This document shows positions 1-64,000 of a stretch of 64,000 nucleotides of DNA, piece by piece; within the stretch, counting starts at the first letter, position 1, and every line of letters starts with the position of its first letter. Made by a program: the position numbers and the translations under genes. Source of the stretch: a bacterium CG_4_9_14_3_um_filter_65_15 (GTDB lineage Bacteria > Krumholzibacteriota > Krumholzibacteriia > LZORAL124-64-63); NCBI GenBank assembly GCA_002790835.1, contig PFVX01000094.1, forward strand, positions 21,775-85,774, written 5' to 3'. The notes below the pieces were generated by a model. It searched no databases. It was not told the DNA's origin and saw nothing but the letters and a program-made list of their open reading frames with translations.

Positions 1-1303
1 TGCTGATGCCGTCCTTGGTCAGGCCGATCTTGTCGTAGAAGCCCTTCATATTGAAAAAGCCGTTGATCGAGCCGATGGATCCGGTCACCGTCAAGGGGTC
101 GGCCATCAGCTTGGTGGCCTTGTAGGCGATGAAGTAGCCGCCCGAGCCGGCCAAATCGACCATGGACACCACCACGGGTTTGACCGCGGCGAGCTTGCCC
201 ACCTCGTGGGCGATCAGGTCGCTGCCCAGGCTCTCACCCCCGCCCGAATCGATTCGGAACACCACCGCTTTCACCTTGTCGTCGCGGCGGCAGCGCTGCA
301 GCTCGCGCACGATGGTCTCGTGGCCCATCATCACGCCCATGAGCGGGTCGACGCGGTTCTCGCGACCACCGATGTTCCCCTGGGCGTGGACCGCCGCCAC
401 CGTGCCGGAGGTGTGCAGGCCCACGTTCTTCCAGGTCACCTTGGCGTAGTCGGTCTGCGAGACCGTGGGCAGGGGTTCGTCGGCCTTGCCGTCGCCTGCG
501 GCCGCCAGACGCTCCTGCAGCTCCTGCATGTAGATGCACTCGTCGATAAGGCCCGCCTGCTGCGCCTCGGTGGGTGTGAACTCGGCGTAGGCCATATTCT
601 CCAGCAGCCCTTCCCGGCTCAGTCCGCGCTCTCTGGCCAAGGCGTCCAGGACGGTTTCCCACACGTCGTCGACGATCCACTGGCGGTTCTCCCGGGCGGC
701 GTCGCTCATCTGCTTGTCCATGACGATCTCGGCGGCGGCCTTGTAGTCCTTGATCTTGTGCAGGTGGGGCACGATGCCCAGCTTGTCCAGCACCCCGCGC
801 ACGAACGGCATCTCCCGATGCATACCCTTGAACTCGAAATAGCCGCCGGTGGGCATCATGACCTGGTTGCAGCCGGCGGCCAGGTACAGGGCGCGCAGAT
901 CGATGGCGTCGCCCCAGGCGTAGACCGGTTTGCCCGCGGCCTGCACCTTGTCCACCGCCCGGCGCAGCTCCTGCAGCTTGGCCCAGCCGGCGTCGTTGCT
1001 GCTGCTGATGCGGAAGATGACCCCCTCTATGCGGTCGTCCAGGGCGGCCTTGCCCAGGTCGTCCAGCATCATCTGCAGGGTCACGTCGCCGCCGGTGATC
1101 ACACCCAGGGGACCGCCGGGGGTGTCGTACTCGTGCAGGGTGCCGTAGAGGTCGAGCACCAGCCAGGACCCGTCCTTCACCTTGGCGCCTTGGCGGCCGT
1201 GGAGCCAGAAACCGCCGGCGATGAGGCCGGCGATGATCACGATGGTGCTCAGGGTCAAAAGAACCGAACGCACCAGACTGGGGAAAAAGCGGGGACGGGA
1301 CAT
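1..1303 (-). CDS. sppA: Signal peptide peptidase SppA (protease IV), C-terminal end outside window
   Basis: Minus-strand reading from ATG at 1303 gives MSRPRFFPSLVRSVLLTLSTIVIIAG... and ...VFRIDSGGGESLGSDLIAHEV...PVVVSMVDLAGSGGYFIAYKA, the S49 Ser/Lys peptidase signature. Confidence 0.9.
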   Translation of the reverse strand, partial: MSRPRFFPSLVRSVLLTLSTIVIIAGLIAGGFWLHGRQGAKVKDGSWLVLDLYGTLHEYDTPGGPLGVITGGDVTLQMMLDDLGKAALDDRIEGVIFRISSSNDAGWAKLQELRRAVDKVQAAGKPVYAWGDAIDLRALYLAAGCNQVMMPTGGYFEFKGMHREMPFVRGVLDKLGIVPHLHKIKDYKAAAEIVMDKQMSDAARENRQWIVDDVWETVLDALARERGLSREGLLENMAYAEFTPTEAQQAGLIDECIYMQELQERLAAAGDGKADEPLPTVSQTDYAKVTWKNVGLHTSGTVAAVHAQGNIGGRENRVDPLMGVMMGHETIVRELQRCRRDDKVKAVVFRIDSGGGESLGSDLIAHEVGKLAAVKPVVVSMVDLAGSGGYFIAYKATKLMADPLTVTGSIGSINGFFNMKGFYDKIGLTKDGIS

Positions 1304-1331
1304 GGTGGCCTCCCGATTGTGGGGGTTGGGA

Positions 1332-1553
1332 TCAATTCACGTAGCCTAGGGATCGCAACTTCTTGAGGGCTTCCTCCCGCTCGGCGGCCGAGAGGGATTC
1401 GCCTGGCACGGCTACGCTGGAGTTCAGGGTCTTTTGCTGGGTGGCGCGGCGCCGGAATTCGACCATGCCGATCATCCGTCGGTGCAGCAGGGAGCGATAG
1501 TCCAGCGGCACGAGGGCCGTCAGGGCAGCCAGGGAAAACGTCAGGATCCGCAC
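1332..1553 (-). CDS. Small hypothetical protein, 73 aa (GTG start)
   Basis: In-frame GTG start VRILTFSLAALTALVPLDYRSLL..., ends ...EALKKLRSLGYVN. Confidence 0.45.
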   Translation of the reverse strand: MRILTFSLAALTALVPLDYRSLLHRRMIGMVEFRRRATQQKTLNSSVAVPGESLSAAEREEALKKLRSLGYVN

Positions 1554-1606
1554 GTTACGCCTTTCGGGTTTGGAATCGACAGGGTAAACCGCCGCCCCCG
1601 GTCGGG

Positions 1607-2854
1607 TCAAACGTCCTCGGACCCCGTGCCGGTCAGGGCCACCCCCGCCAACCAACCGGTGGTCCAGCAGGACTGGAAGTTGAAACCGCCGGTGACTCCG
1701 TCGATGTCCAGCACCTCGCCGGCGAAATGCAGGCCCGGGGTGAGGCGGCTTTGCATGGTGCGCAGGTCGACTTCCTTCAGGGGCACGCCGCCGCAGGTGA
1801 CGAATTCCTCCTTGAAGGCCGCCTGGCCGCTTACGGCCAGCTGGGTGCCCTTGAGCACGGCGGACAGGGCGGCGCGTTGCCGGGGACCGAGGTCCCCCCA
1901 CCGCTGGTCGGGATTCAACCCCGCGCGTTCGACCAGGCGCACCCACAGCCGCCGGGTCAGCTTCCAGGGTCCGAACGCCTTGAGCTGCTTGGACTTGTTG
2001 GCCGTGGCGAGGTCGGCCAGCGCTTCATCCTGCCCATGTTGGTCGAATTGCGGCAGCCAGTCCACGGCCACCAAAAAGCGGTAGCCGCAGTCGTGGAAAT
2101 GGCGCGCCCCCCACGCCGAAAGCTGGAGGATGGCCGGACCGCTCACCCCCCAGTGGGTGATCAGCAGAGGCCCGTCCTGCACGGCCAGGCCCCGATGGCC
2201 CACACCGCGAACCCTGACCGGGTCCACCACGATGCCGGCCAACCCCTGGAGCAGATCGTCGTCCACCTTGAAGGTGAACAGCGACGGCACCAGCGGCGTG
2301 ATCGCGTGGCCGCAGGAGGCGGCCAAGGCATAGCCCCCATGCAGGGGGCCGGCCACGGCGCGGCCGCCGGTGGCGATGAGAACGCGGTCGGCCCGGGCGG
2401 TGGCGCCCGAGGCCAGGGTGAGGGCGAATCCCGCGTCGGTGGCAACCACGGAGGTGACCTCGGCGCGTGTGCGGACCGTCACATCCAGGCGCCGCGCCTC
2501 GCCGGTGAGGCAATCGATCACGGTCTGGCTGTCGTTGGAGACGGGAAACAGGCACCCGTCGGGATAGGTGCGCAGGGGAACGCCACGGTCGGTGAACCAG
2601 GCCGCGGCCGCGGGGGCGCCGAAGCGGGTGAACGGGCCGATGAGCTCGCGGTGCCCGCGGGGATAGTGGGCGGCCAGTTCGCGGGGGTCGGGGCTGTCGT
2701 GGGTGATGTTGCAGCGTCCGCCGCCGCTGATCTTCACCTTGCCGAGCACGCGCGAGGATTTCTCGAAGATCGTGACCCGGCAGGACGGCTGGGCCTCCTT
2801 GGCCGTGACCGCGGCAAAGAATCCGGCCGGCCCGCCGCCGATGACGGCGATCAC
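1607..2854 (-). CDS. NAD(P)/FAD-dependent oxidoreductase, HI0933/BaiN-like family
   Basis: VIAVIGGGPAGFFAAVTAKEA (dinucleotide fold), KVKISGGGRCNITHDSPDPRELAAHYPRG, GGVPLKEVDLRTMQSRLTPGLHFAGEVLDIDGVTGGFNFQ. Start uncertain (GTG 2854 or further upstream). Confidence 0.85.
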   Translation of the reverse strand: MIAVIGGGPAGFFAAVTAKEAQPSCRVTIFEKSSRVLGKVKISGGGRCNITHDSPDPRELAAHYPRGHRELIGPFTRFGAPAAAAWFTDRGVPLRTYPDGCLFPVSNDSQTVIDCLTGEARRLDVTVRTRAEVTSVVATDAGFALTLASGATARADRVLIATGGRAVAGPLHGGYALAASCGHAITPLVPSLFTFKVDDDLLQGLAGIVVDPVRVRGVGHRGLAVQDGPLLITHWGVSGPAILQLSAWGARHFHDCGYRFLVAVDWLPQFDQHGQDEALADLATANKSKQLKAFGPWKLTRRLWVRLVERAGLNPDQRWGDLGPRQRAALSAVLKGTQLAVSGQAAFKEEFVTCGGVPLKEVDLRTMQSRLTPGLHFAGEVLDIDGVTGGFNFQSCWTTGWLAGVALTGTGSEDV

Positions 2855-2858
2855 AGGC

Positions 2859-3656
2859 TCAGACCGGGAGATGGAAGAGGGCGTTGGCATTGGCGGTCGT
2901 GACCTCTGCGATGGTGGCGATGGTCGTGCCGCGCACCTCGGCAATGGCCGCGGCGATGTCCCGGACATGGCGCGGCTCGGTCTGCTCGGGCGGCACGTCC
3001 TGCAATCCGATGCTGGGAGCATCGGTCTCCAGGACGATCTTTTCCAGAAGCAACTTCGGCAGGGCCTTGTGCAGGCGGGCCCGATCCCGGGTGGCGGCCC
3101 CGCCCAGACCCAGATGCAGCCCGGCTCCTACTATGCGCTCGGCCAGCTCGATCCCCCGCGAATAGGCGTGGCACACGCCTCGCAGTCGGCCGCCGTGCCG
3201 CTCGAGGGCGGCCAGGAGGTCGTCGAATGCGCCGCGGCAGTGCAGGATCACCGGCAGGTCCAGGTCGGCGGCCAGTTCGAGCTGAACCGCCAGGACGTCC
3301 CGCTGTCGGGGCAGGTCCGGGGTGTCGATCTTGGTGTCGAGTCCGATCTCGCCGATGGCTACCACGGGCGTTGACGACGAGGCGACGGCACGGGACAGAT
3401 GATCTTTGATGCCGCCCATCCCGGACGTCCGGGCTGCAGCCACCCATTCATCAACCGCCACCCAGGGATGAAGCCCGAGGGCTGGGTGAACGCCTGCGTG
3501 CTCGGCCGCCAGAGCCAAGATGGGATTCCAGGAGGCCGAATCGTAGGCGGGTACCACCACGCGACCGACCCCCGCGGCGGCGGCGCGGGCCAGCACACCG
3601 ACCGGGTCGTCCCCCAAAGGCGGCATATTCAGATGGCAGTGGGTATCGACGAGCAT
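2859..3656 (-). CDS. TatD family hydrolase
   Basis: MLVDTHCHLNMPP...ALGLHPW...AIGEIGLD...VILHCRGAFDDLL...LETDAPSIGLQ. Confidence 0.88.
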   Translation of the reverse strand: MLVDTHCHLNMPPLGDDPVGVLARAAAAGVGRVVVPAYDSASWNPILALAAEHAGVHPALGLHPWVAVDEWVAAARTSGMGGIKDHLSRAVASSSTPVVAIGEIGLDTKIDTPDLPRQRDVLAVQLELAADLDLPVILHCRGAFDDLLAALERHGGRLRGVCHAYSRGIELAERIVGAGLHLGLGGAATRDRARLHKALPKLLLEKIVLETDAPSIGLQDVPPEQTEPRHVRDIAAAIAEVRGTTIATIAEVTTANANALFHLPV

Positions 3657-3693
3657 TGTACTCTCCGGCGCACTTCGAGGCCGACAGCCGCGG

Positions 3694-4878
3694 TCAGCCT
3701 TCCGCCCCGGCTTCCCCCTCCAGGCTGGCCAGATCCAGGTCGTCCAGCACCGGGGGCATATCCACGGTGCCGCGGGCGGCCAGCGAGGCGCGGAACTCCG
3801 CCACGGTGGGCGTGACGAACTTGTCGATGTACTTGCCCGCCATCAGGCGCACCAGGGCCCCGTACGAAGGGCGGAACTTGATGATGCTGCCGGGAGCCAG
3901 GTCGTCGGGATTGTCGCCCACGTGAACCACCGTCAGGTCGCTGCTGGCGCCGGCGATCTCGTAGGCCGGATTCAAGGGACGCAGTCCCCGCACCTCGGTA
4001 TCCAGCTGCCCGATGGTGATCACCGCGCGGTAGCCGCGCGAGCCGGGTTCGTGGGTCGTGGCGGCGAAATCCTCGAAGGGCGTCATGTCCGTGGTCTCAC
4101 CCTGGGGCGACAGGCTCTTTTCCTTCACCTCGACCACTTCGACCTCGAGGGTGATGGCGTCATCGCGCAGCCCGGCCAGGGAATCGCCATGCACCAGATC
4201 GGTGCCCAGAAATACCGACTCGCCCACGCGGAAGTGATTGATCTCCTTGGGCAACTGGCCGTCGCGCAGCATGGGGATCACCGCGCTGGTGCCGCCGGAG
4301 ATCAGGGGCAACGGGCGGTCGAACTTCAGCTGCAGCAACTCGCGGAACATGGCCAGCTGGCTGAACTGCTCGAGGCTCGGCACGGTGCCGGAAAGGCAAC
4401 CCAGGTTGCTGCCGATACCCAGCACATCGATGTTCGGCAGATCGAATACGCGTTCGTAAAGGGGCACCAGAGAGCCGGGCAGGACCCCCTCGCGGAGGTC
4501 CCCCAGCTCGATCATGATGATGATGCGGTGGATCTTGCCCTGGCGCCCGGCTTCCCGGTTCAACGCCTCGATGATCTCGAATTCCGTGTTGAGCGAAACG
4601 TCGGCCAGGCGCACCACCTTCTCCAGGGCCGGCATGTGGGGCAGCCGCAGATACCAGGTCTCGATGGGCTCGGCCAGATCGCGGATCGCCTCCAGGTTGG
4701 ACAGCCGCGAATCGGCCATGGAGCGCACGCCCGAGAGTTCCAGTCCCCGCAACACATCGGGGAAACCGCACATGGCCTTGGTCACCAGGCTCCAGCTCGC
4801 GCCGTGGTCGATGACCCACTTGTCCACGGTCCGGATGTTGTGGTGCAGGGCCTCGAGATCGATCACCAGCCGGTTCAT
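3694..4878 (-). CDS. PLP-dependent fold-III racemase (alanine/ornithine racemase family)
   Basis: MNRLVIDLEALHHNIRTVDKWVIDHGASWSLVTKAMCG..., barrel strands ...GIGSNLGCLSG..., ...LPLISGGTSAVIPML.... Confidence 0.75.
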   Translation of the reverse strand: MNRLVIDLEALHHNIRTVDKWVIDHGASWSLVTKAMCGFPDVLRGLELSGVRSMADSRLSNLEAIRDLAEPIETWYLRLPHMPALEKVVRLADVSLNTEFEIIEALNREAGRQGKIHRIIIMIELGDLREGVLPGSLVPLYERVFDLPNIDVLGIGSNLGCLSGTVPSLEQFSQLAMFRELLQLKFDRPLPLISGGTSAVIPMLRDGQLPKEINHFRVGESVFLGTDLVHGDSLAGLRDDAITLEVEVVEVKEKSLSPQGETTDMTPFEDFAATTHEPGSRGYRAVITIGQLDTEVRGLRPLNPAYEIAGASSDLTVVHVGDNPDDLAPGSIIKFRPSYGALVRLMAGKYIDKFVTPTVAEFRASLAARGTVDMPPVLDDLDLASLEGEAGAEG

Positions 4879-5351
4879 GCCCCGGCCCCTTTGGTCCAGC
4901 GCATCTCCGCGTACTTGGTGGAGAAGCCCAGGCGTTCGTACAGGCGCTTGGCGGGATTATCGTACTCCACGTGCAACTTCACGTCGCCCTCGGTCACTTC
5001 GAGGCAGTGCTCGATGAGCCGGCCGCCGACGCCCTGGCCGCGCGTCGAGGGGTCGACGGTCACGAACAGGAGGATGTTCTCGGGAATATAGCCGCTCATG
5101 CCCGTCTTCAGCATGCACAGGGCGCCCAGCAGGGTCTCGCCCCGGTGCGCCAGCATGACGAATCCGCCGTTTCCCTTGCCGGGGTCCAGGGCGTAATCGA
5201 GGGCCCGGTGGACATCCTCCAGGGTGTCGTTGTAGGGTTCCATGGTTTCGTGGAAGAAGCGGGCGATGGTGTCCTCGTCCGCCCAGGAGGGGAAGTCCTC
5301 CTTGAGAACGATCTTGGTGAATTTCAATTCGGCTGGGTGGTCATCTTGCAC
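4875..5351 (-). CDS. GNAT family N-acetyltransferase
   Basis: GTG start preceded by AGGAGGAG; ...FVTVDPSTRGQGVGGRLIEHCLE...NPAKRLYERLGF acetyl-CoA site. Confidence 0.75.
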   Translation of the reverse strand: MQDDHPAELKFTKIVLKEDFPSWADEDTIARFFHETMEPYNDTLEDVHRALDYALDPGKGNGGFVMLAHRGETLLGALCMLKTGMSGYIPENILLFVTVDPSTRGQGVGGRLIEHCLEVTEGDVKLHVEYDNPAKRLYERLGFSTKYAEMRWTKGAGA

Positions 5352-5455
5352 AGGCAAAACTCCTCCTTTGGCCAGGCAGGATTTGTGTCCCGCGCAGTTC
5401 TTGATGATACTGTTTGTCAAACGAGTATAGATAAATATAGCAGGAAAGAGGAGTA

Positions 5456-6631
5456 ATGGCTGTTGCCATCTTGTCGCCGCAGGATCTGACCTCAATGCGC
5501 CGGGAACTCCACAGGATGGCCGAGTTGTCGGATCTGGAGGAACAAACCGCCCGATTCCTGCGGGACCAATTTCAGTCGTGCCGGCCCACCCAGCTGGTCA
5601 CCGGCCTGGGCGGCCACGGCCTCGCCGCCGTGTTTGCGGGCAGTGAGCCGGGCCCCACGGTCCTGTTGCGCTGTGACACCGACGCCCTGCCCCTGCCCGA
5701 CCGCGCCGATCTGCCCTACGCCAGTTCCGACGCCGGCGTGTCCCACAAGTGCGGGCACGACGGCCACATGACCATGATGCTGGGCCTGGCCCACCGGCTG
5801 GGCGCGGCGCCGCCGTCGCGGGGACGGGCCGTCCTGCTGTTCCAGCCCGCCGAGGAAACGGGAGCCGGAGCGAGGCGGGTCCTTGACGATGCGGCCTTCG
5901 CGCCGCTGGTGCCGGACGTCGTTCTGGGCGTCCACAACCTGCCCGGGTATCCCCTGGGCTCGGTGGTCCTGCGCGCCGGACCTATCGCCGCAGCTTCGCG
6001 CGGGATGACCATCGAACTCACCGGGGCCTCCAGCCACGCCGCCGAACCCGAAGCCGGCCGCAGCCCCGCCCTGGCGGTCGCCGCCCTGGTCCAGTCCCTG
6101 TCGGCGCTGCCCCAGACCGCCGCGGCCCTGGGCGAGGGCGCCAAGGCCACCGTGGTGGGCATCGAAGTCGGCGGGCCCGCCTTCGGCACATCCCCCGGCA
6201 CGGGCCGCGTCATGGCCACCCTGCGCGCCTACGAGGACGCGGTCATGGACCGCATGGCTGCGCGGTGCACCGAGCTGGCCGCCCACACCGCCCGTGCCCA
6301 CGGCCTGGAGCATCGCCTGTCCTGGTGCGAGGAATTCCCCGCTACCGTCAACGCCGCTGCGGTGGTGGACGCGGTGGCCGCCGCCGCCGGCAGCGCCGGA
6401 CTCGCGACGGTGTGCAGCGAGGCGCCGTTCGCCTGGTCGGAGGATTTCGGCCACTTCACCGCCGCCTACCCCGGGGCCCTGGTGGGCCTGGGCGCCGGCC
6501 TGGGCCACCCGGCCCTGCACCACCCCGACTACGACTTCCCCGACCCCCTGCTACCGGTCGGCGTGACCTTCTGGGAATCCGCCCTGGAATGCCTGTTGAC
6601 CCAACCCACCTGGGAGAGTGATTCGGTTTGA
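5456..6631 (+). CDS. M20D family amidohydrolase/deacylase (hippurate/N-acetyl-amino-acid type)
   Basis: MRRELHRMAEL..., LRCDTDALPL, SHKCGHDGHMTMMLGLAHRL, LLFQPAEETGAGARRVLDD; strong RBS AGGAAAGAGGAG. Confidence 0.85.
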   Translation: MAVAILSPQDLTSMRRELHRMAELSDLEEQTARFLRDQFQSCRPTQLVTGLGGHGLAAVFAGSEPGPTVLLRCDTDALPLPDRADLPYASSDAGVSHKCGHDGHMTMMLGLAHRLGAAPPSRGRAVLLFQPAEETGAGARRVLDDAAFAPLVPDVVLGVHNLPGYPLGSVVLRAGPIAAASRGMTIELTGASSHAAEPEAGRSPALAVAALVQSLSALPQTAAALGEGAKATVVGIEVGGPAFGTSPGTGRVMATLRAYEDAVMDRMAARCTELAAHTARAHGLEHRLSWCEEFPATVNAAAVVDAVAAAAGSAGLATVCSEAPFAWSEDFGHFTAAYPGALVGLGAGLGHPALHHPDYDFPDPLLPVGVTFWESALECLLTQPTWESDSV

Positions 6632-7785
6632 TCAAACCCAGTTCCTGGATCGAACTCAGCGAGTCGGCCCTACACCACAATTTGAGAATCCTGCGCCGGG
6701 TGACCGGCAAGGAAACGGCGCTCTGCTCGGTGGTCAAGGCCAACGCCTACGGCCACGGCCTGGAGACCTTCGTGCCCCTGGCCGAACGCTGCGGCGTGCG
6801 CCGCTTCGGCGTCTTCAGCGCCGAAGAAGCCGCCACCGTGCTCGCTTGCCGAACCGCGGACAGCGACATCATGATCATGGGCGCCCTGGATAACGAGGAC
6901 GTCGCGTGGGCGGTCGAAGAGGGCCTGAGCTTCTTCGTATTCGATCTTGGGCGCCTGGACGCCGCAGAGAAGGCCGCCGCCCGTTGCGCCAAGCCCGCCA
7001 AGGTGCACCTGGAGCTGGAGACGGGCATGCACCGCCTGGGCCTGTCCGGCCGGTCCCTGGCCGCGGCCGCGCGCCGCATCAAGCGGCAGCCCGAACGCCT
7101 GCTCCTCAAGGGCGTGTGCACCCACTTCGCCGGGGCCGAATCCTCGGCCAACACCCACCGCATCGAGAACCAGATCCGCGTGTTCGACGAGCTGGTGGGG
7201 ATCCTGCGCCGGGAAAAACTCGAAGGCTTCAGGCGTCACCTCTGCTGCAGCGCAGGGGCATTCTGCTTCCCCGAAGCGCGGGGCGAACTCGTGCGCTTCG
7301 GCATCGCCCAGTACGGATACTGGCCCAGCCAGGAGACCCGCATCCGCTACCAGGTCACCAGCCGCTCGCGGTTCCGCGACGAGTTGCGCCGGGTGATGTC
7401 CTGGCACAGCCGGGTGATGAACCTGAAGATCGTGCCCGCCGGGCAGTTCGTGGGCTACGGCAACAGCTACCTCACCGTCGGCAAGACCCGCATCGCCGCC
7501 GTTCCGGTGGGCTACCACCACGGCATCGAGCGCAACCAGAGCAACCTGGGCCACGTGCTGATCCGCGGTCTGCGCTGCCCCATCGTGGGCATCATCAACA
7601 TGAACATGATGTCGGTGGACGTGACCCACCTGCCCGATGTCGCGATCGGCGACGAGGTGGTCATCATCGGCCAACAGGGCGACGACGTGATCTCCGTGGG
7701 CGCGTTCGGCAACCGGATCAACGACCTCAACTACGAGACCCTGGCCAGGCTGGACAGCAAGCTGAAGCGGGTGGTGGTAGCCTAG
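6628..7785 (+). CDS. alr: Alanine racemase
   Basis: SWIELSESALHHNLRILRR...CSVVKANAYGHGLETFVPLAE, ...LELETGMHRLGL..., ...NSYLTVGKTRIAAVPVGYHHGI.... Confidence 0.88.
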   Translation: MIKPSSWIELSESALHHNLRILRRVTGKETALCSVVKANAYGHGLETFVPLAERCGVRRFGVFSAEEAATVLACRTADSDIMIMGALDNEDVAWAVEEGLSFFVFDLGRLDAAEKAAARCAKPAKVHLELETGMHRLGLSGRSLAAAARRIKRQPERLLLKGVCTHFAGAESSANTHRIENQIRVFDELVGILRREKLEGFRRHLCCSAGAFCFPEARGELVRFGIAQYGYWPSQETRIRYQVTSRSRFRDELRRVMSWHSRVMNLKIVPAGQFVGYGNSYLTVGKTRIAAVPVGYHHGIERNQSNLGHVLIRGLRCPIVGIINMNMMSVDVTHLPDVAIGDEVVIIGQQGDDVISVGAFGNRINDLNYETLARLDSKLKRVVVA

Positions 7786-7831
7786 CCCGACCGCCGAGCG
7801 CGCCGCCAAGTTCCGGCGCCGGTCTTTGTCC

Positions 7832-7860
7832 TTGATGTTTTGCACATATGTGCTTAATAT
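7832..7860 (+). promoter_or_regulatory. Candidate sigma70-like promoter with palindrome in spacer (TTGATG-N17-TAATAT; GCACATATGTGC)
   Basis: Direct reading: ttgatg(7832-7837) ttttgcacatatgtgct taatat(7855-7860); perfect 12-nt palindrome 7842-7853. Confidence 0.55.
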
Positions 7861-7887
7861 AGGTCAAACCCCAGCAAGGGAAGCAAG

Positions 7888-8343
7888 ATGGCTCGACCCC
7901 GCAAAATGCGCTCCGTCAACCGCCCGCCCCAGTTCAAGGCGTTCAAACCCGCCGGTATCCGTTCACGGTTTCTGGAGGATCTGCCTCTGGAACTGGACGA
8001 GCTGGAAGCTATCCGGTTGGCGGACCACGAAGGCCTGGATCACAACGAATCGGCCGAACGGATGGGGATCTCGCGCTCCACATTCTCCCGCCTGGTGGAA
8101 AAAGCGCGGCACAAGGTGGCCTGCTTCCTCATCGAGGGGAATTGCTTGACCATCGAGGGCGGGGACGTGCATTTCCGGGGCAACCTGATCCGCTGCGAGG
8201 ATTGTGGGAGCCTGACCAAACTTCCCTTCACCGACACGGCCAGCGTGTGCCCGGACTGCGGGTCCGCGAACCTGACCGATCTGGCCGGATGCTTCGGCCA
8301 CGGTGGATGTTGTCGGCGGCATCACGGAAACCGCAGGGGGTAG
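7888..8343 (+). CDS. DUF134 family DNA-binding protein with C-terminal zinc ribbon
   Basis: MARPRKMRSVNRPPQFKAFKPAGI...LELDELEAIRLADHEGLDHNESAERMGISRSTFSRLVEKAR; CEDCGS...CPDCGS. Confidence 0.85.
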   Translation: MARPRKMRSVNRPPQFKAFKPAGIRSRFLEDLPLELDELEAIRLADHEGLDHNESAERMGISRSTFSRLVEKARHKVACFLIEGNCLTIEGGDVHFRGNLIRCEDCGSLTKLPFTDTASVCPDCGSANLTDLAGCFGHGGCCRRHHGNRRG

Positions 8344-8397
8344 GACGATGATCCGCGAGAAACTGCTCGAATGCCGCCCTCGAACGGGAGAAAACCC

Positions 8398-8769
8398 ATG
8401 AAACGAACTTTCGCCGTGCCCACGCTCAACGGAAAATGCTGCGCCCACTTCGGTCAATGCCACAGCTTCGCTCTGGTCGAAGTCGAAGACGGCGTGGCGG
8501 ACGAGGTCCGCTACCTCGACCCGCCCGACCACCAGCCGGGCAGCTTTCCCCGGTTTCTGGCCGAACAGGGCGTGGACGTGGTCCTGGCCGGAGGCATGGG
8601 TGTCATGGCCCAGAACCTGTTCCGGGAAAACAACATCGAGGTCCACATGGGCATCGGGATCGACGACCCCGGCCTCCTCGTGGAGCAGTTCCTGCTCGAC
8701 CAGCTGCCGACGGGGAAAAACCTCTGCAACCACGGGACCGGCGACCACGAACCCGTCTGCGAGGGCTGA
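8398..8769 (+). CDS. NifB/NifX-type dinitrogenase iron-molybdenum cofactor-binding family protein (ORP-like)
   Basis: MKRTFAVPTLNGKCCAHFGQCHSFALVEV...HQPGSFPRFLAEQGVDVVLAGGMG. Confidence 0.82.
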   Translation: MKRTFAVPTLNGKCCAHFGQCHSFALVEVEDGVADEVRYLDPPDHQPGSFPRFLAEQGVDVVLAGGMGVMAQNLFRENNIEVHMGIGIDDPGLLVEQFLLDQLPTGKNLCNHGTGDHEPVCEG

Positions 8770-8771
8770 CC

Positions 8772-9506
8772 TTGAAGGTCGCCATCGCCAACGGCAAGGG
8801 CGGCACCGGCAAGACATCGCTGGCGGCCGCCTTCGCGGTTCTGGCCGGGCCGCAGATCGTCGTGGCCGACTGCGACGTCGACGCCGCCGACATGCACCTG
8901 CTGCTGGCCCCGGACTTCGCCGATGGTGAGGATTTCCACGGCGGCGAACTGGCGGTCATCGACCAGCAAGCATGCAACGGCTGCGGCGGCTGCGCGGAGG
9001 TGTGCCGCTACGGGGCCATCCGGGAGGTGAACGGAAACTTCACGGTGGACGAGTCCGACAACTCGGGCAAGCTGGTGGCTAAGGTGAAGCACGAGGCCCG
9101 GACCGCGGCCGAACAGGAAGACCGGAAGCTGGTCCTGGTGGACGGATCCCCCGGAATCGGCTGCCCCGTCGTCTCCTCCCTTTCCGGTGCCGACCTCATG
9201 GTTCTGGTCACCGAGCCCACCGTCGCGGGCCTGCACGACCTCAAGCGGGTCCACGAGCTGGTGGAACGCTTCGGCATTCCCTGCGGCTGCATCGTCAACA
9301 AATGCGACCTGAACGCGGACGTGCTGGCGCAGCTGCGCCGCTTCCGGACCAAAACCGGCATCGCGGACCTGGCAGAGCTTCCCTACGACGAACAATTCAC
9401 CGCCGCGGTGACCGCCGGCCGGACCATCGTGGAACAGGATTCTGCGCTGAAGGGACAGGTGAGCGACTGCTGGCGCGCGATCACCACTCTGGTGGCCGCC
9501 AACTGA
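8772..9506 (+). CDS. MinD/Mrp-type P-loop ATPase with (shortened) ferredoxin insertion; TTG start
   Basis: LKVAIANGKGGTGKTSLAAAFA (deviant Walker A), CNGCGGCAEVC, VLVDGSPGIGCPVVSSLSGADLMVLVTEPTVAGLHDLKR. Confidence 0.85.
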   Translation: MKVAIANGKGGTGKTSLAAAFAVLAGPQIVVADCDVDAADMHLLLAPDFADGEDFHGGELAVIDQQACNGCGGCAEVCRYGAIREVNGNFTVDESDNSGKLVAKVKHEARTAAEQEDRKLVLVDGSPGIGCPVVSSLSGADLMVLVTEPTVAGLHDLKRVHELVERFGIPCGCIVNKCDLNADVLAQLRRFRTKTGIADLAELPYDEQFTAAVTAGRTIVEQDSALKGQVSDCWRAITTLVAAN

Positions 9507-9652
9507 ACCCCGGGGCCGATCGGCCCCGGCGGCAACGCGGCCACCGCCCTGCAGGCCCTGGAAATGGAGCTCTATGTGGGCGCCGGGGAGATGACGGTGC
9601 AGGAAGCCTACGACGCCTACAATCAGGGAACACTGACGAAATTCGCCGACTG
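9507..9652 (+). pseudogene. Coding-like remnant (C-terminal tail of an unidentified protein)
   Basis: In frame after the preceding TGA: TPGPIGPGGNAATALQALEMELYVGAGEMTVQEAYDAYNQGTLTKFAD*; no plausible full-length start. Confidence 0.3.
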
Positions 9653-9667
9653 ACCAGGAGACGGGAC

Positions 9668-10105
9668 ATGAAGAAGATCGGCATCATCATCTGCGACCGG
9701 TATTCCACCTGCGCGGGCGGCAAGTGCTTCCGCTCCCTGGCCGAGCGCGCCGGAGGATTCGCCCGCTACGCGGGCCAGGAGGTCGAACTGGTGGGTTTCA
9801 CCACGTGCGGCGGGTGTCCGGGCGGAAATGTGGAATACGCTCCCGAGGAGATGAAGGCCAACGGGGCCGAGGTCGTGCATCTGGCCACCGGGCTGGTCGT
9901 GGGCTACCCCCCCTGCCCGTACCTGGATCACTTTCGGGAATTCATCCCGCGCAAATTCGGCATGGAGGTCGTGGTGGGCACCCACCCCGTGCCGGAGAAG
10001 TATCACCTCGTCCACGAGGACCTCGGCACCTGGCCGACGATGAAGGCCCAGGGCGACCTGCAGGTCCTGCTGGCGGACCGGGCGACGCGGCTGGCATACG
10101 ACTGA
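9668..10105 (+). CDS. CGGC domain-containing protein
   Basis: MKKIGIIICDRYSTCAGGKCFRSLAER...ELVGFTTCGGCPGGNVEYAPEEMKANGAEVVHLATG. Confidence 0.8.
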   Translation: MKKIGIIICDRYSTCAGGKCFRSLAERAGGFARYAGQEVELVGFTTCGGCPGGNVEYAPEEMKANGAEVVHLATGLVVGYPPCPYLDHFREFIPRKFGMEVVVGTHPVPEKYHLVHEDLGTWPTMKAQGDLQVLLADRATRLAYD

Positions 10106-10187
10106 GGCCGAGGGGGACGCCTCGTCGTGGTTTACCAGATCCCGGAGCTGTGGTAGCCTCCCTGTCATATGAGTTGAACTCGCCCCC

Positions 10188-13100
10188 ATGAACGGTCCGC
10201 GCAGGGGAAGGGCAGACCACATGACCTGGAGCGCTCCTCACAGCTTTGACCCCGTCAATCGCCTCCTCACAAGACCGGTGAGGTGCCGGCGGGCCTTCCG
10301 CATGATGGGCACGATACTGTTCGCCTGCGCCATGGCCACCGGATCATCCGCCCAATCCGACCACACCTGTAGCCACTTCCGCCCCCTGCCCCCCGAACAG
10401 AGGGTCGTGCAGAATTCGGTGCGTGGGATTGCCCAGGACAACCAGGGATTTCTCTGGATCGCCACCCTGGGGGGGGTGCACCGCTTCGACGGCCAGGAAA
10501 TGCTCCGCGTGAACACCGAGCTGGCCAGCAATCAGGAGCTCGACCTGGGGCGGATCTCTTTCCTGACCCTCGACTCCGGTGGAAACCTGTGGTTGGCCGG
10601 GCCTTCCGGCAGCCTCGACCGCATCCGGTACGCCGACGGCAAACCCGAATCCTTCACCGCGGCCCTGGAGGGCTCCGGCAGCGGTCCGGGGTGGTCCGTT
10701 TGGCAGGTCGAAGACCTCGGCACCGGCCGCCTGGTCCTGCTGGCCGACGGCCGGCTGTTCCTCCTGGATCCCGACAGGATGGAGACCCGGGCCCTGGACG
10801 TGATCTTTCCCGCCTGGTGGAAGGTCCACGGCCTCCGGCGCATCCTGGCCCTGGAGGGTGACCGGCTGTTGACATACAACGAACACCAGCTGGGCGTCAT
10901 CAACCTCGCCGAAGGGACCCTGGACCGGATCTTCGGAGCCGACAGCGGCCCGTTGCCGAAGGATTTCGTCTGCGGCATGGGCCGGATGCGCGACGGCTCG
11001 GTGTGGGTATGCGGAACCCAGGGCCGGGTGGGCGAAGTGGGGATGGTCGCCGACCACGTCCAGGTCACGGTGCACCAGTTGCCGGTGGAGACCGACTTGC
11101 GGCTGCTGTCCCGGGGACTGAGGGATGAATTCTGGCTGGTTGGCTCCGGGGACGAGCTGCTCCAATGGCAAATGCGGAGCAACCGGGTCACCGTCCATGA
11201 ACTCGACCGGGATGGGCATCCCATGCCCGGAGACCAAATCATCACGGAGCTGCTGGTCGACCGCTCGGGTGTGGTCTGGGTGGGGACCGAAGGCTATGGC
11301 GTGTTCCGCTTCGACCCCAGCAGCGAGCGTTTCCAGAGCATGACCGGGCACGACAACGGCCACAACGGATTCAGCGACCCCTATCTGTGGGATATTCGGG
11401 AGGATTCCACCGGCATCATCATCGCTGGGCGTGGCGAATTCGGACGCATGGACCCCCGAAACCACCAATACCAGGCCCTTCTCGACCTCAAACATGACCC
11501 CCGGTGCGCGGAATTGGGCGACCTGTTTTGCGTGCTGCCGCTGGACGGCGGCGCCTACCTTTTGGGCACCAAGCCGCACAACCTCGTCCGATACGATCCT
11601 GCGGCCGGGACGTTGACGCCGGTGAACGGCAGTGGTGAGGCGCTCGGCGAAGGAATAGTTCCGAACGTTCTGGAGCGCGATGAAGGCGGCTCGATCTGGG
11701 TGTTCGGTATCAAGGAAACCCTGCTGCTGGGCGAGGACGCCGCAACTTGGCTGCCCGTGCCTCCCACCCTCGCGCAAGCCCTCGACGGGGTGCGCGTGCG
11801 TTGCCTGGCCCAAGCGCCGGACGGCGTGCGGTTCTTCGGCACCGAAACGCTGGGGGTGCTGCGCTGGGATCCGCAGCGAGGCGCCTTGGATACCTGGCAA
11901 GCGGATGCCGACTCCTCGACCCTGCCCCACAACGGCGTGCGCTCGCTGCACCTGGATGACGGGGGCACATTGTGGATCGGCAGTTACGGCGGCCTGTCCC
12001 GACTGGACGACGCCGCCCGCGCCGCCCCCGGCGCGGCGGTTGCGACCTATACCACGGCCGACGGCCTGCCCGACAACACCATCTACTCCATCCTGCCCGA
12101 GAAAGACGGAGCCCTGTGGCTGGCCACGAACCTCGGGCTGTGCCGATTCGACCCCGCCGATGCCGGCACCCGCAACTTCAACCTGGATGACGGCATGGCC
12201 AACAACGAGTTCAACGGCGGCGCCTCCCTGGTCGGCAGCGACGGAACCCTGTATCTGGGCGGCGTGAACGGCCTGACCTGGTTCCGGCCCTCGACCGGAT
12301 ACCTCAACCGGATTCCGCCCAAGGCCGCCCTCACCCACGTGAAGGTCGGCGGAAAACCCCTCGGCAACCCCTTGACGCTGACTCGGCTGGACCATCTGGT
12401 CGTGCCCTGGCGCCACAACAGCCTGGAGTTCAACCTGGCCGCCCTCTGCTTCCAGCAACCGGACCGGCAACGGGCGCGGTACCGCATCGACGGGGTCACC
12501 GACGACTGGTGGGAGGTTTCCCGGGGGCAGCCGATCACGCTCATCCACCTGCCCTTTGGCGACCGACGGCTGGAGTATCGCGTCAGCAACAATGACGGGC
12601 TTTGGAGCCCGATCAACACTCTCTCCCTCCACGTGGCGACACCGCCTTGGCAGCAATGGTGGGCCTGGGCGATCTATGCCATCGTGGTCGGCGGGGCGAT
12701 CTGGCTGATCGTCCGCTTATTCCGGCGCCGGCAGGTCCGCAGCGCCGCGCACGCCTCCCGCCTCGCCCAGGCGGACAAGTTGAAGGCGGTGGGGCAACTC
12801 GCCGCCGGCCTGGCCCACGACTTCAACAACCACCTGCAGATCATCATGAGCAGCGCTGAACTGGCGAGCCAGGAGCTGGAGCCCGGCCATCCCGGACAAC
12901 AGTCCCTGCGGAGGATCGTGAACACCGGTCGCCGGGCGGGACTGCTTTCGGCGCGCCTGTTGACCTTCGCCAAGGAATCGGATCCCGGGCGTGAGGACCT
13001 GGATCTGGACGAGGTCGTCACGAACCTGCGCGACCTGATCACCAGCTTCCTGGGCGCGTCCGTCGAGTTTGTCTGCGAGAGGCAACCGGGTGTCAAGATC

Positions 13101-13895
13101 GTCCACGCCAACCGCGAACAGATCGAGCAGGTGCTGCTGAACCTGTGCGTCAACGCGCGCGACGCCAGCACGAGCCACGGGCGCATCGAGATCGGCACCT
13201 CCGTGGTCGAGGAGGGCGGCCGGCGGTGGTGCCTTTGCGAGGTTCGCGACAACGGCGCGGGCATTCCCGAAGGCCTGCGGCGGAAAGTCTTCGAGCCGTT
13301 CTTCAGCACCAAGCCCAACGGCGAGGGCACGGGGCTCGGCCTGTCCATGGTCAAGCGCATCGTGTCCCGCCACGGGGGCCGCATCGAATTGTCGGACAAC
13401 GAAATGGGCGGCACCACCATGGGCGTGCTCCTCCCCTGCGCAACGGCGGAAGTCCCCGCCTCCCCACCGGCGCCCGCCCTCGCGCCGGATCCGGCGACCG
13501 CCCCCCGCGCGCGCACCGTGCTGGTGGCCGACGACGAGGAGATCGTCAACCGGGTGACCACGGCCATCCTGGAGCGCGCCGGATTCACCGTCCTGAGCGC
13601 CCACCACGGCCGCGAGGCCGTGGCCATGCTGGAACAGCACCCCGAGATCGCGTTGATCGTGCTGGATGTGATCATGCCCGTCATGGGCGGACGGGAAGTT
13701 TATGAATACATTCACGAACACGCGTTACCGATGGCGGTGATCATGTGCTCGGGCCAGAGCTTCTCCGCCCTGGAAGGTGCCGACCTGGCGGCGGCGGGCG
13801 TGCCCGTTCTGTCCAAACCGTACACCGCGCGCCAGCTGCTGGATGCGGTGGAGCGGCTGCTGGGAAAGCCGACGAAGGTGACGGCGGAACCGTAG
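10188..13895 (+). CDS. Hybrid sensor histidine kinase: periplasmic two-component-regulator propeller + Y_Y_Y + TM + HisKA/HATPase + receiver
   Basis: Repeated propeller blades (...DNQGFLWIATLGGVHRFDG...GGTLWIGSYGGLSRLD...DGALWLATNLGLCRFDP), GQLAAGLAHDFNNHLQII, DNGAGIPEG...FEPFFSTKPNGEGTGLGLSMVKRIV, receiver TVLVADDEE...LIVLDVIMPVMGG...LSKPY. Confidence 0.9.
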   Translation: MNGPRRGRADHMTWSAPHSFDPVNRLLTRPVRCRRAFRMMGTILFACAMATGSSAQSDHTCSHFRPLPPEQRVVQNSVRGIAQDNQGFLWIATLGGVHRFDGQEMLRVNTELASNQELDLGRISFLTLDSGGNLWLAGPSGSLDRIRYADGKPESFTAALEGSGSGPGWSVWQVEDLGTGRLVLLADGRLFLLDPDRMETRALDVIFPAWWKVHGLRRILALEGDRLLTYNEHQLGVINLAEGTLDRIFGADSGPLPKDFVCGMGRMRDGSVWVCGTQGRVGEVGMVADHVQVTVHQLPVETDLRLLSRGLRDEFWLVGSGDELLQWQMRSNRVTVHELDRDGHPMPGDQIITELLVDRSGVVWVGTEGYGVFRFDPSSERFQSMTGHDNGHNGFSDPYLWDIREDSTGIIIAGRGEFGRMDPRNHQYQALLDLKHDPRCAELGDLFCVLPLDGGAYLLGTKPHNLVRYDPAAGTLTPVNGSGEALGEGIVPNVLERDEGGSIWVFGIKETLLLGEDAATWLPVPPTLAQALDGVRVRCLAQAPDGVRFFGTETLGVLRWDPQRGALDTWQADADSSTLPHNGVRSLHLDDGGTLWIGSYGGLSRLDDAARAAPGAAVATYTTADGLPDNTIYSILPEKDGALWLATNLGLCRFDPADAGTRNFNLDDGMANNEFNGGASLVGSDGTLYLGGVNGLTWFRPSTGYLNRIPPKAALTHVKVGGKPLGNPLTLTRLDHLVVPWRHNSLEFNLAALCFQQPDRQRARYRIDGVTDDWWEVSRGQPITLIHLPFGDRRLEYRVSNNDGLWSPINTLSLHVATPPWQQWWAWAIYAIVVGGAIWLIVRLFRRRQVRSAAHASRLAQADKLKAVGQLAAGLAHDFNNHLQIIMSSAELASQELEPGHPGQQSLRRIVNTGRRAGLLSARLLTFAKESDPGREDLDLDEVVTNLRDLITSFLGASVEFVCERQPGVKIVHANREQIEQVLLNLCVNARDASTSHGRIEIGTSVVEEGGRRWCLCEVRDNGAGIPEGLRRKVFEPFFSTKPNGEGTGLGLSMVKRIVSRHGGRIELSDNEMGGTTMGVLLPCATAEVPASPPAPALAPDPATAPRARTVLVADDEEIVNRVTTAILERAGFTVLSAHHGREAVAMLEQHPEIALIVLDVIMPVMGGREVYEYIHEHALPMAVIMCSGQSFSALEGADLAAAGVPVLSKPYTARQLLDAVERLLGKPTKVTAEP

Positions 13896-14000
13896 ATTCG
13901 CCGGGTATTCCAGCCCCGATTTCCACAGGGGCCGTTTTCCCCGCTATGGTTCGGATCGGCGAATTGTGAACCGGACGGTGTCCCGAACCTGGAGAAACCC

Positions 14001-16142
14001 ATGAACCAGACCCCGACCATCTTCCTGCAATTGCCGCCCCGGTTGGCCGGCCTCGAGGACCTCGCCGAGAACCTCTGGTGGAGCTGGCATCCCCGCGCCC
14101 GCATGCTGTTCAAGCTGCTGGACCGGATGGCCTGGAAGCAGAGCGGTCACAATCCCGATTGCATGCTCCGCGAACTGCCGGTCGAGATCCTCACCGCGGC
14201 GGCGGCGAACCCGGAATACCTTCGCCTCTACGACGAGGTCATGACCCAGTTCCAGGGACATATCGAAGGGCAGCAATGCGCCTATCTGGGCTTCCCGCGC
14301 CGGGACCGGGACTTCGCGGTCGCCTATTTCTCCGCCGAGTACGGCCTGCACCGATCTTTGCCCTTCTACGCCGGCGGCCTCGGGTTCCTGGCCGGGGATC
14401 ACCTGAAGGAATGCAGCGACCTGTGCATTCCGCTGGTCGCGGTGGGCTTCATGTATCCGGAAGGCTACCTGCGCCAACGCCTGCGGGACGACGGCTGGCA
14501 GGAGAACCAGGACGAACCGCTGGACCGCGATGCCGCCCCCATCAGCCGCGTGCTGGACAAGGAGGGCAACCAGGTGGTGATCCGGGTGCCGGTCCTGGAA
14601 CCGGCGGTCCACGTGGCGATCTGGAAGGTGAGCGTCGGTCAGATCCCCCTCTACCTCCTGGACACCGATCTGGCTCAGAACGACCCCGACAGCCGGAAAA
14701 TATGCTCTCGGCTGTACATCGGAGACCTGGAGAACCGCCTGCGGCAGGAGATGGTGCTGGGCCTGGGCGGGGCCGAGGCCCTGCGCGCCCTGGGCATCAA
14801 CCATTATCTGATGCACCTGAACGAAGGGCACGCGGCCTTCGCCCTGCTGGAACGGGTGCGTGAACTGGTCGCGGCAGGAGCCACCCCGGACGAGGCTCGC
14901 GAACGGATCCACCGCTCATCCATCTTCACCACCCACACCCCCGTGCCCGCCGGCCACGACGTGTTCCCCAACGAGATGATCGAGCGCTTCTTCGGATCCT
15001 ACGGGGAAAAGCTGGGCCTGGACCGGGAGGCCTTCCTGGCCCTGGGCGCTCACCCCGAGCATCCCGGCGACGGCTTCAACATGTCCGCCCTCGCCCTGCG
15101 GCTGTCCGCCCGGACCAACGGGGTCAGCCGGCGCCACGGCGAGGTTTCGCGCCGGATGTGGCAAAGCCTTTGGCCCGACCTGCCGGTCGAGGACGTCCCG
15201 ATCACATCCATCACCAACGGGGTGCATGTGCCCACCTGGATCGAGCCCAAACTGCAGCTGCTGCTGGACCGGTACCTGGGGCCCGATTGGCTGGCCAATC
15301 ACGACGATCCCGCGGCGTGGGCCGGCCTGGACGGCATTCCCGACGGCGAGCTGTGGCGCGCCCACTACTGGCTGAAGACCAAGCTCATCGACGCGATCCG
15401 CGAACGCGCGCGGCAGCGGTGGCTGAATGACGGCGCCAGCCCGTCCCTGGTCATGGCCGGGGGCGCCCTGCTGGACCCGGCGGTCCTGACCATCGGGTTC
15501 GCGCGAAGGTTCGCGACCTACAAGCGGGCCACGCTCATCCTGCACGACCGCGACCGCCTGAAGAGTCTGCTGACGGACCCCAGCCGCCCGGTGCAGTTCA
15601 TCTTCGCGGGCAAGGCCCACCCTGCCGACGACCCCGGCAAGCGGCTCCTGCAGGAGCTCGTCAACACCGCCCGCGACCCGGCCTTCGGCGGGCGCATCGC
15701 CTTCGTGGAGGACTACGGGGAACAGCTGGGCCAGTACATGGTCCACGGCGTGGACGTCTGGCTCAACAACCCCCTGCCGCCGATGGAGGCCTGCGGGACC
15801 AGCGGCATGAAGGCCGCCCTGAACGGCGTGCCCCAGCTGAGCTTCCTGGACGGCTGGTGGGAAGAAGGGTTCAACGGCGCCAACGGCTGGGCCCTGCCCC
15901 ACGAGGAAAGGGATGGCGACCGCGACAGTCTGGACGCCCAGCGGCTGTATGACACCCTGGCCGACGCGGTCATTCCTCTTTATTACGACACCGACGACGA
16001 CGGCGTGCCAACCCGCTGGGTGCAGACCATGAAGGCCGCCATGCTCGCTGCGGGCGCGCCGTTTTCCGCCCGCAGAATGGTCAAGGAGTACGCGCAGGAG
16101 TTCTATGCCCCGGCGCTGCAGGAGTTCTCGCAGAAAAAATAG
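14001..16142 (+). CDS. glgP: Alpha-glucan (glycogen) phosphorylase, with DUF3417-like N-terminus
   Basis: AVAYFSAEYGLHRSLPFYAGGLGFLAGDHLKE..., IGFARRFATYKRATLI, QFIFAGKAHPADDPGK, NNPLPPMEACGTSGMKAALNGVPQLSFLDGWW. Confidence 0.9.
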   Translation: MNQTPTIFLQLPPRLAGLEDLAENLWWSWHPRARMLFKLLDRMAWKQSGHNPDCMLRELPVEILTAAAANPEYLRLYDEVMTQFQGHIEGQQCAYLGFPRRDRDFAVAYFSAEYGLHRSLPFYAGGLGFLAGDHLKECSDLCIPLVAVGFMYPEGYLRQRLRDDGWQENQDEPLDRDAAPISRVLDKEGNQVVIRVPVLEPAVHVAIWKVSVGQIPLYLLDTDLAQNDPDSRKICSRLYIGDLENRLRQEMVLGLGGAEALRALGINHYLMHLNEGHAAFALLERVRELVAAGATPDEARERIHRSSIFTTHTPVPAGHDVFPNEMIERFFGSYGEKLGLDREAFLALGAHPEHPGDGFNMSALALRLSARTNGVSRRHGEVSRRMWQSLWPDLPVEDVPITSITNGVHVPTWIEPKLQLLLDRYLGPDWLANHDDPAAWAGLDGIPDGELWRAHYWLKTKLIDAIRERARQRWLNDGASPSLVMAGGALLDPAVLTIGFARRFATYKRATLILHDRDRLKSLLTDPSRPVQFIFAGKAHPADDPGKRLLQELVNTARDPAFGGRIAFVEDYGEQLGQYMVHGVDVWLNNPLPPMEACGTSGMKAALNGVPQLSFLDGWWEEGFNGANGWALPHEERDGDRDSLDAQRLYDTLADAVIPLYYDTDDDGVPTRWVQTMKAAMLAAGAPFSARRMVKEYAQEFYAPALQEFSQKK

Positions 16143-16159
16143 GCGGCCATCCGCCGGAG

Positions 16160-16608
16160 TCAGGAACCCCGAGGATTGCCCTGCCCCGCCAACGCCGCTT
16201 TTACATGCTGCATCAGCGCCCGGCTGAACCGCACCGCCTCGTCGGCCGTCAGGTGCGACCACTCGGGGCAGTCGAAACCGGCCAGTTCGGGATGGTCGGC
16301 GTAGTGGATGCCCGGCGATTCGCTCGCGGTGAGCCTGCCCGCCCAGAAGGCCTCCCGGGGCGTGAATTTCCGTTCCAGTTCGCGCACGCCCCCGTGTGAC
16401 GGCGGGCGCACCCAGACGATGCGGGCGCCGCGGGGGCGCAATTTCTGCGCGGCGGCGGCGATGCGCGCGAACTGGCCGTCGGCGCTCTGCTGCATCATTC
16501 TGCCGAATCCCCCTTCCGAAACCCCAGGCGGCGGCCCCGGCGGCGTGAACAGGGGCAGCCAGATCTGCTTGATGCGCCCGGCCAGCGGCGTGCCGAAATC
16601 ACACAGCT
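16160..16608 (-). pseudogene. C-terminal fragment of an SGNH/GDSL-like hydrolase
   Basis: ...GARIVWVRPPSHGGVRELERKFTPREAFWAGRL...HYADHPELAGFDCPEWSHLTADEAVRFSRALMQ, with no proper N-terminus; upstream sequence abruptly becomes duplicated material from 17.9-18.4 kb. Confidence 0.45.
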
Positions 16609-16615
16609 GCCACAT

Positions 16616-16728
16616 GCGGCACCGGCACAAACAACGTCAGGAACACCGTGCCTAGCACCAAAGGAGCCCAACCGCGCATCCTCCTTCCTCACACCACGGA
16701 TACGGGGTACCGCTTTCACCATTCCACT
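16616..16728 (-). repeat. Internally deleted duplicate of the ends of the 17622-18380 gene (26-codon in-frame mini-ORF)
   Basis: 16616-16655 matches 17921-17960 at about 38/40; 16660-16728 is homologous to 18359-18427. Encodes MRGWAPLVLGTVFLTLFVPVPHVAAV* against MRGWTPMVT...GTVFLTLFVPVPRAG. Confidence 0.75.
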
Positions 16729-16739
16729 CCTCCCCAGCC

Positions 16740-17112
16740 ACCGATCCCGACAGCAAATGATCTCCATGGGTTCGTCGCTTTCCTCTTCCCCGAAGTCGAC
16801 GCTCTGGGCTCCGACGGAGGCCCAACGAGCCAGGACGTAGCCCTTGATGAGCAGGATTCGGCCGTCTCCTAGGAATTTCAGGCCGTCGTAGCTGGAGTCG
16901 CCTTCGCTGGCCACCGAAACCTCCTGCAGATAGCTTCCGTCCGCATCGAAGGTGTCGTAGCTGCAGAGAATGCCGGCGGGCTGTTCGCGTCCGCTGCGAC
17001 TGTGCTGGACCCAGAGGATTCCCTCATCGTCCACGAAGATTTCCGTGATGGCCGGTTCGGTATCGGCCAAGTGGCGTTCCATCTGGCCCGGGAAGGGTGA
17101 ACCAGAACCAGC
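16740..17112 (-). pseudogene. Fragment of a 6-bladed beta-propeller (NHL-like) protein
   Basis: GQMERHLADTEPAITEIFVDDEGILWVQHSRSGREQPAGILCSYDTFDADGSYLQEVSVASEGDSSYDGLKFLGDGRILLIKGYVLA; both ends truncated or readthrough. Confidence 0.55.
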
Positions 17113-17113
17113 C

Positions 17114-17518
17114 ATTCCCCGCACCGAGAAAACGGCGTTGGTCAAATCGAGGCGCGGGCAGGGCCTGTATCGGCAAAGGGTGAAGGCCATCGAGAGAGCC
17201 TGTCGCATCACCCACGTGGACAATCCTGATCACCTCATCGCCAGCCACTGCAAACCCTGGCGCCACTGCTCGAATGAGGAACGATTGGATGGAGAAAACG
17301 GGTTGATGCTCACCCCCTCCATCGATCACCTGTTCGACCGGGGGTTCATTTCGTTTGAGGATTCGGGGCGGCTGCTGGTCTCGCCGGTGGCCGACCAGAC
17401 CTCCCTAGCGAAGATGGCAATTGAGATCAATGAGACCGTCAATGTGGGGGTATTCAGTTCGGGGCAGCGGGAGTATTTGGACTTTCATCGGAATGATATT
17501 TTTTTGGAGTCTAGGTAA
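17114..17518 (+). pseudogene. C-terminal fragment of an HNH endonuclease (HNH_2-like)
   Basis: KSRRGQGLYRQRVKAIERACRITHVDNPDHLIASHCKPWRHCSNEERLDGENGLMLTPSIDHLFDRGFISFEDSGRLLVSPVADQ...YLDFHRNDIFLESR*; no start at the junction. Confidence 0.7.
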
Positions 17519-17621
17519 CACAGCAAAATGAGTTAGGGAGTGGCACTGAGTATCGATCACCGCCCCCTCCCCTCCATCATCATCTTGATCATATCCCGAA
17601 CCCTCAACCTCATGCTCCGCA

Positions 17622-18380
17622 TCACTCCCCCGTCGTCCCATCCACCAACCCGTCGCTCCCTTCACCACCGCCACCCTGTTGGCCACGACCCCCATCTTCG
17701 CCCCCCAACACCCCTCTCGCCGACCTCCCGGCCGCCAAAACGCCCGCGTCCCCTCCAACCACCTTCATGGCTCCCCGCAACCCCACGACCACCTCGAACA
17801 CCCCCATGATCGCAAAATACAGCACCGCCGCGGCGATGGCGATCTGGGGCTGCTGCTCCCACACGCCGCTGCCCCGTCCGGGATACACCTGATCCAGCAC
17901 GTCGTAGGTGATCCCTGCGCGCGGCACCGGCACAAACAGCGTCAGGAACACCGTGCCCAGGTAGGCCCCCACCCCCACGGCCGAGCGCACCAGCAGCAGG
18001 GTCTTGCCCACCTTGTCGGCTGCCATCACGGTCAGGTAGCGGCCGGCCATCAGCAGGCCGTAGATCTTCAGCACCGTCCATGTGCCCAGCGCCGCCGCGA
18101 AGGCCCACGCGAACAGACCGTAGAATGCGGCCAGCCCCAGGAACAGGGCCAGCTTGCGCCTCGGCGCCACATCGCCCACCGCCAGCGCGCCCATGAATCC
18201 GCCCGAGTGCAGCACGATGAACTCCATGAGCATCAGCCCCACGCCCATGCGCACCCACAGGCCGCCGTCCACGGCCATGGGGTCGCTCCACGCCCGCACC
18301 AGCGTCACCACCAGCCAGAAAAGCGGACCCGCCGAAAACACCGCTCCCAGCCAGGTCACCATGGGGGTCCAACCGCGCAT
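17622..18380 (-). CDS. Hypothetical integral membrane protein
   Basis: MRGWTPMVTWLGAVFSAGPLFWLVVTLVRA... several hydrophobic helices; Gly-rich C-terminus. Confidence 0.6.
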   Translation of the reverse strand: MRGWTPMVTWLGAVFSAGPLFWLVVTLVRAWSDPMAVDGGLWVRMGVGLMLMEFIVLHSGGFMGALAVGDVAPRRKLALFLGLAAFYGLFAWAFAAALGTWTVLKIYGLLMAGRYLTVMAADKVGKTLLLVRSAVGVGAYLGTVFLTLFVPVPRAGITYDVLDQVYPGRGSGVWEQQPQIAIAAAVLYFAIMGVFEVVVGLRGAMKVVGGDAGVLAAGRSARGVLGGEDGGRGQQGGGGEGSDGLVDGTTGE

Positions 18381-18565
18381 CTTCCCTCCTCGCACCACGG
18401 ACACGGGATTCCGCTTTCACCATACCACACTTGCCCTTATTCGCCTGGCCCGACCGCATAGATTCCCCCGGCCGATGCCGGCTCCCTCCTTGCCCCCCCC
18501 TCCCCTGGGTGTTACTCTTTTGACAAACTCTATTCAATCCACTGGGATTTCCCCGAGGTGCTCCC

Positions 18566-20200
18566 ATGCCGCGCGCCCTCACCCGCCTGTTGCTGCCTGT
18601 CGCCCTGACCGCCCTGCTGGCGGCCCCGGCGCTCGCCTGCACCAACCTCATCGTCAGTCCCGGCGCCTCGGCCGACGGCTCAGTCTACGTCACCTACACC
18701 TGCGACGGGGAATTCCACCCCACTTTGCAGCGCATCCCCGCCGGCGACCACGAGCCCGGTGAGATGCAGGAGATCAAGCACTGGAACGACAAGGTTCTGG
18801 GCGAGATCCCCTACCCGCCGCACACCTTCGGCGTGGTGAACCTGATGAACGACCACCAGGTCTCCATCGCCGAGACCACCACCGTGGGCCGCCCGGAACT
18901 GGTCAACCCCGACGGCATGCTGCACTACTGGCACCTCATGCGCCTCTCGCTGCAGCGGGCCTCCACGGCGCGGGAGTGCGTCGAGGTCATGGGCCGGCTG
19001 GTCGACGAGTTCGGCTACCGCAGCAGCGGCGAGTCGTACTGCATCGCCGACCCCCACGAGACCTGGATCATGGAGATGGTGGGGCCCGGCGAGGGTGGAC
19101 ACGGTGCGTACTGGGTCGCCCTGCGCATACCCGACGGCTATATCAGCGCCTTCGCCAACGGCGGCCGCATCGGAACCTTCCCCCTCCAGAACTCCGACAA
19201 ATGCTTGTACACCAAGGATATGATCGATTTCGCCACGGAAAAGGGCTGGTACGATCCCGCCTCCGGGCCCTTCAACTGGCGCGAGGCCTTCCACCCCCAG
19301 ACGCCCCAGCAGCTGCGCTACACCGCCACCCGCGTGTGGAGCATCTTCCGGCGCGCCGCCCCCTCGCTTGAGCTCAGCCCCGACTACCATCGCGGCGGCG
19401 GCGGCGCCGAGCCCTATCCCCTGTGGATCAAGCCCGACCACAAGCTGACCACCGCCGACGTGTTCGCCCTCATGCGCGACCACTACGAGGGCACGGCCTA
19501 CGACATGACCCAGGGCGTGGACGCGGGACCCGGCTCGGACCCCCGGCACCTGCGGCCCATGGGCTTCGAGGTCGAGGGCGTCAAATACACCTGGGAGCGG
19601 CCCATCTCCACCCAGCAGACCGGCTTTTCCATGGTCTGTCAGATGCGCTCCTGGCTGCCGGACATGGTCGGCGGCGTGAGCTGGTACGGCCTCGACGACA
19701 CCGACTTTACCTGCTACACGCCCCTGTACTGCGACATCGACGCCCTGCCCGGCAGTTTCACCACCGGCAGCCTCGGCCAGTTCAGCTGGGACTCGGCGTG
19801 GTGGGTGTTCAACTTCGTCTCGAACTTCTCGGGCCTGCGCTACGACAAGATGATCGGCGATGTGCGCACCGTGCGCAACGAGATCGAAAACCACTACCTG
19901 GACCTGCAGCCGGCCGTCGAAAAGGCCGCGGCCGAACTGCTGAAAACCGATCCCGAACTGGCCTGCAGCTACCTGACCGACTACAGCGTCATGCACGCCG
20001 AGGACATGGTGGTGAAGTGGCGCAAGCTCGGCGAATACCTGCTGACCAAGTACAACGACGGCTACATCAAGGACGAGAAGGGCAGCCCCCACGAGGTGGG
20101 CTACCCCGAGGCATGGCTGAAGAAGGTATTGGAGCAGCGGCCCGACCAGTTCCGGTTGCCGCAGGATGAGGGGGAGCTCGCCAAGCCAACGGAGTACTGA
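18566..20200 (+). CDS. C69 family dipeptidase (U34-type), secreted
   Basis: Signal peptide, then ACTNLIVSPGASADGSVYVTYTCDGEFHPTLQRIPAG...ETTTVGRPEL...SYCIADPHETWIMEMVGPG. Confidence 0.88.
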   Translation: MPRALTRLLLPVALTALLAAPALACTNLIVSPGASADGSVYVTYTCDGEFHPTLQRIPAGDHEPGEMQEIKHWNDKVLGEIPYPPHTFGVVNLMNDHQVSIAETTTVGRPELVNPDGMLHYWHLMRLSLQRASTARECVEVMGRLVDEFGYRSSGESYCIADPHETWIMEMVGPGEGGHGAYWVALRIPDGYISAFANGGRIGTFPLQNSDKCLYTKDMIDFATEKGWYDPASGPFNWREAFHPQTPQQLRYTATRVWSIFRRAAPSLELSPDYHRGGGGAEPYPLWIKPDHKLTTADVFALMRDHYEGTAYDMTQGVDAGPGSDPRHLRPMGFEVEGVKYTWERPISTQQTGFSMVCQMRSWLPDMVGGVSWYGLDDTDFTCYTPLYCDIDALPGSFTTGSLGQFSWDSAWWVFNFVSNFSGLRYDKMIGDVRTVRNEIENHYLDLQPAVEKAAAELLKTDPELACSYLTDYSVMHAEDMVVKWRKLGEYLLTKYNDGYIKDEKGSPHEVGYPEAWLKKVLEQRPDQFRLPQDEGELAKPTEY

Positions 20201-20298
20201 CGGTTGGGATTGTCTCATCCACGCCTTTTCCTGGACGGCGGCCTCCGCCCTCCATGGCGCCGAGGGATACGAGGGAATCTGCAGGTCAACCGCGGCAA

Positions 20299-21831
20299 TC
20301 AGCCACCATGACAATCGCTGCAGTTCGTCGTCTTCCATTCCTCGTCGATATCCTCGGGATGCTTATACTCCACGCCGGCCAGGGATTCGAAGACCTCGCC
20401 GGTCTTGACCTCCTGCGAGACGATGTCGTGGCACAGCCGGCAATCGTGGGAGATCACTTCGCCGTCCTCGGTCTCGTGCAGGCCGTCGTGGCACCGGAAA
20501 CAACCCGGGGTGGTCAGGTGGCCGATGTGGTCGGGGAAGCCCCGCCAGTCCACGTGCATCTCGGGGAAGATGTTCGTCTTGAACAGCTCCTGGGCCGTCG
20601 CCGATGCCTCGGCGATCTCCGCGACCATGATGCCGGCTTTCACGGGATGTTTCTTCCGGTAGAAAGCCGTGATGCCCTGGTCGATGGCCGCCAGGGCCTC
20701 GCCCTCGGTCTCGTACTCGGTGGTCATCAGGTCCACGAGCAGCGATTTGACATCGGGCAGGTCGGCGGAGATCCTGTTCGCGGCCAGGGCCTGGTTGACC
20801 AGGCGGGCCGGCGGGTTGTAGTGGTGCGTCGGCCGGTTGTGGCAGTCGATGCAGTCCATGACCCGCACTTCGTGGCCGGCCAGGGCAACCGAATCGGCGT
20901 CGGCCTCGGTGCTGCGGAAGATCTTCACGTTGCCCGCACCGTCGGTGTAACTCACCCAGGGGATCTCCATGCGCCGCTCGTCGGTCGAAACGTACCGGAT
21001 GGTCACGTCCTCGGCCACGTGCCAGTGGATGCCGTGGGGAGACGTCAGGCCCGCGCCCCCGCCGCCGGTCTTCATCAGCAGCTGAAGGCGCCAGTGGGTG
21101 TTCTCCTCGTCGGGTGCGAAGTAGTCGTGCTGCACCATCTTCTCGCCCAGGAAATGGGCCGGCCAATGGCACTGCTCGCAGGTGTCCCGCGAGGGGCGCA
21201 GGTTGCGGATGGGAGTCTCGATGGGCTTGCTGTACTTGTTGAAGAGCACCGAATAGACCTGGTACGCGCCCGACAGCTTGGAACGGACAAACCACTCGGC
21301 ACCCGGTCCGATGTGACACTTCACGCAGCCCACCCGAGCGTGGGGCGAGACCTGGAAGGCCGTGTATTCCGGTTTCATGACCGTGTGGCACATGGTCCCG
21401 CAGAACTCGTCGCTTTCGGTGTACTCGTAGGCCTGGAAGCTGCCGAAGCCCGTGGCCATCAGGAAGACCACGGTGCCGATGCCGATCAGGATGGTGGCCC
21501 GCAGATGGGCGGGATTGTTCAGGTCGACGCGGGGCAGTTTCTCGGTGGCGGGCAGGCCCAGATGGCGGCGGCGGAGTTGTCGGGCCACGCCGAAGGTCGC
21601 CACGAGCAGACCCAGGATCATGATCCCCGGCAGGACCACGAAGGCGATCACCCCCATGTAGGGGCTATGCGTTTGGGAAAGGTATTCCCAACCCAGAAGC
21701 AGAAGGATCATGCCGACGGCGACGCCGGCGACCCCCCCGCCGAGAAATGTGATGGTGTTGTAGAATGCCGGGGGCATCCTGCGTGCGGCGCTCACTACGG
21801 GTCCGTCGGTACGGTCCTCACTCATGGGCAA
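20299..21831 (-). CDS. NapC/NirT-like membrane-anchored multiheme cytochrome c (7 heme-like motifs)
   Basis: CGTMCH (CX3CH), CVKCH, CEQCH, CIDCH, CFRCH, CRLCH, CSDCH; N-terminal TM helices. Confidence 0.85.
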   Translation of the reverse strand: MPMSEDRTDGPVVSAARRMPPAFYNTITFLGGGVAGVAVGMILLLLGWEYLSQTHSPYMGVIAFVVLPGIMILGLLVATFGVARQLRRRHLGLPATEKLPRVDLNNPAHLRATILIGIGTVVFLMATGFGSFQAYEYTESDEFCGTMCHTVMKPEYTAFQVSPHARVGCVKCHIGPGAEWFVRSKLSGAYQVYSVLFNKYSKPIETPIRNLRPSRDTCEQCHWPAHFLGEKMVQHDYFAPDEENTHWRLQLLMKTGGGGAGLTSPHGIHWHVAEDVTIRYVSTDERRMEIPWVSYTDGAGNVKIFRSTEADADSVALAGHEVRVMDCIDCHNRPTHHYNPPARLVNQALAANRISADLPDVKSLLVDLMTTEYETEGEALAAIDQGITAFYRKKHPVKAGIMVAEIAEASATAQELFKTNIFPEMHVDWRGFPDHIGHLTTPGCFRCHDGLHETEDGEVISHDCRLCHDIVSQEVKTGEVFESLAGVEYKHPEDIDEEWKTTNCSDCHGG

Positions 21832-21911
21832 TCAGACCTCCTTCTGGGGAATTTCACTGATCCGTATATCATATACCGTTACCTGGTTTTCAACCAATAT
21901 TCGCTCGGGAA

Positions 21912-22757
21912 TCAGGAGTAATCTCCCTTCTTGAATATCCAGAAGCCGAGACCCGCACAGGCCAGCCCGACCAGAACCGGATAGGCCGTGGCCCAGACCA
22001 GATAACCCCGATACCCAAAATGATCCAGAATCACGTAGGCCGAGGGGCCCAGCAGGACCAGTTGCGGGTCGAACAGCAGCATGGCGGCGGTTCGGAACGC
22101 CTGCAGAGGGTTGGCCAGGGCGATGAGGATCGCCGATTCGGGGGGCAGGCCCTCCTGGATGAGGAACCCCAGCAGAATGAGATCGAGAAACAGCAGCAGG
22201 AACAACCAGGTCAAGAAAGCGGCCCCCTGAGCGACATCGGTCGAACGGGACAGGGTCGAGATCAGCATCCCGATTCCCAGGAAGCACCAGGCCAGCGAGG
22301 CGAGCAGTCCGATGTAGAACAGGACCTGCACCCACGGAATCGTCACTCCCCGCAGGAGCCCCCAGACCACAGCCACCAGCAGAGCCCCCAGCACGGGCAT
22401 GAATACTGCCAGGAATCTTCCGGCCAGCTTACCCCAGTACCACGGTCCGATCCCCACCGGCATGGCCAGCATGTACTCGAATACTCCCGCCTCGCGGTCG
22501 CCGACGACCGAACGGACCGTCGTGATCAGCATGAAAATGGGCAGGATGGCCATGGTGATCTGCAGGTAGGTCACCAGCAGGCGGGACAACCCGGTAAAAC
22601 CCATGACTCGGGATTCGGTCAGCCCGGAAACGAACAGGCCCACCATGATTCCGCCGAAGATCAGGGTGTAGACCAGGAACCAGCGAGCCCGCAGGGATTC
22701 GCCGATGTCGGCCTTGGCCAGTTGGATCAGTTGCTTCATCCCCTTTACCGTTCCCAT
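21912..22757 (-). CDS. nosY: ABC transporter permease NosY
   Basis: KADIGESLRARWFLVYTLIFGGIMVGLF..., GDREAGVFEYMLAMPVGIGPWYWGKLAGRF; position in nos cluster. Confidence 0.85.
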   Translation of the reverse strand: MGTVKGMKQLIQLAKADIGESLRARWFLVYTLIFGGIMVGLFVSGLTESRVMGFTGLSRLLVTYLQITMAILPIFMLITTVRSVVGDREAGVFEYMLAMPVGIGPWYWGKLAGRFLAVFMPVLGALLVAVVWGLLRGVTIPWVQVLFYIGLLASLAWCFLGIGMLISTLSRSTDVAQGAAFLTWLFLLLFLDLILLGFLIQEGLPPESAILIALANPLQAFRTAAMLLFDPQLVLLGPSAYVILDHFGYRGYLVWATAYPVLVGLACAGLGFWIFKKGDYS

Positions 22758-23251
22758 TTTGGGGCCTCCAATAACCCACCACCGGCGTGCCCGTGGAGGC
22801 GCTCTTCCCGCGCGAGGACCTCCTGGACGGCCTGGTCGAAGTCCATGGCGCCGGGGACCGCATCGGGGCGAGCTCCGAGGCCGTAATCCATGGGAGTGAT
22901 CCGACCTCGCTCATAGAGCGCGGTCCGGGCGTCCAGCCAGGTACCGGTCCGGAAGTCGGTGACCCAGATCTCCACCCCGGGATTACCCTGCCATGGCTGG
23001 TCGCCCAGCCACAGCACGGCGCAGCCGAAATCATCAAAGAAAAAAAGCCGGGATCGCCCTCCCTCTGGCCCGCCCCGGACCTGGGCGGAATAGTGGCGGT
23101 CGCTGACGGCCATGATGCAGCGCCGGCAGACATCCTGATCCCACCGCACCTTGCCCGGGCCCGTCTCAGGTCCGCGGGAGCAGGCCCCCAGCGACAAAGC
23201 CAGGGCCAACAGGCCGGTTTCAAGGAGTTTTTGCGGGCGCATCCGGCTCAC
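22745..23251 (-). CDS. nosL: Copper chaperone lipoprotein NosL
   Basis: Lipobox LSLGACS; DQDVCRRCIMAVSDRHYSAQV...RLFFFDDFGCAVLWL...VTDFRTGTWLDARTALY. Confidence 0.88.
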   Translation of the reverse strand: MSRMRPQKLLETGLLALALSLGACSRGPETGPGKVRWDQDVCRRCIMAVSDRHYSAQVRGGPEGGRSRLFFFDDFGCAVLWLGDQPWQGNPGVEIWVTDFRTGTWLDARTALYERGRITPMDYGLGARPDAVPGAMDFDQAVQEVLAREERLHGHAGGGLLEAPKWER

Positions 23252-24104
23252 TACCCTCGGTCATCTCCAGGTTTTCCACCAGGGCCGCATAGCGGGACAG
23301 CATGCCCAGGAAACGCAGCCTGTCCGGCCCCGCGATCATGCCTTGCCAGCGACATTCCCCCGCGTCATTCCGGAAACCCCAGGCCCCGATGGCCTCCGCG
23401 AACGCCTGCGTGGGGCGGGAAATGGCCACCGTACAGCGGAGCACGGCGGCCAGATCGATCCGATCATCGACGTGGTCGTCCAAAACGATCCGGCCCCGGT
23501 CCATTTCCACCACGCGGTTGACGAGCGGGGCGACCTCGTCCAGCCGATGACTGGATATGATCATGGAATGGCCGCCTTTCAACTCGGCGAGCAGACCGAA
23601 GAAAACATGTCGGGCCGTGGGGTCCAGGTTGGCCGCCGGTTCGTCCATGATCAACAGCTCGGTCTCGCGCCCCAGGGCGATGCCGATCATGAGCTTCTGC
23701 TTTTCCCCGCCGGAGAGTTTGGCGAAAGGGCGTCTGCGCACGGTGTCGATGTCCAGGCCCAGACGGCCGGAGATGTCCGCCATGCGGCCGATATCGCTGC
23801 CGCACACCTCGGCCGTAAAACCCAGCAGACGGCCCACGGTCAACTTCAAGGGAGGCGGCAGTTGGGGCACGAACCCGATGCGGCCCAGCGCCCCGGTGCG
23901 GTCGGCGCGGGGATCAATCCCGTCCACCAGGACCTGCCCGCCGTGGGTGTACTCTCCCAGCAGGCACCGGATCAGGGTCGTCTTGCCCGCCCCGTTGGAG
24001 CCCACCAGGGCGATGCGGTCGCCGGGGTCCAGGACCAGGTCCGCCCCCTTGAGCACCTCGGTGCGGCGGAAATTCTTGCTCAGGTTGTTGCAGCGGATAT
24101 TCAA
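23220..24104 (-). CDS. nosF: ABC transporter ATP-binding protein NosF (TTG start)
   Basis: LNIRCNNLSKNFRRTEVLKGADLVLDPGDRIALVGSNGAGKTTLIRCLLGE..., LSGGEKQKLMIGIALG, LLIMDEPAANLDP. Confidence 0.87.
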   Translation of the reverse strand: MNIRCNNLSKNFRRTEVLKGADLVLDPGDRIALVGSNGAGKTTLIRCLLGEYTHGGQVLVDGIDPRADRTGALGRIGFVPQLPPPLKLTVGRLLGFTAEVCGSDIGRMADISGRLGLDIDTVRRRPFAKLSGGEKQKLMIGIALGRETELLIMDEPAANLDPTARHVFFGLLAELKGGHSMIISSHRLDEVAPLVNRVVEMDRGRIVLDDHVDDRIDLAAVLRCTVAISRPTQAFAEAIGAWGFRNDAGECRWQGMIAGPDRLRFLGMLSRYAALVENLEMTEGSEPDAPAKTP

Positions 24105-24106
24105 GA

Positions 24107-25066
24107 CTAGCCCGGTCCCTTGAACTTGAAGGAGAGCGATGAGGTCGGACAGACGTCCAGGCATCTCCCGCACCGGGTGCAATCGGCGCCCAGGTCCGTA
24201 TTCATCGTTTTCGCCCTGCCCCTGATCGTGGTGGCCAGGACATGGGGAACCAGACAGACCTGCCGGCAGGCTCCGTCGTTGTGGCACTGGCCGATGTTGT
24301 GGACCACCTTCAGGGGCGCAAGGACCCCGACCAGGCCGTAGGTCAGCCCGATGGGACAAGCGTAGCGGCACCAGCCGCGGCGGGAATAGAAGATTTCGAA
24401 CATCAGCAAGGCCACGACCCAGACCAGAGCCAGACCTGGCCCGTAGATCAGCGCCCGGCTGAGAATGCCCGTGGGCGAGATCGTCTCGTAGACCGTGTAT
24501 CCGGTCACGAAGGCCAACACCGCGAAAAACAGCCAGAGCACCGTCCGGCCGCGGCGGTCGAAGGTGTGGTTTTTGACCAGTTTTCGCGCCGCCAACCGCA
24601 GATGGATGATTTCCCCCAGTTCCCCCAGCAGATGATAGGGACAGACCCAGGAGCAGAACGTCCGCCCCCCCAGAGCCCACCAGAGCAGGGAAACCGAGAC
24701 GACGCCGATCAACAGGTTCAGCACCACGTGCCGGTACGCCAGCATGACCTGCAGGGCGGAATTGACGTCGGCCATGTGGAAGCCCACGAAACGCGACCCC
24801 GTCAAGGCGCCTTCAACCAGTTGGATGTCCAGATGATAGGACAGGACGAACAGCAGGTTCACCGCGATCAGCACGGCCCAGCGCCGGCGGCGCCACGTCT
24901 GGGGCCGGGAAACCATTTCCGCGCGTGCATCCCGGATCTGCTCGCGGTTCATGGGCATGGCCTGCAGCTCATGGATCTCGCGAACGCGTGGGGAAATGTC
25001 CTCGGGTGTGGGCCGCGGAGGCGTCCGGCCCAGCAAAACGGCAACCGATTGGAGCAAGGCCTTCAT
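24107..25066 (-). CDS. nosH: NapH/NosH-type polyferredoxin membrane protein
   Basis: RTFCSWVCPYHLLGELGE..., RRGWCRYACPIGLTYG, DCTRCGRCLDVCPTSSL; multiple TM helices. Confidence 0.82.
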   Translation of the reverse strand: MKALLQSVAVLLGRTPPRPTPEDISPRVREIHELQAMPMNREQIRDARAEMVSRPQTWRRRRWAVLIAVNLLFVLSYHLDIQLVEGALTGSRFVGFHMADVNSALQVMLAYRHVVLNLLIGVVSVSLLWWALGGRTFCSWVCPYHLLGELGEIIHLRLAARKLVKNHTFDRRGRTVLWLFFAVLAFVTGYTVYETISPTGILSRALIYGPGLALVWVVALLMFEIFYSRRGWCRYACPIGLTYGLVGVLAPLKVVHNIGQCHNDGACRQVCLVPHVLATTIRGRAKTMNTDLGADCTRCGRCLDVCPTSSLSFKFKGPG

Positions 25067-25893
25067 GCGCTGCCCTCCCCCGCCAATAGGTCCATCACGA
25101 TTGCCGACGGTTCGGCCGGACAGATCATTTCGCAGACGCCGCAGCCTACACAGCCGGACAGGACCTGCGGGGTGTAGGTCGCCCGCCCGCCCTTTTCGCC
25201 CGTGGGGACCAGGCGGATGGCCGGCTGGGGCGGACATTGGTTCGGATCCCCGGCCGGTGGATTCCCCGCCTCGCACTGGGAAATGCGGATCTCGATGGGG
25301 CACATCCGGACGCAAAGGTCGCACACTTCCAGGTCGTACTCATGTTCCCTGACCGGAAGGGGGTGCCAGCGGTCGATTTCCGCGTACCGCAGAACCCCCT
25401 TGAAATTCTTGCCCCGCGCCGGCCCCGCGACCCCCTGCCCACGCACGGCGAGGCAGAGGTCGGGCCTCGCCAGGACGGCCGTGGCCATCCGGGCCTGGTG
25501 GGGATAATCGAGGTCATGGGTCAAGGCCCCGGTGGGACAGGCCAGCACGCATTGCAGACCGTCGCAGGAAAAATCGCATGCCTGCCGGCGGGGGTCGATC
25601 CAGGGCGTGCCGACCCCAGCGCCGTCCTGGATGTCCGCCAGGCTGATCGCCTCCACCGGGCAGACCTGGACACATTGCCCGCACTTGATGCAGGCGGACA
25701 GGAAGTCGGCCTCCGCCAGGGCTCCCGGGGGGCGCAACCGCCGCGCCCAGCCCCGCACCACCGGAACCAGTCCCACCAGGGAAGCCCCGATCAGGCCGCC
25801 GATCAGGATCATCGTGCGCAGGAATCTCCTTCGCTTGGGGTTGTCCGGACCTGCGGACCGGGATCTCTTGGCCGATTCAGGGCACATGCTCAC
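25063..25893 (-). CDS. nosG: NapG/NosG-type ferredoxin, Tat-like N-terminus
   Basis: KRRRFLRTMILIGG; CIKCGQCVQVCPVEAI, CDGLQCVLACPTGAL, CDLCVRMCPIEI, CVGCGVCEMICP. Confidence 0.83.
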   Translation of the reverse strand: MSMCPESAKRSRSAGPDNPKRRRFLRTMILIGGLIGASLVGLVPVVRGWARRLRPPGALAEADFLSACIKCGQCVQVCPVEAISLADIQDGAGVGTPWIDPRRQACDFSCDGLQCVLACPTGALTHDLDYPHQARMATAVLARPDLCLAVRGQGVAGPARGKNFKGVLRYAEIDRWHPLPVREHEYDLEVCDLCVRMCPIEIRISQCEAGNPPAGDPNQCPPQPAIRLVPTGEKGGRATYTPQVLSGCVGCGVCEMICPAEPSAIVMDLLAGEGSA

Positions 25894-27151
25894 CCTCCGG
25901 TGACATGCTCATGCCCACTCCGCCACGGTGCATGCGGGGAGCCGAATCCCTGACCAGCAGCCGGGGCTCCGAAAGGGGCACCAATCGCTCAAGGAAGTCC
26001 AGGACCTCCAGCAGGGGCGATCCCTTGAAGAACTGGGCGTAGGGCACGTCGTGCCAAATCCGGTCGGCATAGGCATAGATCTCGTGGGGAGTGTCCCCGA
26101 CGCCGTCATGGTCCCGGTCGAATCCCTCGTAGCCGCTCCAGTAGTTGTCCCGCCACACATTGTTGTTGGCTGTGTTCCCGCCGCTGACGGCGATCTGCGT
26201 GAGGTTGCCGACAAAGCGGTTGCCCTCGAACACGTTGCCGTGCCAGTCGTTGAGAAAGCGGATCCCGATCCCGTTGTAGGCCAGGGTGTTGTTCAGGAAC
26301 CGGTTTTCGGTATCCGGTTGGAAAGGGGACAGGTCGATGTACAGACCGCTGGCGCAGTAGAGAACCTCGTTGTTCTCGATGACCAGGTCGGAAGTCTCCT
26401 TGAAGCCGATTCCGATACCGGTCGGCCCGGACGAATGCAGGATCTGGTTGTTCCGGATCACGACCCCGTCGCTGTACATCAGGAAGATTCCGACCGAATT
26501 GCCCAAGAACCGGTTCCCCGTTACCAGGTTGAATTTCGAATACATAAAATGCAGGGAGTAGCGGCTGTCGGTCTGGGTGTTGTCCCGGATCTCGTTGTCG
26601 GCCGAATACCAGACGACCATGTCCCGCACGTCATGACAGGCGTTCTGCTCGATCTTGTTGTGAAAACTGTACCACAGCCGGATGCCGTCACCCCGCTGGC
26701 CCAGTTCCATAGGCTTGGAAGAGATGGTGTTGCGGCGCACGATGTCGTGTTTGCATTGCTGCATATCGATGCCGAACAGGCAATCGTCGATGACACAGTC
26801 CTTGACTACGTTGAAGTCGCCCCGCAGCTGGATCCCGGCATCGATGTCGTTGTGGGAGGTCCCCGAATTGGTCAGGCGCAGGTTGCGAATCACCGCCCCG
26901 TCGGTATCCAGGTAAAGCACCGTACCCCGGCCGCCGCCGTCGATGACCACGCGGCCTTCGCCGTCCAGGGTCAGGGGGTGATCGATGACGACCGGGCCTT
27001 CATAGACGCCCGGAGGGGGGACCAGCCTTCCGTTGTCCGGGGTGGCATCCACCAGGAGTTGCAGCGGCGTCGGCTGCGCCCCCGCTGCCCGGGTCGCCGG
27101 GAGGCACAGCACCAGCGCGGTCATCGCCAGGTGCAGGCTAGTTGTCTTCAT
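25877..27151 (-). CDS. nosD: Nitrous oxide reductase maturation protein NosD (parallel beta-helix)
   Basis: GVYEGPVVIDHPLTLDGEGRVVIDGGGRGTVL..., repeated NxI/N-rich beta-helix turns, ...DRDHDGVGDTPHEIYAYADRIWHDVPYAQFFKGSPLLEVLDFLERL. Confidence 0.92.
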   Translation of the reverse strand: MKTTSLHLAMTALVLCLPATRAAGAQPTPLQLLVDATPDNGRLVPPPGVYEGPVVIDHPLTLDGEGRVVIDGGGRGTVLYLDTDGAVIRNLRLTNSGTSHNDIDAGIQLRGDFNVVKDCVIDDCLFGIDMQQCKHDIVRRNTISSKPMELGQRGDGIRLWYSFHNKIEQNACHDVRDMVVWYSADNEIRDNTQTDSRYSLHFMYSKFNLVTGNRFLGNSVGIFLMYSDGVVIRNNQILHSSGPTGIGIGFKETSDLVIENNEVLYCASGLYIDLSPFQPDTENRFLNNTLAYNGIGIRFLNDWHGNVFEGNRFVGNLTQIAVSGGNTANNNVWRDNYWSGYEGFDRDHDGVGDTPHEIYAYADRIWHDVPYAQFFKGSPLLEVLDFLERLVPLSEPRLLVRDSAPRMHRGGVGMSMSPEGEHVP

Positions 27152-28319
27152 CGTCCTTGATCCGTTCCCTGCGCAGCAACATGGCCGCCAGCAGGAGAAG
27201 GGAGAAGAGGATCATCAGGCCGAATCCGTATTCGGGATAGGAATTGGTGGTGAACTGCGCAACCTTTCCCTGGCCGAAGACCGTGGGCATGAAAGGCTTC
27301 AACGTGAAGGCGCCCATCTCGTTCATGTGGTGCCCGTACCACCAGAGCCAGACGGAATACTCGATCACGAAGAACAGCGGCAGCCCCGCCGGCGCAAGCG
27401 TCAGCAGTTTTTCGGCGGCGCCGCCGGGCCTGCGGGTGATCCCGACCAGCACGATCATGGCCACGATGATTCCCCAGAAGAGGATCGTCCCCTCCTTGGC
27501 TATGCCGGCCACCATGGGCTCCAGCACCTCCGGATCACGGAAATAGCGGCCCAGGTTTCGCCGGTAGTGCCAGGGAATGAATTGGGAACCGCTGCCCTGC
27601 CATTGTTCGTCCCCGATGCGGTCGGTGTCCTGGTTGAAGGCGTCGCGGAAATAGCGCAGACTCTGTTCCTTGGCGCCGCCGTCAACGGCCGCCGGAGCCG
27701 CCTGAGCCTCACCGCCCTCTGCGGCTTTGCTCTCGGCCAGGGATGCTTTCAGCCGGGCGACCAGGGCCTCGCCGGAGGAAAGCTCCCGGTCGGGGGTTTC
27801 GTCGGCCAGGCTTTCCCCCGAATCCATGACCCGGCCCGCGAGATACCGCGCACTCTGGTAGCGGAGTCCGTCCGGCCCCAGGAAGGCCAGCCCCATCCAG
27901 ACGGCGACGGCCACAAATCCCGCGCTCATGATCGACATGCGCAGGACCGCGCACCTTACCAGGAAGCCCAGCAGCATGACCCCGACCATGGCCACCAGGA
28001 ACAGGGAGAAGAACACCTCCACCGCCCCCCCCGAAGCGATGGGATACATGCCCACATAGTGGTTGATGGTATCCATCTCGTGGACGCAGTCCAGGGCATC
28101 GCCCTCTTGGTCGGCGGATCCGGCAGCCTGCCCGCAGCCGCTGAATACCCCATTGAGATGGAACTCGATCCGCACGCCGTCGGGAAAAACCTCCGGCGGA
28201 TAGTTGGGGGCCTCCAGGGATACCCACCAGATGGGAGCGTTGTAGATGGGCCACAGCAGCCCGATAGCCGCCAGGACCAGGAGGCTGCTGATGAACGATC
28301 TTCGCCGCGCTGTGGTCAT
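27138..28319 (-). CDS. nosB: NosB-like integral membrane protein of clade II nos clusters
   Basis: TM helices; YNAPIWWVSLEAPNYPPEVFPDGVRIEFHLNGVF, INHYVGMYPIASGG, YGHHMNEMGAFTLKPFMPTVFGQGKVAQFTT; sits upstream of nosD as in the Wolinella nosZ-nosB-nosD order. Confidence 0.65.
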   Translation of the reverse strand: MTTARRRSFISSLLVLAAIGLLWPIYNAPIWWVSLEAPNYPPEVFPDGVRIEFHLNGVFSGCGQAAGSADQEGDALDCVHEMDTINHYVGMYPIASGGAVEVFFSLFLVAMVGVMLLGFLVRCAVLRMSIMSAGFVAVAVWMGLAFLGPDGLRYQSARYLAGRVMDSGESLADETPDRELSSGEALVARLKASLAESKAAEGGEAQAAPAAVDGGAKEQSLRYFRDAFNQDTDRIGDEQWQGSGSQFIPWHYRRNLGRYFRDPEVLEPMVAGIAKEGTILFWGIIVAMIVLVGITRRPGGAAEKLLTLAPAGLPLFFVIEYSVWLWWYGHHMNEMGAFTLKPFMPTVFGQGKVAQFTTNSYPEYGFGLMILFSLLLLAAMLLRRERIKDDEDN

Positions 28320-28387
28320 CTCTCACCCTTCCTCATGGCCCTGCCTCCCCACGTTTGCCGCACCAGTTCAGCCCCCCGGGGCTCATG

Positions 28388-29101
28388 TCAGTCGAAATCG
28401 GGGTTGCGCCAATCCTTCGAGGGCGCCAGGTCTTCCTTGGGGACGGGAATGCGCGAGACGTAATTGATGACCGCCTGCATGTCGGTGTCGCTGAAGTTCT
28501 TGATCTGTTTGATCATGTCGGGGTTGGCGTTGCGCCGCTTTCCGTCGCGAATCCACTCGAACTGGCGCAACATGTACGCATAGTGCTGGCCCTGCAGGCG
28601 GGGATAGTACTTCTCCTCGTTGCCCTCGGCCGTCTCGCCGTGGCACTGCACGCAATTGGCCTTGTACAGTTCCTGGCCGTGGGCGAACTCGGGCGTGCCG
28701 TCATCCCACAAACCCTTCCCGTTGTCGGGGTTCATGGGCAGGCTCGCGATGTAGGCCGAGACATCGGCAAGGGACTGGGGGCCGCCGATGGACTGGGGCA
28801 ACGCGAAAGGGTACATGGTGGGGTTGTCCCGGTTCAGGGCGCGGATGTCGGCCAGCTGCTTGATGATGACATCACGGAATTGGCCGGCCAGTTGCGGAAA
28901 AGTCCCCTCCTGGGTCCCCCAGCCTTCGGTCAGGTGGCAGGCGGCGCAGACCTCGTAGACGTCCCGCCCGTTTTCCAGATCCGGCGTGAGGCTGAGGGCC
29001 TCATCCTTCTCTCCGCCTTTGTCGTTCCAGGCCGGCGACTCGACCGTCATGCCTGCGGCAAGAGCGGCGATCACCAGCACCATCATCATTTGCTTCTTCA
29101 T
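28388..29101 (-). CDS. Periplasmic diheme cytochrome c
   Basis: Signal peptide MKKQMMMVLVIAALAAGM; CAACH and CVQCH. Confidence 0.85.
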   Translation of the reverse strand: MKKQMMMVLVIAALAAGMTVESPAWNDKGGEKDEALSLTPDLENGRDVYEVCAACHLTEGWGTQEGTFPQLAGQFRDVIIKQLADIRALNRDNPTMYPFALPQSIGGPQSLADVSAYIASLPMNPDNGKGLWDDGTPEFAHGQELYKANCVQCHGETAEGNEEKYYPRLQGQHYAYMLRQFEWIRDGKRRNANPDMIKQIKNFSDTDMQAVINYVSRIPVPKEDLAPSKDWRNPDFD

Positions 29102-29162
29102 GTCGTTCTCCTTCGCGGATAAACCACGCTCGCGGTTTCGCGGACGTGACGTTGACAGCAGT

Positions 29163-29873
29163 CTACTTCGGCAGGGACGAGACATAATCGGCCAGCTGGG
29201 TCATCTGTTCGTCGTCGACCAGATGCATGACTCCCTGCATGCCGAGAACGGCCATGCTGTTGGCCCTCGCCCCGCTTTTGATATCGCGCATCTGCCTCAG
29301 GATGTATTCCCGGGGTAACCCCGCGATCCGGGGATAATCCGGCAGGATCGGCGTTTTGCCGTCCTTGCCGTGACAGGCGGTGCAGGTCTTGGTCTTGAAC
29401 AGCTTGGCTCCGGGCGATTCCGGATCGGGTTGGCCGCCGATCGGGGCGCCACCGCCCAATTCGTTGGCGATGAAATCCGCCAGGATGATGAATTCGTCCT
29501 CGGTGACATCCTTGATGACCGCCTGCATCTGGGGTGCGTAGCCGCTGGCGCGATTCCCGCTTTGGATGTCCTTCATCTGCCGCAGTGCATAATCCCGCCC
29601 TTGGCGCGCCAGAATGGGATAATCGGGCAGCAACGGATGGATCCCGTCATCCCCGTGGCAAGTGTTGCACGTCTTTTCCCTGAACAGCCGGGCGCCCGCG
29701 GACTCCTGGATCACATCCGCGCCTGTTGCGGCCAGAACGGATTCCCCGTGTGTTCCCCTGATCTTGGCCAGACGATCCTCACGGTCGTTGCAGGAGCAGG
29801 CGGCCAGCCAGGCCAAAGACAGGATGAGCAAGGCAAGAAACGGAGTTTTCGGGGTTCGTTTCATGATCTTCAT
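29163..29873 (-). CDS. Diheme cytochrome c lipoprotein
   Basis: MKIMKRTPKTPFLALLILSLAWLAACSC; CNTCH and CTACH in tandem homologous domains. Confidence 0.83.
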   Translation of the reverse strand: MKIMKRTPKTPFLALLILSLAWLAACSCNDREDRLAKIRGTHGESVLAATGADVIQESAGARLFREKTCNTCHGDDGIHPLLPDYPILARQGRDYALRQMKDIQSGNRASGYAPQMQAVIKDVTEDEFIILADFIANELGGGAPIGGQPDPESPGAKLFKTKTCTACHGKDGKTPILPDYPRIAGLPREYILRQMRDIKSGARANSMAVLGMQGVMHLVDDEQMTQLADYVSSLPK

Positions 29874-29964
29874 CCTCGGGTTCGCAAGCCGCAATTTCGG
29901 CACGTTGTGGCCCCGCCGGGAGCGCCCCCGGCGGGGTCAGGTTAAACTGATTCATTTCCGCCCG

Positions 29965-32256
29965 CTACTTGATCTTCTTGGCGCCGCTCTCCTCGAGGAA
30001 GGTCTTGGCGCGCAGACCCAGGTCGGCGGTTTTGACCTGATATTGCCACCACTGGTTGGCCCAGAGCATGGCGTTCTGCCAGTCGTTCCCGGTGGCCGCG
30101 GTCTCGGCCTTCTGCTTGGCCTCGGCGGCGAAACCCAGCTGGTCGGTGGCGTCTTCCACCAGGGCGAGAACCGTGGGGAATTCCTGATAGTTATGACTGG
30201 TGATGAAAGCCACCACCTGGTCGATGACTTCCTGGGTGGCCTCGTTGGTGGCGACCTGGGTCAGGTAGTCCTCCTTGCTGTAGGCCACGCCTTGCTGCAT
30301 CTCGGCTGTTACGGCCTGGTAGCCCTTGGGCTGGACGAGCAGGTACCCCTCCATCTCCAGGTGCAGGGCGGAACAGAATTCGGTGCAGTAGTAGGGATAG
30401 ACGCCCGCCTTGTCGGCGACGAAGGAGGCGGAGGCCGTCTTTCCCGGCTCGACGGAGAGCTGGATGTTCTGGCCGGAGATGGAGAAGCCGTGCACCTCGT
30501 CCTCGGCGCGCTCCAGGTTGGTCAGGTGGATCAAGACCTTGTCGCCCTCGGTCACCTCGATGATCTCGGGGGTGATGTGGGAGCGGATAAGCGTCCCGAA
30601 CACCTCAACCTTGCCCGGTTGGCGATCGGTCCGTTCACGGCCGGCGCGGGCCCTGAACTCCGACCGCTTCTCCTGCCTGCTGTCCCAGCCGCTCTTGTAG
30701 CGCACAAGGGGATCCAGCTTGTCCATCTTGATGGACACCGCGTAGTGGGGCTCTCCCAGGGGCAGCGGCATGTCGTAGAGCAGGGTCATCGTAGGATGAC
30801 TGATGTCGATGAGCTGGTGGTTCTGGGGATGCAACGGCCCGACCGGATCGAAACGATCGATGGCCAGTTTGTTCAGGGCCACAAGGAACTTCCCGTCGGG
30901 GTTCTTGGTGTCGCCCTCCATGGTCATCAGGTGGCCGACATTATAGTGGATGGGCAGGGTATCGAGGACCTTACCGGTCTTGTAGTTCCACTTGGTGATC
31001 TGCGAGTCCACGTAGATCGATGTGTAGCAGACGCCGTCCTCGGAGTCGAACTGGGTGTGCAGCGGACCGAGGCCGACGCTGACCGACTTGTCCAGGGCCG
31101 CCTCCAACGAGATGATGGGGATGCCGTAGGCGTCGTAGCCCTCGAAATTCCGCCCGTCGATGGCCGCCTTGATCTTGACGAAGCTGTAGACCCAGGCGTG
31201 GCTGTCGAGCTTTCCGGCCACGATGATGGAGGCGCCGTCCGGGGACACATCACAACCGTGGGGGCTCTTCGGCTCCGGGATCAGGAAAAGCAGATCCTCG
31301 GCGATCGCCTGCGCTATGCTGATCAGGTAGTGACCCTTGACTTTCCCCACCTTGCCGGCGGCCACCAGTTCCGCAGCCTTTACCCAGTTGGTCACGTGCA
31401 TGAAGTCCGTGTCCTTGGACGAGCAACCCGCCTCGAAGGGCGGCCGACCACGCTCGATGCCGCCCACATAACGCTCGGAACAGAACGAGTTGGTGAAGCC
31501 CCAACCGTAGCTCGGGCCCTTGCCAGCATCGGAGAGATCCTGGCTGTAGGGAGGTAATTCGAAAGTGAATGTCTGCTCAGGGTCGAGACGTCCAGCCTCG
31601 CGGTCGAACTTCCAGTAGGTCAAGCCTCCGCGGTACTTCTCGTTGAACTCCTCCAGGGGGGCGAATTCGCCGTCCAGGGGCGCGGGGTATTGGCTCCCCT
31701 CCATGACATACTCGGTGTTGGGGGTGGCGAAGCAACCACCGTGGTCGGACTGGAAGAAGGGGTTGGGGACGATCTGTTTGGTCTCGAAATCCTTAAGGTC
31801 GATCACCGCCACCCGGGGATTGGCCTTGTCGTTGATGAACAGGAACTTCCCGTCGTAGTCCCCGTCGGTCTCCGAAATGGCGGGATGATGGGAATCACCG
31901 AAGGTGATGTCCTTGCCGTCGATCCGGCCTCCGGCCAGCACCGCCTTGGACTCGTCGTCGAAACCGTAACCCTGCCAGGGTTCGGGAGTGAAGACGCCGA
32001 TGTATTTGAGGATCCGCATGGAGGGAATGCCGTACACGATCACCTGCCCGCTCTGGCCGCCGGAGCTGAAGCAGAGGTATTCGTCACGCCCACCGGTGGG
32101 AATGTAGGTCTTGGCCGCCGCGAGGACGTCCTTCTCCGTCAGGCCCCTCTCCTGCATCACTTCCTGCAGGGTCTGGGTCCAGGCTGCACTGGAGCCGGCA
32201 AGAGTGCAAATCGCCGTTAACAGCAATACGGCTTTCAGTCGGTTGATCAGCCTCAT
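29965..32256 (-). CDS. nosZ: Nitrous oxide reductase, Sec-type (clade II)
   Basis: Sec signal peptide without twin arginine; DSHHPAISETDGDYDGKFLFINDKANPRVAVID, SDHGGCFATPNTEY, HGCDVSPDG, CuA motif CTEFCSALHLEM. Confidence 0.95.
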   Translation of the reverse strand: MRLINRLKAVLLLTAICTLAGSSAAWTQTLQEVMQERGLTEKDVLAAAKTYIPTGGRDEYLCFSSGGQSGQVIVYGIPSMRILKYIGVFTPEPWQGYGFDDESKAVLAGGRIDGKDITFGDSHHPAISETDGDYDGKFLFINDKANPRVAVIDLKDFETKQIVPNPFFQSDHGGCFATPNTEYVMEGSQYPAPLDGEFAPLEEFNEKYRGGLTYWKFDREAGRLDPEQTFTFELPPYSQDLSDAGKGPSYGWGFTNSFCSERYVGGIERGRPPFEAGCSSKDTDFMHVTNWVKAAELVAAGKVGKVKGHYLISIAQAIAEDLLFLIPEPKSPHGCDVSPDGASIIVAGKLDSHAWVYSFVKIKAAIDGRNFEGYDAYGIPIISLEAALDKSVSVGLGPLHTQFDSEDGVCYTSIYVDSQITKWNYKTGKVLDTLPIHYNVGHLMTMEGDTKNPDGKFLVALNKLAIDRFDPVGPLHPQNHQLIDISHPTMTLLYDMPLPLGEPHYAVSIKMDKLDPLVRYKSGWDSRQEKRSEFRARAGRERTDRQPGKVEVFGTLIRSHITPEIIEVTEGDKVLIHLTNLERAEDEVHGFSISGQNIQLSVEPGKTASASFVADKAGVYPYYCTEFCSALHLEMEGYLLVQPKGYQAVTAEMQQGVAYSKEDYLTQVATNEATQEVIDQVVAFITSHNYQEFPTVLALVEDATDQLGFAAEAKQKAETAATGNDWQNAMLWANQWWQYQVKTADLGLRAKTFLEESGAKKIK

Positions 32257-32374
32257 TTCCTACTCCCCTTCTTGTCGGAATGCCTCAGCATGGCAGGTGC
32301 GGAATCCAGGATTCTCCCGACCGATTCCTCGGCCGGCATTTCCTTTCCGAAACACCCAGCAATGAACTATCCCT

Positions 32375-32403
32375 TTATTAGGATAATTTTGTCCGATTTT
32401 CAA
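32375..32403 (-). promoter_or_regulatory. Candidate sigma70-like promoter upstream of nosZ (TTGAAA-N17-TAATAA)
   Basis: Minus strand: ttgaaa (32403-32398), 17-nt spacer, taataa (32380-32375), in a locally AT-rich 175-bp gap. Confidence 0.5.
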
Positions 32404-32431
32404 TAAAATAATAAGACCCGGGTTGTTCAGG

Positions 32432-33163
32432 TCAGTCGTCGACCACCGAAAGGTAGGCCAGGAGGTCTGCCAAATCCGGGTCACTCAGCCCCTGCAGGGG
32501 TTTTCCCATCTTCGGGTCCTTGCGCTTCCCGGTCCGGAACGCGGCGACCTGTCGGGCAAGGTATTCCGAATACTGACCGGCCAGCTGAGGGTTGGAGCCT
32601 TGTCCGGCGCCCTCCCGTCCGTGGCATTTCCTGCACTCGCGGTGGTAGATCGCCTCTCCCGCCGCGGGGTCACCGTCGTACTGCGGTATGTTCAGGACCC
32701 GCTTGGCGAGCATCAGTTTGGCGTAGGCGTCCAGGTCCGGATCCACCGGGGGCATGCGGGTGAACAGTTCGAGACCGGTCAGATAAGTGGAAATGTTCAG
32801 GATGTCGGCTTCCGGAAGCTCCCGGTCGTTGGCGTAGGGAGCCATGGCCATGTTCTCCCACTCCCCGCTCTTGAAGGCCCGCAGCTGATTCGCGATGTAC
32901 TTGACGGGCAAACCAGCAATCCGGGGGTATTCGCCGCCACCGCCGCCCTGTCCGAATTCTCCGTGGCACCCCGCGCAAAGCTCCATGATTTCCTTCCCGA
33001 TGTCCGCGTCGTAGACATACTCCGTGGCTTCGTCCCCGGAAACCGCAAACCCGGAGGAAGCCGCCGTGGCCAGCAGCAGCGTCAGGATCCCGGAAGCGGC
33101 AACCAGCCCCAACCACCGAAAAGGGGAGCTCCGCGCACTCTCGATGTTGTAGCCATGCGGCAT
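32432..33163 (-). CDS. Membrane-anchored/secreted diheme cytochrome c
   Basis: Signal/TM FRWLGLVAASGILTLLLATAASSG; CAGCH and CRKCH. Confidence 0.85.
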   Translation of the reverse strand: MPHGYNIESARSSPFRWLGLVAASGILTLLLATAASSGFAVSGDEATEYVYDADIGKEIMELCAGCHGEFGQGGGGGEYPRIAGLPVKYIANQLRAFKSGEWENMAMAPYANDRELPEADILNISTYLTGLELFTRMPPVDPDLDAYAKLMLAKRVLNIPQYDGDPAAGEAIYHRECRKCHGREGAGQGSNPQLAGQYSEYLARQVAAFRTGKRKDPKMGKPLQGLSDPDLADLLAYLSVVDD

Positions 33164-33193
33164 GAGATGACCTCGAAGTGTAAGGTGATCGGG

Positions 33194-34750
33194 CTAGCCG
33201 TCGAAATTGCCCTCGGGCGGAGGAGAGGGAACCGTCCACTCCAGGGTCACGGCCCCCCACGGATTGACCTCGGCGGCATCACCGCTCCAGATGGACGCAA
33301 GAAGATTGCCTGCGGTGACCCCAAGGCCGGAATACACAATCAACCAACCCAGGCCCGAAACCTGGGCTTGGGCCAGGAATCCGGACACAAGACCGATCGC
33401 ATCCTCCGGCACTCCCTGGGTGCCCATGATCACGCGAGGCACGAGGGCCAAATTGAGGCCCACGATGTACAGGACCGCCCCCAGGTTGGCAACGCCTGCA
33501 ACAAAGTTGCGGCCCACCATCTTCGGCCACCAGAAATGCAGGCCCGCCAGCAGGGCCGCCATCACCCCGCCCCACAGGATATAATCCAGCTGTGCCGAAG
33601 CGAACAGGGAGGTCCCCAGATAGGAGCCCAGAGACGGACTGGCCAGCAGCATCCCCATCCCCACGGCGATTCCGGCATGCAGCAGGAAACCGAGTGCAAA
33701 AAATGCAGCGGGAGACAGGGTGATACTTCCCCGGTACAAAGTTGAAAGCCAGGTGAAACCAATCAGGGCCGCGGGGATGAGCACCAGCAGGCTGAAAAAA
33801 CTGAAGACCAGGCTGGATCCCGGGTCGAGACCCCGGCCGATGAGTGCAACCCCCGAACTGGCCACAGCCAGGCCGGCCAGGGCAATCATGGATCCGACCA
33901 GGAGCCGATAACCGGGGGAAGTCCTGCGGGAGATCCCGCTGATAAGGTCGCTGAGGATGCCCACTCCGGGTATCAGGGCGAAATACGCCACCGGGCGGAT
34001 GGAGAACCAGAAATAGGAACGCCAGACCATGGGGTCGGCCTCCCAGCCGAACAGCCCCGTGGTGGTGATGCGGCTGGCGGTCATGAACAGGGCCACAGCG
34101 GCGAATACCGCCCCGGAAAAGATCAGAAGGTAGCCGTAGACATACATGCCCCATACCGTCAGCGGCATGTCGAAAAATCCCATTTCCTGTCTGCGACCGT
34201 GATGCACGGTGACCACGAAATTGATTCCCGTCAACATCCAGCTCATGGCCATGAAGAAGAGCCCGACCAGCAGCACCTCGAAAGCTCCCGGCTCCAGCAT
34301 GGCCAAGCGCGAATCCATGGTCCATCCGGTGCCGATGGGGCAGATGATCTGCGAGGCCAGAAGCAACAGCAGCCCGATGACATGGAAGTGCAAGCTGAGG
34401 CGGGAAAGAACCGGCAGGGCCATGTTGCGGGCGCCCAGTTGCAAGGGCAACAGGAAGAACCCCAGGACGCCCGGCAGGACCGGTACCATCCAGCCCATGA
34501 CCTGGATCAGGCGTTGGTAGGTAATGACCTGGGTCAGCATCCGCCGTTCGAAATCGCCCCCACCCAGTGCCATCATCAGGGGCAGCATGGCAAGGATCAT
34601 GGCCATCACGAAGGCTGCAGCGGTCCAGGCCAGATACATGAGGGCGACCCGCTTGTGGTCCGTGGACCGGAACCACCCCATTACCCCGCCGGGTCCGCCC
34701 AGATAACTGTCGCGCAGTGCATCCACCGCCGAATGACTGGTGTTATCCAT
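33194..34750 (-). CDS. Heme-copper oxidase subunit I-like protein lacking canonical heme and CuB ligands
   Basis: STDHKRVALMYL, FLLPLQLGARNMALP, ALIPGVGILSDLI, STLYRGSITLSPAAFFALGF, GGVMAALLAGLHFWWPKMVGR match the COX1 scaffold; ligand positions are substituted (see findings). Confidence 0.85.
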   Translation of the reverse strand: MDNTSHSAVDALRDSYLGGPGGVMGWFRSTDHKRVALMYLAWTAAAFVMAMILAMLPLMMALGGGDFERRMLTQVITYQRLIQVMGWMVPVLPGVLGFFLLPLQLGARNMALPVLSRLSLHFHVIGLLLLLASQIICPIGTGWTMDSRLAMLEPGAFEVLLVGLFFMAMSWMLTGINFVVTVHHGRRQEMGFFDMPLTVWGMYVYGYLLIFSGAVFAAVALFMTASRITTTGLFGWEADPMVWRSYFWFSIRPVAYFALIPGVGILSDLISGISRRTSPGYRLLVGSMIALAGLAVASSGVALIGRGLDPGSSLVFSFFSLLVLIPAALIGFTWLSTLYRGSITLSPAAFFALGFLLHAGIAVGMGMLLASPSLGSYLGTSLFASAQLDYILWGGVMAALLAGLHFWWPKMVGRNFVAGVANLGAVLYIVGLNLALVPRVIMGTQGVPEDAIGLVSGFLAQAQVSGLGWLIVYSGLGVTAGNLLASIWSGDAAEVNPWGAVTLEWTVPSPPPEGNFDG

Positions 34751-34752
34751 TT

Positions 34753-35733
34753 CTACTTGTCCTCCTGGGGGCCGGCTTCGCCATGGTCGGAAAGGCTTTC
34801 CAGGTACGCGACGATGGCCTCGATTTTCCTGTCGTCCAGCTTGCCATCGAAGGTAGGCATGACGCCCTGGAAGCCCTCGACTACGAATGCGTTGGGAGAA
34901 AGGACCGACTCCTTGACGTAACCCGCATCGACTTTTCGGGTCCGACCGTCGGTGGAGACCGCTTCATGACCGTACAGATTCTTGAAGGACGGACCCACGA
35001 GCTTGGAGCCGTCCAGGGAATGGCAGGCCTTGCACCCCTGGGCGACATAGAGAAATTCGCCGACCTCGGCCATGGTGCGTCCGGCGAAGATGTCCGATGC
35101 CGCTGCCAGCCAGGAGGCAAAATCCGGCTCGCTCAGGGCAATCATCGCCACGGGCAGGCTGTCATAACGGACACTGCTGAAAGTCCCGGAATAGATGGGA
35201 AAGGTCCCCGGTGTGATGGGTTCGAACCAGGTCTCGGTCGTGCGGCCGGGCAGCACCGCCTGCTGAACCCGCATGGCGGGAATAGCCAACTGCCGGCTGA
35301 TGTCTTCGCTGGTCAACGCAAGGAGGACCGGCTTGCCCGTAGGCACGCGGAGAGTATCAGCGACATAACCGCCGGGATAGGCGAAATCCCAGGCGCCCTC
35401 GCGGGTGGTGATATCGATGGCATAGGAATCATACGGGGGAACGGTGCTGTCCACGAATTCGCCCAGGCCCGCCATGAAGGCGAAACCGCCCAACGCAATC
35501 GTCCCCAGCATCCAGGCGCCCAGCAGGCACTTGTTCAAGCCGCCGGCGGGCACTTGTTCCGGGTCACCGCTACGGCGCCGAAATGCGAACATGAAAGTGA
35601 CGGCCAAGCCCACAGTCAGGATCAGGACGATTAGGCCCACGAAATAAAGGTCATAGAAAACCATGTCCACGCCGGGGGCAAAGGTCGAAGCCCATTCCGG
35701 GAACCAGGCTGAGAGATTGGCGCTACCCATCAA
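34753..35733 (-). CDS. Cytochrome oxidase subunit II-like protein fused to cytochrome c, lacking CuA ligands
   Basis: Two N-terminal TM helices, cupredoxin-like AMRVQQAVLPGRTTETWFEPITPGTFPIYSGTFSS, C-terminal GCKACHSLDGSKLVGPSFKNLYG...GVMPTFDGKL. Confidence 0.85.
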   Translation of the reverse strand: MMGSANLSAWFPEWASTFAPGVDMVFYDLYFVGLIVLILTVGLAVTFMFAFRRRSGDPEQVPAGGLNKCLLGAWMLGTIALGGFAFMAGLGEFVDSTVPPYDSYAIDITTREGAWDFAYPGGYVADTLRVPTGKPVLLALTSEDISRQLAIPAMRVQQAVLPGRTTETWFEPITPGTFPIYSGTFSSVRYDSLPVAMIALSEPDFASWLAAASDIFAGRTMAEVGEFLYVAQGCKACHSLDGSKLVGPSFKNLYGHEAVSTDGRTRKVDAGYVKESVLSPNAFVVEGFQGVMPTFDGKLDDRKIEAIVAYLESLSDHGEAGPQEDK

Positions 35734-35801
35734 ACCGATACCTCTTTCGTGCCGTCAAGCCGCGGGGGACCGGGTTGGTCGCCCCATCCTGACGGAGTTG
35801 C

Positions 35802-36110
35802 CTATCTTGAATTCTCGGCCACAACCCTACGCATGGCGTCCTCGATGGGCAGGCAGGCCTTGGTGCGCTGCTCATCCAGCCAGCGCGGCTGTTCTTCCAG
35901 GATGCTCTGCTGCTCGGCCAGGGCCGCCTGCAGGGGTTCGTTCTCGGGAACGAGGAGCTTGGTATCCCTCACCTGGTTTTGCGACGCCAGAAACCCTCCC
36001 TGCAGGAACAGGGACAGGGCGTAGAGAAAGATGATCAGGGCCAGCCCGCACAGCAGTACCGCCGGCGTGTTGAAGCCCGATTTTCCGCGTGCACTCTCTT
36101 GCATGGTCAT
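35802..36110 (-). CDS. Small single-TM periplasmic protein of the ACIII/oxidase operon
   Basis: TPAVLLCGLALIIFLYALSLFLQGGF then LAEQQSILEEQPRWLDEQRTKACLPIEDAMRRVVAE. Confidence 0.6.
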   Translation of the reverse strand: MTMQESARGKSGFNTPAVLLCGLALIIFLYALSLFLQGGFLASQNQVRDTKLLVPENEPLQAALAEQQSILEEQPRWLDEQRTKACLPIEDAMRRVVAENSR

Positions 36111-36159
36111 CCTCGCGTGTCCCGGCGGACCACGACCGCCGGCGCATGAAACAATTGGC

Positions 36160-37365
<1,206 letters not shown>

Positions 37366-37408
37366 GTGTCGACAACTCCAGGCTGCGCCGGATGGTATCC
37401 GGCAGGAA

Positions 37409-38071
37409 TCACCTTGTGCCCAAGTTCTCCAGGGCGGCGCGGTCGTCGGCGGGCACGTCCGCGAGACTCGCGTTGCGGGACAGCTGCAGAGCGCGCACGT
37501 ACGCGACGATGGCCCAGCGGTCCCGCGGGTCGATCTGGTTCTTGTACGACGGCATGTTGCGGATGCCGTGGGTGATCGTGTTGTAGATGTGCCCCACCGG
37601 ACGGTCCACCACGCTCTGGCCGACCAGGTCGCTGGGCGGGGTCCAGGTGCCTTCGGCCAGGGCCGTGGCGCGGATATTCACCACGCCGTTGCCGTTGCCC
37701 GATAGGCCGTGGCAGGGCGCACAGAAGATCTGGAAGCGTTCCTGTCCGCGGTGCATCAGGTCCTGGTCAACGGTGACGGGAAACTCGGTCACGAAGGTCG
37801 TGTCGCCCTCGACGCGGCCCCGGAAGAAGGGGTCGCCCGCGCGCAGGTCGCCGCGGGCCACGGTGCCGTCCACCGGGGTGCGCATGGAGCGGCCGTCGGC
37901 GAAGAAATCGTCCGCGGACTGGGCCTTGTAGTAGTACTGGTTGTCCATGTCGTAGACGACCTGGATGCGGGGCTGCCCCTTGACGGAATGGCGCGCCCGG
38001 TAGATGCATCCGATGGGCACCAGGGTCAGGGCCACCAGCACCAGTCCGATGGAGATCAACGGTCGGGGCAT
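37409..38071 (-). CDS. actE: Alternative complex III monoheme cytochrome c, ActE
   Basis: MRTPVDGTVARGDL...GQERFQIFCAPCHGLSGNGNG...DRPVGHIYNTITHGIRNMPSYKNQIDPRDRWAIVAYVRALQ. Confidence 0.87.
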   Translation of the reverse strand: MPRPLISIGLVLVALTLVPIGCIYRARHSVKGQPRIQVVYDMDNQYYYKAQSADDFFADGRSMRTPVDGTVARGDLRAGDPFFRGRVEGDTTFVTEFPVTVDQDLMHRGQERFQIFCAPCHGLSGNGNGVVNIRATALAEGTWTPPSDLVGQSVVDRPVGHIYNTITHGIRNMPSYKNQIDPRDRWAIVAYVRALQLSRNASLADVPADDRAALENLGTR

Positions 38072-38074
38072 GCC

Positions 38075-38626
38075 TCAGTCCTCCGCGCTTTCATGGATTT
38101 CCTCAACCTCGGAACCGCCGAGGGAGGCCAAAAACTCACGCGTCTTCTCCAGCTTGAAGGCCGGGTCGCGCGCTTCGATCACGATGAAGAAGCGGTCCTG
38201 TGTGGCTCTGCGGAACCGCTTGCTGGTCAGCAGGGGGTTGTACCACCGCGGCATGCCGTTCAGGCCCCACATGCCGAAAAAGGCCGCAAAGGCGCTGAAC
38301 AGCACCGTCAATTCGAACATGATGGGGATGTTGGCCGGCAGCCCGAACAGCGGCTTGCCCGAGATCACGAAGGGGTAATCCACCGCGTTCATCCACCACT
38401 GCATCAGGGTGGCCGCGGCCAGGCCGATCAGGCCGCCGCCCAGGATGATGAAGGGCAGGCGCGTGCCCCGGATCCCCATGAAGTCGTCCATGCCGTGCAC
38501 CGGGAACGGCGAGTGCACGTCCCACTTCTTGAATCCCGCGTCGCGGACCCGCATCGCGGCCGCGGCCAGCAGGCTGGGGCTCTCGAACTCGATCAGCAGG
38601 CCGTAGAGGTCTCCCTGTTTCATCAC
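38075..38626 (-). CDS. actD: Alternative complex III subunit ActD (DUF3341)
   Basis: [60 protein letters not shown]. Confidence 0.87.
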
Positions 38627-40083
38627 TTGTGCCCCTTCCTGCGAACGTGCTCGGGGATGTCGCCGTGGTAATCCCCCACGATGTGCCGCTCACCGCTGTG
38701 CGGGTCGGCAATGGGCATCACGGTCTTGACCTCGGCCATGGCGACCATGGGCAGGAAGCGGATGAACAGCAGCACCAGCGTGAAGAACAGCCCCCAGCTG
38801 CCCAGGAAGGTCAGGATGTCCACGATGGTGGGCCGGTAGTAGGCCCAGCTCGAGGGCAGGAAGTCACGACTCAGCGAGGAAACCGTGATCACGAAACGCT
38901 CGAACCACATGCCGATGTTCACGAAGATGTACAGCACCCACATCACCGGGATCGAGGTGCGCAGCTTCTTGAACCAGAACAGCTGCGGCGTGACCACGTT
39001 GCAGGTCACCATGATCCAATAGGCCCACGCGTAGGGGCCGAAGGCGCGGTTGACGAAGGCGAAGCCCTCGGTGGGGTTGCCGCCGTACCAGGCGATGAAG
39101 AACTCGGTGGCGTAGGCGAACCCGACCATGCTGCCGGTGGCCAGGATGATCTTGTTCATGTTCTCCAGGTGATGCAGGGAGATGATCTCCTTGAGCCCGA
39201 AGAACTGCCGCGCCGGAATGAGGATCGTGCCCACCATGGCGAAGCCGCTGAACACGGCGCCGGCCACGAAGTAGGGCGGGAAGATCGTGGTGTGCCAGCC
39301 GGGCAGCTGCGCGGTGGCGAAGTCGAAGGAAACCACCGAGTGCACCGACAGCACCAGGGGCGTGGCCAGCCCGGCCAGGATCAGGTAGGCCTTTTCGTAG
39401 CGGTGCCAGTGCCGGTGGCTGCCCACCCAGCCCAGCGAGAGCACGCCGTAGATGATCTGTTGCAGCCTGCCCTTGGCGCGGTCGCGCAGGGTGGCCAGAT
39501 CCGGCACCATGCCCGTGTACCAGAACAGCAGCGAGACCGTGGCGTAGGTGCCCACGGCGAACACGTCCCACAGCAGCGGGCTGCGGAAGTTGGGCCACAT
39601 GTTCTGGAAGTTGGGAATCGGGAACAGCCACCACACGACCCACACGCGGCCCACGTGGATGCCGGGAAAGATCCCGGCGCAGATCACCGCGAAGATGGTC
39701 ATGGCCTCGGCGAAGCGGTTGATGGACGTGCGCCACTTCTGCCGCAGCAGGAACAGGATGGCCGAGATCAGCGTGCCGGCGTGGCCGATACCCACCCAGA
39801 ACACGAAGTTCACGATGGCCCAGCCCCAACCCACCGGGTTGTTCAGGCCCCAGACCCCCACGCCCGTGAGGAACAGGTAGCCGATCATCAGGAAGAGGAT
39901 CCCCGTCAGGCCGGCGGTGATGGTGAACATCACGTACCAGGCCAGCGGCGTCTTCCGCTCCAGGACGATGTCCGAGACCGTCTCGGTGATCGACGTGAAG
40001 TCGTTGCCCCCGAGGATCAACTCCTGGGTGTAACGCGGGTCGTCGCTGGTGTTGTTCAGATAGTCGGTAGCCGACGATTTCAT
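38623..40083 (-). CDS. actC: Alternative complex III subunit ActC (NrfD/PsrC-like)
   Basis: [64 protein letters not shown]; ten-TM NrfD-type protein. Confidence 0.9.
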
Positions 40084-40100
40084 CCTTCAGGCTCCAGTTC

Positions 40101-43100
40101 CTAGCCGTGTTCGCTGCCGGGGTGCCCGGTGTGGGCGGCGATCTGGGGATTCGGATTCCGGATGCGGGCCATGTAGGAGGTCCGCGGCTTGATGTTGAGG
40201 TAGGCCAGCAGGTCGTACGACCGCGGCACCTTGCGCAGCTTGGCGACGCGGCTCTCCGGATCGTTCAGGTCGCCGAAGACGATGGCGTCGGTGGGACACG
40301 TCTGGGCGCATGCGGGGGTGATGTCCCCGTCGCGGATCTTGCGGTTCCCGTCGACCCGGGCGGCCACCCGCGCCTTCTCGATGCGCTGCACGCAGTAGGT
40401 GCATTTCTCCATGACCCCGCGTGCCCGCACCGTCACGTCGGGATTGAGCACCAGCCGCTGGGTCGCGGTCAGGTCCTCGAAATTGTTGAACCAGTTGAAT
40501 CGCCGCACCTTGTAGGGGCAGTTGTTCGAGCAGTAGCGCGTGCCCACGCAGCGGTTGTAGACCATGGTGTTGAGACCCTCGCTGCTGTGCATGGTCGCAG
40601 CCACCGGGCAGACCTCTTCGCAGGGGGCCAGCTCGCACTGGGCGCAGGCCACCGGCTGCTGGGCGCACTCGGGATCCTCGGCGTCGCCCAGGAAATACCG
40701 GTCCAGCCGGATCCAGGACATCTCACGCCCGCGGGCCACCTCGTCCTTGCCGACCACCGCGATGTTGTTCTCGGCCTGGCAACCGATGATGCAGGCGTTG
40801 CAGCCGTTGCAGGCGTTCAGGTCGACGCTCATGCCCCACTTGTAGCCGTTGTAGTCCCATTCCTTCCACAGCGATTCCAGGGGCGGATGGTGGATGCCCA
40901 GGTGGTCCACGAATTCGGGATGCTCGCGGTACTCCTCAAGGTCGCCCTGGCGCACCAGGCCGGGCACGCGCTTCTGGATCTCCTCGGCGCCCACGGTGTC
41001 CATGGCGAAGTGATCCTGGGTGGTGGCCAGCTTGTAGGTCGCGCCGGTTTTGGTCAGCTTCAGGCCCGCGCCGCCGTGCAGCGCGCCGCTGGTGCGCAGG
41101 GTGTAGGCGTTGAAGCCCGAGCCCTGGCCCACCCGCCCCGAGTCGGGCTTGCCGTAGCCCAGCATCACCGAGACCGAGTAGCGCGCCTGGCCGGGCAGCA
41201 CGTAGACCGGAATCGCCTGCTTGCGGCCGGCGAATTCCAGGTCCACCAGGTCGCCGTGGCCCACGCCCAGCTCCACCGCGGTGGCGGGGCTCAGCAGGGC
41301 GGCGTTATCCCAGGTCAGCTTGGTCATGAAGTCGGGCATCTCCTGCAGCCAGGCGTTGTCGCAGAAGCGACCGTCGAACACGGACTGGTCGTGGTGGATG
41401 CTCAGTTCGAGACTCTGCGCCGACAGATCGCCCGGCGCCCGGGGCGCGGCGAGGGGCGTGCCGGTCAGGGCCAGGGGCTCGCCCCGTTTGGCCGATCCCT
41501 GCAGCACGCCGTCGTGGATGAACCGTCGCCACTTCTTCTCGAAGCGGTCGTTGCCCTCGGGCGCGGACTTCCCGGCGCCGCTGATTCGCGCGAAGGAATC
41601 GCGGGCGACGGCGTAGGCGTTGCGCGGGGTCTCGTCGACCAGAACGGACAGCACCTCGGTAACGGTCTTGCCGCCGAAGAGCGGCCGGATCAGGGGCTGC
41701 ACCGCCAGGTAGGATCCGTCCCAGCCCATGGCGTCGCCCCAACCCTCGAGATAATGGGCCCGGGGCAGGTGCCACTGGCACAGGCGCGAGGTGGCGTCAT
41801 CGTTCAGCGAAACGTGGATGCGGGTGCCCGCCTTCTGCATGGCGGCGCCGAAACCCAGATCCGCCGGCGCGTCGTAGGCCGGGTTCCCGCCCAGGATCAG
41901 CAGGGTATCCACGGCACCGGACTTCAGGTCCTTGGTCAGGTCGGCAATGTCGCCCAGCTTGGCCATGTCGAACGGCTGGTAGGAAACGGTCTGGCCCACG
42001 TTGCCCAGGGCCTGGTTCAGCAGGTGGATCAGCGCGTGGGTCTCGGGGCTCTGGCGCATACCCGCTACGAGCAGGCTCGCACCCCGGTTGGCCATCAGAT
42101 CCTTGGCCAGAGCGGCGATATGCTCGCCGCCGGCGGAATGCCCGCGCCAACCCTGCAGGTCGGAGCGGGAAACGCCCGCGCCCATGGGCAAGGGCAGCCC
42201 CTCACCCAGCACCAGTTCGGCCGCCAGCGCCCACACGGCCGCGGGGATGTGGCTCGCCGGAGTCGGGAAGCGGTGATCGGCCATGCCGCCGGTGATGGTG
42301 AAGGTGTTCTCGAAGACGTACAGCCGGTTCATGTGGCCGGACTCGGGCCGGCGCCCCTTGGCGAAACGGCGGCTGTTGCGCAGGGACGAGGCGTGGTCCT
42401 GCAGGAAGTTGGCGTCGAAATCGACGATGACCTCGGCCTTGTCCACGGCCAGCTGGCTACGGGCCGGAGTGCCGAAGGCCAACCGGGCGCCCTGCATCTC
42501 GTTGATGCGGCACACCGGCTCGTGATAGTACAGCTTCGCCCCGCGATACTGCTGCCCGATGCGGCCCATGAGGTCCCACACCGCCGGCGAGGTGGTCATC
42601 TCGGTCAGGACGGCCAGGCCGCCCCCACGCAGGCGGGGAAAGTGCCCGACGGCGAACGTCCCGAAATCATCCCAGGTCGCCTTGGCGCCGGATGACGAAT
42701 CACCGAACTGATTACGTCGCAAAATGTTCTGGCTGCGGTCGGGGTTATAGAGGCCCAGCACGCTGGCCTGGGCGAAAACGTTGGTCGCCCCGCCGCTCAA
42801 GGGAACTTCGGGGTTCCCGTCGATCTTGATGGGACGCCCGTCGTAGCTGGTGGCCAGCACGGGAAGGGCCACCGGCCCCATCTCGAAGGTCGTGGCGAAC
42901 TGCCGCGGCGTGCCCGGGTCGGTACCCTCGGGCCGCTGGGCGTAGGGCATGATCTTTTCCTCGGGCCAGCGGCAACCGGCCAGGGTCGCCAGGGCCGCCG
43001 AGGCGCCCATGATCTGCAGGAAACGCCGGCGGGACATATCGTCGGGAGCCTCGATGCCGCCGGGAAACTCTTGCTCCTGGAGACGGCTGAACTCGCTGCC

Positions 43101-43157
43101 GGCGGCCAGCTCGTCGAGGCTGCGCCAGAAATCCCTTTTTTGGCTGCTGTCGGACAT
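40101..43157 (-). CDS. actB: Alternative complex III subunit ActB (molybdopterin-oxidoreductase-like/FeS fusion, Tat-variant)
   Basis: DDMSRRRFLQIMGASAALATLAGC; C-terminal CNGCNACIIGCQAENN, CAQCELAPCEEVCP, CVGTRYCSNNCPYKVRRFNW, CTYCVQRI. Confidence 0.92.
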   Translation of the reverse strand: MSDSSQKRDFWRSLDELAAGSEFSRLQEQEFPGGIEAPDDMSRRRFLQIMGASAALATLAGCRWPEEKIMPYAQRPEGTDPGTPRQFATTFEMGPVALPVLATSYDGRPIKIDGNPEVPLSGGATNVFAQASVLGLYNPDRSQNILRRNQFGDSSSGAKATWDDFGTFAVGHFPRLRGGGLAVLTEMTTSPAVWDLMGRIGQQYRGAKLYYHEPVCRINEMQGARLAFGTPARSQLAVDKAEVIVDFDANFLQDHASSLRNSRRFAKGRRPESGHMNRLYVFENTFTITGGMADHRFPTPASHIPAAVWALAAELVLGEGLPLPMGAGVSRSDLQGWRGHSAGGEHIAALAKDLMANRGASLLVAGMRQSPETHALIHLLNQALGNVGQTVSYQPFDMAKLGDIADLTKDLKSGAVDTLLILGGNPAYDAPADLGFGAAMQKAGTRIHVSLNDDATSRLCQWHLPRAHYLEGWGDAMGWDGSYLAVQPLIRPLFGGKTVTEVLSVLVDETPRNAYAVARDSFARISGAGKSAPEGNDRFEKKWRRFIHDGVLQGSAKRGEPLALTGTPLAAPRAPGDLSAQSLELSIHHDQSVFDGRFCDNAWLQEMPDFMTKLTWDNAALLSPATAVELGVGHGDLVDLEFAGRKQAIPVYVLPGQARYSVSVMLGYGKPDSGRVGQGSGFNAYTLRTSGALHGGAGLKLTKTGATYKLATTQDHFAMDTVGAEEIQKRVPGLVRQGDLEEYREHPEFVDHLGIHHPPLESLWKEWDYNGYKWGMSVDLNACNGCNACIIGCQAENNIAVVGKDEVARGREMSWIRLDRYFLGDAEDPECAQQPVACAQCELAPCEEVCPVAATMHSSEGLNTMVYNRCVGTRYCSNNCPYKVRRFNWFNNFEDLTATQRLVLNPDVTVRARGVMEKCTYCVQRIEKARVAARVDGNRKIRDGDITPACAQTCPTDAIVFGDLNDPESRVAKLRKVPRSYDLLAYLNIKPRTSYMARIRNPNPQIAAHTGHPGSEHG

Positions 43158-43169
43158 ACGGGACCTTTC

Positions 43170-43886
43170 CTAGCGATGGCAAGTGGCGCAATCGGTGGAC
43201 GGGGCAATGCCGTGTTCTTTCATCAGCCGCGCGCCCAGGTCGGCGGGATCTTCGCCGTTGGGGGGCTGCCAGGTCATATCCGTCACGAATTCCTTGGGCC
43301 GCAGATTGGGCTCGGGGTTGCGATGGCAGCCCAGGCACCAGCCCATGGTCAGAGGTTTGTCCTGGGCAACGACTTCCATGCGGTCGATGCGGCCGTGACA
43401 ACTGACGCAACCCACCCCGGACTGGATATGCCCGGCGTGATTGAAGTACACGAAATCCGGCAGGTCGTGGACCCGGACCCAGGGGATGGGTTCACCGGTC
43501 TCCGCGCTCTTGCGCACCAGTTCCAGCTTGGGGCTCTCGGTGCGCACGTGGCTGTGGCAGTTCATGCAGGTCGAAGTGGGCGGGATGTTCGCCTTGGCCG
43601 TGGTTTCCACGCTGGTGTGGCAATAACGGCAATCGATGCCCATCGCGCCCACGTGCAGGGCATGGCTGTAGGACACCGGCTGGGTCGGCGCGTAGCCCAT
43701 GGCCGAAGTCTCGGGGGAAAACACCCCGTAGACCAGAACGACAGCGTAAACCAGGCCACCGAGAGCGGCGACGGCGGAAATCTCCCGCAGGCGATTGGTC
43801 CAGCGGGGAAAAACGAACTTGTCGGTGGTTGTCGTCCCGGAACCGGAAGCGGTTCCATCCTGGAATTCGTTATCGTTCCGAGTCAA
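43170..43886 (-). CDS. actA: Alternative complex III pentaheme cytochrome ActA
   Basis: Five CxxCH: CRYCH, CMNCH, CVSCH, CLGCH, CATCH; SHALHVGAMGIDCRYCHTSVETTAKANIPPTSTCMNCH. Confidence 0.9.
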   Translation of the reverse strand: MTRNDNEFQDGTASGSGTTTTDKFVFPRWTNRLREISAVAALGGLVYAVVLVYGVFSPETSAMGYAPTQPVSYSHALHVGAMGIDCRYCHTSVETTAKANIPPTSTCMNCHSHVRTESPKLELVRKSAETGEPIPWVRVHDLPDFVYFNHAGHIQSGVGCVSCHGRIDRMEVVAQDKPLTMGWCLGCHRNPEPNLRPKEFVTDMTWQPPNGEDPADLGARLMKEHGIAPSTDCATCHR

Positions 43887-44160
43887 GCGACTCTCCCCCT
43901 TCGGCCGGACCCAAGGCTGCCTCCGGAGCGGGGTGGCCCCGGTATTGACGACTTTCGTTCAAGTTGCGGAGCATAGAGGTCGCCCTCGGACCGCGCAAGA
44001 GAAACTCCGCTCTGTCTCCATATCCCATGGTTTCCGGACAGGAAACGCGAGCAAAACTATCATTTTACTCCTGCAATCGCAAATGAGAATATTCACTCGG
44101 GTTGCGGCGGGACTGATCCACCTTACCATGGGCATGACTTCCATCTGAAGGAGAAACACC

Positions 44161-46344
44161 ATGACCAAATTGGTTCCCGCGAGCGTCATTCTGAGCCTTT
44201 TCATCCTCGTTTCCCCGGCAGGTTGCACCATGCGGACATCCGACTCCGGTTCCCCACGCACTCCGGCCTTCATCCGGGAGCACGGAAACCACCTGACCGG
44301 CGAGGCTTCGCTCTATCTCCAGCAGCACGCCCACAACCCGGTGGACTGGTACCCCTGGGGCGATGAGGCCCTGGCCCGGGCCCGCGAACTCGATCGCCCT
44401 GTCTTCCTTTCCATCGGGTATTCGTCCTGCCACTGGTGCCACGTCATGGAGGAAGAGGTCTTCGCCCACGACGAGGTGGCCGCGTACCTCAACGACCATT
44501 TCATCTGCATCAAGGTGGATCGCGAGGAACGTCCGGATCTGGACACGGTCTACATGAACGCCGTGCAGGCCATGACCGGACGAGGCGGCTGGCCCATGAG
44601 CACCTTTCTGACCCCCGACCTCGAACCCTTCTACGGCGGGACCTACTTTCCCCGGGCCCAGTTCATGGACCTGGTGGAACAGATCGTCGCGGCCTACCGC
44701 GACCGCCGCGAAGACATCGACCAGCAAGCCGCTCAGTTGGCCGCCCACATCGCGGCCCAGCCGGTGGCCATGCTGAACGGTGACGAATCCCTCGACGAAG
44801 CCCTGATCACTGCCGCGGTGGACGGTGCCAAGGAGCGGTTCGACACCCGGCGGGGCGGATTCCTCCAGAACCAGAAATTTCCCACGCCGGTCAAGTGGCG
44901 CTTCCTGCTGCACCGCTGGCGCCGCGCCGGCGACGACGAGCTGCGCGACATGATCGCCCGCACCCTGGAGGCCATGCAGGGCGGCGGCATCCACGACCTG
45001 GTCGGCGGCGGTTTCCATCGCTATACCGTGGACCCTGACTGGACCGTGCCCCACTTCGAGAAGATGCTCTACGACAACGGCCAGCTGGCCGGGTTGTTCC
45101 TGGAGGCCGGCGTGGCCCTGTCCCGGCCCGACTTCATCGCCACCGGCAGCGACGTGCTGGACTTTCTGCTCAGGGAAATGCGCACCGCCGGCGGCGCCTT
45201 CTGCGCCAGCTTCGACGCCGACAGCGGTGGTGAAGAGGGCTCGTACTACGTGTGGTCCCGAGACGACATCCTCGAGGTGGCAGGTCAGGACGACGGCCCC
45301 GCCCTGGCCGAACTCATGGGAGTCGCCGAACACGGGAACTTCGAGAACAGCGGCAAGAGCGTGCCGACCTGGCGGGCCGACCCCGTCCTCATGGCCGACC
45401 GCTACGGTCTGACCCCGGCCACCGCCGGCGCCCTTTTGACCAAGTACCGCGTCGTCCTGCGCCGGGAGCGCGACCGTCGCACAGCCCCGGGCCTGGACAC
45501 CAAGGTCGTTTCCGCCTGGAACGCCCTGACCATCAGCGCCCTGGCCCAGGGCTACGCCGTCACCGGCCACACCCGCTATCTGGAAGGCGCGGTGAAGGCC
45601 GCGGATTTCTTGCTTTCCCGACACCTGCGCCCCGACGGATCCCTTCGGCGGACTTCCGACGGCGACCGCACCGCCGGTGAAGGCATCCTCGACGACTACG
45701 CCCTGCTGGTGTCGGCCCTGCTCGACGTCTACCAGGTGAGCGAGGACCCCGACCTCCAGGTCCGGTACCTCGGTGCCGCGCGCGCGCTGCTGGACTTCGC
45801 CCGCCACGAGTTTCAGCGCGCCGAAGGCGGTTACTTCATGTCCCGCGACCAGGTCCGCGCCCCCCTGGGCCGCCCGGTGGACACCTTCGACAACGTGACC
45901 CCCTCGGGACTGTCCGCCATGCACCACGCCCTGCTCGCCATGTCCGCGCTCACCGGCGAGACGGGTTACCGCGAAGAATCGCGCGAGGACCTGGGCCGCT
46001 GGGCCGAGCTGATGCGCCGGGCCGGCATCGAAACCGCCTGGATGCTGGACGCCGTCGGCAAGACCCTCTCACCGTTGTACGAGGTGGTCATCGCCGGAGA
46101 ACCCGGCCACGGCGACGCCGTGACGCTGCGGCAGGCCTACCTCGACCGCCTGCCCGACAGCGCCGTGCTGACCATGATCCCCGCCGATGGGCCGACGGCG
46201 CCGTGGTTGAAGCTGGCTCCGGCACTGGCCGGAAAGACCGTCGCGGACGGCCATGCCACGGCCTACGTGTGTGAATTCGGCGCGTGCCAGAGGCCCGTCC
46301 ACACCGCGCCGGAGATGCTGCAGCAGTTGGGGCTCGTACCCTAG
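44161..46344 (+). CDS. Thioredoxin-domain protein, DUF255/YyaL/SSP411 family, predicted lipoprotein
   Basis: [84 protein letters not shown]. Confidence 0.9.
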
Positions 46345-46440
46345 TCCGCGGGAAGAATATCCTCTGTCAAAATGTCGGCATATGGTATGCTGTTTGTTCC
46401 TGACCTATTGATGGACCATATCCTAGATTGAGGATAGCCC

Positions 46441-47136
46441 ATGAAATCCCCGATCAAACCTTACCTGATCCTGCTGGCCCTGGCGACCCTGCTCCCCGGG
46501 ACCGGCTGCAGCGACGGCACCACACCCCGTGTCAATGACGGCCTCGTCGGGTGGGTTACCGACAGCACCGGCGCTCCCGTCGCCGGAGCGGCCATCGGTC
46601 TGGAGTACGAGGTCCAGGTTCCCGACCCCTACGCCAAGCCCTCCACAGCCCTGAAATTCCAGCTCCCGGAAGCCACACGGGTGACCCTGGTGGTGCTGGA
46701 CGGCATGGACCAGCTGGTCCGCACCCTGATGGACGGCCAACTCCCCGCAGGATCACATACGGTTATCTGGAATGCCCTGGACGACGTCGGGAATCCGGCG
46801 CCCAACGGATTGTACGTGGCGGTAGTGGAGACGGACCAGCAAGAGATCGCGCGGATATCCATGCTGCTGAATTCTCTGGACCAGGAAACTCTCTTCGACC
46901 GCGCCAACGTCGTCACCGATGACCGGGGATATTTCCGCATTCCCCGGGAGTTGGTTCCCACCGGAGCCGTCATTCCCTATATGGACGAAGGAGGTCTGAG
47001 CAACGAGGCTTTCGTGAGCTCCACGGTGAAGGTCGTTGTCGCGCGGCGCATCGATGACCAGGTCGACTATCACCGCGAAACCGTCACCCTGGTAGACGGT
47101 TGGAAGCACCAGGAGCTTAACATCACCCTGCCCTGA
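46441..47136 (+). CDS. Hypothetical lipoprotein with FlgD-Ig-like segment
   Basis: Lipobox LLPGTGCS; AGSHTVIWNALDDVGNPAPNGLYVAVVET. Confidence 0.6.
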   Translation: MKSPIKPYLILLALATLLPGTGCSDGTTPRVNDGLVGWVTDSTGAPVAGAAIGLEYEVQVPDPYAKPSTALKFQLPEATRVTLVVLDGMDQLVRTLMDGQLPAGSHTVIWNALDDVGNPAPNGLYVAVVETDQQEIARISMLLNSLDQETLFDRANVVTDDRGYFRIPRELVPTGAVIPYMDEGGLSNEAFVSSTVKVVVARRIDDQVDYHRETVTLVDGWKHQELNITLP

Positions 47137-48168
47137 TCACCCGCTGATCCGCAGCACCTTGGCCCCCTTGACGCCGCCTGCGCGCAGCTCCCGCAGAGCC
47201 CGGCCGGCGTCGGCAAGGTCGTAGACCTCGGTCTCGGGGCGCAGGTCCGCCGCCATCGCCAGATTCAGGAACTCGCGGATGTCCCGCCCCGCCACATTGG
47301 CCACCGACTTGATCTCCCGCTCGCGCCACAGGTGTTTCTCGTAATCCAGCTCCCGCAAAGCCTCGCGGTCGCCGTCTTCCTTGCGGATGGCGTTGATGAC
47401 CAGTCGTCCCCCGGGCGCGAGGCATTCCAGGGCGCGCAGCACCGGGACCCAAGCCGATGTCGTGTCGATGATCGCGTCCAGGGGGGTGGGCGGCGTGTGG
47501 TCGGTGTGGCCCGCCCAGGCCGCGCCCAGGCCGCGGGCGAACCTGCGGGTCTGCTCGCTGCGCGCGAACACGAACACCTCGCTGTCCGGATACAGATGCC
47601 GCGCCAGTTGCAACACCAGGTGCCCCGAACCGCCGAAACCGGTCAGTCCCAGGCGCTGCCCGTTCTCCAATGCGCACAACCGCAACGAGCGCCACCCGAT
47701 GGCCCCGGCGCAGAGCAGGGGCGCGGCCCGCACGGCATCCAGCCCGTCCGGCAGCGGGTGGGCATAGCGGGCGTCCACCGTCATGAATTCGGCGTAGCCG
47801 CCGTCGATGTCCCGACCGGTGGCCCGGAAATCCGCGCAGAGGTTGTCGTCGCCGGCACGGCAGCGGGTGCAGGTCCCGCAGGCGGCGGCGATCCAGCCCG
47901 CGCCCACGCGGCTGCCGACGGCGGGTTCGGTCACTCCCTCGCCGTGGGCCGCGATCTCCCCCACCACCTGGTGGCCGAGGACCACCGGCAGCCGCGGCGG
48001 CGACAAGCGGCCTTCGATCTCGTCGAGTTCGGTGTGGCAGACGCCGCAGGTATGAACGCGGATCAGGACCTCTCCCGGACCCGGTGCGGGGACGAGCAGT
48101 TCGGCGAGACGCAGGAATTCACGGCCGCCGGTGATGGGACCGAGTCGTTCCAGGAGCATGGCACGCAT
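47137..48168 (-). CDS. Zinc-dependent alcohol dehydrogenase family protein
   Basis: RVHTCGVCHTELDEIEGRLSPPRLPVVLGHQVVGEIAAHGEGV..., CGTCTRCRAGDDNLC, LTGFGGSGHLVLQLARHL. Confidence 0.85.
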   Translation of the reverse strand: MRAMLLERLGPITGGREFLRLAELLVPAPGPGEVLIRVHTCGVCHTELDEIEGRLSPPRLPVVLGHQVVGEIAAHGEGVTEPAVGSRVGAGWIAAACGTCTRCRAGDDNLCADFRATGRDIDGGYAEFMTVDARYAHPLPDGLDAVRAAPLLCAGAIGWRSLRLCALENGQRLGLTGFGGSGHLVLQLARHLYPDSEVFVFARSEQTRRFARGLGAAWAGHTDHTPPTPLDAIIDTTSAWVPVLRALECLAPGGRLVINAIRKEDGDREALRELDYEKHLWREREIKSVANVAGRDIREFLNLAMAADLRPETEVYDLADAGRALRELRAGGVKGAKVLRISG

Positions 48169-48191
48169 GGCGGCCTCCGGATGATGCCGCG

Positions 48192-48656
48192 CTAGGCCTC
48201 TTCGACCTCCGTGACCTCCACCTCGCAGTGCAGGCCCGTGATGTCGGTTTTTTCGCCCAGCAGTTCCAAGGTCTTGCGGCGGGCGTGTTCGATGAAAACC
48301 TTTTCCCGAGCGTCGTCGTCGAACACGTTCCAGCAGATCTCACCCACCTTCTCGTCCCCGCAGTAGGCGTGCAGGTCCAGGTAGAGCGAGAAACCCATCT
48401 CCGGATCGTGGAAGCTGTCCACTTCGATGTCGATGGCGAACCCATCCTCGGGGATCGCCTTGCCCCCCGTCGCGCGCACGGCCTCCTCCCAGAAGCCGGC
48501 GACCTCTCCGTTCAGGTAGAGGCGGAACTCCCCGTCTCCGGTCACGGGCCACACCGCATTGAGGCGCTTCAGATCCTCGTGCACGAGGTCGATGGCGATG
48601 TTGGCGGTGATGCGGACGGGGCAGTTGTCGCGCAGATCCTCGAAATCCCGGTACAT
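48192..48656 (-). CDS. Hypothetical protein
   Basis: Intact 154-aa ORF with GC-coding bias; no family recognised. Confidence 0.5.
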   Translation of the reverse strand: MYRDFEDLRDNCPVRITANIAIDLVHEDLKRLNAVWPVTGDGEFRLYLNGEVAGFWEEAVRATGGKAIPEDGFAIDIEVDSFHDPEMGFSLYLDLHAYCGDEKVGEICWNVFDDDAREKVFIEHARRKTLELLGEKTDITGLHCEVEVTEVEEA

Positions 48657-48791
48657 GGGCAGATCCTTCCAGTCGGGGTTTGCCGGGAATGTAGCCCGGC
48701 GGCGGTGCCGGCCGCAAGAATCGTGGCGAAAATCGAAAATCAGGTGTAAAATAGTTTTATAATTTTGTCCACCTCAAAGAAAGGAAGCGGC

Positions 48792-49235
48792 ATGAAGTCC
48801 ATCGGTGAACTGCTGGCCGCCAAGGATCGCGGCCCCGTGATCACGACCCCTCCCGATACGACGGTTTTCGAGGCCGTCACCTGCATGGTCAAGAACAACA
48901 TCGGCGCCATCTTGATCTGCGATGGAGAAGAGATCCGCGGCATCATGACCGAGCGTGACTACCTGCGCTTCGTCACCGACCAGGGCCGGACGGCCCGCAA
49001 CACCCCCGTCAGCGATCTGATGACCGCCAAGATCGTGTTCGTCACCCCCGAGGCCCAGCTCAGCGACGTCGGAGCCCTGATGACCGAATGCCGGATCCGC
49101 CACGTTCCGGTCATGGATCAGGGCAAACTCGTGGGCATCGTCTCCATCGGCGACGTGGTCAAGCAAATCAGCCGCGACCGCAAGGCCCGCATCCGCCACC
49201 TGGAGGAATACATCAGCGACACCTATCCCCGCTAG
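48792..49235 (+). CDS. CBS domain-containing protein (tandem CBS pair)
   Basis: GPVITTPPDTTVFEAVTCMVKNNIGAILICDGEEIRGIMTERDYLRFV...RIRHVPVMDQGKLVGIVSIGDVVK; ATG preceded by GAAAGGAAG. Confidence 0.88.
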   Translation: MKSIGELLAAKDRGPVITTPPDTTVFEAVTCMVKNNIGAILICDGEEIRGIMTERDYLRFVTDQGRTARNTPVSDLMTAKIVFVTPEAQLSDVGALMTECRIRHVPVMDQGKLVGIVSIGDVVKQISRDRKARIRHLEEYISDTYPR

Positions 49236-49281
49236 GCATGGTGCCGACCCCGCCCTTGTTCCCCACCGGGTTTCGGCTGAA

Positions 49282-49313
49282 GGCCCCGGCGTTTCGACGC
49301 CGGGGCCGTTTTG
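49282..49313 (+). terminator. Rho-independent terminator-like hairpin with TTCG tetraloop
   Basis: ggccccggcgt-ttcg-acgccggggcc: perfect 11-bp stem followed by gtttt. Confidence 0.7.
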
Positions 49314-49401
49314 CGCCGGAGCGGTATTGTGGCCCTCCCCCTGATGCACTAGATTCCCCCTGTTCCGGTCGTCCCACACCGCACGCAGGGGGAATCCCGC
49401 C

Positions 49402-51354
49402 ATGGCCCAGACCGTCATCGAAAAAATCGTGCAGGCCCACGCCGTCGACCATCCGGCAGGCAGCGAAATCCGCGCCGGGGACTTCGTGACCCTCCGGCCC
49501 GACCACGTCATGACCCACGACAACACCTCCGCGGTGATGCTCAAGTTCCAGAGCCTGGGCAGCGACCGTTTTGCCGATCCGGGTCAGCCCGTTTTCACCC
49601 TCGACCACAACATCCAGGATCTGGGGGAGGCGAATCAGGCCAAGTACGCGGCCATTGCCGAGTTCGCCTCGGGCCACGGCGTGACCGCCTATCCGGCCGG
49701 GCGCGGTATCGGGCATCAGGTCATGGTCGAAGAGGGCTACGTCAAGCCGGGCGGGTTCTGCGTGGCGAGCGACAGCCACAGCAACACCTACGGCGCCCTC
49801 GGCGCCCTGGGCACCCCCGTGGTGCGGACCGACGCCGCGGCGCTGTGGGCCACCGGCACGGTGTGGTGGCAGGTGCCGCCCACGGTGCAGGTCGTGCTGA
49901 AGGGTGAGCTGCGCCCCGGTGTGACGGGCAAGGACGTGATCATCACCCTGTGCGGCCTCTACAACCAGGGCGAGGTGCTGAACACCGTCATCGAATTCTG
50001 CGGCGACGGCGTTGCGGCCCTGGATATGGAGGGACGCCTGACCATCGCCAACATGACCACCGAGTGGGGCGCGCTGGCCGGCTGGTTCCCCTGCGACGAG
50101 ACCTGCCTGGAATTCATGGCGCAGCGGCGGGCGTGGTTGGCCGGGCAGAGCCACCCCGAGCGCATCACCGCCGACGAGCTGGCCGCCTGGCACGCGGATC
50201 CCCCGCGTTCGGACGACGGCGCGTGGTACGCCGCGCGCATCGAACTGGACCTCGATCGCGTCACCCCCCACATCAGCGGACCCCACTCCGTGCAGGTGGC
50301 GACCTCGCTGCGGGAAATGTCCGCCCGGCGCATCAAGGTGGACAAGGCCTACCTAGTCTCGTGCACCAACAGCCGTCTCGGCGACCTGGAGGCCGCCGCG
50401 GCGGTGGTCCGGGGCGGCAAGGTGGCCGACGGGGTGGAGTTCTACGTCGCTGCGGCCAGCGAACCCATCGAGACCGACGCCCGCGCCAGCGGCGCCTGGC
50501 AGACCCTGCTGGACGCCGGCGCCATCGCCCTGCCCCCGGGCTGCGGGCCGTGCATCGGTTTGGGAGTTGGCCTGCTGGAGGCGGGCGAGGTGGGCATCTC
50601 CGCCACCAACCGCAACTTCAAGGGTCGCATGGGCAGCCGCGACGCCGAAGCCTACCTGGCCAGCCCCGCGGTGGTGACCGCCAGCGCCCTGGCCGGATTC
50701 ATCGCAGGGCCCGAGGGGGTGGACCTCGGAGGCGCCGCGCCGGAGCGCACCATCGAAGTCTTCCCGGCCCCCGAGCGCGGGACCGCCGCCGTGGAGGTGT
50801 TGCCCGGCTTCCCCGCCGGCCACACCGGACGCATGCTGCTGTTGCCGGCCGACAACCTCAACACCGACGGCATCTACGGCAAGGACTACACCTACCGCGA
50901 GGACATGACCCCGCCGATGATGGCGAAGGTGGTCATGGAAAACTACGACCCGCAGTTCGCGGGCATCGTGCAGGCGGGTGACGTGGTCGTCGGCGGCTTC
51001 AACTTCGGCACCGGCAGCTCGCGCGAGCAGGCCGCCACCGCGCTGATGGCCGCGGGCATCAAGCTCGTCATCGCCGGCAGCTACAGCCAGACCTACCTGC
51101 GCAACGCCATCAACAACGGCTTCGTGTGCGTGGAATGCCCCGCCCTGGTCAAGGCCGTGCGGGAGCACTTCGCCGCCCAGGTGCAGGCCGGCCAGAAGAC
51201 CATCATCGATCAGGATGGGATCCAGCTGGACTTTTCCGATTCGCTGGCGCGCTGGCAGGGGCACGAATTCTCATTCTCGCCCTTGGGCAAACCCGTCCAG
51301 GAGATCGTCATCGCCGGCGGCGTGGAAAACATGGTCCGCCAGGGAGCGCGTTAG
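49402..51354 (+). CDS. Aconitate hydratase family protein (short, LeuC-like + swivel fusion)
   Basis: VASDSHSNTYGALGALG, VSCTNSRLGDLEAAA, LPPGCGPCIGLGVGLLEAGE, NRNFKGRMGS, FNFGTGSSREQAATAL. Confidence 0.9.
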   Translation: MAQTVIEKIVQAHAVDHPAGSEIRAGDFVTLRPDHVMTHDNTSAVMLKFQSLGSDRFADPGQPVFTLDHNIQDLGEANQAKYAAIAEFASGHGVTAYPAGRGIGHQVMVEEGYVKPGGFCVASDSHSNTYGALGALGTPVVRTDAAALWATGTVWWQVPPTVQVVLKGELRPGVTGKDVIITLCGLYNQGEVLNTVIEFCGDGVAALDMEGRLTIANMTTEWGALAGWFPCDETCLEFMAQRRAWLAGQSHPERITADELAAWHADPPRSDDGAWYAARIELDLDRVTPHISGPHSVQVATSLREMSARRIKVDKAYLVSCTNSRLGDLEAAAAVVRGGKVADGVEFYVAAASEPIETDARASGAWQTLLDAGAIALPPGCGPCIGLGVGLLEAGEVGISATNRNFKGRMGSRDAEAYLASPAVVTASALAGFIAGPEGVDLGGAAPERTIEVFPAPERGTAAVEVLPGFPAGHTGRMLLLPADNLNTDGIYGKDYTYREDMTPPMMAKVVMENYDPQFAGIVQAGDVVVGGFNFGTGSSREQAATALMAAGIKLVIAGSYSQTYLRNAINNGFVCVECPALVKAVREHFAAQVQAGQKTIIDQDGIQLDFSDSLARWQGHEFSFSPLGKPVQEIVIAGGVENMVRQGAR

Positions 51355-51360
51355 GCCGCC

Positions 51361-51951
51361 GTGCTGATCGAAGTGGGCATTGCCAGTGGGCTATGGTGCT
51401 TCGGCCACAGCCTTCTGGTGACCCACTGGTGGGACGGCGTGCTGCGGCGGCGGCTGCCCCGCGCCCACGCGCTGGGCCGTGTGGGCTACGTGGTCTTCAG
51501 CACCCTGACCTTCCTCGGCCTGATGGCCTGGATCCGGACCCTTCCCGAACATTTGCTGTGGGATTGGCCGGGAGGCTGGGTGGTGCTGCGCGGGGCCGGG
51601 CTGGCCGCCGCGCTCGTGCTCTTCTGGTTGGGCGGCCGCGCCTACGACAACCGTACCTTCCTCGGTCTATCCCAGCTGCGGGCCTGGCTGGGCGGCCGGC
51701 CTGCGCCCGAACCACCGTTCCGGCAAACCGGAATCCTCGCGCGCATCCGCCATCCTTGGTACACCGGATCCATCCTGCTTTTCCTGTGCTGTCTGCCCGT
51801 GACCGACGTGAACGCAGTGTGGCGCGGCGTTTTCATCGTCTACATCCTGATCGGCACCGAGTTGGAGGAGCGCAAGCTGCTGCGCGAGCTGGGCGAGCAG
51901 TACGCGAAGTACCGCCGCCGGGTGCCGCGGTTCCTACCCCGCCTGCGCTAA
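51361..51951 (+). CDS. Isoprenylcysteine methyltransferase-like/NnrU-like membrane protein (GTG start)
   Basis: TM-rich; TGILARIRHPWYTGSILLFLCCLPV...GTELEERKLLRELGEQYAKYRRRVPRFLP. Confidence 0.75.
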   Translation: MLIEVGIASGLWCFGHSLLVTHWWDGVLRRRLPRAHALGRVGYVVFSTLTFLGLMAWIRTLPEHLLWDWPGGWVVLRGAGLAAALVLFWLGGRAYDNRTFLGLSQLRAWLGGRPAPEPPFRQTGILARIRHPWYTGSILLFLCCLPVTDVNAVWRGVFIVYILIGTELEERKLLRELGEQYAKYRRRVPRFLPRLR

Positions 51952-52003
51952 CCCTATTGCCCGCCCCGATACCTTCCTTTATAGTGGCCTTTCGCAGTCC
52001 CGT

Positions 52004-53689
52004 ATGCCCGACAATCCGGGGAATGCCATGCTCGAGGAAAACCTCGTCGAAACCTTCGGCGCATCTTTGCGCAACCACTGGCCCGCCTCCTGCTTCAGCG
52101 ATCTGGGCGGCAGCGCCATATCCTACGGTGACGTGGCCAACCGCATCTTCCGCCTGCACCACATTTTCGACCGCCTGGGCATGGAACGCGGCGACCGCGT
52201 CGCGCTGGTGGGCCGCAACACCGTGAACTGGGCGGTCACCTACCTGGCGACGGTGAGCTACGGCGCGGTCATCGTGCCCATTTTGCCGGATTTCACCCCC
52301 GGGGAGATCGAGCACCTGGTACGGCACAGCGGGGCCAAGCTGATGGTCGCCGCGCCCGGCATCTTCGACGGTCTGGATCCCGAGCACATGGAGCCCCTGC
52401 AAGGCGTCTTCGGGCTGCTGGACATGGGGTTGATCTGGCACCGGAACACCAGCCTGCCCGGCATCGTCAAGGGCGCCGACACCGGCTACGTGGAACAGTT
52501 CCGCGACAGGCTCTCCCGCGAAACCCTCACCTTCGGCGCCCTGGGCGGCGACACCCTGGCGGCCATCGTCTACACCTCCGGCACCACCGGCTTTTCCAAG
52601 GGCGTCATGCTGACCCACAACGCCCTGATGGCCAACGTGCAGCACTTCAGCGTGTGCGTGGAGTTGAAGGCCGAGGACCGCATCGTCTCGTTCCTGCCGC
52701 TGGCCCACGCCTTCGGGTGCTCGTTCGATTTCCTGGCACCGTTCGCCTGCGGTTGCCACGTGGTGTTCGTGGAGCAGATCCCCTCCCCCAAGATCCTGGT
52801 TGCCGCCTTCGAGGAACATCGCCCGGTGGTGGTCATGTCGGTGCCCCTGATCATCGAGAAGATCTATCGCAACCGCATTCGGCCCATCATCGAGACGCCC
52901 CGCATGCGCACCATGCTCAAGATTCCCGGCCTCAACCGGTTCCTCCGCGCCAAGCTGCGCGACAAGATCTACGAGGTGTTCGGCGGGAACTATCGCGAGC
53001 TGGTCATCGGCGGGGCGGCCCTGAACCGGGAGGTGGAGGCGTTCTTCCGCTTGATCGGCCTGAACATCACCTGCGGTTACGGCATGACCGAATGCGGGCC
53101 GCTGATCAGCTACACCGTGAGCGCAGACCAACCCCCGCTGGGCAGCGTGGGGCGCATGATTCCGCATCTGGAGTGCCGCATCCACCGGCCCGACCCCGCG
53201 ACCGGCATCGGCGAGGTCCACGTGCGCGGCGAGAACGTCATGCTGGGCTATTACCGTGACGAGGAAGCCACCAGCGCCGCCATCGACCCCGACGGCTGGC
53301 TTTACACCGGCGACCTCGGCCACCTGGACGACGAGGGCTTCCTGTACCTGACCGGACGCTGCAAGAACATGATCCTTTCGGCCTCGGGCCAAAACATTTA
53401 TCCTGAGGAGATCGAATCACGGATCAACAATCTGCCCTGCGTGGAGGAATCCCTGGTGATCGACCACGGGGGCAAGCTGGTCGCTTTGGTTTATCCGGAC
53501 CTCGAAGCCATGGATCGGGCCTGCCTGAAGGACCGCCAGATGCAGGAACTCATGGAGACCAACCGGCAGCAGCTCAACGAGGACCTGCCCAGCTACGCCC
53601 GCATCAGCGAGATGCGGATCATGTTCGAGGAATTCGAGAAGACGCCGACCCGCAAGATCAAGCGGACCCTGTACACCGCCGCCACCTGA
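52004..53689 (+). CDS. AMP-dependent synthetase/long-chain acyl-CoA ligase
   Basis: AAIVYTSGTTGFSKGVMLTHNALMANVQ, GYGMTECGPLISY, DGWLYTGDLGHLDDEGFLYLTGRCKNMILSASGQNIYPEEIE. Confidence 0.92.
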   Translation: MPDNPGNAMLEENLVETFGASLRNHWPASCFSDLGGSAISYGDVANRIFRLHHIFDRLGMERGDRVALVGRNTVNWAVTYLATVSYGAVIVPILPDFTPGEIEHLVRHSGAKLMVAAPGIFDGLDPEHMEPLQGVFGLLDMGLIWHRNTSLPGIVKGADTGYVEQFRDRLSRETLTFGALGGDTLAAIVYTSGTTGFSKGVMLTHNALMANVQHFSVCVELKAEDRIVSFLPLAHAFGCSFDFLAPFACGCHVVFVEQIPSPKILVAAFEEHRPVVVMSVPLIIEKIYRNRIRPIIETPRMRTMLKIPGLNRFLRAKLRDKIYEVFGGNYRELVIGGAALNREVEAFFRLIGLNITCGYGMTECGPLISYTVSADQPPLGSVGRMIPHLECRIHRPDPATGIGEVHVRGENVMLGYYRDEEATSAAIDPDGWLYTGDLGHLDDEGFLYLTGRCKNMILSASGQNIYPEEIESRINNLPCVEESLVIDHGGKLVALVYPDLEAMDRACLKDRQMQELMETNRQQLNEDLPSYARISEMRIMFEEFEKTPTRKIKRTLYTAAT

Positions 53690-53700
53690 AGGAGATATGC

Positions 53701-54039
53701 ATGAAGGTCAAGCAGAAACCCCTGGACAAAGTCATGGTGCTGGAGCTGTCCGGCAAGATCATGGGCGGACCGGATTTCGACCTGTTCAAGGGCGAGATCA
53801 CCGACCTGATCGACAAGGGCTTCAAGGATGTCGTCCTGGATTTCGGCGGCGTACCCTGGATCAACTCCACCGGCCTGGGCATCCTGATCACCGGCCACCT
53901 GTCGATGAAGAACGCCGGCGGAACCGTGCGGATCTGCAACGTCCGCGAACGGGTCCTGAGCATCTTCTACATCTCGCAGCTGGAAAAGGTGTTCCAGGTG
54001 TTCCCGACCGTCGAAGAGGCGTTGGCGAGCTTGGGGTAG
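53701..54039 (+). CDS. STAS domain protein (anti-sigma factor antagonist-like)
   Basis: VMVLELSGKIMGGPDFDLFKGEI...VVLDFGGVPWINSTGLGILITGHLSMKNAGGTVRICNV. Confidence 0.9.
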   Translation: MKVKQKPLDKVMVLELSGKIMGGPDFDLFKGEITDLIDKGFKDVVLDFGGVPWINSTGLGILITGHLSMKNAGGTVRICNVRERVLSIFYISQLEKVFQVFPTVEEALASLG

Positions 54040-54063
54040 GACGCCGGGCCCCGGCTAGGCGGC

Positions 54064-54474
54064 CTACTTCTCCGCCTTCTTCACCATCGCATCGCACACC
54101 ACGTACCCGTAGCGTTCGTACAGACCGTGGGCGTCGCGGGTGCGCAGCAGCTTCTGGGTGGCGGCGGCCACCCAGGGGTGGTCCTCCACACACTCGATCA
54201 CCCACTTGCCCAGACCGGTGCCGCGGAAATCCGGGTGCACCATGACGTCGCAGATCCAGGCGAAGGTGCAGCGGTCGGTGACCACCCGCGCGAATCCGAT
54301 CTGCCGGTCGTTTTCATACAGACCGAAGCAGAGGGAATTCTGGATCGATTCCTCGACCTTTTCCTGGGGACGCCCCACGGCCCAGTAGGAATCCTGCAGG
54401 GCGGGAACGATATAGAACAGGTCCAGCTCCGACTTGTCGTCGCTGACCCGGTACGGTTCGCGTTTCCATTCCAT
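54064..54474 (-). CDS. GNAT family N-acetyltransferase
   Basis: YENDRQIGFARVVTDRCTFAWICDVMVHPDFRGTGLGKWVIECV. Confidence 0.88.
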   Translation of the reverse strand: MEWKREPYRVSDDKSELDLFYIVPALQDSYWAVGRPQEKVEESIQNSLCFGLYENDRQIGFARVVTDRCTFAWICDVMVHPDFRGTGLGKWVIECVEDHPWVAAATQKLLRTRDAHGLYERYGYVVCDAMVKKAEK

Positions 54475-54514
54475 GGTTCGACCCCTCGCGGCCTTGCGTC
54501 GTGCTGTCCGGTTG

Positions 54515-55915
<1,401 letters not shown>

Positions 55916-56004
55916 GGCGGATCCTCGAATTCAGGGGATCGGGGGACTGGCGAAGGAAAAAGATAGCACCCCCCCAGCCCCGCGACAACCGGGCAGGTCC
56001 GGGA

Positions 56005-58020
56005 TCACACGCCGACCGGCTCTTCCATCTGCTCCAAGTTCCACCGCGCGTCGGTGTTGTTGGGATCGCGGGCCAGGATGCCGGCGAGAATATCCACGGC
56101 CTCGTCGCGGCCCTTCCCCGCGGAATCCGCCTGCCAAACGATGACCGCCAGATCGTTGGCGGCGCGGTCGTGGTCCGGCCGGCCGGCCAGGACCGCCCGC
56201 AGCATGCGCTCGGCCTTGTCCAGGCGGCCCAGGGCGTAGAACCTCTCGGCCTTTTCGGTCCAGCGGTCGGCCTCCCATGAGGGCAGAGGCAGCACCTCGA
56301 CCCGTGTCGACAGCGGCAGGGGGTGGAAGTGCAGGCCGGGCAGGAAGCCGTCGTCGATGAGCTGCTTGAGGTTGAGGTTGCCGGTCTGGCGGGCGGTGGG
56401 TTCGAGGTCCCACTTCTTGCGGAAGATCTGGAATTTCTCGTCCAGCTCGCGGTCGTAGTCCACGCCCCCGGCGATGAAACTGCGGCTGCCGTAGTGATGC
56501 ACGAAGCTGTCCCGGGCCACCACCGAGGAATACCCGGCCAGGAATGCGCGCAGGCAGTAGTCGGTGTCCTCGTAGTTGCCACGTCCGAAGCCCTCGTCCA
56601 GGCCGCCGATCTTCTCGACGACCTCGCGCTTGATCAGCAGGCAGTAGCCCACCAGCCACAGGGCCTGCTCGGCGCCCCCGGCACAGGTCGACGCATGGGT
56701 GGCCGCGAAATCGTCCAGCCCCTCCAGGCTGTCCTGGTCGTAACCCACCTGGTCCAGCTTCTGCCCCCCCGTGATGCTGTTGGTCACCGGTCCGGCCAGG
56801 CCCACGCCCGCCCCCGATTCCGCCGCCGCGATCAGGCGGTCCAGCCACCCGGCGGTCACCACGGTGTCGCTGTTGAGCAGGCAGATGTAGCGCCCGCGGG
56901 ACGCCGCGATGCCGACGTTGTTCCCGGCGGCGAAGCCCCGGTTCTCCCCGTTGAAGATCACGCGGACCCGTTCGTGTTTGCCGTCCAACTCGCTCAGATA
57001 CTTCAGGGTGTCCATTTCGGACCCGTTGTCCACGAAGATGAGTTCGCAGTCGTCGCCGGTGTGCTGCAGCAGGGAATCGGCGCACCGGCGCACATAGTCC
57101 AGGGCGTTCCACACCAGAACCACCACGCTGGCCCGCCACCGCGACGGTTCGGGCTCGCCCAGCCGTAGGCGGGGCTGGATGTAGGGGCTGATTTTGTTGT
57201 CGGGCGTGGCGATGAACTTGCCGTCCTGGTCGCGGATGAAATCGGGCCCCGCCACCCCGTGCCAACGCTTCATGAAGATCTGCAGGTTGTGTTCGACCTT
57301 GGTCCACCGCTGGGTGCCGCTCTGGGATTCGTAGTGGATGATCTCGCACTCGGGACGATAGACCACCTTCCACCCGGCCTGCTTCACCTTGAGACACAGA
57401 TCCACGTCCTCGTTGCCGTTCCAGTACTCGGCGTCGAATCCGCCGGCGGCCGCGAAGACCTCCGGGCGGATGGCCAGGCACGCGCCGGTGACCACCTGCA
57501 TCTGCTGGGCGCGGTTGGCCGCCGGATCCGATCCGCTCTTCTGGTAGGAAAGATGGATGCCGCCGAAGGTGACCCGGTCGGCGTGGACTTCCACCAGGGC
57601 CACTCCGCCGTGCTGGATGGTCCCGTCGGGAAACAGCAGCTTGGCGCCCACCACACCCACCTGGGGATCGTGGTCGAGGGTCGTCACCAGGGGATCCAAC
57701 CAGCTTGGTTTCACTTCCATATCGTTGTTCAGGAACAGCAGGTACTTGCCGCGAGCGACCGCCGCCCCCGCGTTGCACCCGTCGGCGAATCCCAGGTTTT
57801 CCCCGCTGAGCACCGACCGCAGGCGCTTGGCCTCCTGCTGCTCCCGCAACCACTCGGTGGTGCCGTCGGTGGATCCGTTGTCCACCACGATGATCTCGAA
57901 TCCCGGTTCGACGGGATGGGTATGCAGCGATTCGATGCAGACCCGGGTCAGGTCGAGCTTGTTATAGACCGGAATGATCACCGATACGGTGGGGCGCGGG
58001 TGGTCGTGGGTGTAAGCCAT
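56005..58020 (-). CDS. Tandem family 2 glycosyltransferase with TPR-like C-terminus
   Basis: Two GT2 units: TVSVIIPVYNKLDLTRVCIESLHT...IVVDNGSTDGTTEW and ASVVVLVWNALDYVRRCADSLLQ...IFVDNGSEMDTL; RBS GGAGGG before ATG 58020. Confidence 0.88.
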   Translation of the reverse strand: MAYTHDHPRPTVSVIIPVYNKLDLTRVCIESLHTHPVEPGFEIIVVDNGSTDGTTEWLREQQEAKRLRSVLSGENLGFADGCNAGAAVARGKYLLFLNNDMEVKPSWLDPLVTTLDHDPQVGVVGAKLLFPDGTIQHGGVALVEVHADRVTFGGIHLSYQKSGSDPAANRAQQMQVVTGACLAIRPEVFAAAGGFDAEYWNGNEDVDLCLKVKQAGWKVVYRPECEIIHYESQSGTQRWTKVEHNLQIFMKRWHGVAGPDFIRDQDGKFIATPDNKISPYIQPRLRLGEPEPSRWRASVVVLVWNALDYVRRCADSLLQHTGDDCELIFVDNGSEMDTLKYLSELDGKHERVRVIFNGENRGFAAGNNVGIAASRGRYICLLNSDTVVTAGWLDRLIAAAESGAGVGLAGPVTNSITGGQKLDQVGYDQDSLEGLDDFAATHASTCAGGAEQALWLVGYCLLIKREVVEKIGGLDEGFGRGNYEDTDYCLRAFLAGYSSVVARDSFVHHYGSRSFIAGGVDYDRELDEKFQIFRKKWDLEPTARQTGNLNLKQLIDDGFLPGLHFHPLPLSTRVEVLPLPSWEADRWTEKAERFYALGRLDKAERMLRAVLAGRPDHDRAANDLAVIVWQADSAGKGRDEAVDILAGILARDPNNTDARWNLEQMEEPVGV

Positions 58021-58193
58021 GAAATCAATCCCTCCTGGTCGAAAATCGACCATTCAACCCCCCGAAGGGGGCCCAATTCGCCTTTGCGGAGGGAATTTGC
58101 AAGGATCGCGCCCTCATCTTGACAGCGCCTCGACAGGCGGTTATTCTCCCGGCGTCCTTTAACCGCGGCCCGCGAGCCCGAAAGGAGCCTCCC

Positions 58194-59027
58194 ATGTTCG
58201 CTTCCGCCCAGGTTCTTTCCGCCCAGACAGTTCCCGACATGCATCAATCCCGGCTCTTTGCGCCTCCGGGACGGCCACGCCCCTTGGCCCGCCGACTGGC
58301 CATCCACAACCGCGTGGTGCGGCGGGTGCGCAGCAACCTGGAAGCCGCCGGTTTCCAGGAAATTCCCGCCTCGGGGCCCGAACCCCTTTCCGTGCTGGAT
58401 GCCATGATCGAGCGGGGTTTTCCCGCCCTGTGGTGCGAACACCAGGTCCAGGGCCCGCCCGATGCCACCGGCCAGCGACAATTGCCGGTCTACCGGGTCA
58501 TCACCGCGCGGAGCACCGCCCATGGCCTGAACGAACTGGCCGATCTGATGGAAAACCTGCTCAAGGACGTGACCGGCGCCCTCGGGGCCGAGTTGCTCGG
58601 CGGGATGCAGGTCACCCGCCTGGATCGGAGCCTGCACTCGCCCCATCTGCGCCTGCGGCACAGCGAAGCCGTGGCTGTGGCCCATGGCCGGGGCTGGGAA
58701 GTCGGCCCAGGAGACGACCTGCCACCCGACGTCGAAGCCGCCCTGGTCCGCCACGGCGGCAACCTGCCCCTGCTGGTCACGCACTGGCCGACCGCGCTCA
58801 AAGCGGGGCTCGTCACCTGCGAACCGGGGGTTTCGGCGCGGATCAAATATCTGGCGCCTTACGCGGGAGAGATCATGGACGGCGGCATCGAAGACGGTGC
58901 CATGCCACGCGCGGGGTTCAGCCTGGGCATCGGACGTCTGCTGCAATATCTCATGGGGCTGGGCAGCATCGCGGACACGGAGATCCTGCCTCGGATGGCG
59001 AAGCCGTCAGCTCAGGCCCGCGCCTGA
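58194..59027 (+). CDS. Class II aaRS-like protein: AsnRS/AspRS paralog without anticodon-binding domain (asparagine synthetase A-like candidate)
   Basis: HLRLRHSEAVAV...LPLLVTHWPTALKAGL...IKYLAPYAGEIMDGG...GFSLGIGRLLQYLMGLGSIADTEILPR resembles the AsnRS motif 3 region; no OB-fold N-terminus. Confidence 0.7.
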   Translation: MFASAQVLSAQTVPDMHQSRLFAPPGRPRPLARRLAIHNRVVRRVRSNLEAAGFQEIPASGPEPLSVLDAMIERGFPALWCEHQVQGPPDATGQRQLPVYRVITARSTAHGLNELADLMENLLKDVTGALGAELLGGMQVTRLDRSLHSPHLRLRHSEAVAVAHGRGWEVGPGDDLPPDVEAALVRHGGNLPLLVTHWPTALKAGLVTCEPGVSARIKYLAPYAGEIMDGGIEDGAMPRAGFSLGIGRLLQYLMGLGSIADTEILPRMAKPSAQARA

Positions 59028-59503
59028 CGGGCAACTCCGGCCCGAGTCGCGAAATGCCCCACCCGGGGCTGGACCAACCGCCGGAAATCGGCGAACGACA
59101 TGGCCACGATCTCGGTGTGGGTGCCGGCGTTGAAGGCGATGCGCCCGGACCGCAGGAGGCTGCCCGCCACGTAGACCGGCAGATCGTACAATGGCCCGAT
59201 GGGCGGCATGGCTCCGGTCTCGCAATCGGGAAACTTCCCCTCGCACTCGTCTCCGGTACACAGGGCGACCTCGTCGGCGCCGGCGGCCGCCTGCAGCAGG
59301 GTCAGGTCGATGCGGCTGTCCGCCGGCAGAACCACCATGGCCGGACGGCGATCGATCTTCACCAGCACCGTCTTGGCGAACACGGCCTGGGCCACCCCGG
59401 ACCGATGGGCCACATCCCGCGCCGCAAAGGCGCTTGGATGCCGGACCAGGTCGTAATCCACGGAATTTTCCTGGAGATAGTTCAAGAGTCGGGCGCTGGG
59501 CAT
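59012..59503 (-). CDS. YbaK/ProX-type aminoacyl-tRNA deacylase domain protein
   Basis: LVRHPSAFAARDVAHRSGVAQAVFAKTVLVKIDRRPAMVVLPADSRIDL...CETGAMPPIGPLYDLPVYV. Confidence 0.85.
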   Translation of the reverse strand: MPSARLLNYLQENSVDYDLVRHPSAFAARDVAHRSGVAQAVFAKTVLVKIDRRPAMVVLPADSRIDLTLLQAAAGADEVALCTGDECEGKFPDCETGAMPPIGPLYDLPVYVAGSLLRSGRIAFNAGTHTEIVAMSFADFRRLVQPRVGHFATRAGVARQARA

Positions 59504-59587
59504 GGCCAACCTCCCAGGCAGGAGACCGCCCGCGGCCCAGGGGAACAGCCGGGGGCTCAGGCCCATGATAGCACAATTCCAAGAAAA

Positions 59588-60358
59588 TTACGCGGAATCC
59601 GGCCAAATGCCCTGCTCGGCGAGCTGTCGCGCGGCCGCCTCCGCCCAGCCCCGGTTGGCCGCCGGGCTGGCGGGGCTGGGGTGCAGAAGGGTGCCTAGGC
59701 GCACATCCGCAGGATCCTTGCCCACCAGCGCCTCGAGCTTCTTGCGGGCAAAACCGCCCACTCCCACCAGCCAATGCGGCCGATAAAGGCCGATGAGGGC
59801 GCCCAAACGCTCCTCACAGGCGGCGAACAGGGGGCCGGATTCGGCCACGGGCAACTTGTCCGGGGTCCGGTTGCGCCCGCTGTCCTCCATGAAGACCAGG
59901 GGGCAATAGTTGACGATCACGTGCTCGGCGAAAAAGGCCTCGGGCGACCCGAATCGCTCCTGGAAATAACCCCACAAACGACGACCGCTGACCTCGGAGC
60001 GCGCGCATTCCAGACCCAGGACGGGCCGCTTGGGATGCTCGGGATCCGGCTTGCCGACCGCACCGCCCAGGTCGAGCCACCCCTTCACCGCGGCGACCTC
60101 GCCGAACGGAACACCGGTCTGGGCCATGCCCCAGGGACCAGGATTCATGCCCAGCATGAGCACCCGACGCGGGGAAGCGCACCAGCGACTCACGTAGGCG
60201 GCGTGCAGATCCCAGGCGTATTCCAGGGGGTTGTAGGTGAAGGCCACCGGGTCGGCGAAGTTCAGGCCGGCGGCGCGGTCCCGGAGCCTGGCCGTGGCCG
60301 CCAAAACCTGGTCGGCGAAGGCGGGGTCGCGGGGAAGTGCTGGTTTGTGGACGGGCAT
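59588..60358 (-). CDS. SMUG1-like uracil-DNA glycosylase family protein
   Basis: FTYNPLEYAWDLHAAYV...VLMLGMNPGPWGMAQTGVPFGEV...VNYCPLVFMEDSGRNRTPDKL...HPSPASPAANRGW. Confidence 0.88.
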   Translation of the reverse strand: MPVHKPALPRDPAFADQVLAATARLRDRAAGLNFADPVAFTYNPLEYAWDLHAAYVSRWCASPRRVLMLGMNPGPWGMAQTGVPFGEVAAVKGWLDLGGAVGKPDPEHPKRPVLGLECARSEVSGRRLWGYFQERFGSPEAFFAEHVIVNYCPLVFMEDSGRNRTPDKLPVAESGPLFAACEERLGALIGLYRPHWLVGVGGFARKKLEALVGKDPADVRLGTLLHPSPASPAANRGWAEAAARQLAEQGIWPDSA

Positions 60359-60397
60359 GGATGTCCCCCTACCGGTCGTCCTGAAGGGCCCCGCCCC

Positions 60398-60487
60398 TCA
60401 GGTACGGACGCAGTTGCGGCCGGCTTGCTTGGCGCGGTAGAGAGCCGCATCGGCGCGGGCGAAGAGTTCTTCCGGGGTTGAGGTGGG
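60398..60487 (-). pseudogene. C-terminal fragment of a GGDEF (diguanylate cyclase) domain
   Basis: Minus-strand PTSTPEELFARADAALYRAKQAGRNCVRT*, the typical end of GGDEF domains; no upstream coding continuation. Confidence 0.75.
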
Positions 60488-60541
60488 CCCCGTCTTTAGG
60501 ACAGGTCGGCGGCCAGTTTAAGGTGGACTCCCCGTGCTTTG

Positions 60542-60700
60542 TCATGCCGCCATTCTCTCATTGTACACTTCCATCGGGGTCATGTCATCGGGCAAGGAGG
60601 AGTGCGGGCGCTCCCAGTTGTACTTCCTGGTCCAGTCCCCTATCTCCTGCCTGGCCACCAGCCCGGTTTCGAACTCCTTCAGATAGACGCACTCGTATTT
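60542..60700 (-). mobile_element. Remnant of an IS3-type transposase C-terminus
   Basis: Minus-strand KYECVYLKEFETGLVARQEIGDWTRKYNWERPHSSLPDDMTPMEVYNERMAA*, an integrase-core C-terminal motif; rest of the element absent. Confidence 0.7.
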
Positions 60701-60842
60701 CAAGGAAGTCGAAGGCACGATCGACGAGGAAGACGCTCGTTACGAAGCCTCGCGCTGCCTGAATTGCGGGACCTACTGTTACGATCATGACCTGGAATTG
60801 TCACGGTTGGCTGCGGTAGGCTCCGAGACCCAGGAATCCTGA
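60699..60842 (+). pseudogene. C-terminal fragment of a GltD-like FAD oxidoreductase
   Basis: FKEVEGTIDEEDARYEASRCLNCGTYCYDHDLELSRLAAVGSETQES*, without an N-terminus. Confidence 0.45.
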
Positions 60843-60962
60843 TCGGCTGGTAAGCTGAGGGCAAAAGAGGCGACAAACAAAAACACCATGGGCAAACCCC
60901 GCCCGGCCTGGCGCCCTTTTCCTGGAAGGTATACCCTGCCATCAGGAAAGAGGTGAGGCTGG

Positions 60963-63422
60963 ATGGTGACATTGAAGAAACCCCTGAAGATCCTCGGCTG
61001 GACGGCCGGGTCGTTCGCCGCGTTGCTGATCCTGCTTGTGGTGGGCCTGCGACTCTTCCTGCCCGCGGAAAAACTGCGGGACCTGGCGGTCGCCCGCGCC
61101 TCGGCCTCCCTGGGCCGCGAGGTGACGGTCAAGGATGTGCGCGTGTCCCTGCGGGGCGGGCTCGGAATCCAGTTGACCGACGTGAGCGTCGGCAATCCTG
61201 TGGGATTCCCCGCCGGACACCTGATGACGGCCGAAAACGTGGATCTCAAGCTGCAGCTGCGGCCCCTTTTTTCGCGTCAGGTGCACGCCGACCGTCTGGT
61301 GATCAACGCCCCCCGCATCATTTTGACCAAGCTGGACTCCGCACGGAACAACTTCACCTTTGACGGAGGCAAACCCACCCGCCCAGCCTCCCCGGTTGCG
61401 CCCCCGGACAGTTCCGGAGCCACGCTCAACTTCGACCGGTTCGAGTGCAACGGTGGATTCCTGAGTTTCCAGGACGTGGAAGCCGGCGGCGGGTTCGAAC
61501 TCACGGGCCTGCACCTGAACTGGACGGTGACCGACGCGGGCGCAGGGCGGCTCGACTGCCGCGGCGACACCGAGGCGGACAGCCTAAAGGTTACCGGGGC
61601 CCAGAAGTTCGCCGCAGGTCCCGTGACCCTCGCCCACTCAGCGCGCCTCGACACGAAGCAGAATAGATTCACCCTGGAACAAGGTGCTTTGGCCTTGGGA
61701 GGGTTGGATTTCACGGTCACCGCCGAGGGCCAATATGGTCAAGGGACTCCCGTCATGCGCGCCGAGATCGGCAGCGAAACCCTCGATCTTGCGACCGTCC
61801 TGGCCCTGGCGGCGGAGAACAAACCGGGGACTCTGGACGAAATCAGGCCCGACGGAAAACTCGCCCTGCGGACGGTTCTGACCTTCGACCAGGCCCGAGA
61901 CGACCCCTTGAACATCGAAGGATCGTGTGAGTTGACCGGCGGGCGGTTTGAACTGCCGAAATTTTCCGATCCCATCACCGATCTGTCCGCCAGGGGCGTA
62001 TTCAACCTCGACACCCTGCGCGTGACGGCATCCCAGGCGAGAATTTCGGGGGCAAATCTCAACTATACCGGAGCGGTTACCGGCCTGAAGCAGCCGGCCG
62101 AGGCCCGAACCGAGGGCACCATCCATCTGACCGCGGATCTGGCCCGACTGCAGGGCTACCTGCCCGCCGAGCGCAAGGCGACCCTGGCCGGCAAGGCCAC
62201 CGGGACCATCAAGCTGGCCGGCCGTTTGGACAGCCCCGGCGATCTGCCGACCGGTGGGGAGATCACCCTCACCGATCTCAGCTATCGCGATGCCAACATC
62301 TTCGAGCCCGTGACCGACCTCGACGCCACCCTGGCGTTCGGGCCCCGCGATGTGACCATCAAGAGCTGCGCGGTGAAGTTCCAGCCCAGCAACTTCACCC
62401 TCAGTGGGGTGGTCAAGGGACTCGTGCCCGCCCTGCAGAAAAAACCCGGCCCCAAGCCCCATCTGGATTTCACCCTGAACTCCCAGCTCTTGAACGTCGA
62501 CCACCTGTTCCCCGCCGCCAGCCCCGGCGCGGTGACGAAAGGGGCCGCCTCCCCCCCCGTGATAGCGGAATTTCCCGATGTCACGGGTTCGGGCGCCGTT
62601 TCCATCGCCAACCTGATCTACGGCGGTGTGGCCTTCACCGGCATCACCGGCAAGGTGGCCGTCGCCGACCGCGCCGTAAAGATCAGCGAGGCCGCCGGTG
62701 CGGTCTTTGCGGGGAAAATCACCGGCCAGACCACGGTCGACCTCAACAGCATGACCACCCCCGGCTACAAAGGGAGCTTCGCCGCACAGGGCATCCAGGC
62801 CGACTCCCTGCTGAGCCGGTTCACGCCGCTGAAGAACCATGTTTTCGGTGGCCTGGATTTCGGCGGGACCTACACGGCGGCGGGGAAAGACCCTGCCGCC
62901 TTCCGGCGATCCCTCTCCCTGGACGCCCAGAGCGCCATGACCCAGGGCCGCCTCGTCACCTCGGGGGTGATCCAGCAGGGGCTGAATACCCTGGCCCGGA
63001 AACTCGGTCGCACTTTCGACCAGGAGGAGAAGCTGAAGGATCTGGCCGGCCCGGTGAAGGTCAGCGGCGAACGCGTGATTCTCGAACGCTTCACCAGCGA
63101 GTTGCCCGGCCTGGGCACCTTGAGCATCGGCGGCAGCTACGGCTTCACCGGCGATCTGGATTTCCGGGGTGAGCTTTTGCTGACGGAGGAGAATTCCCGC
63201 AAGTTGCTGGGATCTGCGGGGAGCGGCCTGACCGGCGCCATCGGCAACATCCTGGGCAAGAAGGAGCCGGCGACCGTGCCGCGCCTGAAGCTGCCGGTCA
63301 AGATCGGCGGCGCCTTCACCAAGCCCGAAGTCGCCCTGGATTTTTCCGCCATGGCCAAAGCCCGCGGCCAGGAGGCCGCCGACGAGCTGAAGGGCAAGCT
63401 GGAAGGAATGTTCAAGAAGTAA
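60963..63422 (+). CDS. AsmA family protein
   Basis: N-terminal [44 protein letters not shown]...; ...[31 protein letters not shown]. Confidence 0.85.
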
Positions 63423-63591
63423 AGATGGGGATTTCCCCGATCTTGCGGAACATCAGCGCCACACCTGCCGGCCGGACCGTGGCGGCTTGGCGGCGGCATT
63501 CATAGATTACCCCCTCAAGGACAAACCCGAACACCTGCTCGGGACCGGCAGCGTACCCTGCCCCTCTGAATTCAAACCCCCGGAGAATTGC

Positions 63592-64000
63592 ATGAAAACC
63601 CGACATATTCTCGTCCTCCTCGCCCTGGTCGCCTCGACCGTCACGTTCGACGCGGCGCGGGCCGAGCATCCCAAGAAAACCGAGCACCCGGCCACGGCCA
63701 CGCCTGCGGCCGACGCCACGGACGTCGTCAGCGTCGCCGGAAGCGCGGGGAACTTCAAGACCCTCGTCGCCGCCATCGAGGCGGCAGGCCTGGCCGCAGA
63801 GCTTCAGGGCAAGGGTCCGTTCACCCTTTTCGCCCCGACCGACGAGGCCTTCGCCAAGCTGCCCGCTGGCACGGTGGAAGACCTGCTCAAACCCGCCAAC
63901 AGGGCGATGCTGGCCGGCATCCTCGCCAACCACGTGGTGCCCGGCAAGATCATGTCCTCGGATATCAAGACCATGAAGGCCTCCACCGTCAGCGGCCACG
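63592..64000 (+). CDS. Fasciclin domain protein, secreted (partial at window end)
   Basis: Signal peptide; [66 protein letters not shown]. Confidence 0.92.

Follow-up and report, generated by a model that had tools for sequence, protein, structure and literature searches.

A cytochrome oxidase subunit I homolog without metal ligands between Alternative Complex III and nitrous oxide reductase genes in Krumholzibacteriota

The window analysed here, a stretch of 64,000 nucleotides, carries on its minus strand the genes of an Alternative Complex III (ACIII), two oxidase subunit homologs and a nos gene cluster, the window genes listed below all being encoded on that strand. The ActA-F gene set of ACIII was found to comprise ActA, a multiheme cytochrome c (43170..43886), ActB (40101..43157), ActC (38623..40083), the sole full ActC in the genome, ActD (38075..38626), recognised by operon position, ActE, a monoheme cytochrome c (37409..38071) that by analogy with Rhodothermus marinus would be the electron outlet of the complex, and ActF (36160..37365), which had no Pfam match and was assigned from its conserved place in the operon and from homology across act loci. 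These are followed by the gene for a 102-aa protein (35802..36110) with one transmembrane-like segment and no Pfam match, which was present in intact as well as in pseudo operons and is putatively ActG-like by position, and then by pCOX2 (34753..35733) and pCOX1 (33194..34750), homologs of the oxidase subunits II (COX2) and I (COX1). A diheme c-type cytochrome, cytc1 (32432..33163), lies directly after pCOX1, followed by NosZ (29965..32256), a diheme-type cytochrome c (29163..29903), a diheme cytochrome c (28388..29185), a NosB-like membrane protein (27138..28319), assigned by its position in the nos cluster and without a match in Pfam or NCBIfam, and NosD (25877..27151); a NapC/NirT-type cytochrome with six CxxCH motifs (20299..21831) is located 3' of the nos genes. 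Elsewhere, the same genome encodes intact oxidases of the aa3 and cbb3 types, as well as a qNOR-like gene.

An earlier note, made from the letters of this DNA, had described a 519-codon frame at 33194-34750 as a heme-copper oxidase subunit I homolog with every metal ligand replaced. Its coordinates were correct, the reading frame running from 34750 to 33194 on the minus strand and encoding 518 aa plus a stop, and the homology was borne out by the Pfam COX1 model PF00115, which matched with E=2.7e-56 over nearly its entire length. The assignment of pCOX1 as a COX1 homolog without ligands for heme a, heme a3 and CuB drew on alignments, a fold model and dN/dS (omega). Alignment to solved COX1 chains and 84 intact homologs placed Q79 (heme a), R252 (CuB), V301 and A302 (CuB pair), Q387 (heme a3) and D389 (heme a) in the ligand columns, with the tyrosine retained as Y256, so that all the positions proposed in the note were right. 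All the intact homologs (84/84) read HHYHHHH at these columns, which excludes chance or misalignment as the source of the 0/6 histidine ligands in the window pCOX1; misalignment was likewise ruled out by the agreement of three independent alignments, and the alignment to the solved chains had no histidine at any of the six positions. The D-channel (D132 to N, N121 to F) and K-channel (K362 to I) residues of a proton-pumping A-type oxidase were missing, and the heme-propionate arginine pair RR was replaced by ED. By descent pCOX1 thus belongs to the heme-copper oxidase superfamily (COX1 family, 12-TM fold), while as an enzyme, which takes six histidines, it falls outside. An AF2 model (pLDDT 87, pTM 0.90) kept the COX1 fold, with a TM-score of 0.92 to Paracoccus COX1 (1ar1_A), in line with the topology expected in the note; since intact homologs were in the input alignment, this result is supportive, not independent. 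The pairs Q79/D389 and R252/Q387, recurrent in the ligand-free group, may fill the vacated pockets.

The partner protein pCOX2, whose start codon is TTG at 35733 or, directly after it, ATG, has by alignment lost its CuA ligands (H to R, C to S, C to S, H to Y and M to L) and keeps an intact C-terminal cytochrome c domain with the heme c site CKACH and the distal Met292. Among 21 pCOX2 sequences the CuA cysteines were kept in none and both were replaced in all, in one row one of them by a gap, and the CxxCH and distal Met of the cytochrome c domain were kept in 21/21. Compared with a caa3-type oxidase, the module has the cytochrome c domain at the C-terminus of subunit II and is devoid of CuA and of COX3 and COX4 in the operon. 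In an intact sister operon (L140), act is followed by the small TM protein, Sco, COX2, COX1, COX3 and COX4, and a further one (L141) is alike as far as it could be read; Sco, COX3 and COX4 are all absent from the pseudo operon. The whole oxidase was thus de-metallated along with the loss of its copper chaperone gene, and the electron-carrying c heme stayed.

The window's lineage (phylum-level, one class) was represented by 80 species genomes, of which at least 28 carried a pseudo-COX1 gene, and this ruled out a ligand loss confined to one genome; nearly all the genomes compared were fragmented drafts. The 28 pseudo-COX1 sequences were monophyletic against 35 intact ones (support 100/100, group recovered in all bootstrap trees), and a long branch parted them from intact COX1. 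A further 17 low-identity COX1 sequences of the lineage and L143 were all intact, and two from G013 and G022 were pseudo-COX1. A screen of about 300 genomes from other phyla detected no clade member; a broader contig scan yielded one among the matches listed (L035), which matches G028:C165, and in a plasmid search no homolog among the matches listed exceeded about 33% identity. The gene order act, ActG-like, pCOX2, pCOX1 was found wherever the contig extended, except in the g11 pair; act was not adjacent to pCOX in G013 and G022, and in G022 ActC shared a contig with nos. Two pCOX1 copies were carried by G010, one (L149, G010:C143) with cytc1 and a tailed NosZ, the other (L118, G010:C94) without nos.

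Ligand loss was graded along the branching within the clade: two CuB ligands, the K-channel lysine and Arg482 were gone clade-wide, and heme ligands survived in some lineages. The CuB histidines H284 and H333, K362 and the heme-propionate Arg482 were each found in 0/26 of the clade members aligned. Several lineages kept the histidines of both hemes (signature H T F V H H H). Among the heme ligands, only that of a3 was missing in some members, whereas a 12-member group lacked the second ligand of heme a as well; none of the six was left in the window pCOX1 and its four nearest relatives. In these five ligand-free members R252, Q387 and D389 were common to all and Q79 to four. The complete loss claimed in the earlier note consequently holds for the window's subclade and not for the wider clade, where only the loss of CuB and CuA is shared and many members keep heme ligands, and in these the hemes may still count. 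In the literature searched, of which coverage was partial, we found no description of a COX1 lineage devoid of all metal ligands.

Strong purifying selection was evident from one-ratio codon models, in which omega was 0.061 when estimated on the ligand-free subclade and 0.068 on the whole clade, within the range of ActB-F and NosZ (ActF 0.086, ActE 0.093, NosZ 0.062), and pairwise values of 0.06-0.29 were obtained for the closest pseudo-COX1 pairs. Structural residues were invariant across pseudo-COX1. The view of pCOX1 as a selected non-catalytic scaffold instead of a decayed oxidase, also taken from the note, was upheld by these values, by the invariant residues, by the occurrence of the clade in 28 genomes and by the conserved operon position.

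The window NosZ scored 846.6 bits against TIGR04246 (cut-off 625) and has all the conserved copper-site His and Cys residues, as expected for a Sec-type (clade II) enzyme. It ends in a 120-aa C-terminal extension (residues 644-763, window 29965-30324), for which no convincing match was found in PDB sequences and no domain in Pfam. Every NosZ of a pCOX locus with a readable C-terminus carried the extra 120 aa, and within the lineage the tail was confined to them, the unlinked NosZ with a readable C-terminus being without it. Tailed NosZ occurred in 14/28 pCOX genomes versus 0/52 of the others (Fisher p=3e-8, uncorrected for relatedness) and was contiguous with pCOX or the act operon in 13 of the 14, the remaining one being cut by contig ends; NosZ and its accessory genes adjoined pCOX1 in 12 genomes and stood just upstream of act in G044, and contig ends intervened in G013. 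A short contig (L171, G333:C802) in a genome of another family group carried a tailed NosZ 81% identical to that of the window, which could reflect transfer or binning contamination.

The idea raised in the earlier note that the clade might always reside in act-nos loci stood for act wherever contigs reach, two g11 genomes excepted, and was ruled out for nos, which half of the clade is without. The NapC/NirT-type cytochrome (six CxxCH) was found downstream of pCOX1 in the nos-less relatives with enough contig (G001, G002, G003, G004, G010:C94, G019, G021 and G028), in most of them directly; in the window the nos genes stand between the two. It looks, from gene order, like nos is a cassette gained or lost between pCOX1 and this cytochrome, with a swappable acceptor. 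The cytc1 gene was found only in ligand-free, nos-linked members (the window, G027, G032 and G010:C143), as if its addition had coincided with the loss of the heme path. In a nos-less member, L120 (G007), narG/narH-like genes were seen at 1924-7170 downstream of pCOX1, as judged on the sequence start only; they possibly encode another acceptor for the pCOX module.

A search with the NosZ tail outside the lineage found a genome of another, unrelated phylum (G319) in which act genes are followed by a fused CcoNO (L169, 8875-11007, minus strand), a CcoP-like cytochrome, a tailed NosZ and a second NosZ. Aligned with five solved CcoN, its CcoN has QQ in place of the CuB pair HH and E in place of the b3 histidine, and keeps the low-spin heme b His and the first CuB histidine; the locus keeps its c-heme subunits. 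A different oxidase class has thus lost its O2 site independently at the same genetic position, in a single genome from a phylum represented by two in our sample. NosZ is a head-to-tail homodimer. The two tandem NosZ of G319 (L169, 3264-5639 and 5639-7903, minus strand) showed complementary site losses, the tailed one keeping CuA and having lost most CuZ histidines, the other keeping all the conserved CuZ histidines, having lost CuA and bearing a C-terminal CxxCH domain; given the head-to-tail arrangement, the pair looks like an obligate heterodimer.

With moderate confidence, we favour the reading that pCOX1 and pCOX2 are a de-metallated caa3-type oxidase, kept as a non-catalytic membrane adaptor of ACIII from which electrons go on to NosZ or to other acceptors; the physical complex, the electron path and the docking by the NosZ tail are the parts that we infer. 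ACIII would draw electrons from quinol and hand them on via ActA and ActE, and pCOX1 would sit next to ACIII in the position of oxidase subunit I, holding pCOX2 so that its c-type heme faces ActE. Since CuA, CuB and both hemes are gone, electrons cannot proceed to O2; they would exit from the cytochrome c domain of pCOX2, first to periplasmic carriers and from these to an acceptor encoded nearby. In the window this acceptor would be NosZ, probably reached via the diheme cytochromes and likely docked through its tail; for relatives without nos, the NapC-type multiheme cytochrome is the probable acceptor.

Several observations speak for the adaptor: the sites that have been lost serve O2 chemistry and proton pumping, and the c-heme ligands are kept throughout; Sco, COX3 and COX4 are missing, the act-pCOX operon order is conserved and the NosZ tail is associated with it; the clade is monophyletic and its omega resembles that of ActE, ActF and NosZ; G319 offers a convergent case in another phylum; and separate intact aa3 and cbb3 oxidases exist in the window's own genome. 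The geometry in R. marinus, where oxidase subunit I/III adjoins ActC and the IIc cytochrome lies near ActE, itself a direct donor (PMC5928083), also counts in its favour. Against it, the ACIII contact in the Flavobacterium johnsoniae supercomplex runs via COX3 (PMC8361435), which is absent here, so that pCOX1 itself would have to make the contact; half of the clade has no adjoining NosZ, so that the acceptor is not fixed; and act is not adjacent to pCOX in G013 and G022.

The same distribution would fit pCOX1 as a structural subunit only, which stabilises or anchors ACIII and hands no electrons to NosZ, the nos adjacency being a matter of operon clustering: linkage to act is near universal and linkage to nos is found in half, and G002, from the same genus, has no nos between pCOX1 and the multiheme cytochrome, yet keeps pCOX. 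We consider this unlikely, as both heme ligands of the cytochrome c domain are kept in all 21 pCOX2, within the lineage only NosZ encoded at pCOX loci bear the tail, and the convergent cbb3 case likewise retains its c-heme subunits. The residues shared by the ligand-free members could instead mean that Q79/D389 and R252/Q387 bind another metal, a heme or a quinone and confer a different redox or transport activity, which seems improbable because the proton-channel and propionate-anchoring residues are gone as well and the replacing residues differ between subclades.

A COX1-derived assembly, sensing or regulatory protein outside any respiratory complex would agree with the loss of all catalytic features and with the faster divergence of pCOX1, which is 46-47% identical within a genus in which ActC is 94% identical; however, the co-retention of pCOX2 with its heme c and the fixed operon place after act suggest a complex subunit, and we hold such a role to be very improbable. 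The progressive loss of ligands along the tree might be taken for a decaying remnant of an oxidase operon, but the long open frames in 28 genomes and an omega of about 0.06 after ligand loss leave this extremely improbable. Apart from a single unplaced TAG flagged in L010, whose extracted frame has 518 aa and no stop, the in-frame stops that were flagged lay 5' of the true start, or at the C-terminal end in the case of L023; with neither an omega near 1 nor frequent truncations seen, pseudogene decay of pCOX1 was ruled out by omega and intact ORFs.

The adaptor reading can be carried further, to a dedicated N2O respirasome in which a stripped terminal oxidase would be the permanent coupler of ACIII and NosZ, arisen independently from an A-type caa3 and a C-type cbb3, each beside a NosZ with the same docking tail; we offer this tentatively, as a possible but rather doubtful generalisation. 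The clade indicates that a heme-copper oxidase scaffold can persist for architecture alone, and supplies the intermediates of a stepwise removal of CuB and CuA, then heme a3, then heme a. How clade II organisms supply NosZ with electrons from the membrane has, to our knowledge, yet to be settled, and the pCOX module offers a proposed physical path by which electrons of the quinol pool could reach N2O reductase. If the adaptor reading is true, destruction of the greenhouse gas N2O by NosZ could be tied to a dead oxidase module. Annotation pipelines score pCOX1-like genes as COX1, and thus oxygen respiration may be over-predicted.

A precedent for a redox-enzyme homolog kept as a scaffold after active-site loss exists in the same complex, since ActB of ACIII is a CISM-like subunit without molybdenum cofactor, although ActB has a different fold from pCOX1 and still bears Fe-S clusters. 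The nos genes resemble clade II (Sec-type) operons (nosZ, B, D, F, Y) in gene content and in the intact copper ligands of NosZ, and differ from the usual ones in being linked directly to ACIII through a dead oxidase and in the C-terminal extension of NosZ. As in the F. johnsoniae ACIII-aa3, ACIII is paired with an oxidase-like module, here by gene linkage, whereas the oxidase of that supercomplex is active and its contact subunit COX3 has no counterpart in the pseudo operon. The closest likeness in layout is to the R. marinus ACIII-caa3, with act followed by oxidase genes, a COX2 with C-terminal cytochrome c, the 12-helix COX1 fold and a predicted electron hand-over from ActE to the subunit II cytochrome; unlike that oxidase, the pCOX module is without the ligands of heme a, heme a3, CuB and CuA and the D- and K-channel residues, and Sco, COX3 and COX4 are missing from its operon.

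Follow-up and report, generated by a model that had tools for sequence, protein, structure and literature searches.

What can a pair of caa3-type oxidase subunits do when one of them has lost its CuA site and kept its fused cytochrome c, and its neighbour has lost the ligands for haem and copper? This question is raised by CoxB* (subunit II) and CoxA* (subunit I), which are encoded side by side in the 64,000-nucleotide stretch of bacterial DNA analysed here (the window). A first-pass annotation, made from the DNA letters, had suggested that the pair was repurposed as a membrane platform presenting a cytochrome c, and we analysed the two proteins, their relatives and the surrounding genes with this suggestion in mind.

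CoxB* lacks the CuA site and retains haem c

CoxB* is the minus-strand open reading frame at 34753-35733. The conserved start codon, an ATG, lies at 35730, one codon inside the frame, and gives a protein of 325 amino acids; residues are numbered here from the TTG, not from this ATG. CoxB* matched the Pfam families COX2 and Cytochrom_C, each above the curated cut-off. When aligned by phmmer with subunit II of the T. thermophilus caa3 oxidase (2YEV), it was gap-free through both CuA segments, ltsedisRqlaip pairing with itskdviHsfwvp and SgTfSsvrYdsL with the Cys/Glu/Cys/His/Met motif. All six CuA positions were changed (H147R, C182S, E184T, C186S, H190Y and M193L), so that the CuA columns read RSTSYL in the window against HCECHM in canonical subunits II, and the CuA of a caa3 oxidase is absent. 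A MAFFT alignment with the canonical protein of locus L005 gave identical CuA columns, and no CuA site could be recovered by alignment. The Glu ligand of CuA binds through its backbone carbonyl, so that E184T by itself is no proof of loss. Among the relatives of CoxB*, the first CuA His and the Met are often retained; none of these relatives has either Cys or the Glu. AlphaFold2 models, built from two-sequence alignments (window and L005), had mean pLDDT values of 45 and 41 and were dropped.

The haem c ligands are all present, namely the CxxCH motif at 234-238 (C234, C237 and H238, in GCKACH) and the axial M292 (in GVMPTF). Motif and axial Met are conserved across the clade, as expected of the fused haem c of a caa3 oxidase, and the haem c domain is the best-conserved part of CoxB* (0.74 vs 0.63 for the cupredoxin domain). 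Its best match among solved structures was the haem c domain of the R. marinus caa3 oxidase, 1W2L. The first-pass annotation was therefore right on all three counts concerning this subunit: the entire CuA site is gone, the flanking fold residues of the cupredoxin domain are retained, and the C-terminal cytochrome c is intact.

CoxA* has lost the haem and CuB histidines

CoxA* is a full-length subunit I (COX1, 191.7 bits) with 12 hydrophobic segments, as in a caa3 oxidase. In P. denitrificans-style numbering, its ligand changes are H94Q, H276R, H325V, H326A, H411Q and H413D, and the active-site Tyr position remains Tyr. The ligand columns thus read QRYVAQD in the window against the canonical HHYHHHH; the His ligands of haem a, haem a3 and CuB are all replaced, and subunit I is as ligand-less as had been claimed.

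The CuA Cys pair and two of the CuB His are missing from every member of the Cox* group. The low-spin haem pair (positions H94 and H413) is still present in many of them, and loci L033, L035, L040, L122-L125, L130 and L163 additionally keep the a3 His (H94, H411 and H413); in the CoxA* clade that contains the window, the low-spin pair is lost as well. This distribution shows an apparently stepwise loss of ligands, with CuA and CuB first, a3 next and the low-spin haem last.

Cox* is a conserved lineage under purifying selection

A profile search covering 80 genomes of one phylum found the degenerate subunit II to be widespread in one family and present in one genome of another. Both CuA Cys were missing in all 29 CoxB* sequences read from related genomes, and because 29 sequences share this loss, it is not a chance event. 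Both subunits were degenerate in 24 of the 24 loci where both could be read, both were intact in all 16 canonical loci included for comparison, and no mixed locus, with one subunit degenerate and the other intact, occurred among these 24 and 16. Parallel loss in adjacent subunits, which had been proposed from the window, is therefore repeated across genomes, a CuA-less subunit II going with a ligand-less subunit I in every readable pair.

The CoxA* clade is monophyletic (bootstrap 100, SH-aLRT 100) and requires a single state change; its stem branch is long (1.65 changes per column). Nei-Gojobori dN/dS between neighbours was about 0.06-0.38 for CoxA* and CoxB*, rough values with many dS above 1, and similar to those of the adjoining ACIII genes. 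Cox* is under purifying selection and is the product of neither chance nor decay. A pseudogene was rejected by dN/dS together with conservation.

Canonical ACIII-caa3 loci of the same phylum contain, in this order, ActF, a small ActG-like protein, Sco, CoxB, CoxA and subunit III- and IV-like proteins, and the ActG-like position, held by orf102 in the window, is occupied there by a protein of similar size. From the oxidase part of such loci, Cox* loci retain only the ActG-like protein, CoxB* and CoxA*. Beside Cox* there is no Sco and no subunit III or IV, though all are present in the canonical loci compared; the absence of these subunits and of the CuA chaperone Sco fits a lost oxidase function. 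A scan of genome contigs returned one canonical relative as its sole match, and a plasmid search returned relatives of less than 60% identity among the matches listed, the top ones mostly annotated as ordinary coxB.

The Cox* pair lies between ACIII and nitrous-oxide reductase genes

CoxB* and CoxA* belong to one minus-strand array that runs ActA-B-C-D-E-F, orf102, CoxB*, CoxA*, cyt243, NosZ, nos genes and MHC (Table 1). The ActA-ActF set is complete, which identifies an alternative complex III (ACIII), and its ActB is the only full ActB of the source genome. NosZ has an intact CuA motif (CTEFCSALHLEM) and is of the Sec-dependent (clade II) type. The same genome also encodes a separate cytochrome bc and an intact caa3 oxidase (L055). 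Clade II nos clusters contain NosGH and cytochromes c. The window is like them in having NosZ, NosD, NosFY, NapGH-like proteins and dihaem cytochromes, but unlike them in that its nos genes and ACIII-CoxB*-CoxA* form a single array.

Table 1. Features of the ACIII-Cox*-nos array, in minus-strand order.
Feature	Coordinates	Strand	Description	Evidence or remark
ActA	43170..43886	minus	multihaem c	
ActB	40101..43157	minus		solved ACIII ActB chains, E 1e-139 to 1e-250
ActC	38623..40083	minus	NrfD-like, quinol site	
ActD	38075..38626	minus		
ActE	37409..38071	minus	monohaem c	closest solved relative R. marinus ActE (6f0k_E, 3e-44)
ActF	36160..37365	minus		position and conservation in ACIII loci
orf102	35802..36110	minus	small ActG-like membrane protein	between ActF and CoxB*
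CoxB*	34753..35730	minus	caa3-type subunit II, 2 TM helices	CuA-less cupredoxin and fused haem c
CoxA*	33194..34750	minus	haem-copper oxidase subunit I, 12 TM helices	all haem/CuB His lost
cyt243	32432..33163	minus	dihaem cytochrome c	between CoxA* and NosZ; window/g8 type
NosZ	29965..32256	minus	Sec-dependent nitrous-oxide reductase	TIGR04246 846.6 bits, cut-off 625
cyt246	29163..29903	minus	dihaem cytochrome c, nos cluster	
cyt265	28388..29185	minus	dihaem cytochrome c, nos cluster	start probably further in
orf393	27138..28319	minus	nos-cluster membrane protein	position conserved; no Pfam or NCBIfam match
NosD	25877..27151	minus		PF05048 134.9 bits
NapG/NosG-like	25063..25893	minus	ferredoxin	
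NapH/NosH-like	24107..25324	minus	quinol-dehydrogenase protein	TIGR02163 above cut-off
ABC ATPase	23220..24680	minus	NosF position	start probably further in
ABC-2 permease	21912..22757	minus	NosY position	
MHC	20299..21831	minus	membrane-anchored NapC/NirT-like multihaem cytochrome	6 CxxCH and one CxxxCH

Different redox proteins adjoin Cox* in related genomes

Window-type NosZ (75-83% identical) was found in 15 of the 29 Cox* genomes and in none of the 51 others (Fisher p 1e-8, uncorrected for kinship; 0.004 within the family). In 12 genomes CoxA* is immediately followed by this NosZ, or by cyt243 and then NosZ, and in G032 the genes of the NosZ/Cox* array are present in permuted order. Because window-type NosZ is missing from roughly half of the Cox* genomes, NosZ is not the general purpose of Cox*. 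Among the NosZ-less Cox* loci, a NapC-like multihaem cytochrome adjoins CoxA* in L026, L027, L030, L031, L034 and L124 and lies farther away in L033 and L039; the closest relatives of the window's MHC are those that adjoin CoxA* in such loci. In G007 (L028 427-9180), the genes after CoxA* encode NarGHJ together with a dihaem c and a pentahaem protein.

Another type of NosZ, which is 41-55% identical and whose nos cluster is simpler, was seen in L142, L144, L145 and L148-L152, in genomes both with and without Cox*. G003, of the window's genus (L156 and L080), has fragments of window-type NosZ together with cyt243; its known Cox* pair is MHC-linked and lies on another contig. Two stretches carry Cox* without ACIII, in G022 (L037 1-4167) and G062 (L130 7388-10029).

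Cox* and ACIII have different histories

In the tree of ActC-ActF and orf102, the window grouped with its own genus, G001-G003 (100/100). In the CoxA* and CoxB* trees it was placed, with 97/92 and 97/91 support, among NosZ-linked pairs from genus g8, and a grouping of the window CoxA* with its own genus was rejected (AU p 4.4e-7). G010 has two Cox* pairs, of which the MHC-linked one groups with the MHC-linked pair of G019 and the second (L008) with NosZ-linked pairs. The L008 sequence probably represents the N-terminal part of a CoxA* whose remainder lies ahead of cyt243-NosZ on another contig; the two contigs do not overlap and cover CoxA* residues 1-360 and 365-516. Because the ACIII of the window is native to its genus but its CoxB*A* is of the g8 type, Cox* seems, as far as these trees tell, to follow the acceptor and not ACIII.

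A proposed role as an adaptor of ACIII

Every comparative test that we ran supports the suggested membrane platform, since 24 of 24 pairs are doubly degenerate, the lineage has a single origin and is under purifying selection, the TM helices are kept (12 and 2) and haem c is conserved; the role of this platform we infer. Its place would be downstream of ACIII and upstream of NosZ or another reductase. On balance, we favour a reading in which a catalytically dead caa3 oxidase acts as an exchangeable adaptor, passing electrons from ACIII through the CoxB* haem c to anaerobic reductases. This reading builds on ligand loss, conservation, gene context and module exchange, all seen at the sequence level, and it predicts docking on ACIII, the direction of electron flow and an energy gain from ACIII in N2O respiration.

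CoxB*-CoxA* would derive from a caa3 oxidase that is normally docked on ACIII and would have lost catalysis to become a fixed adaptor. Menaquinol would be oxidised by ACIII and the electrons would move via ActB, ActA and ActE; CoxA*-CoxB* would retain docking within the membrane, and ActE would pass the electron to the haem c of CoxB*. Because CuA is gone, no electron should enter CoxA*, and we infer an exit to cyt243 or NosZ: in the window, the CoxB* haem c would reduce the dihaem cyt243 and/or the CuA of NosZ, which leads to N2O reduction, and in the relatives it would reduce a multihaem NapC-like cytochrome or a NarGH-type reductase. O2 would be handled by the cytochrome bc and intact caa3 oxidase of the genome. 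We suggest more tentatively that Cox* may be a non-catalytic branch of the haem-copper oxidase superfamily in which a swap of the CoxB*A* pair would redirect a given ACIII to another terminal reductase, be it NosZ, a nitrate reductase, a multihaem cytochrome or perhaps cbb3. Several observations count against an adaptor between ACIII and NosZ: NosZ might be supplied independently of ACIII by the NapG/NapH-like proteins and the two dihaem cytochromes of the nos cluster, window-type NosZ is not general among Cox* genomes, and Cox* has no adjoining ACIII on its contig in G062 and G022.

The presence of this NosGH-like set and of the two dihaem cytochromes within the same array also agrees with a structural role only, where CoxA*-CoxB* stabilise ACIII, the NosGH-like dehydrogenase and the dihaem cytochromes feed NosZ, and haem c lies off the main path. 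The retention of Cox* in genomes without window-type NosZ points the same way. We regard a structural role as unlikely, however, because haem c and its ligands are the part of CoxB* that is conserved best, and because the Cox* lineage tracks the acceptor and not ACIII, which would be unexpected for a pure stabiliser of ACIII. The loci that retain the H94, H411 and H413 positions would agree instead with a redox or sensing role of CoxA* via its remaining haem, at least in the relatives that keep these His. This is less likely still, because the window-type clade, without the low-spin pair, keeps the same NosZ gene order, suggesting that the CoxA* haem is dispensable for the shared role. A decaying caa3 relic that hitch-hikes in the ACIII operon, with which the fast evolution along the stem branch would agree, is largely refuted and highly improbable, given the intact frames in more than 25 genomes, a dN/dS well below 1, the conserved haem c and a loss that happened once, in the distant past, after which the pair was long retained.

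Comparison of the proposed adaptor with known systems

ActB and QrcB are molybdoenzyme-like subunits without the Mo cofactor. ActB is thus a precedent, in the same complex, for a dead redox-enzyme fold used as a scaffold, though its enzyme superfamily differs from that of Cox*. In the ACIII-caa3 supercomplex of R. marinus, ActE was proposed to be the direct donor to the caa3 haem c domain (PMC5928083). The window resembles that system in gene order and homology: the ACIII genes are followed by coxB-coxA, haem c is fused and ActE is closest to that of R. marinus. It differs in lacking the ligands of CuA, haem a, haem a3 and CuB, in the missing Sco and subunits III and IV, and in the NosZ or other reductases that follow Cox*. 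The third CcoP haem of the N. gonorrhoeae cbb3 oxidase feeds the nitrite reductase AniA (PMC8552683), an example of an oxidase-subunit haem c that branches electrons to a denitrification enzyme, as the CoxB* haem c would do; that oxidase remains active, unlike Cox*, which is predicted to be catalytically dead. In C. jejuni, respiration with Nap and Tor depends on Qcr, which adds energy conservation (PMC6195509); this path has Qcr instead of ACIII and no dead oxidase adaptor. If the adaptor reading holds, N2O respiration gains a route through the energy-conserving ACIII, and by analogy with Qcr this route would add energy conservation relative to the NosGH-type route. N2O is a greenhouse gas, and a link between ACIII and NosZ would bear on the energy gain of N2O sinks.

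The enzymes known from the haem-copper oxidase superfamily reduce O2 or NO. A Cox* lineage that is conserved and under selection but stripped of its cofactors would represent a new role for the haem-copper oxidase fold. The literature that we searched, which had most subscription journals outside it, held no earlier report of a link between ACIII and denitrification or of a ligand-less oxidase.

G025 (L049 6842-16188) carries a very diverged CoxB*/CoxA* pair after ACIII, which may be a second case of a degenerate Cox pair; its position in the tree is unreliable (branch 5.66). The CuA positions of this pair read LGAHEL and its haem c is kept, and a P-type ATPase and a cbb3 oxidase operon lie downstream.
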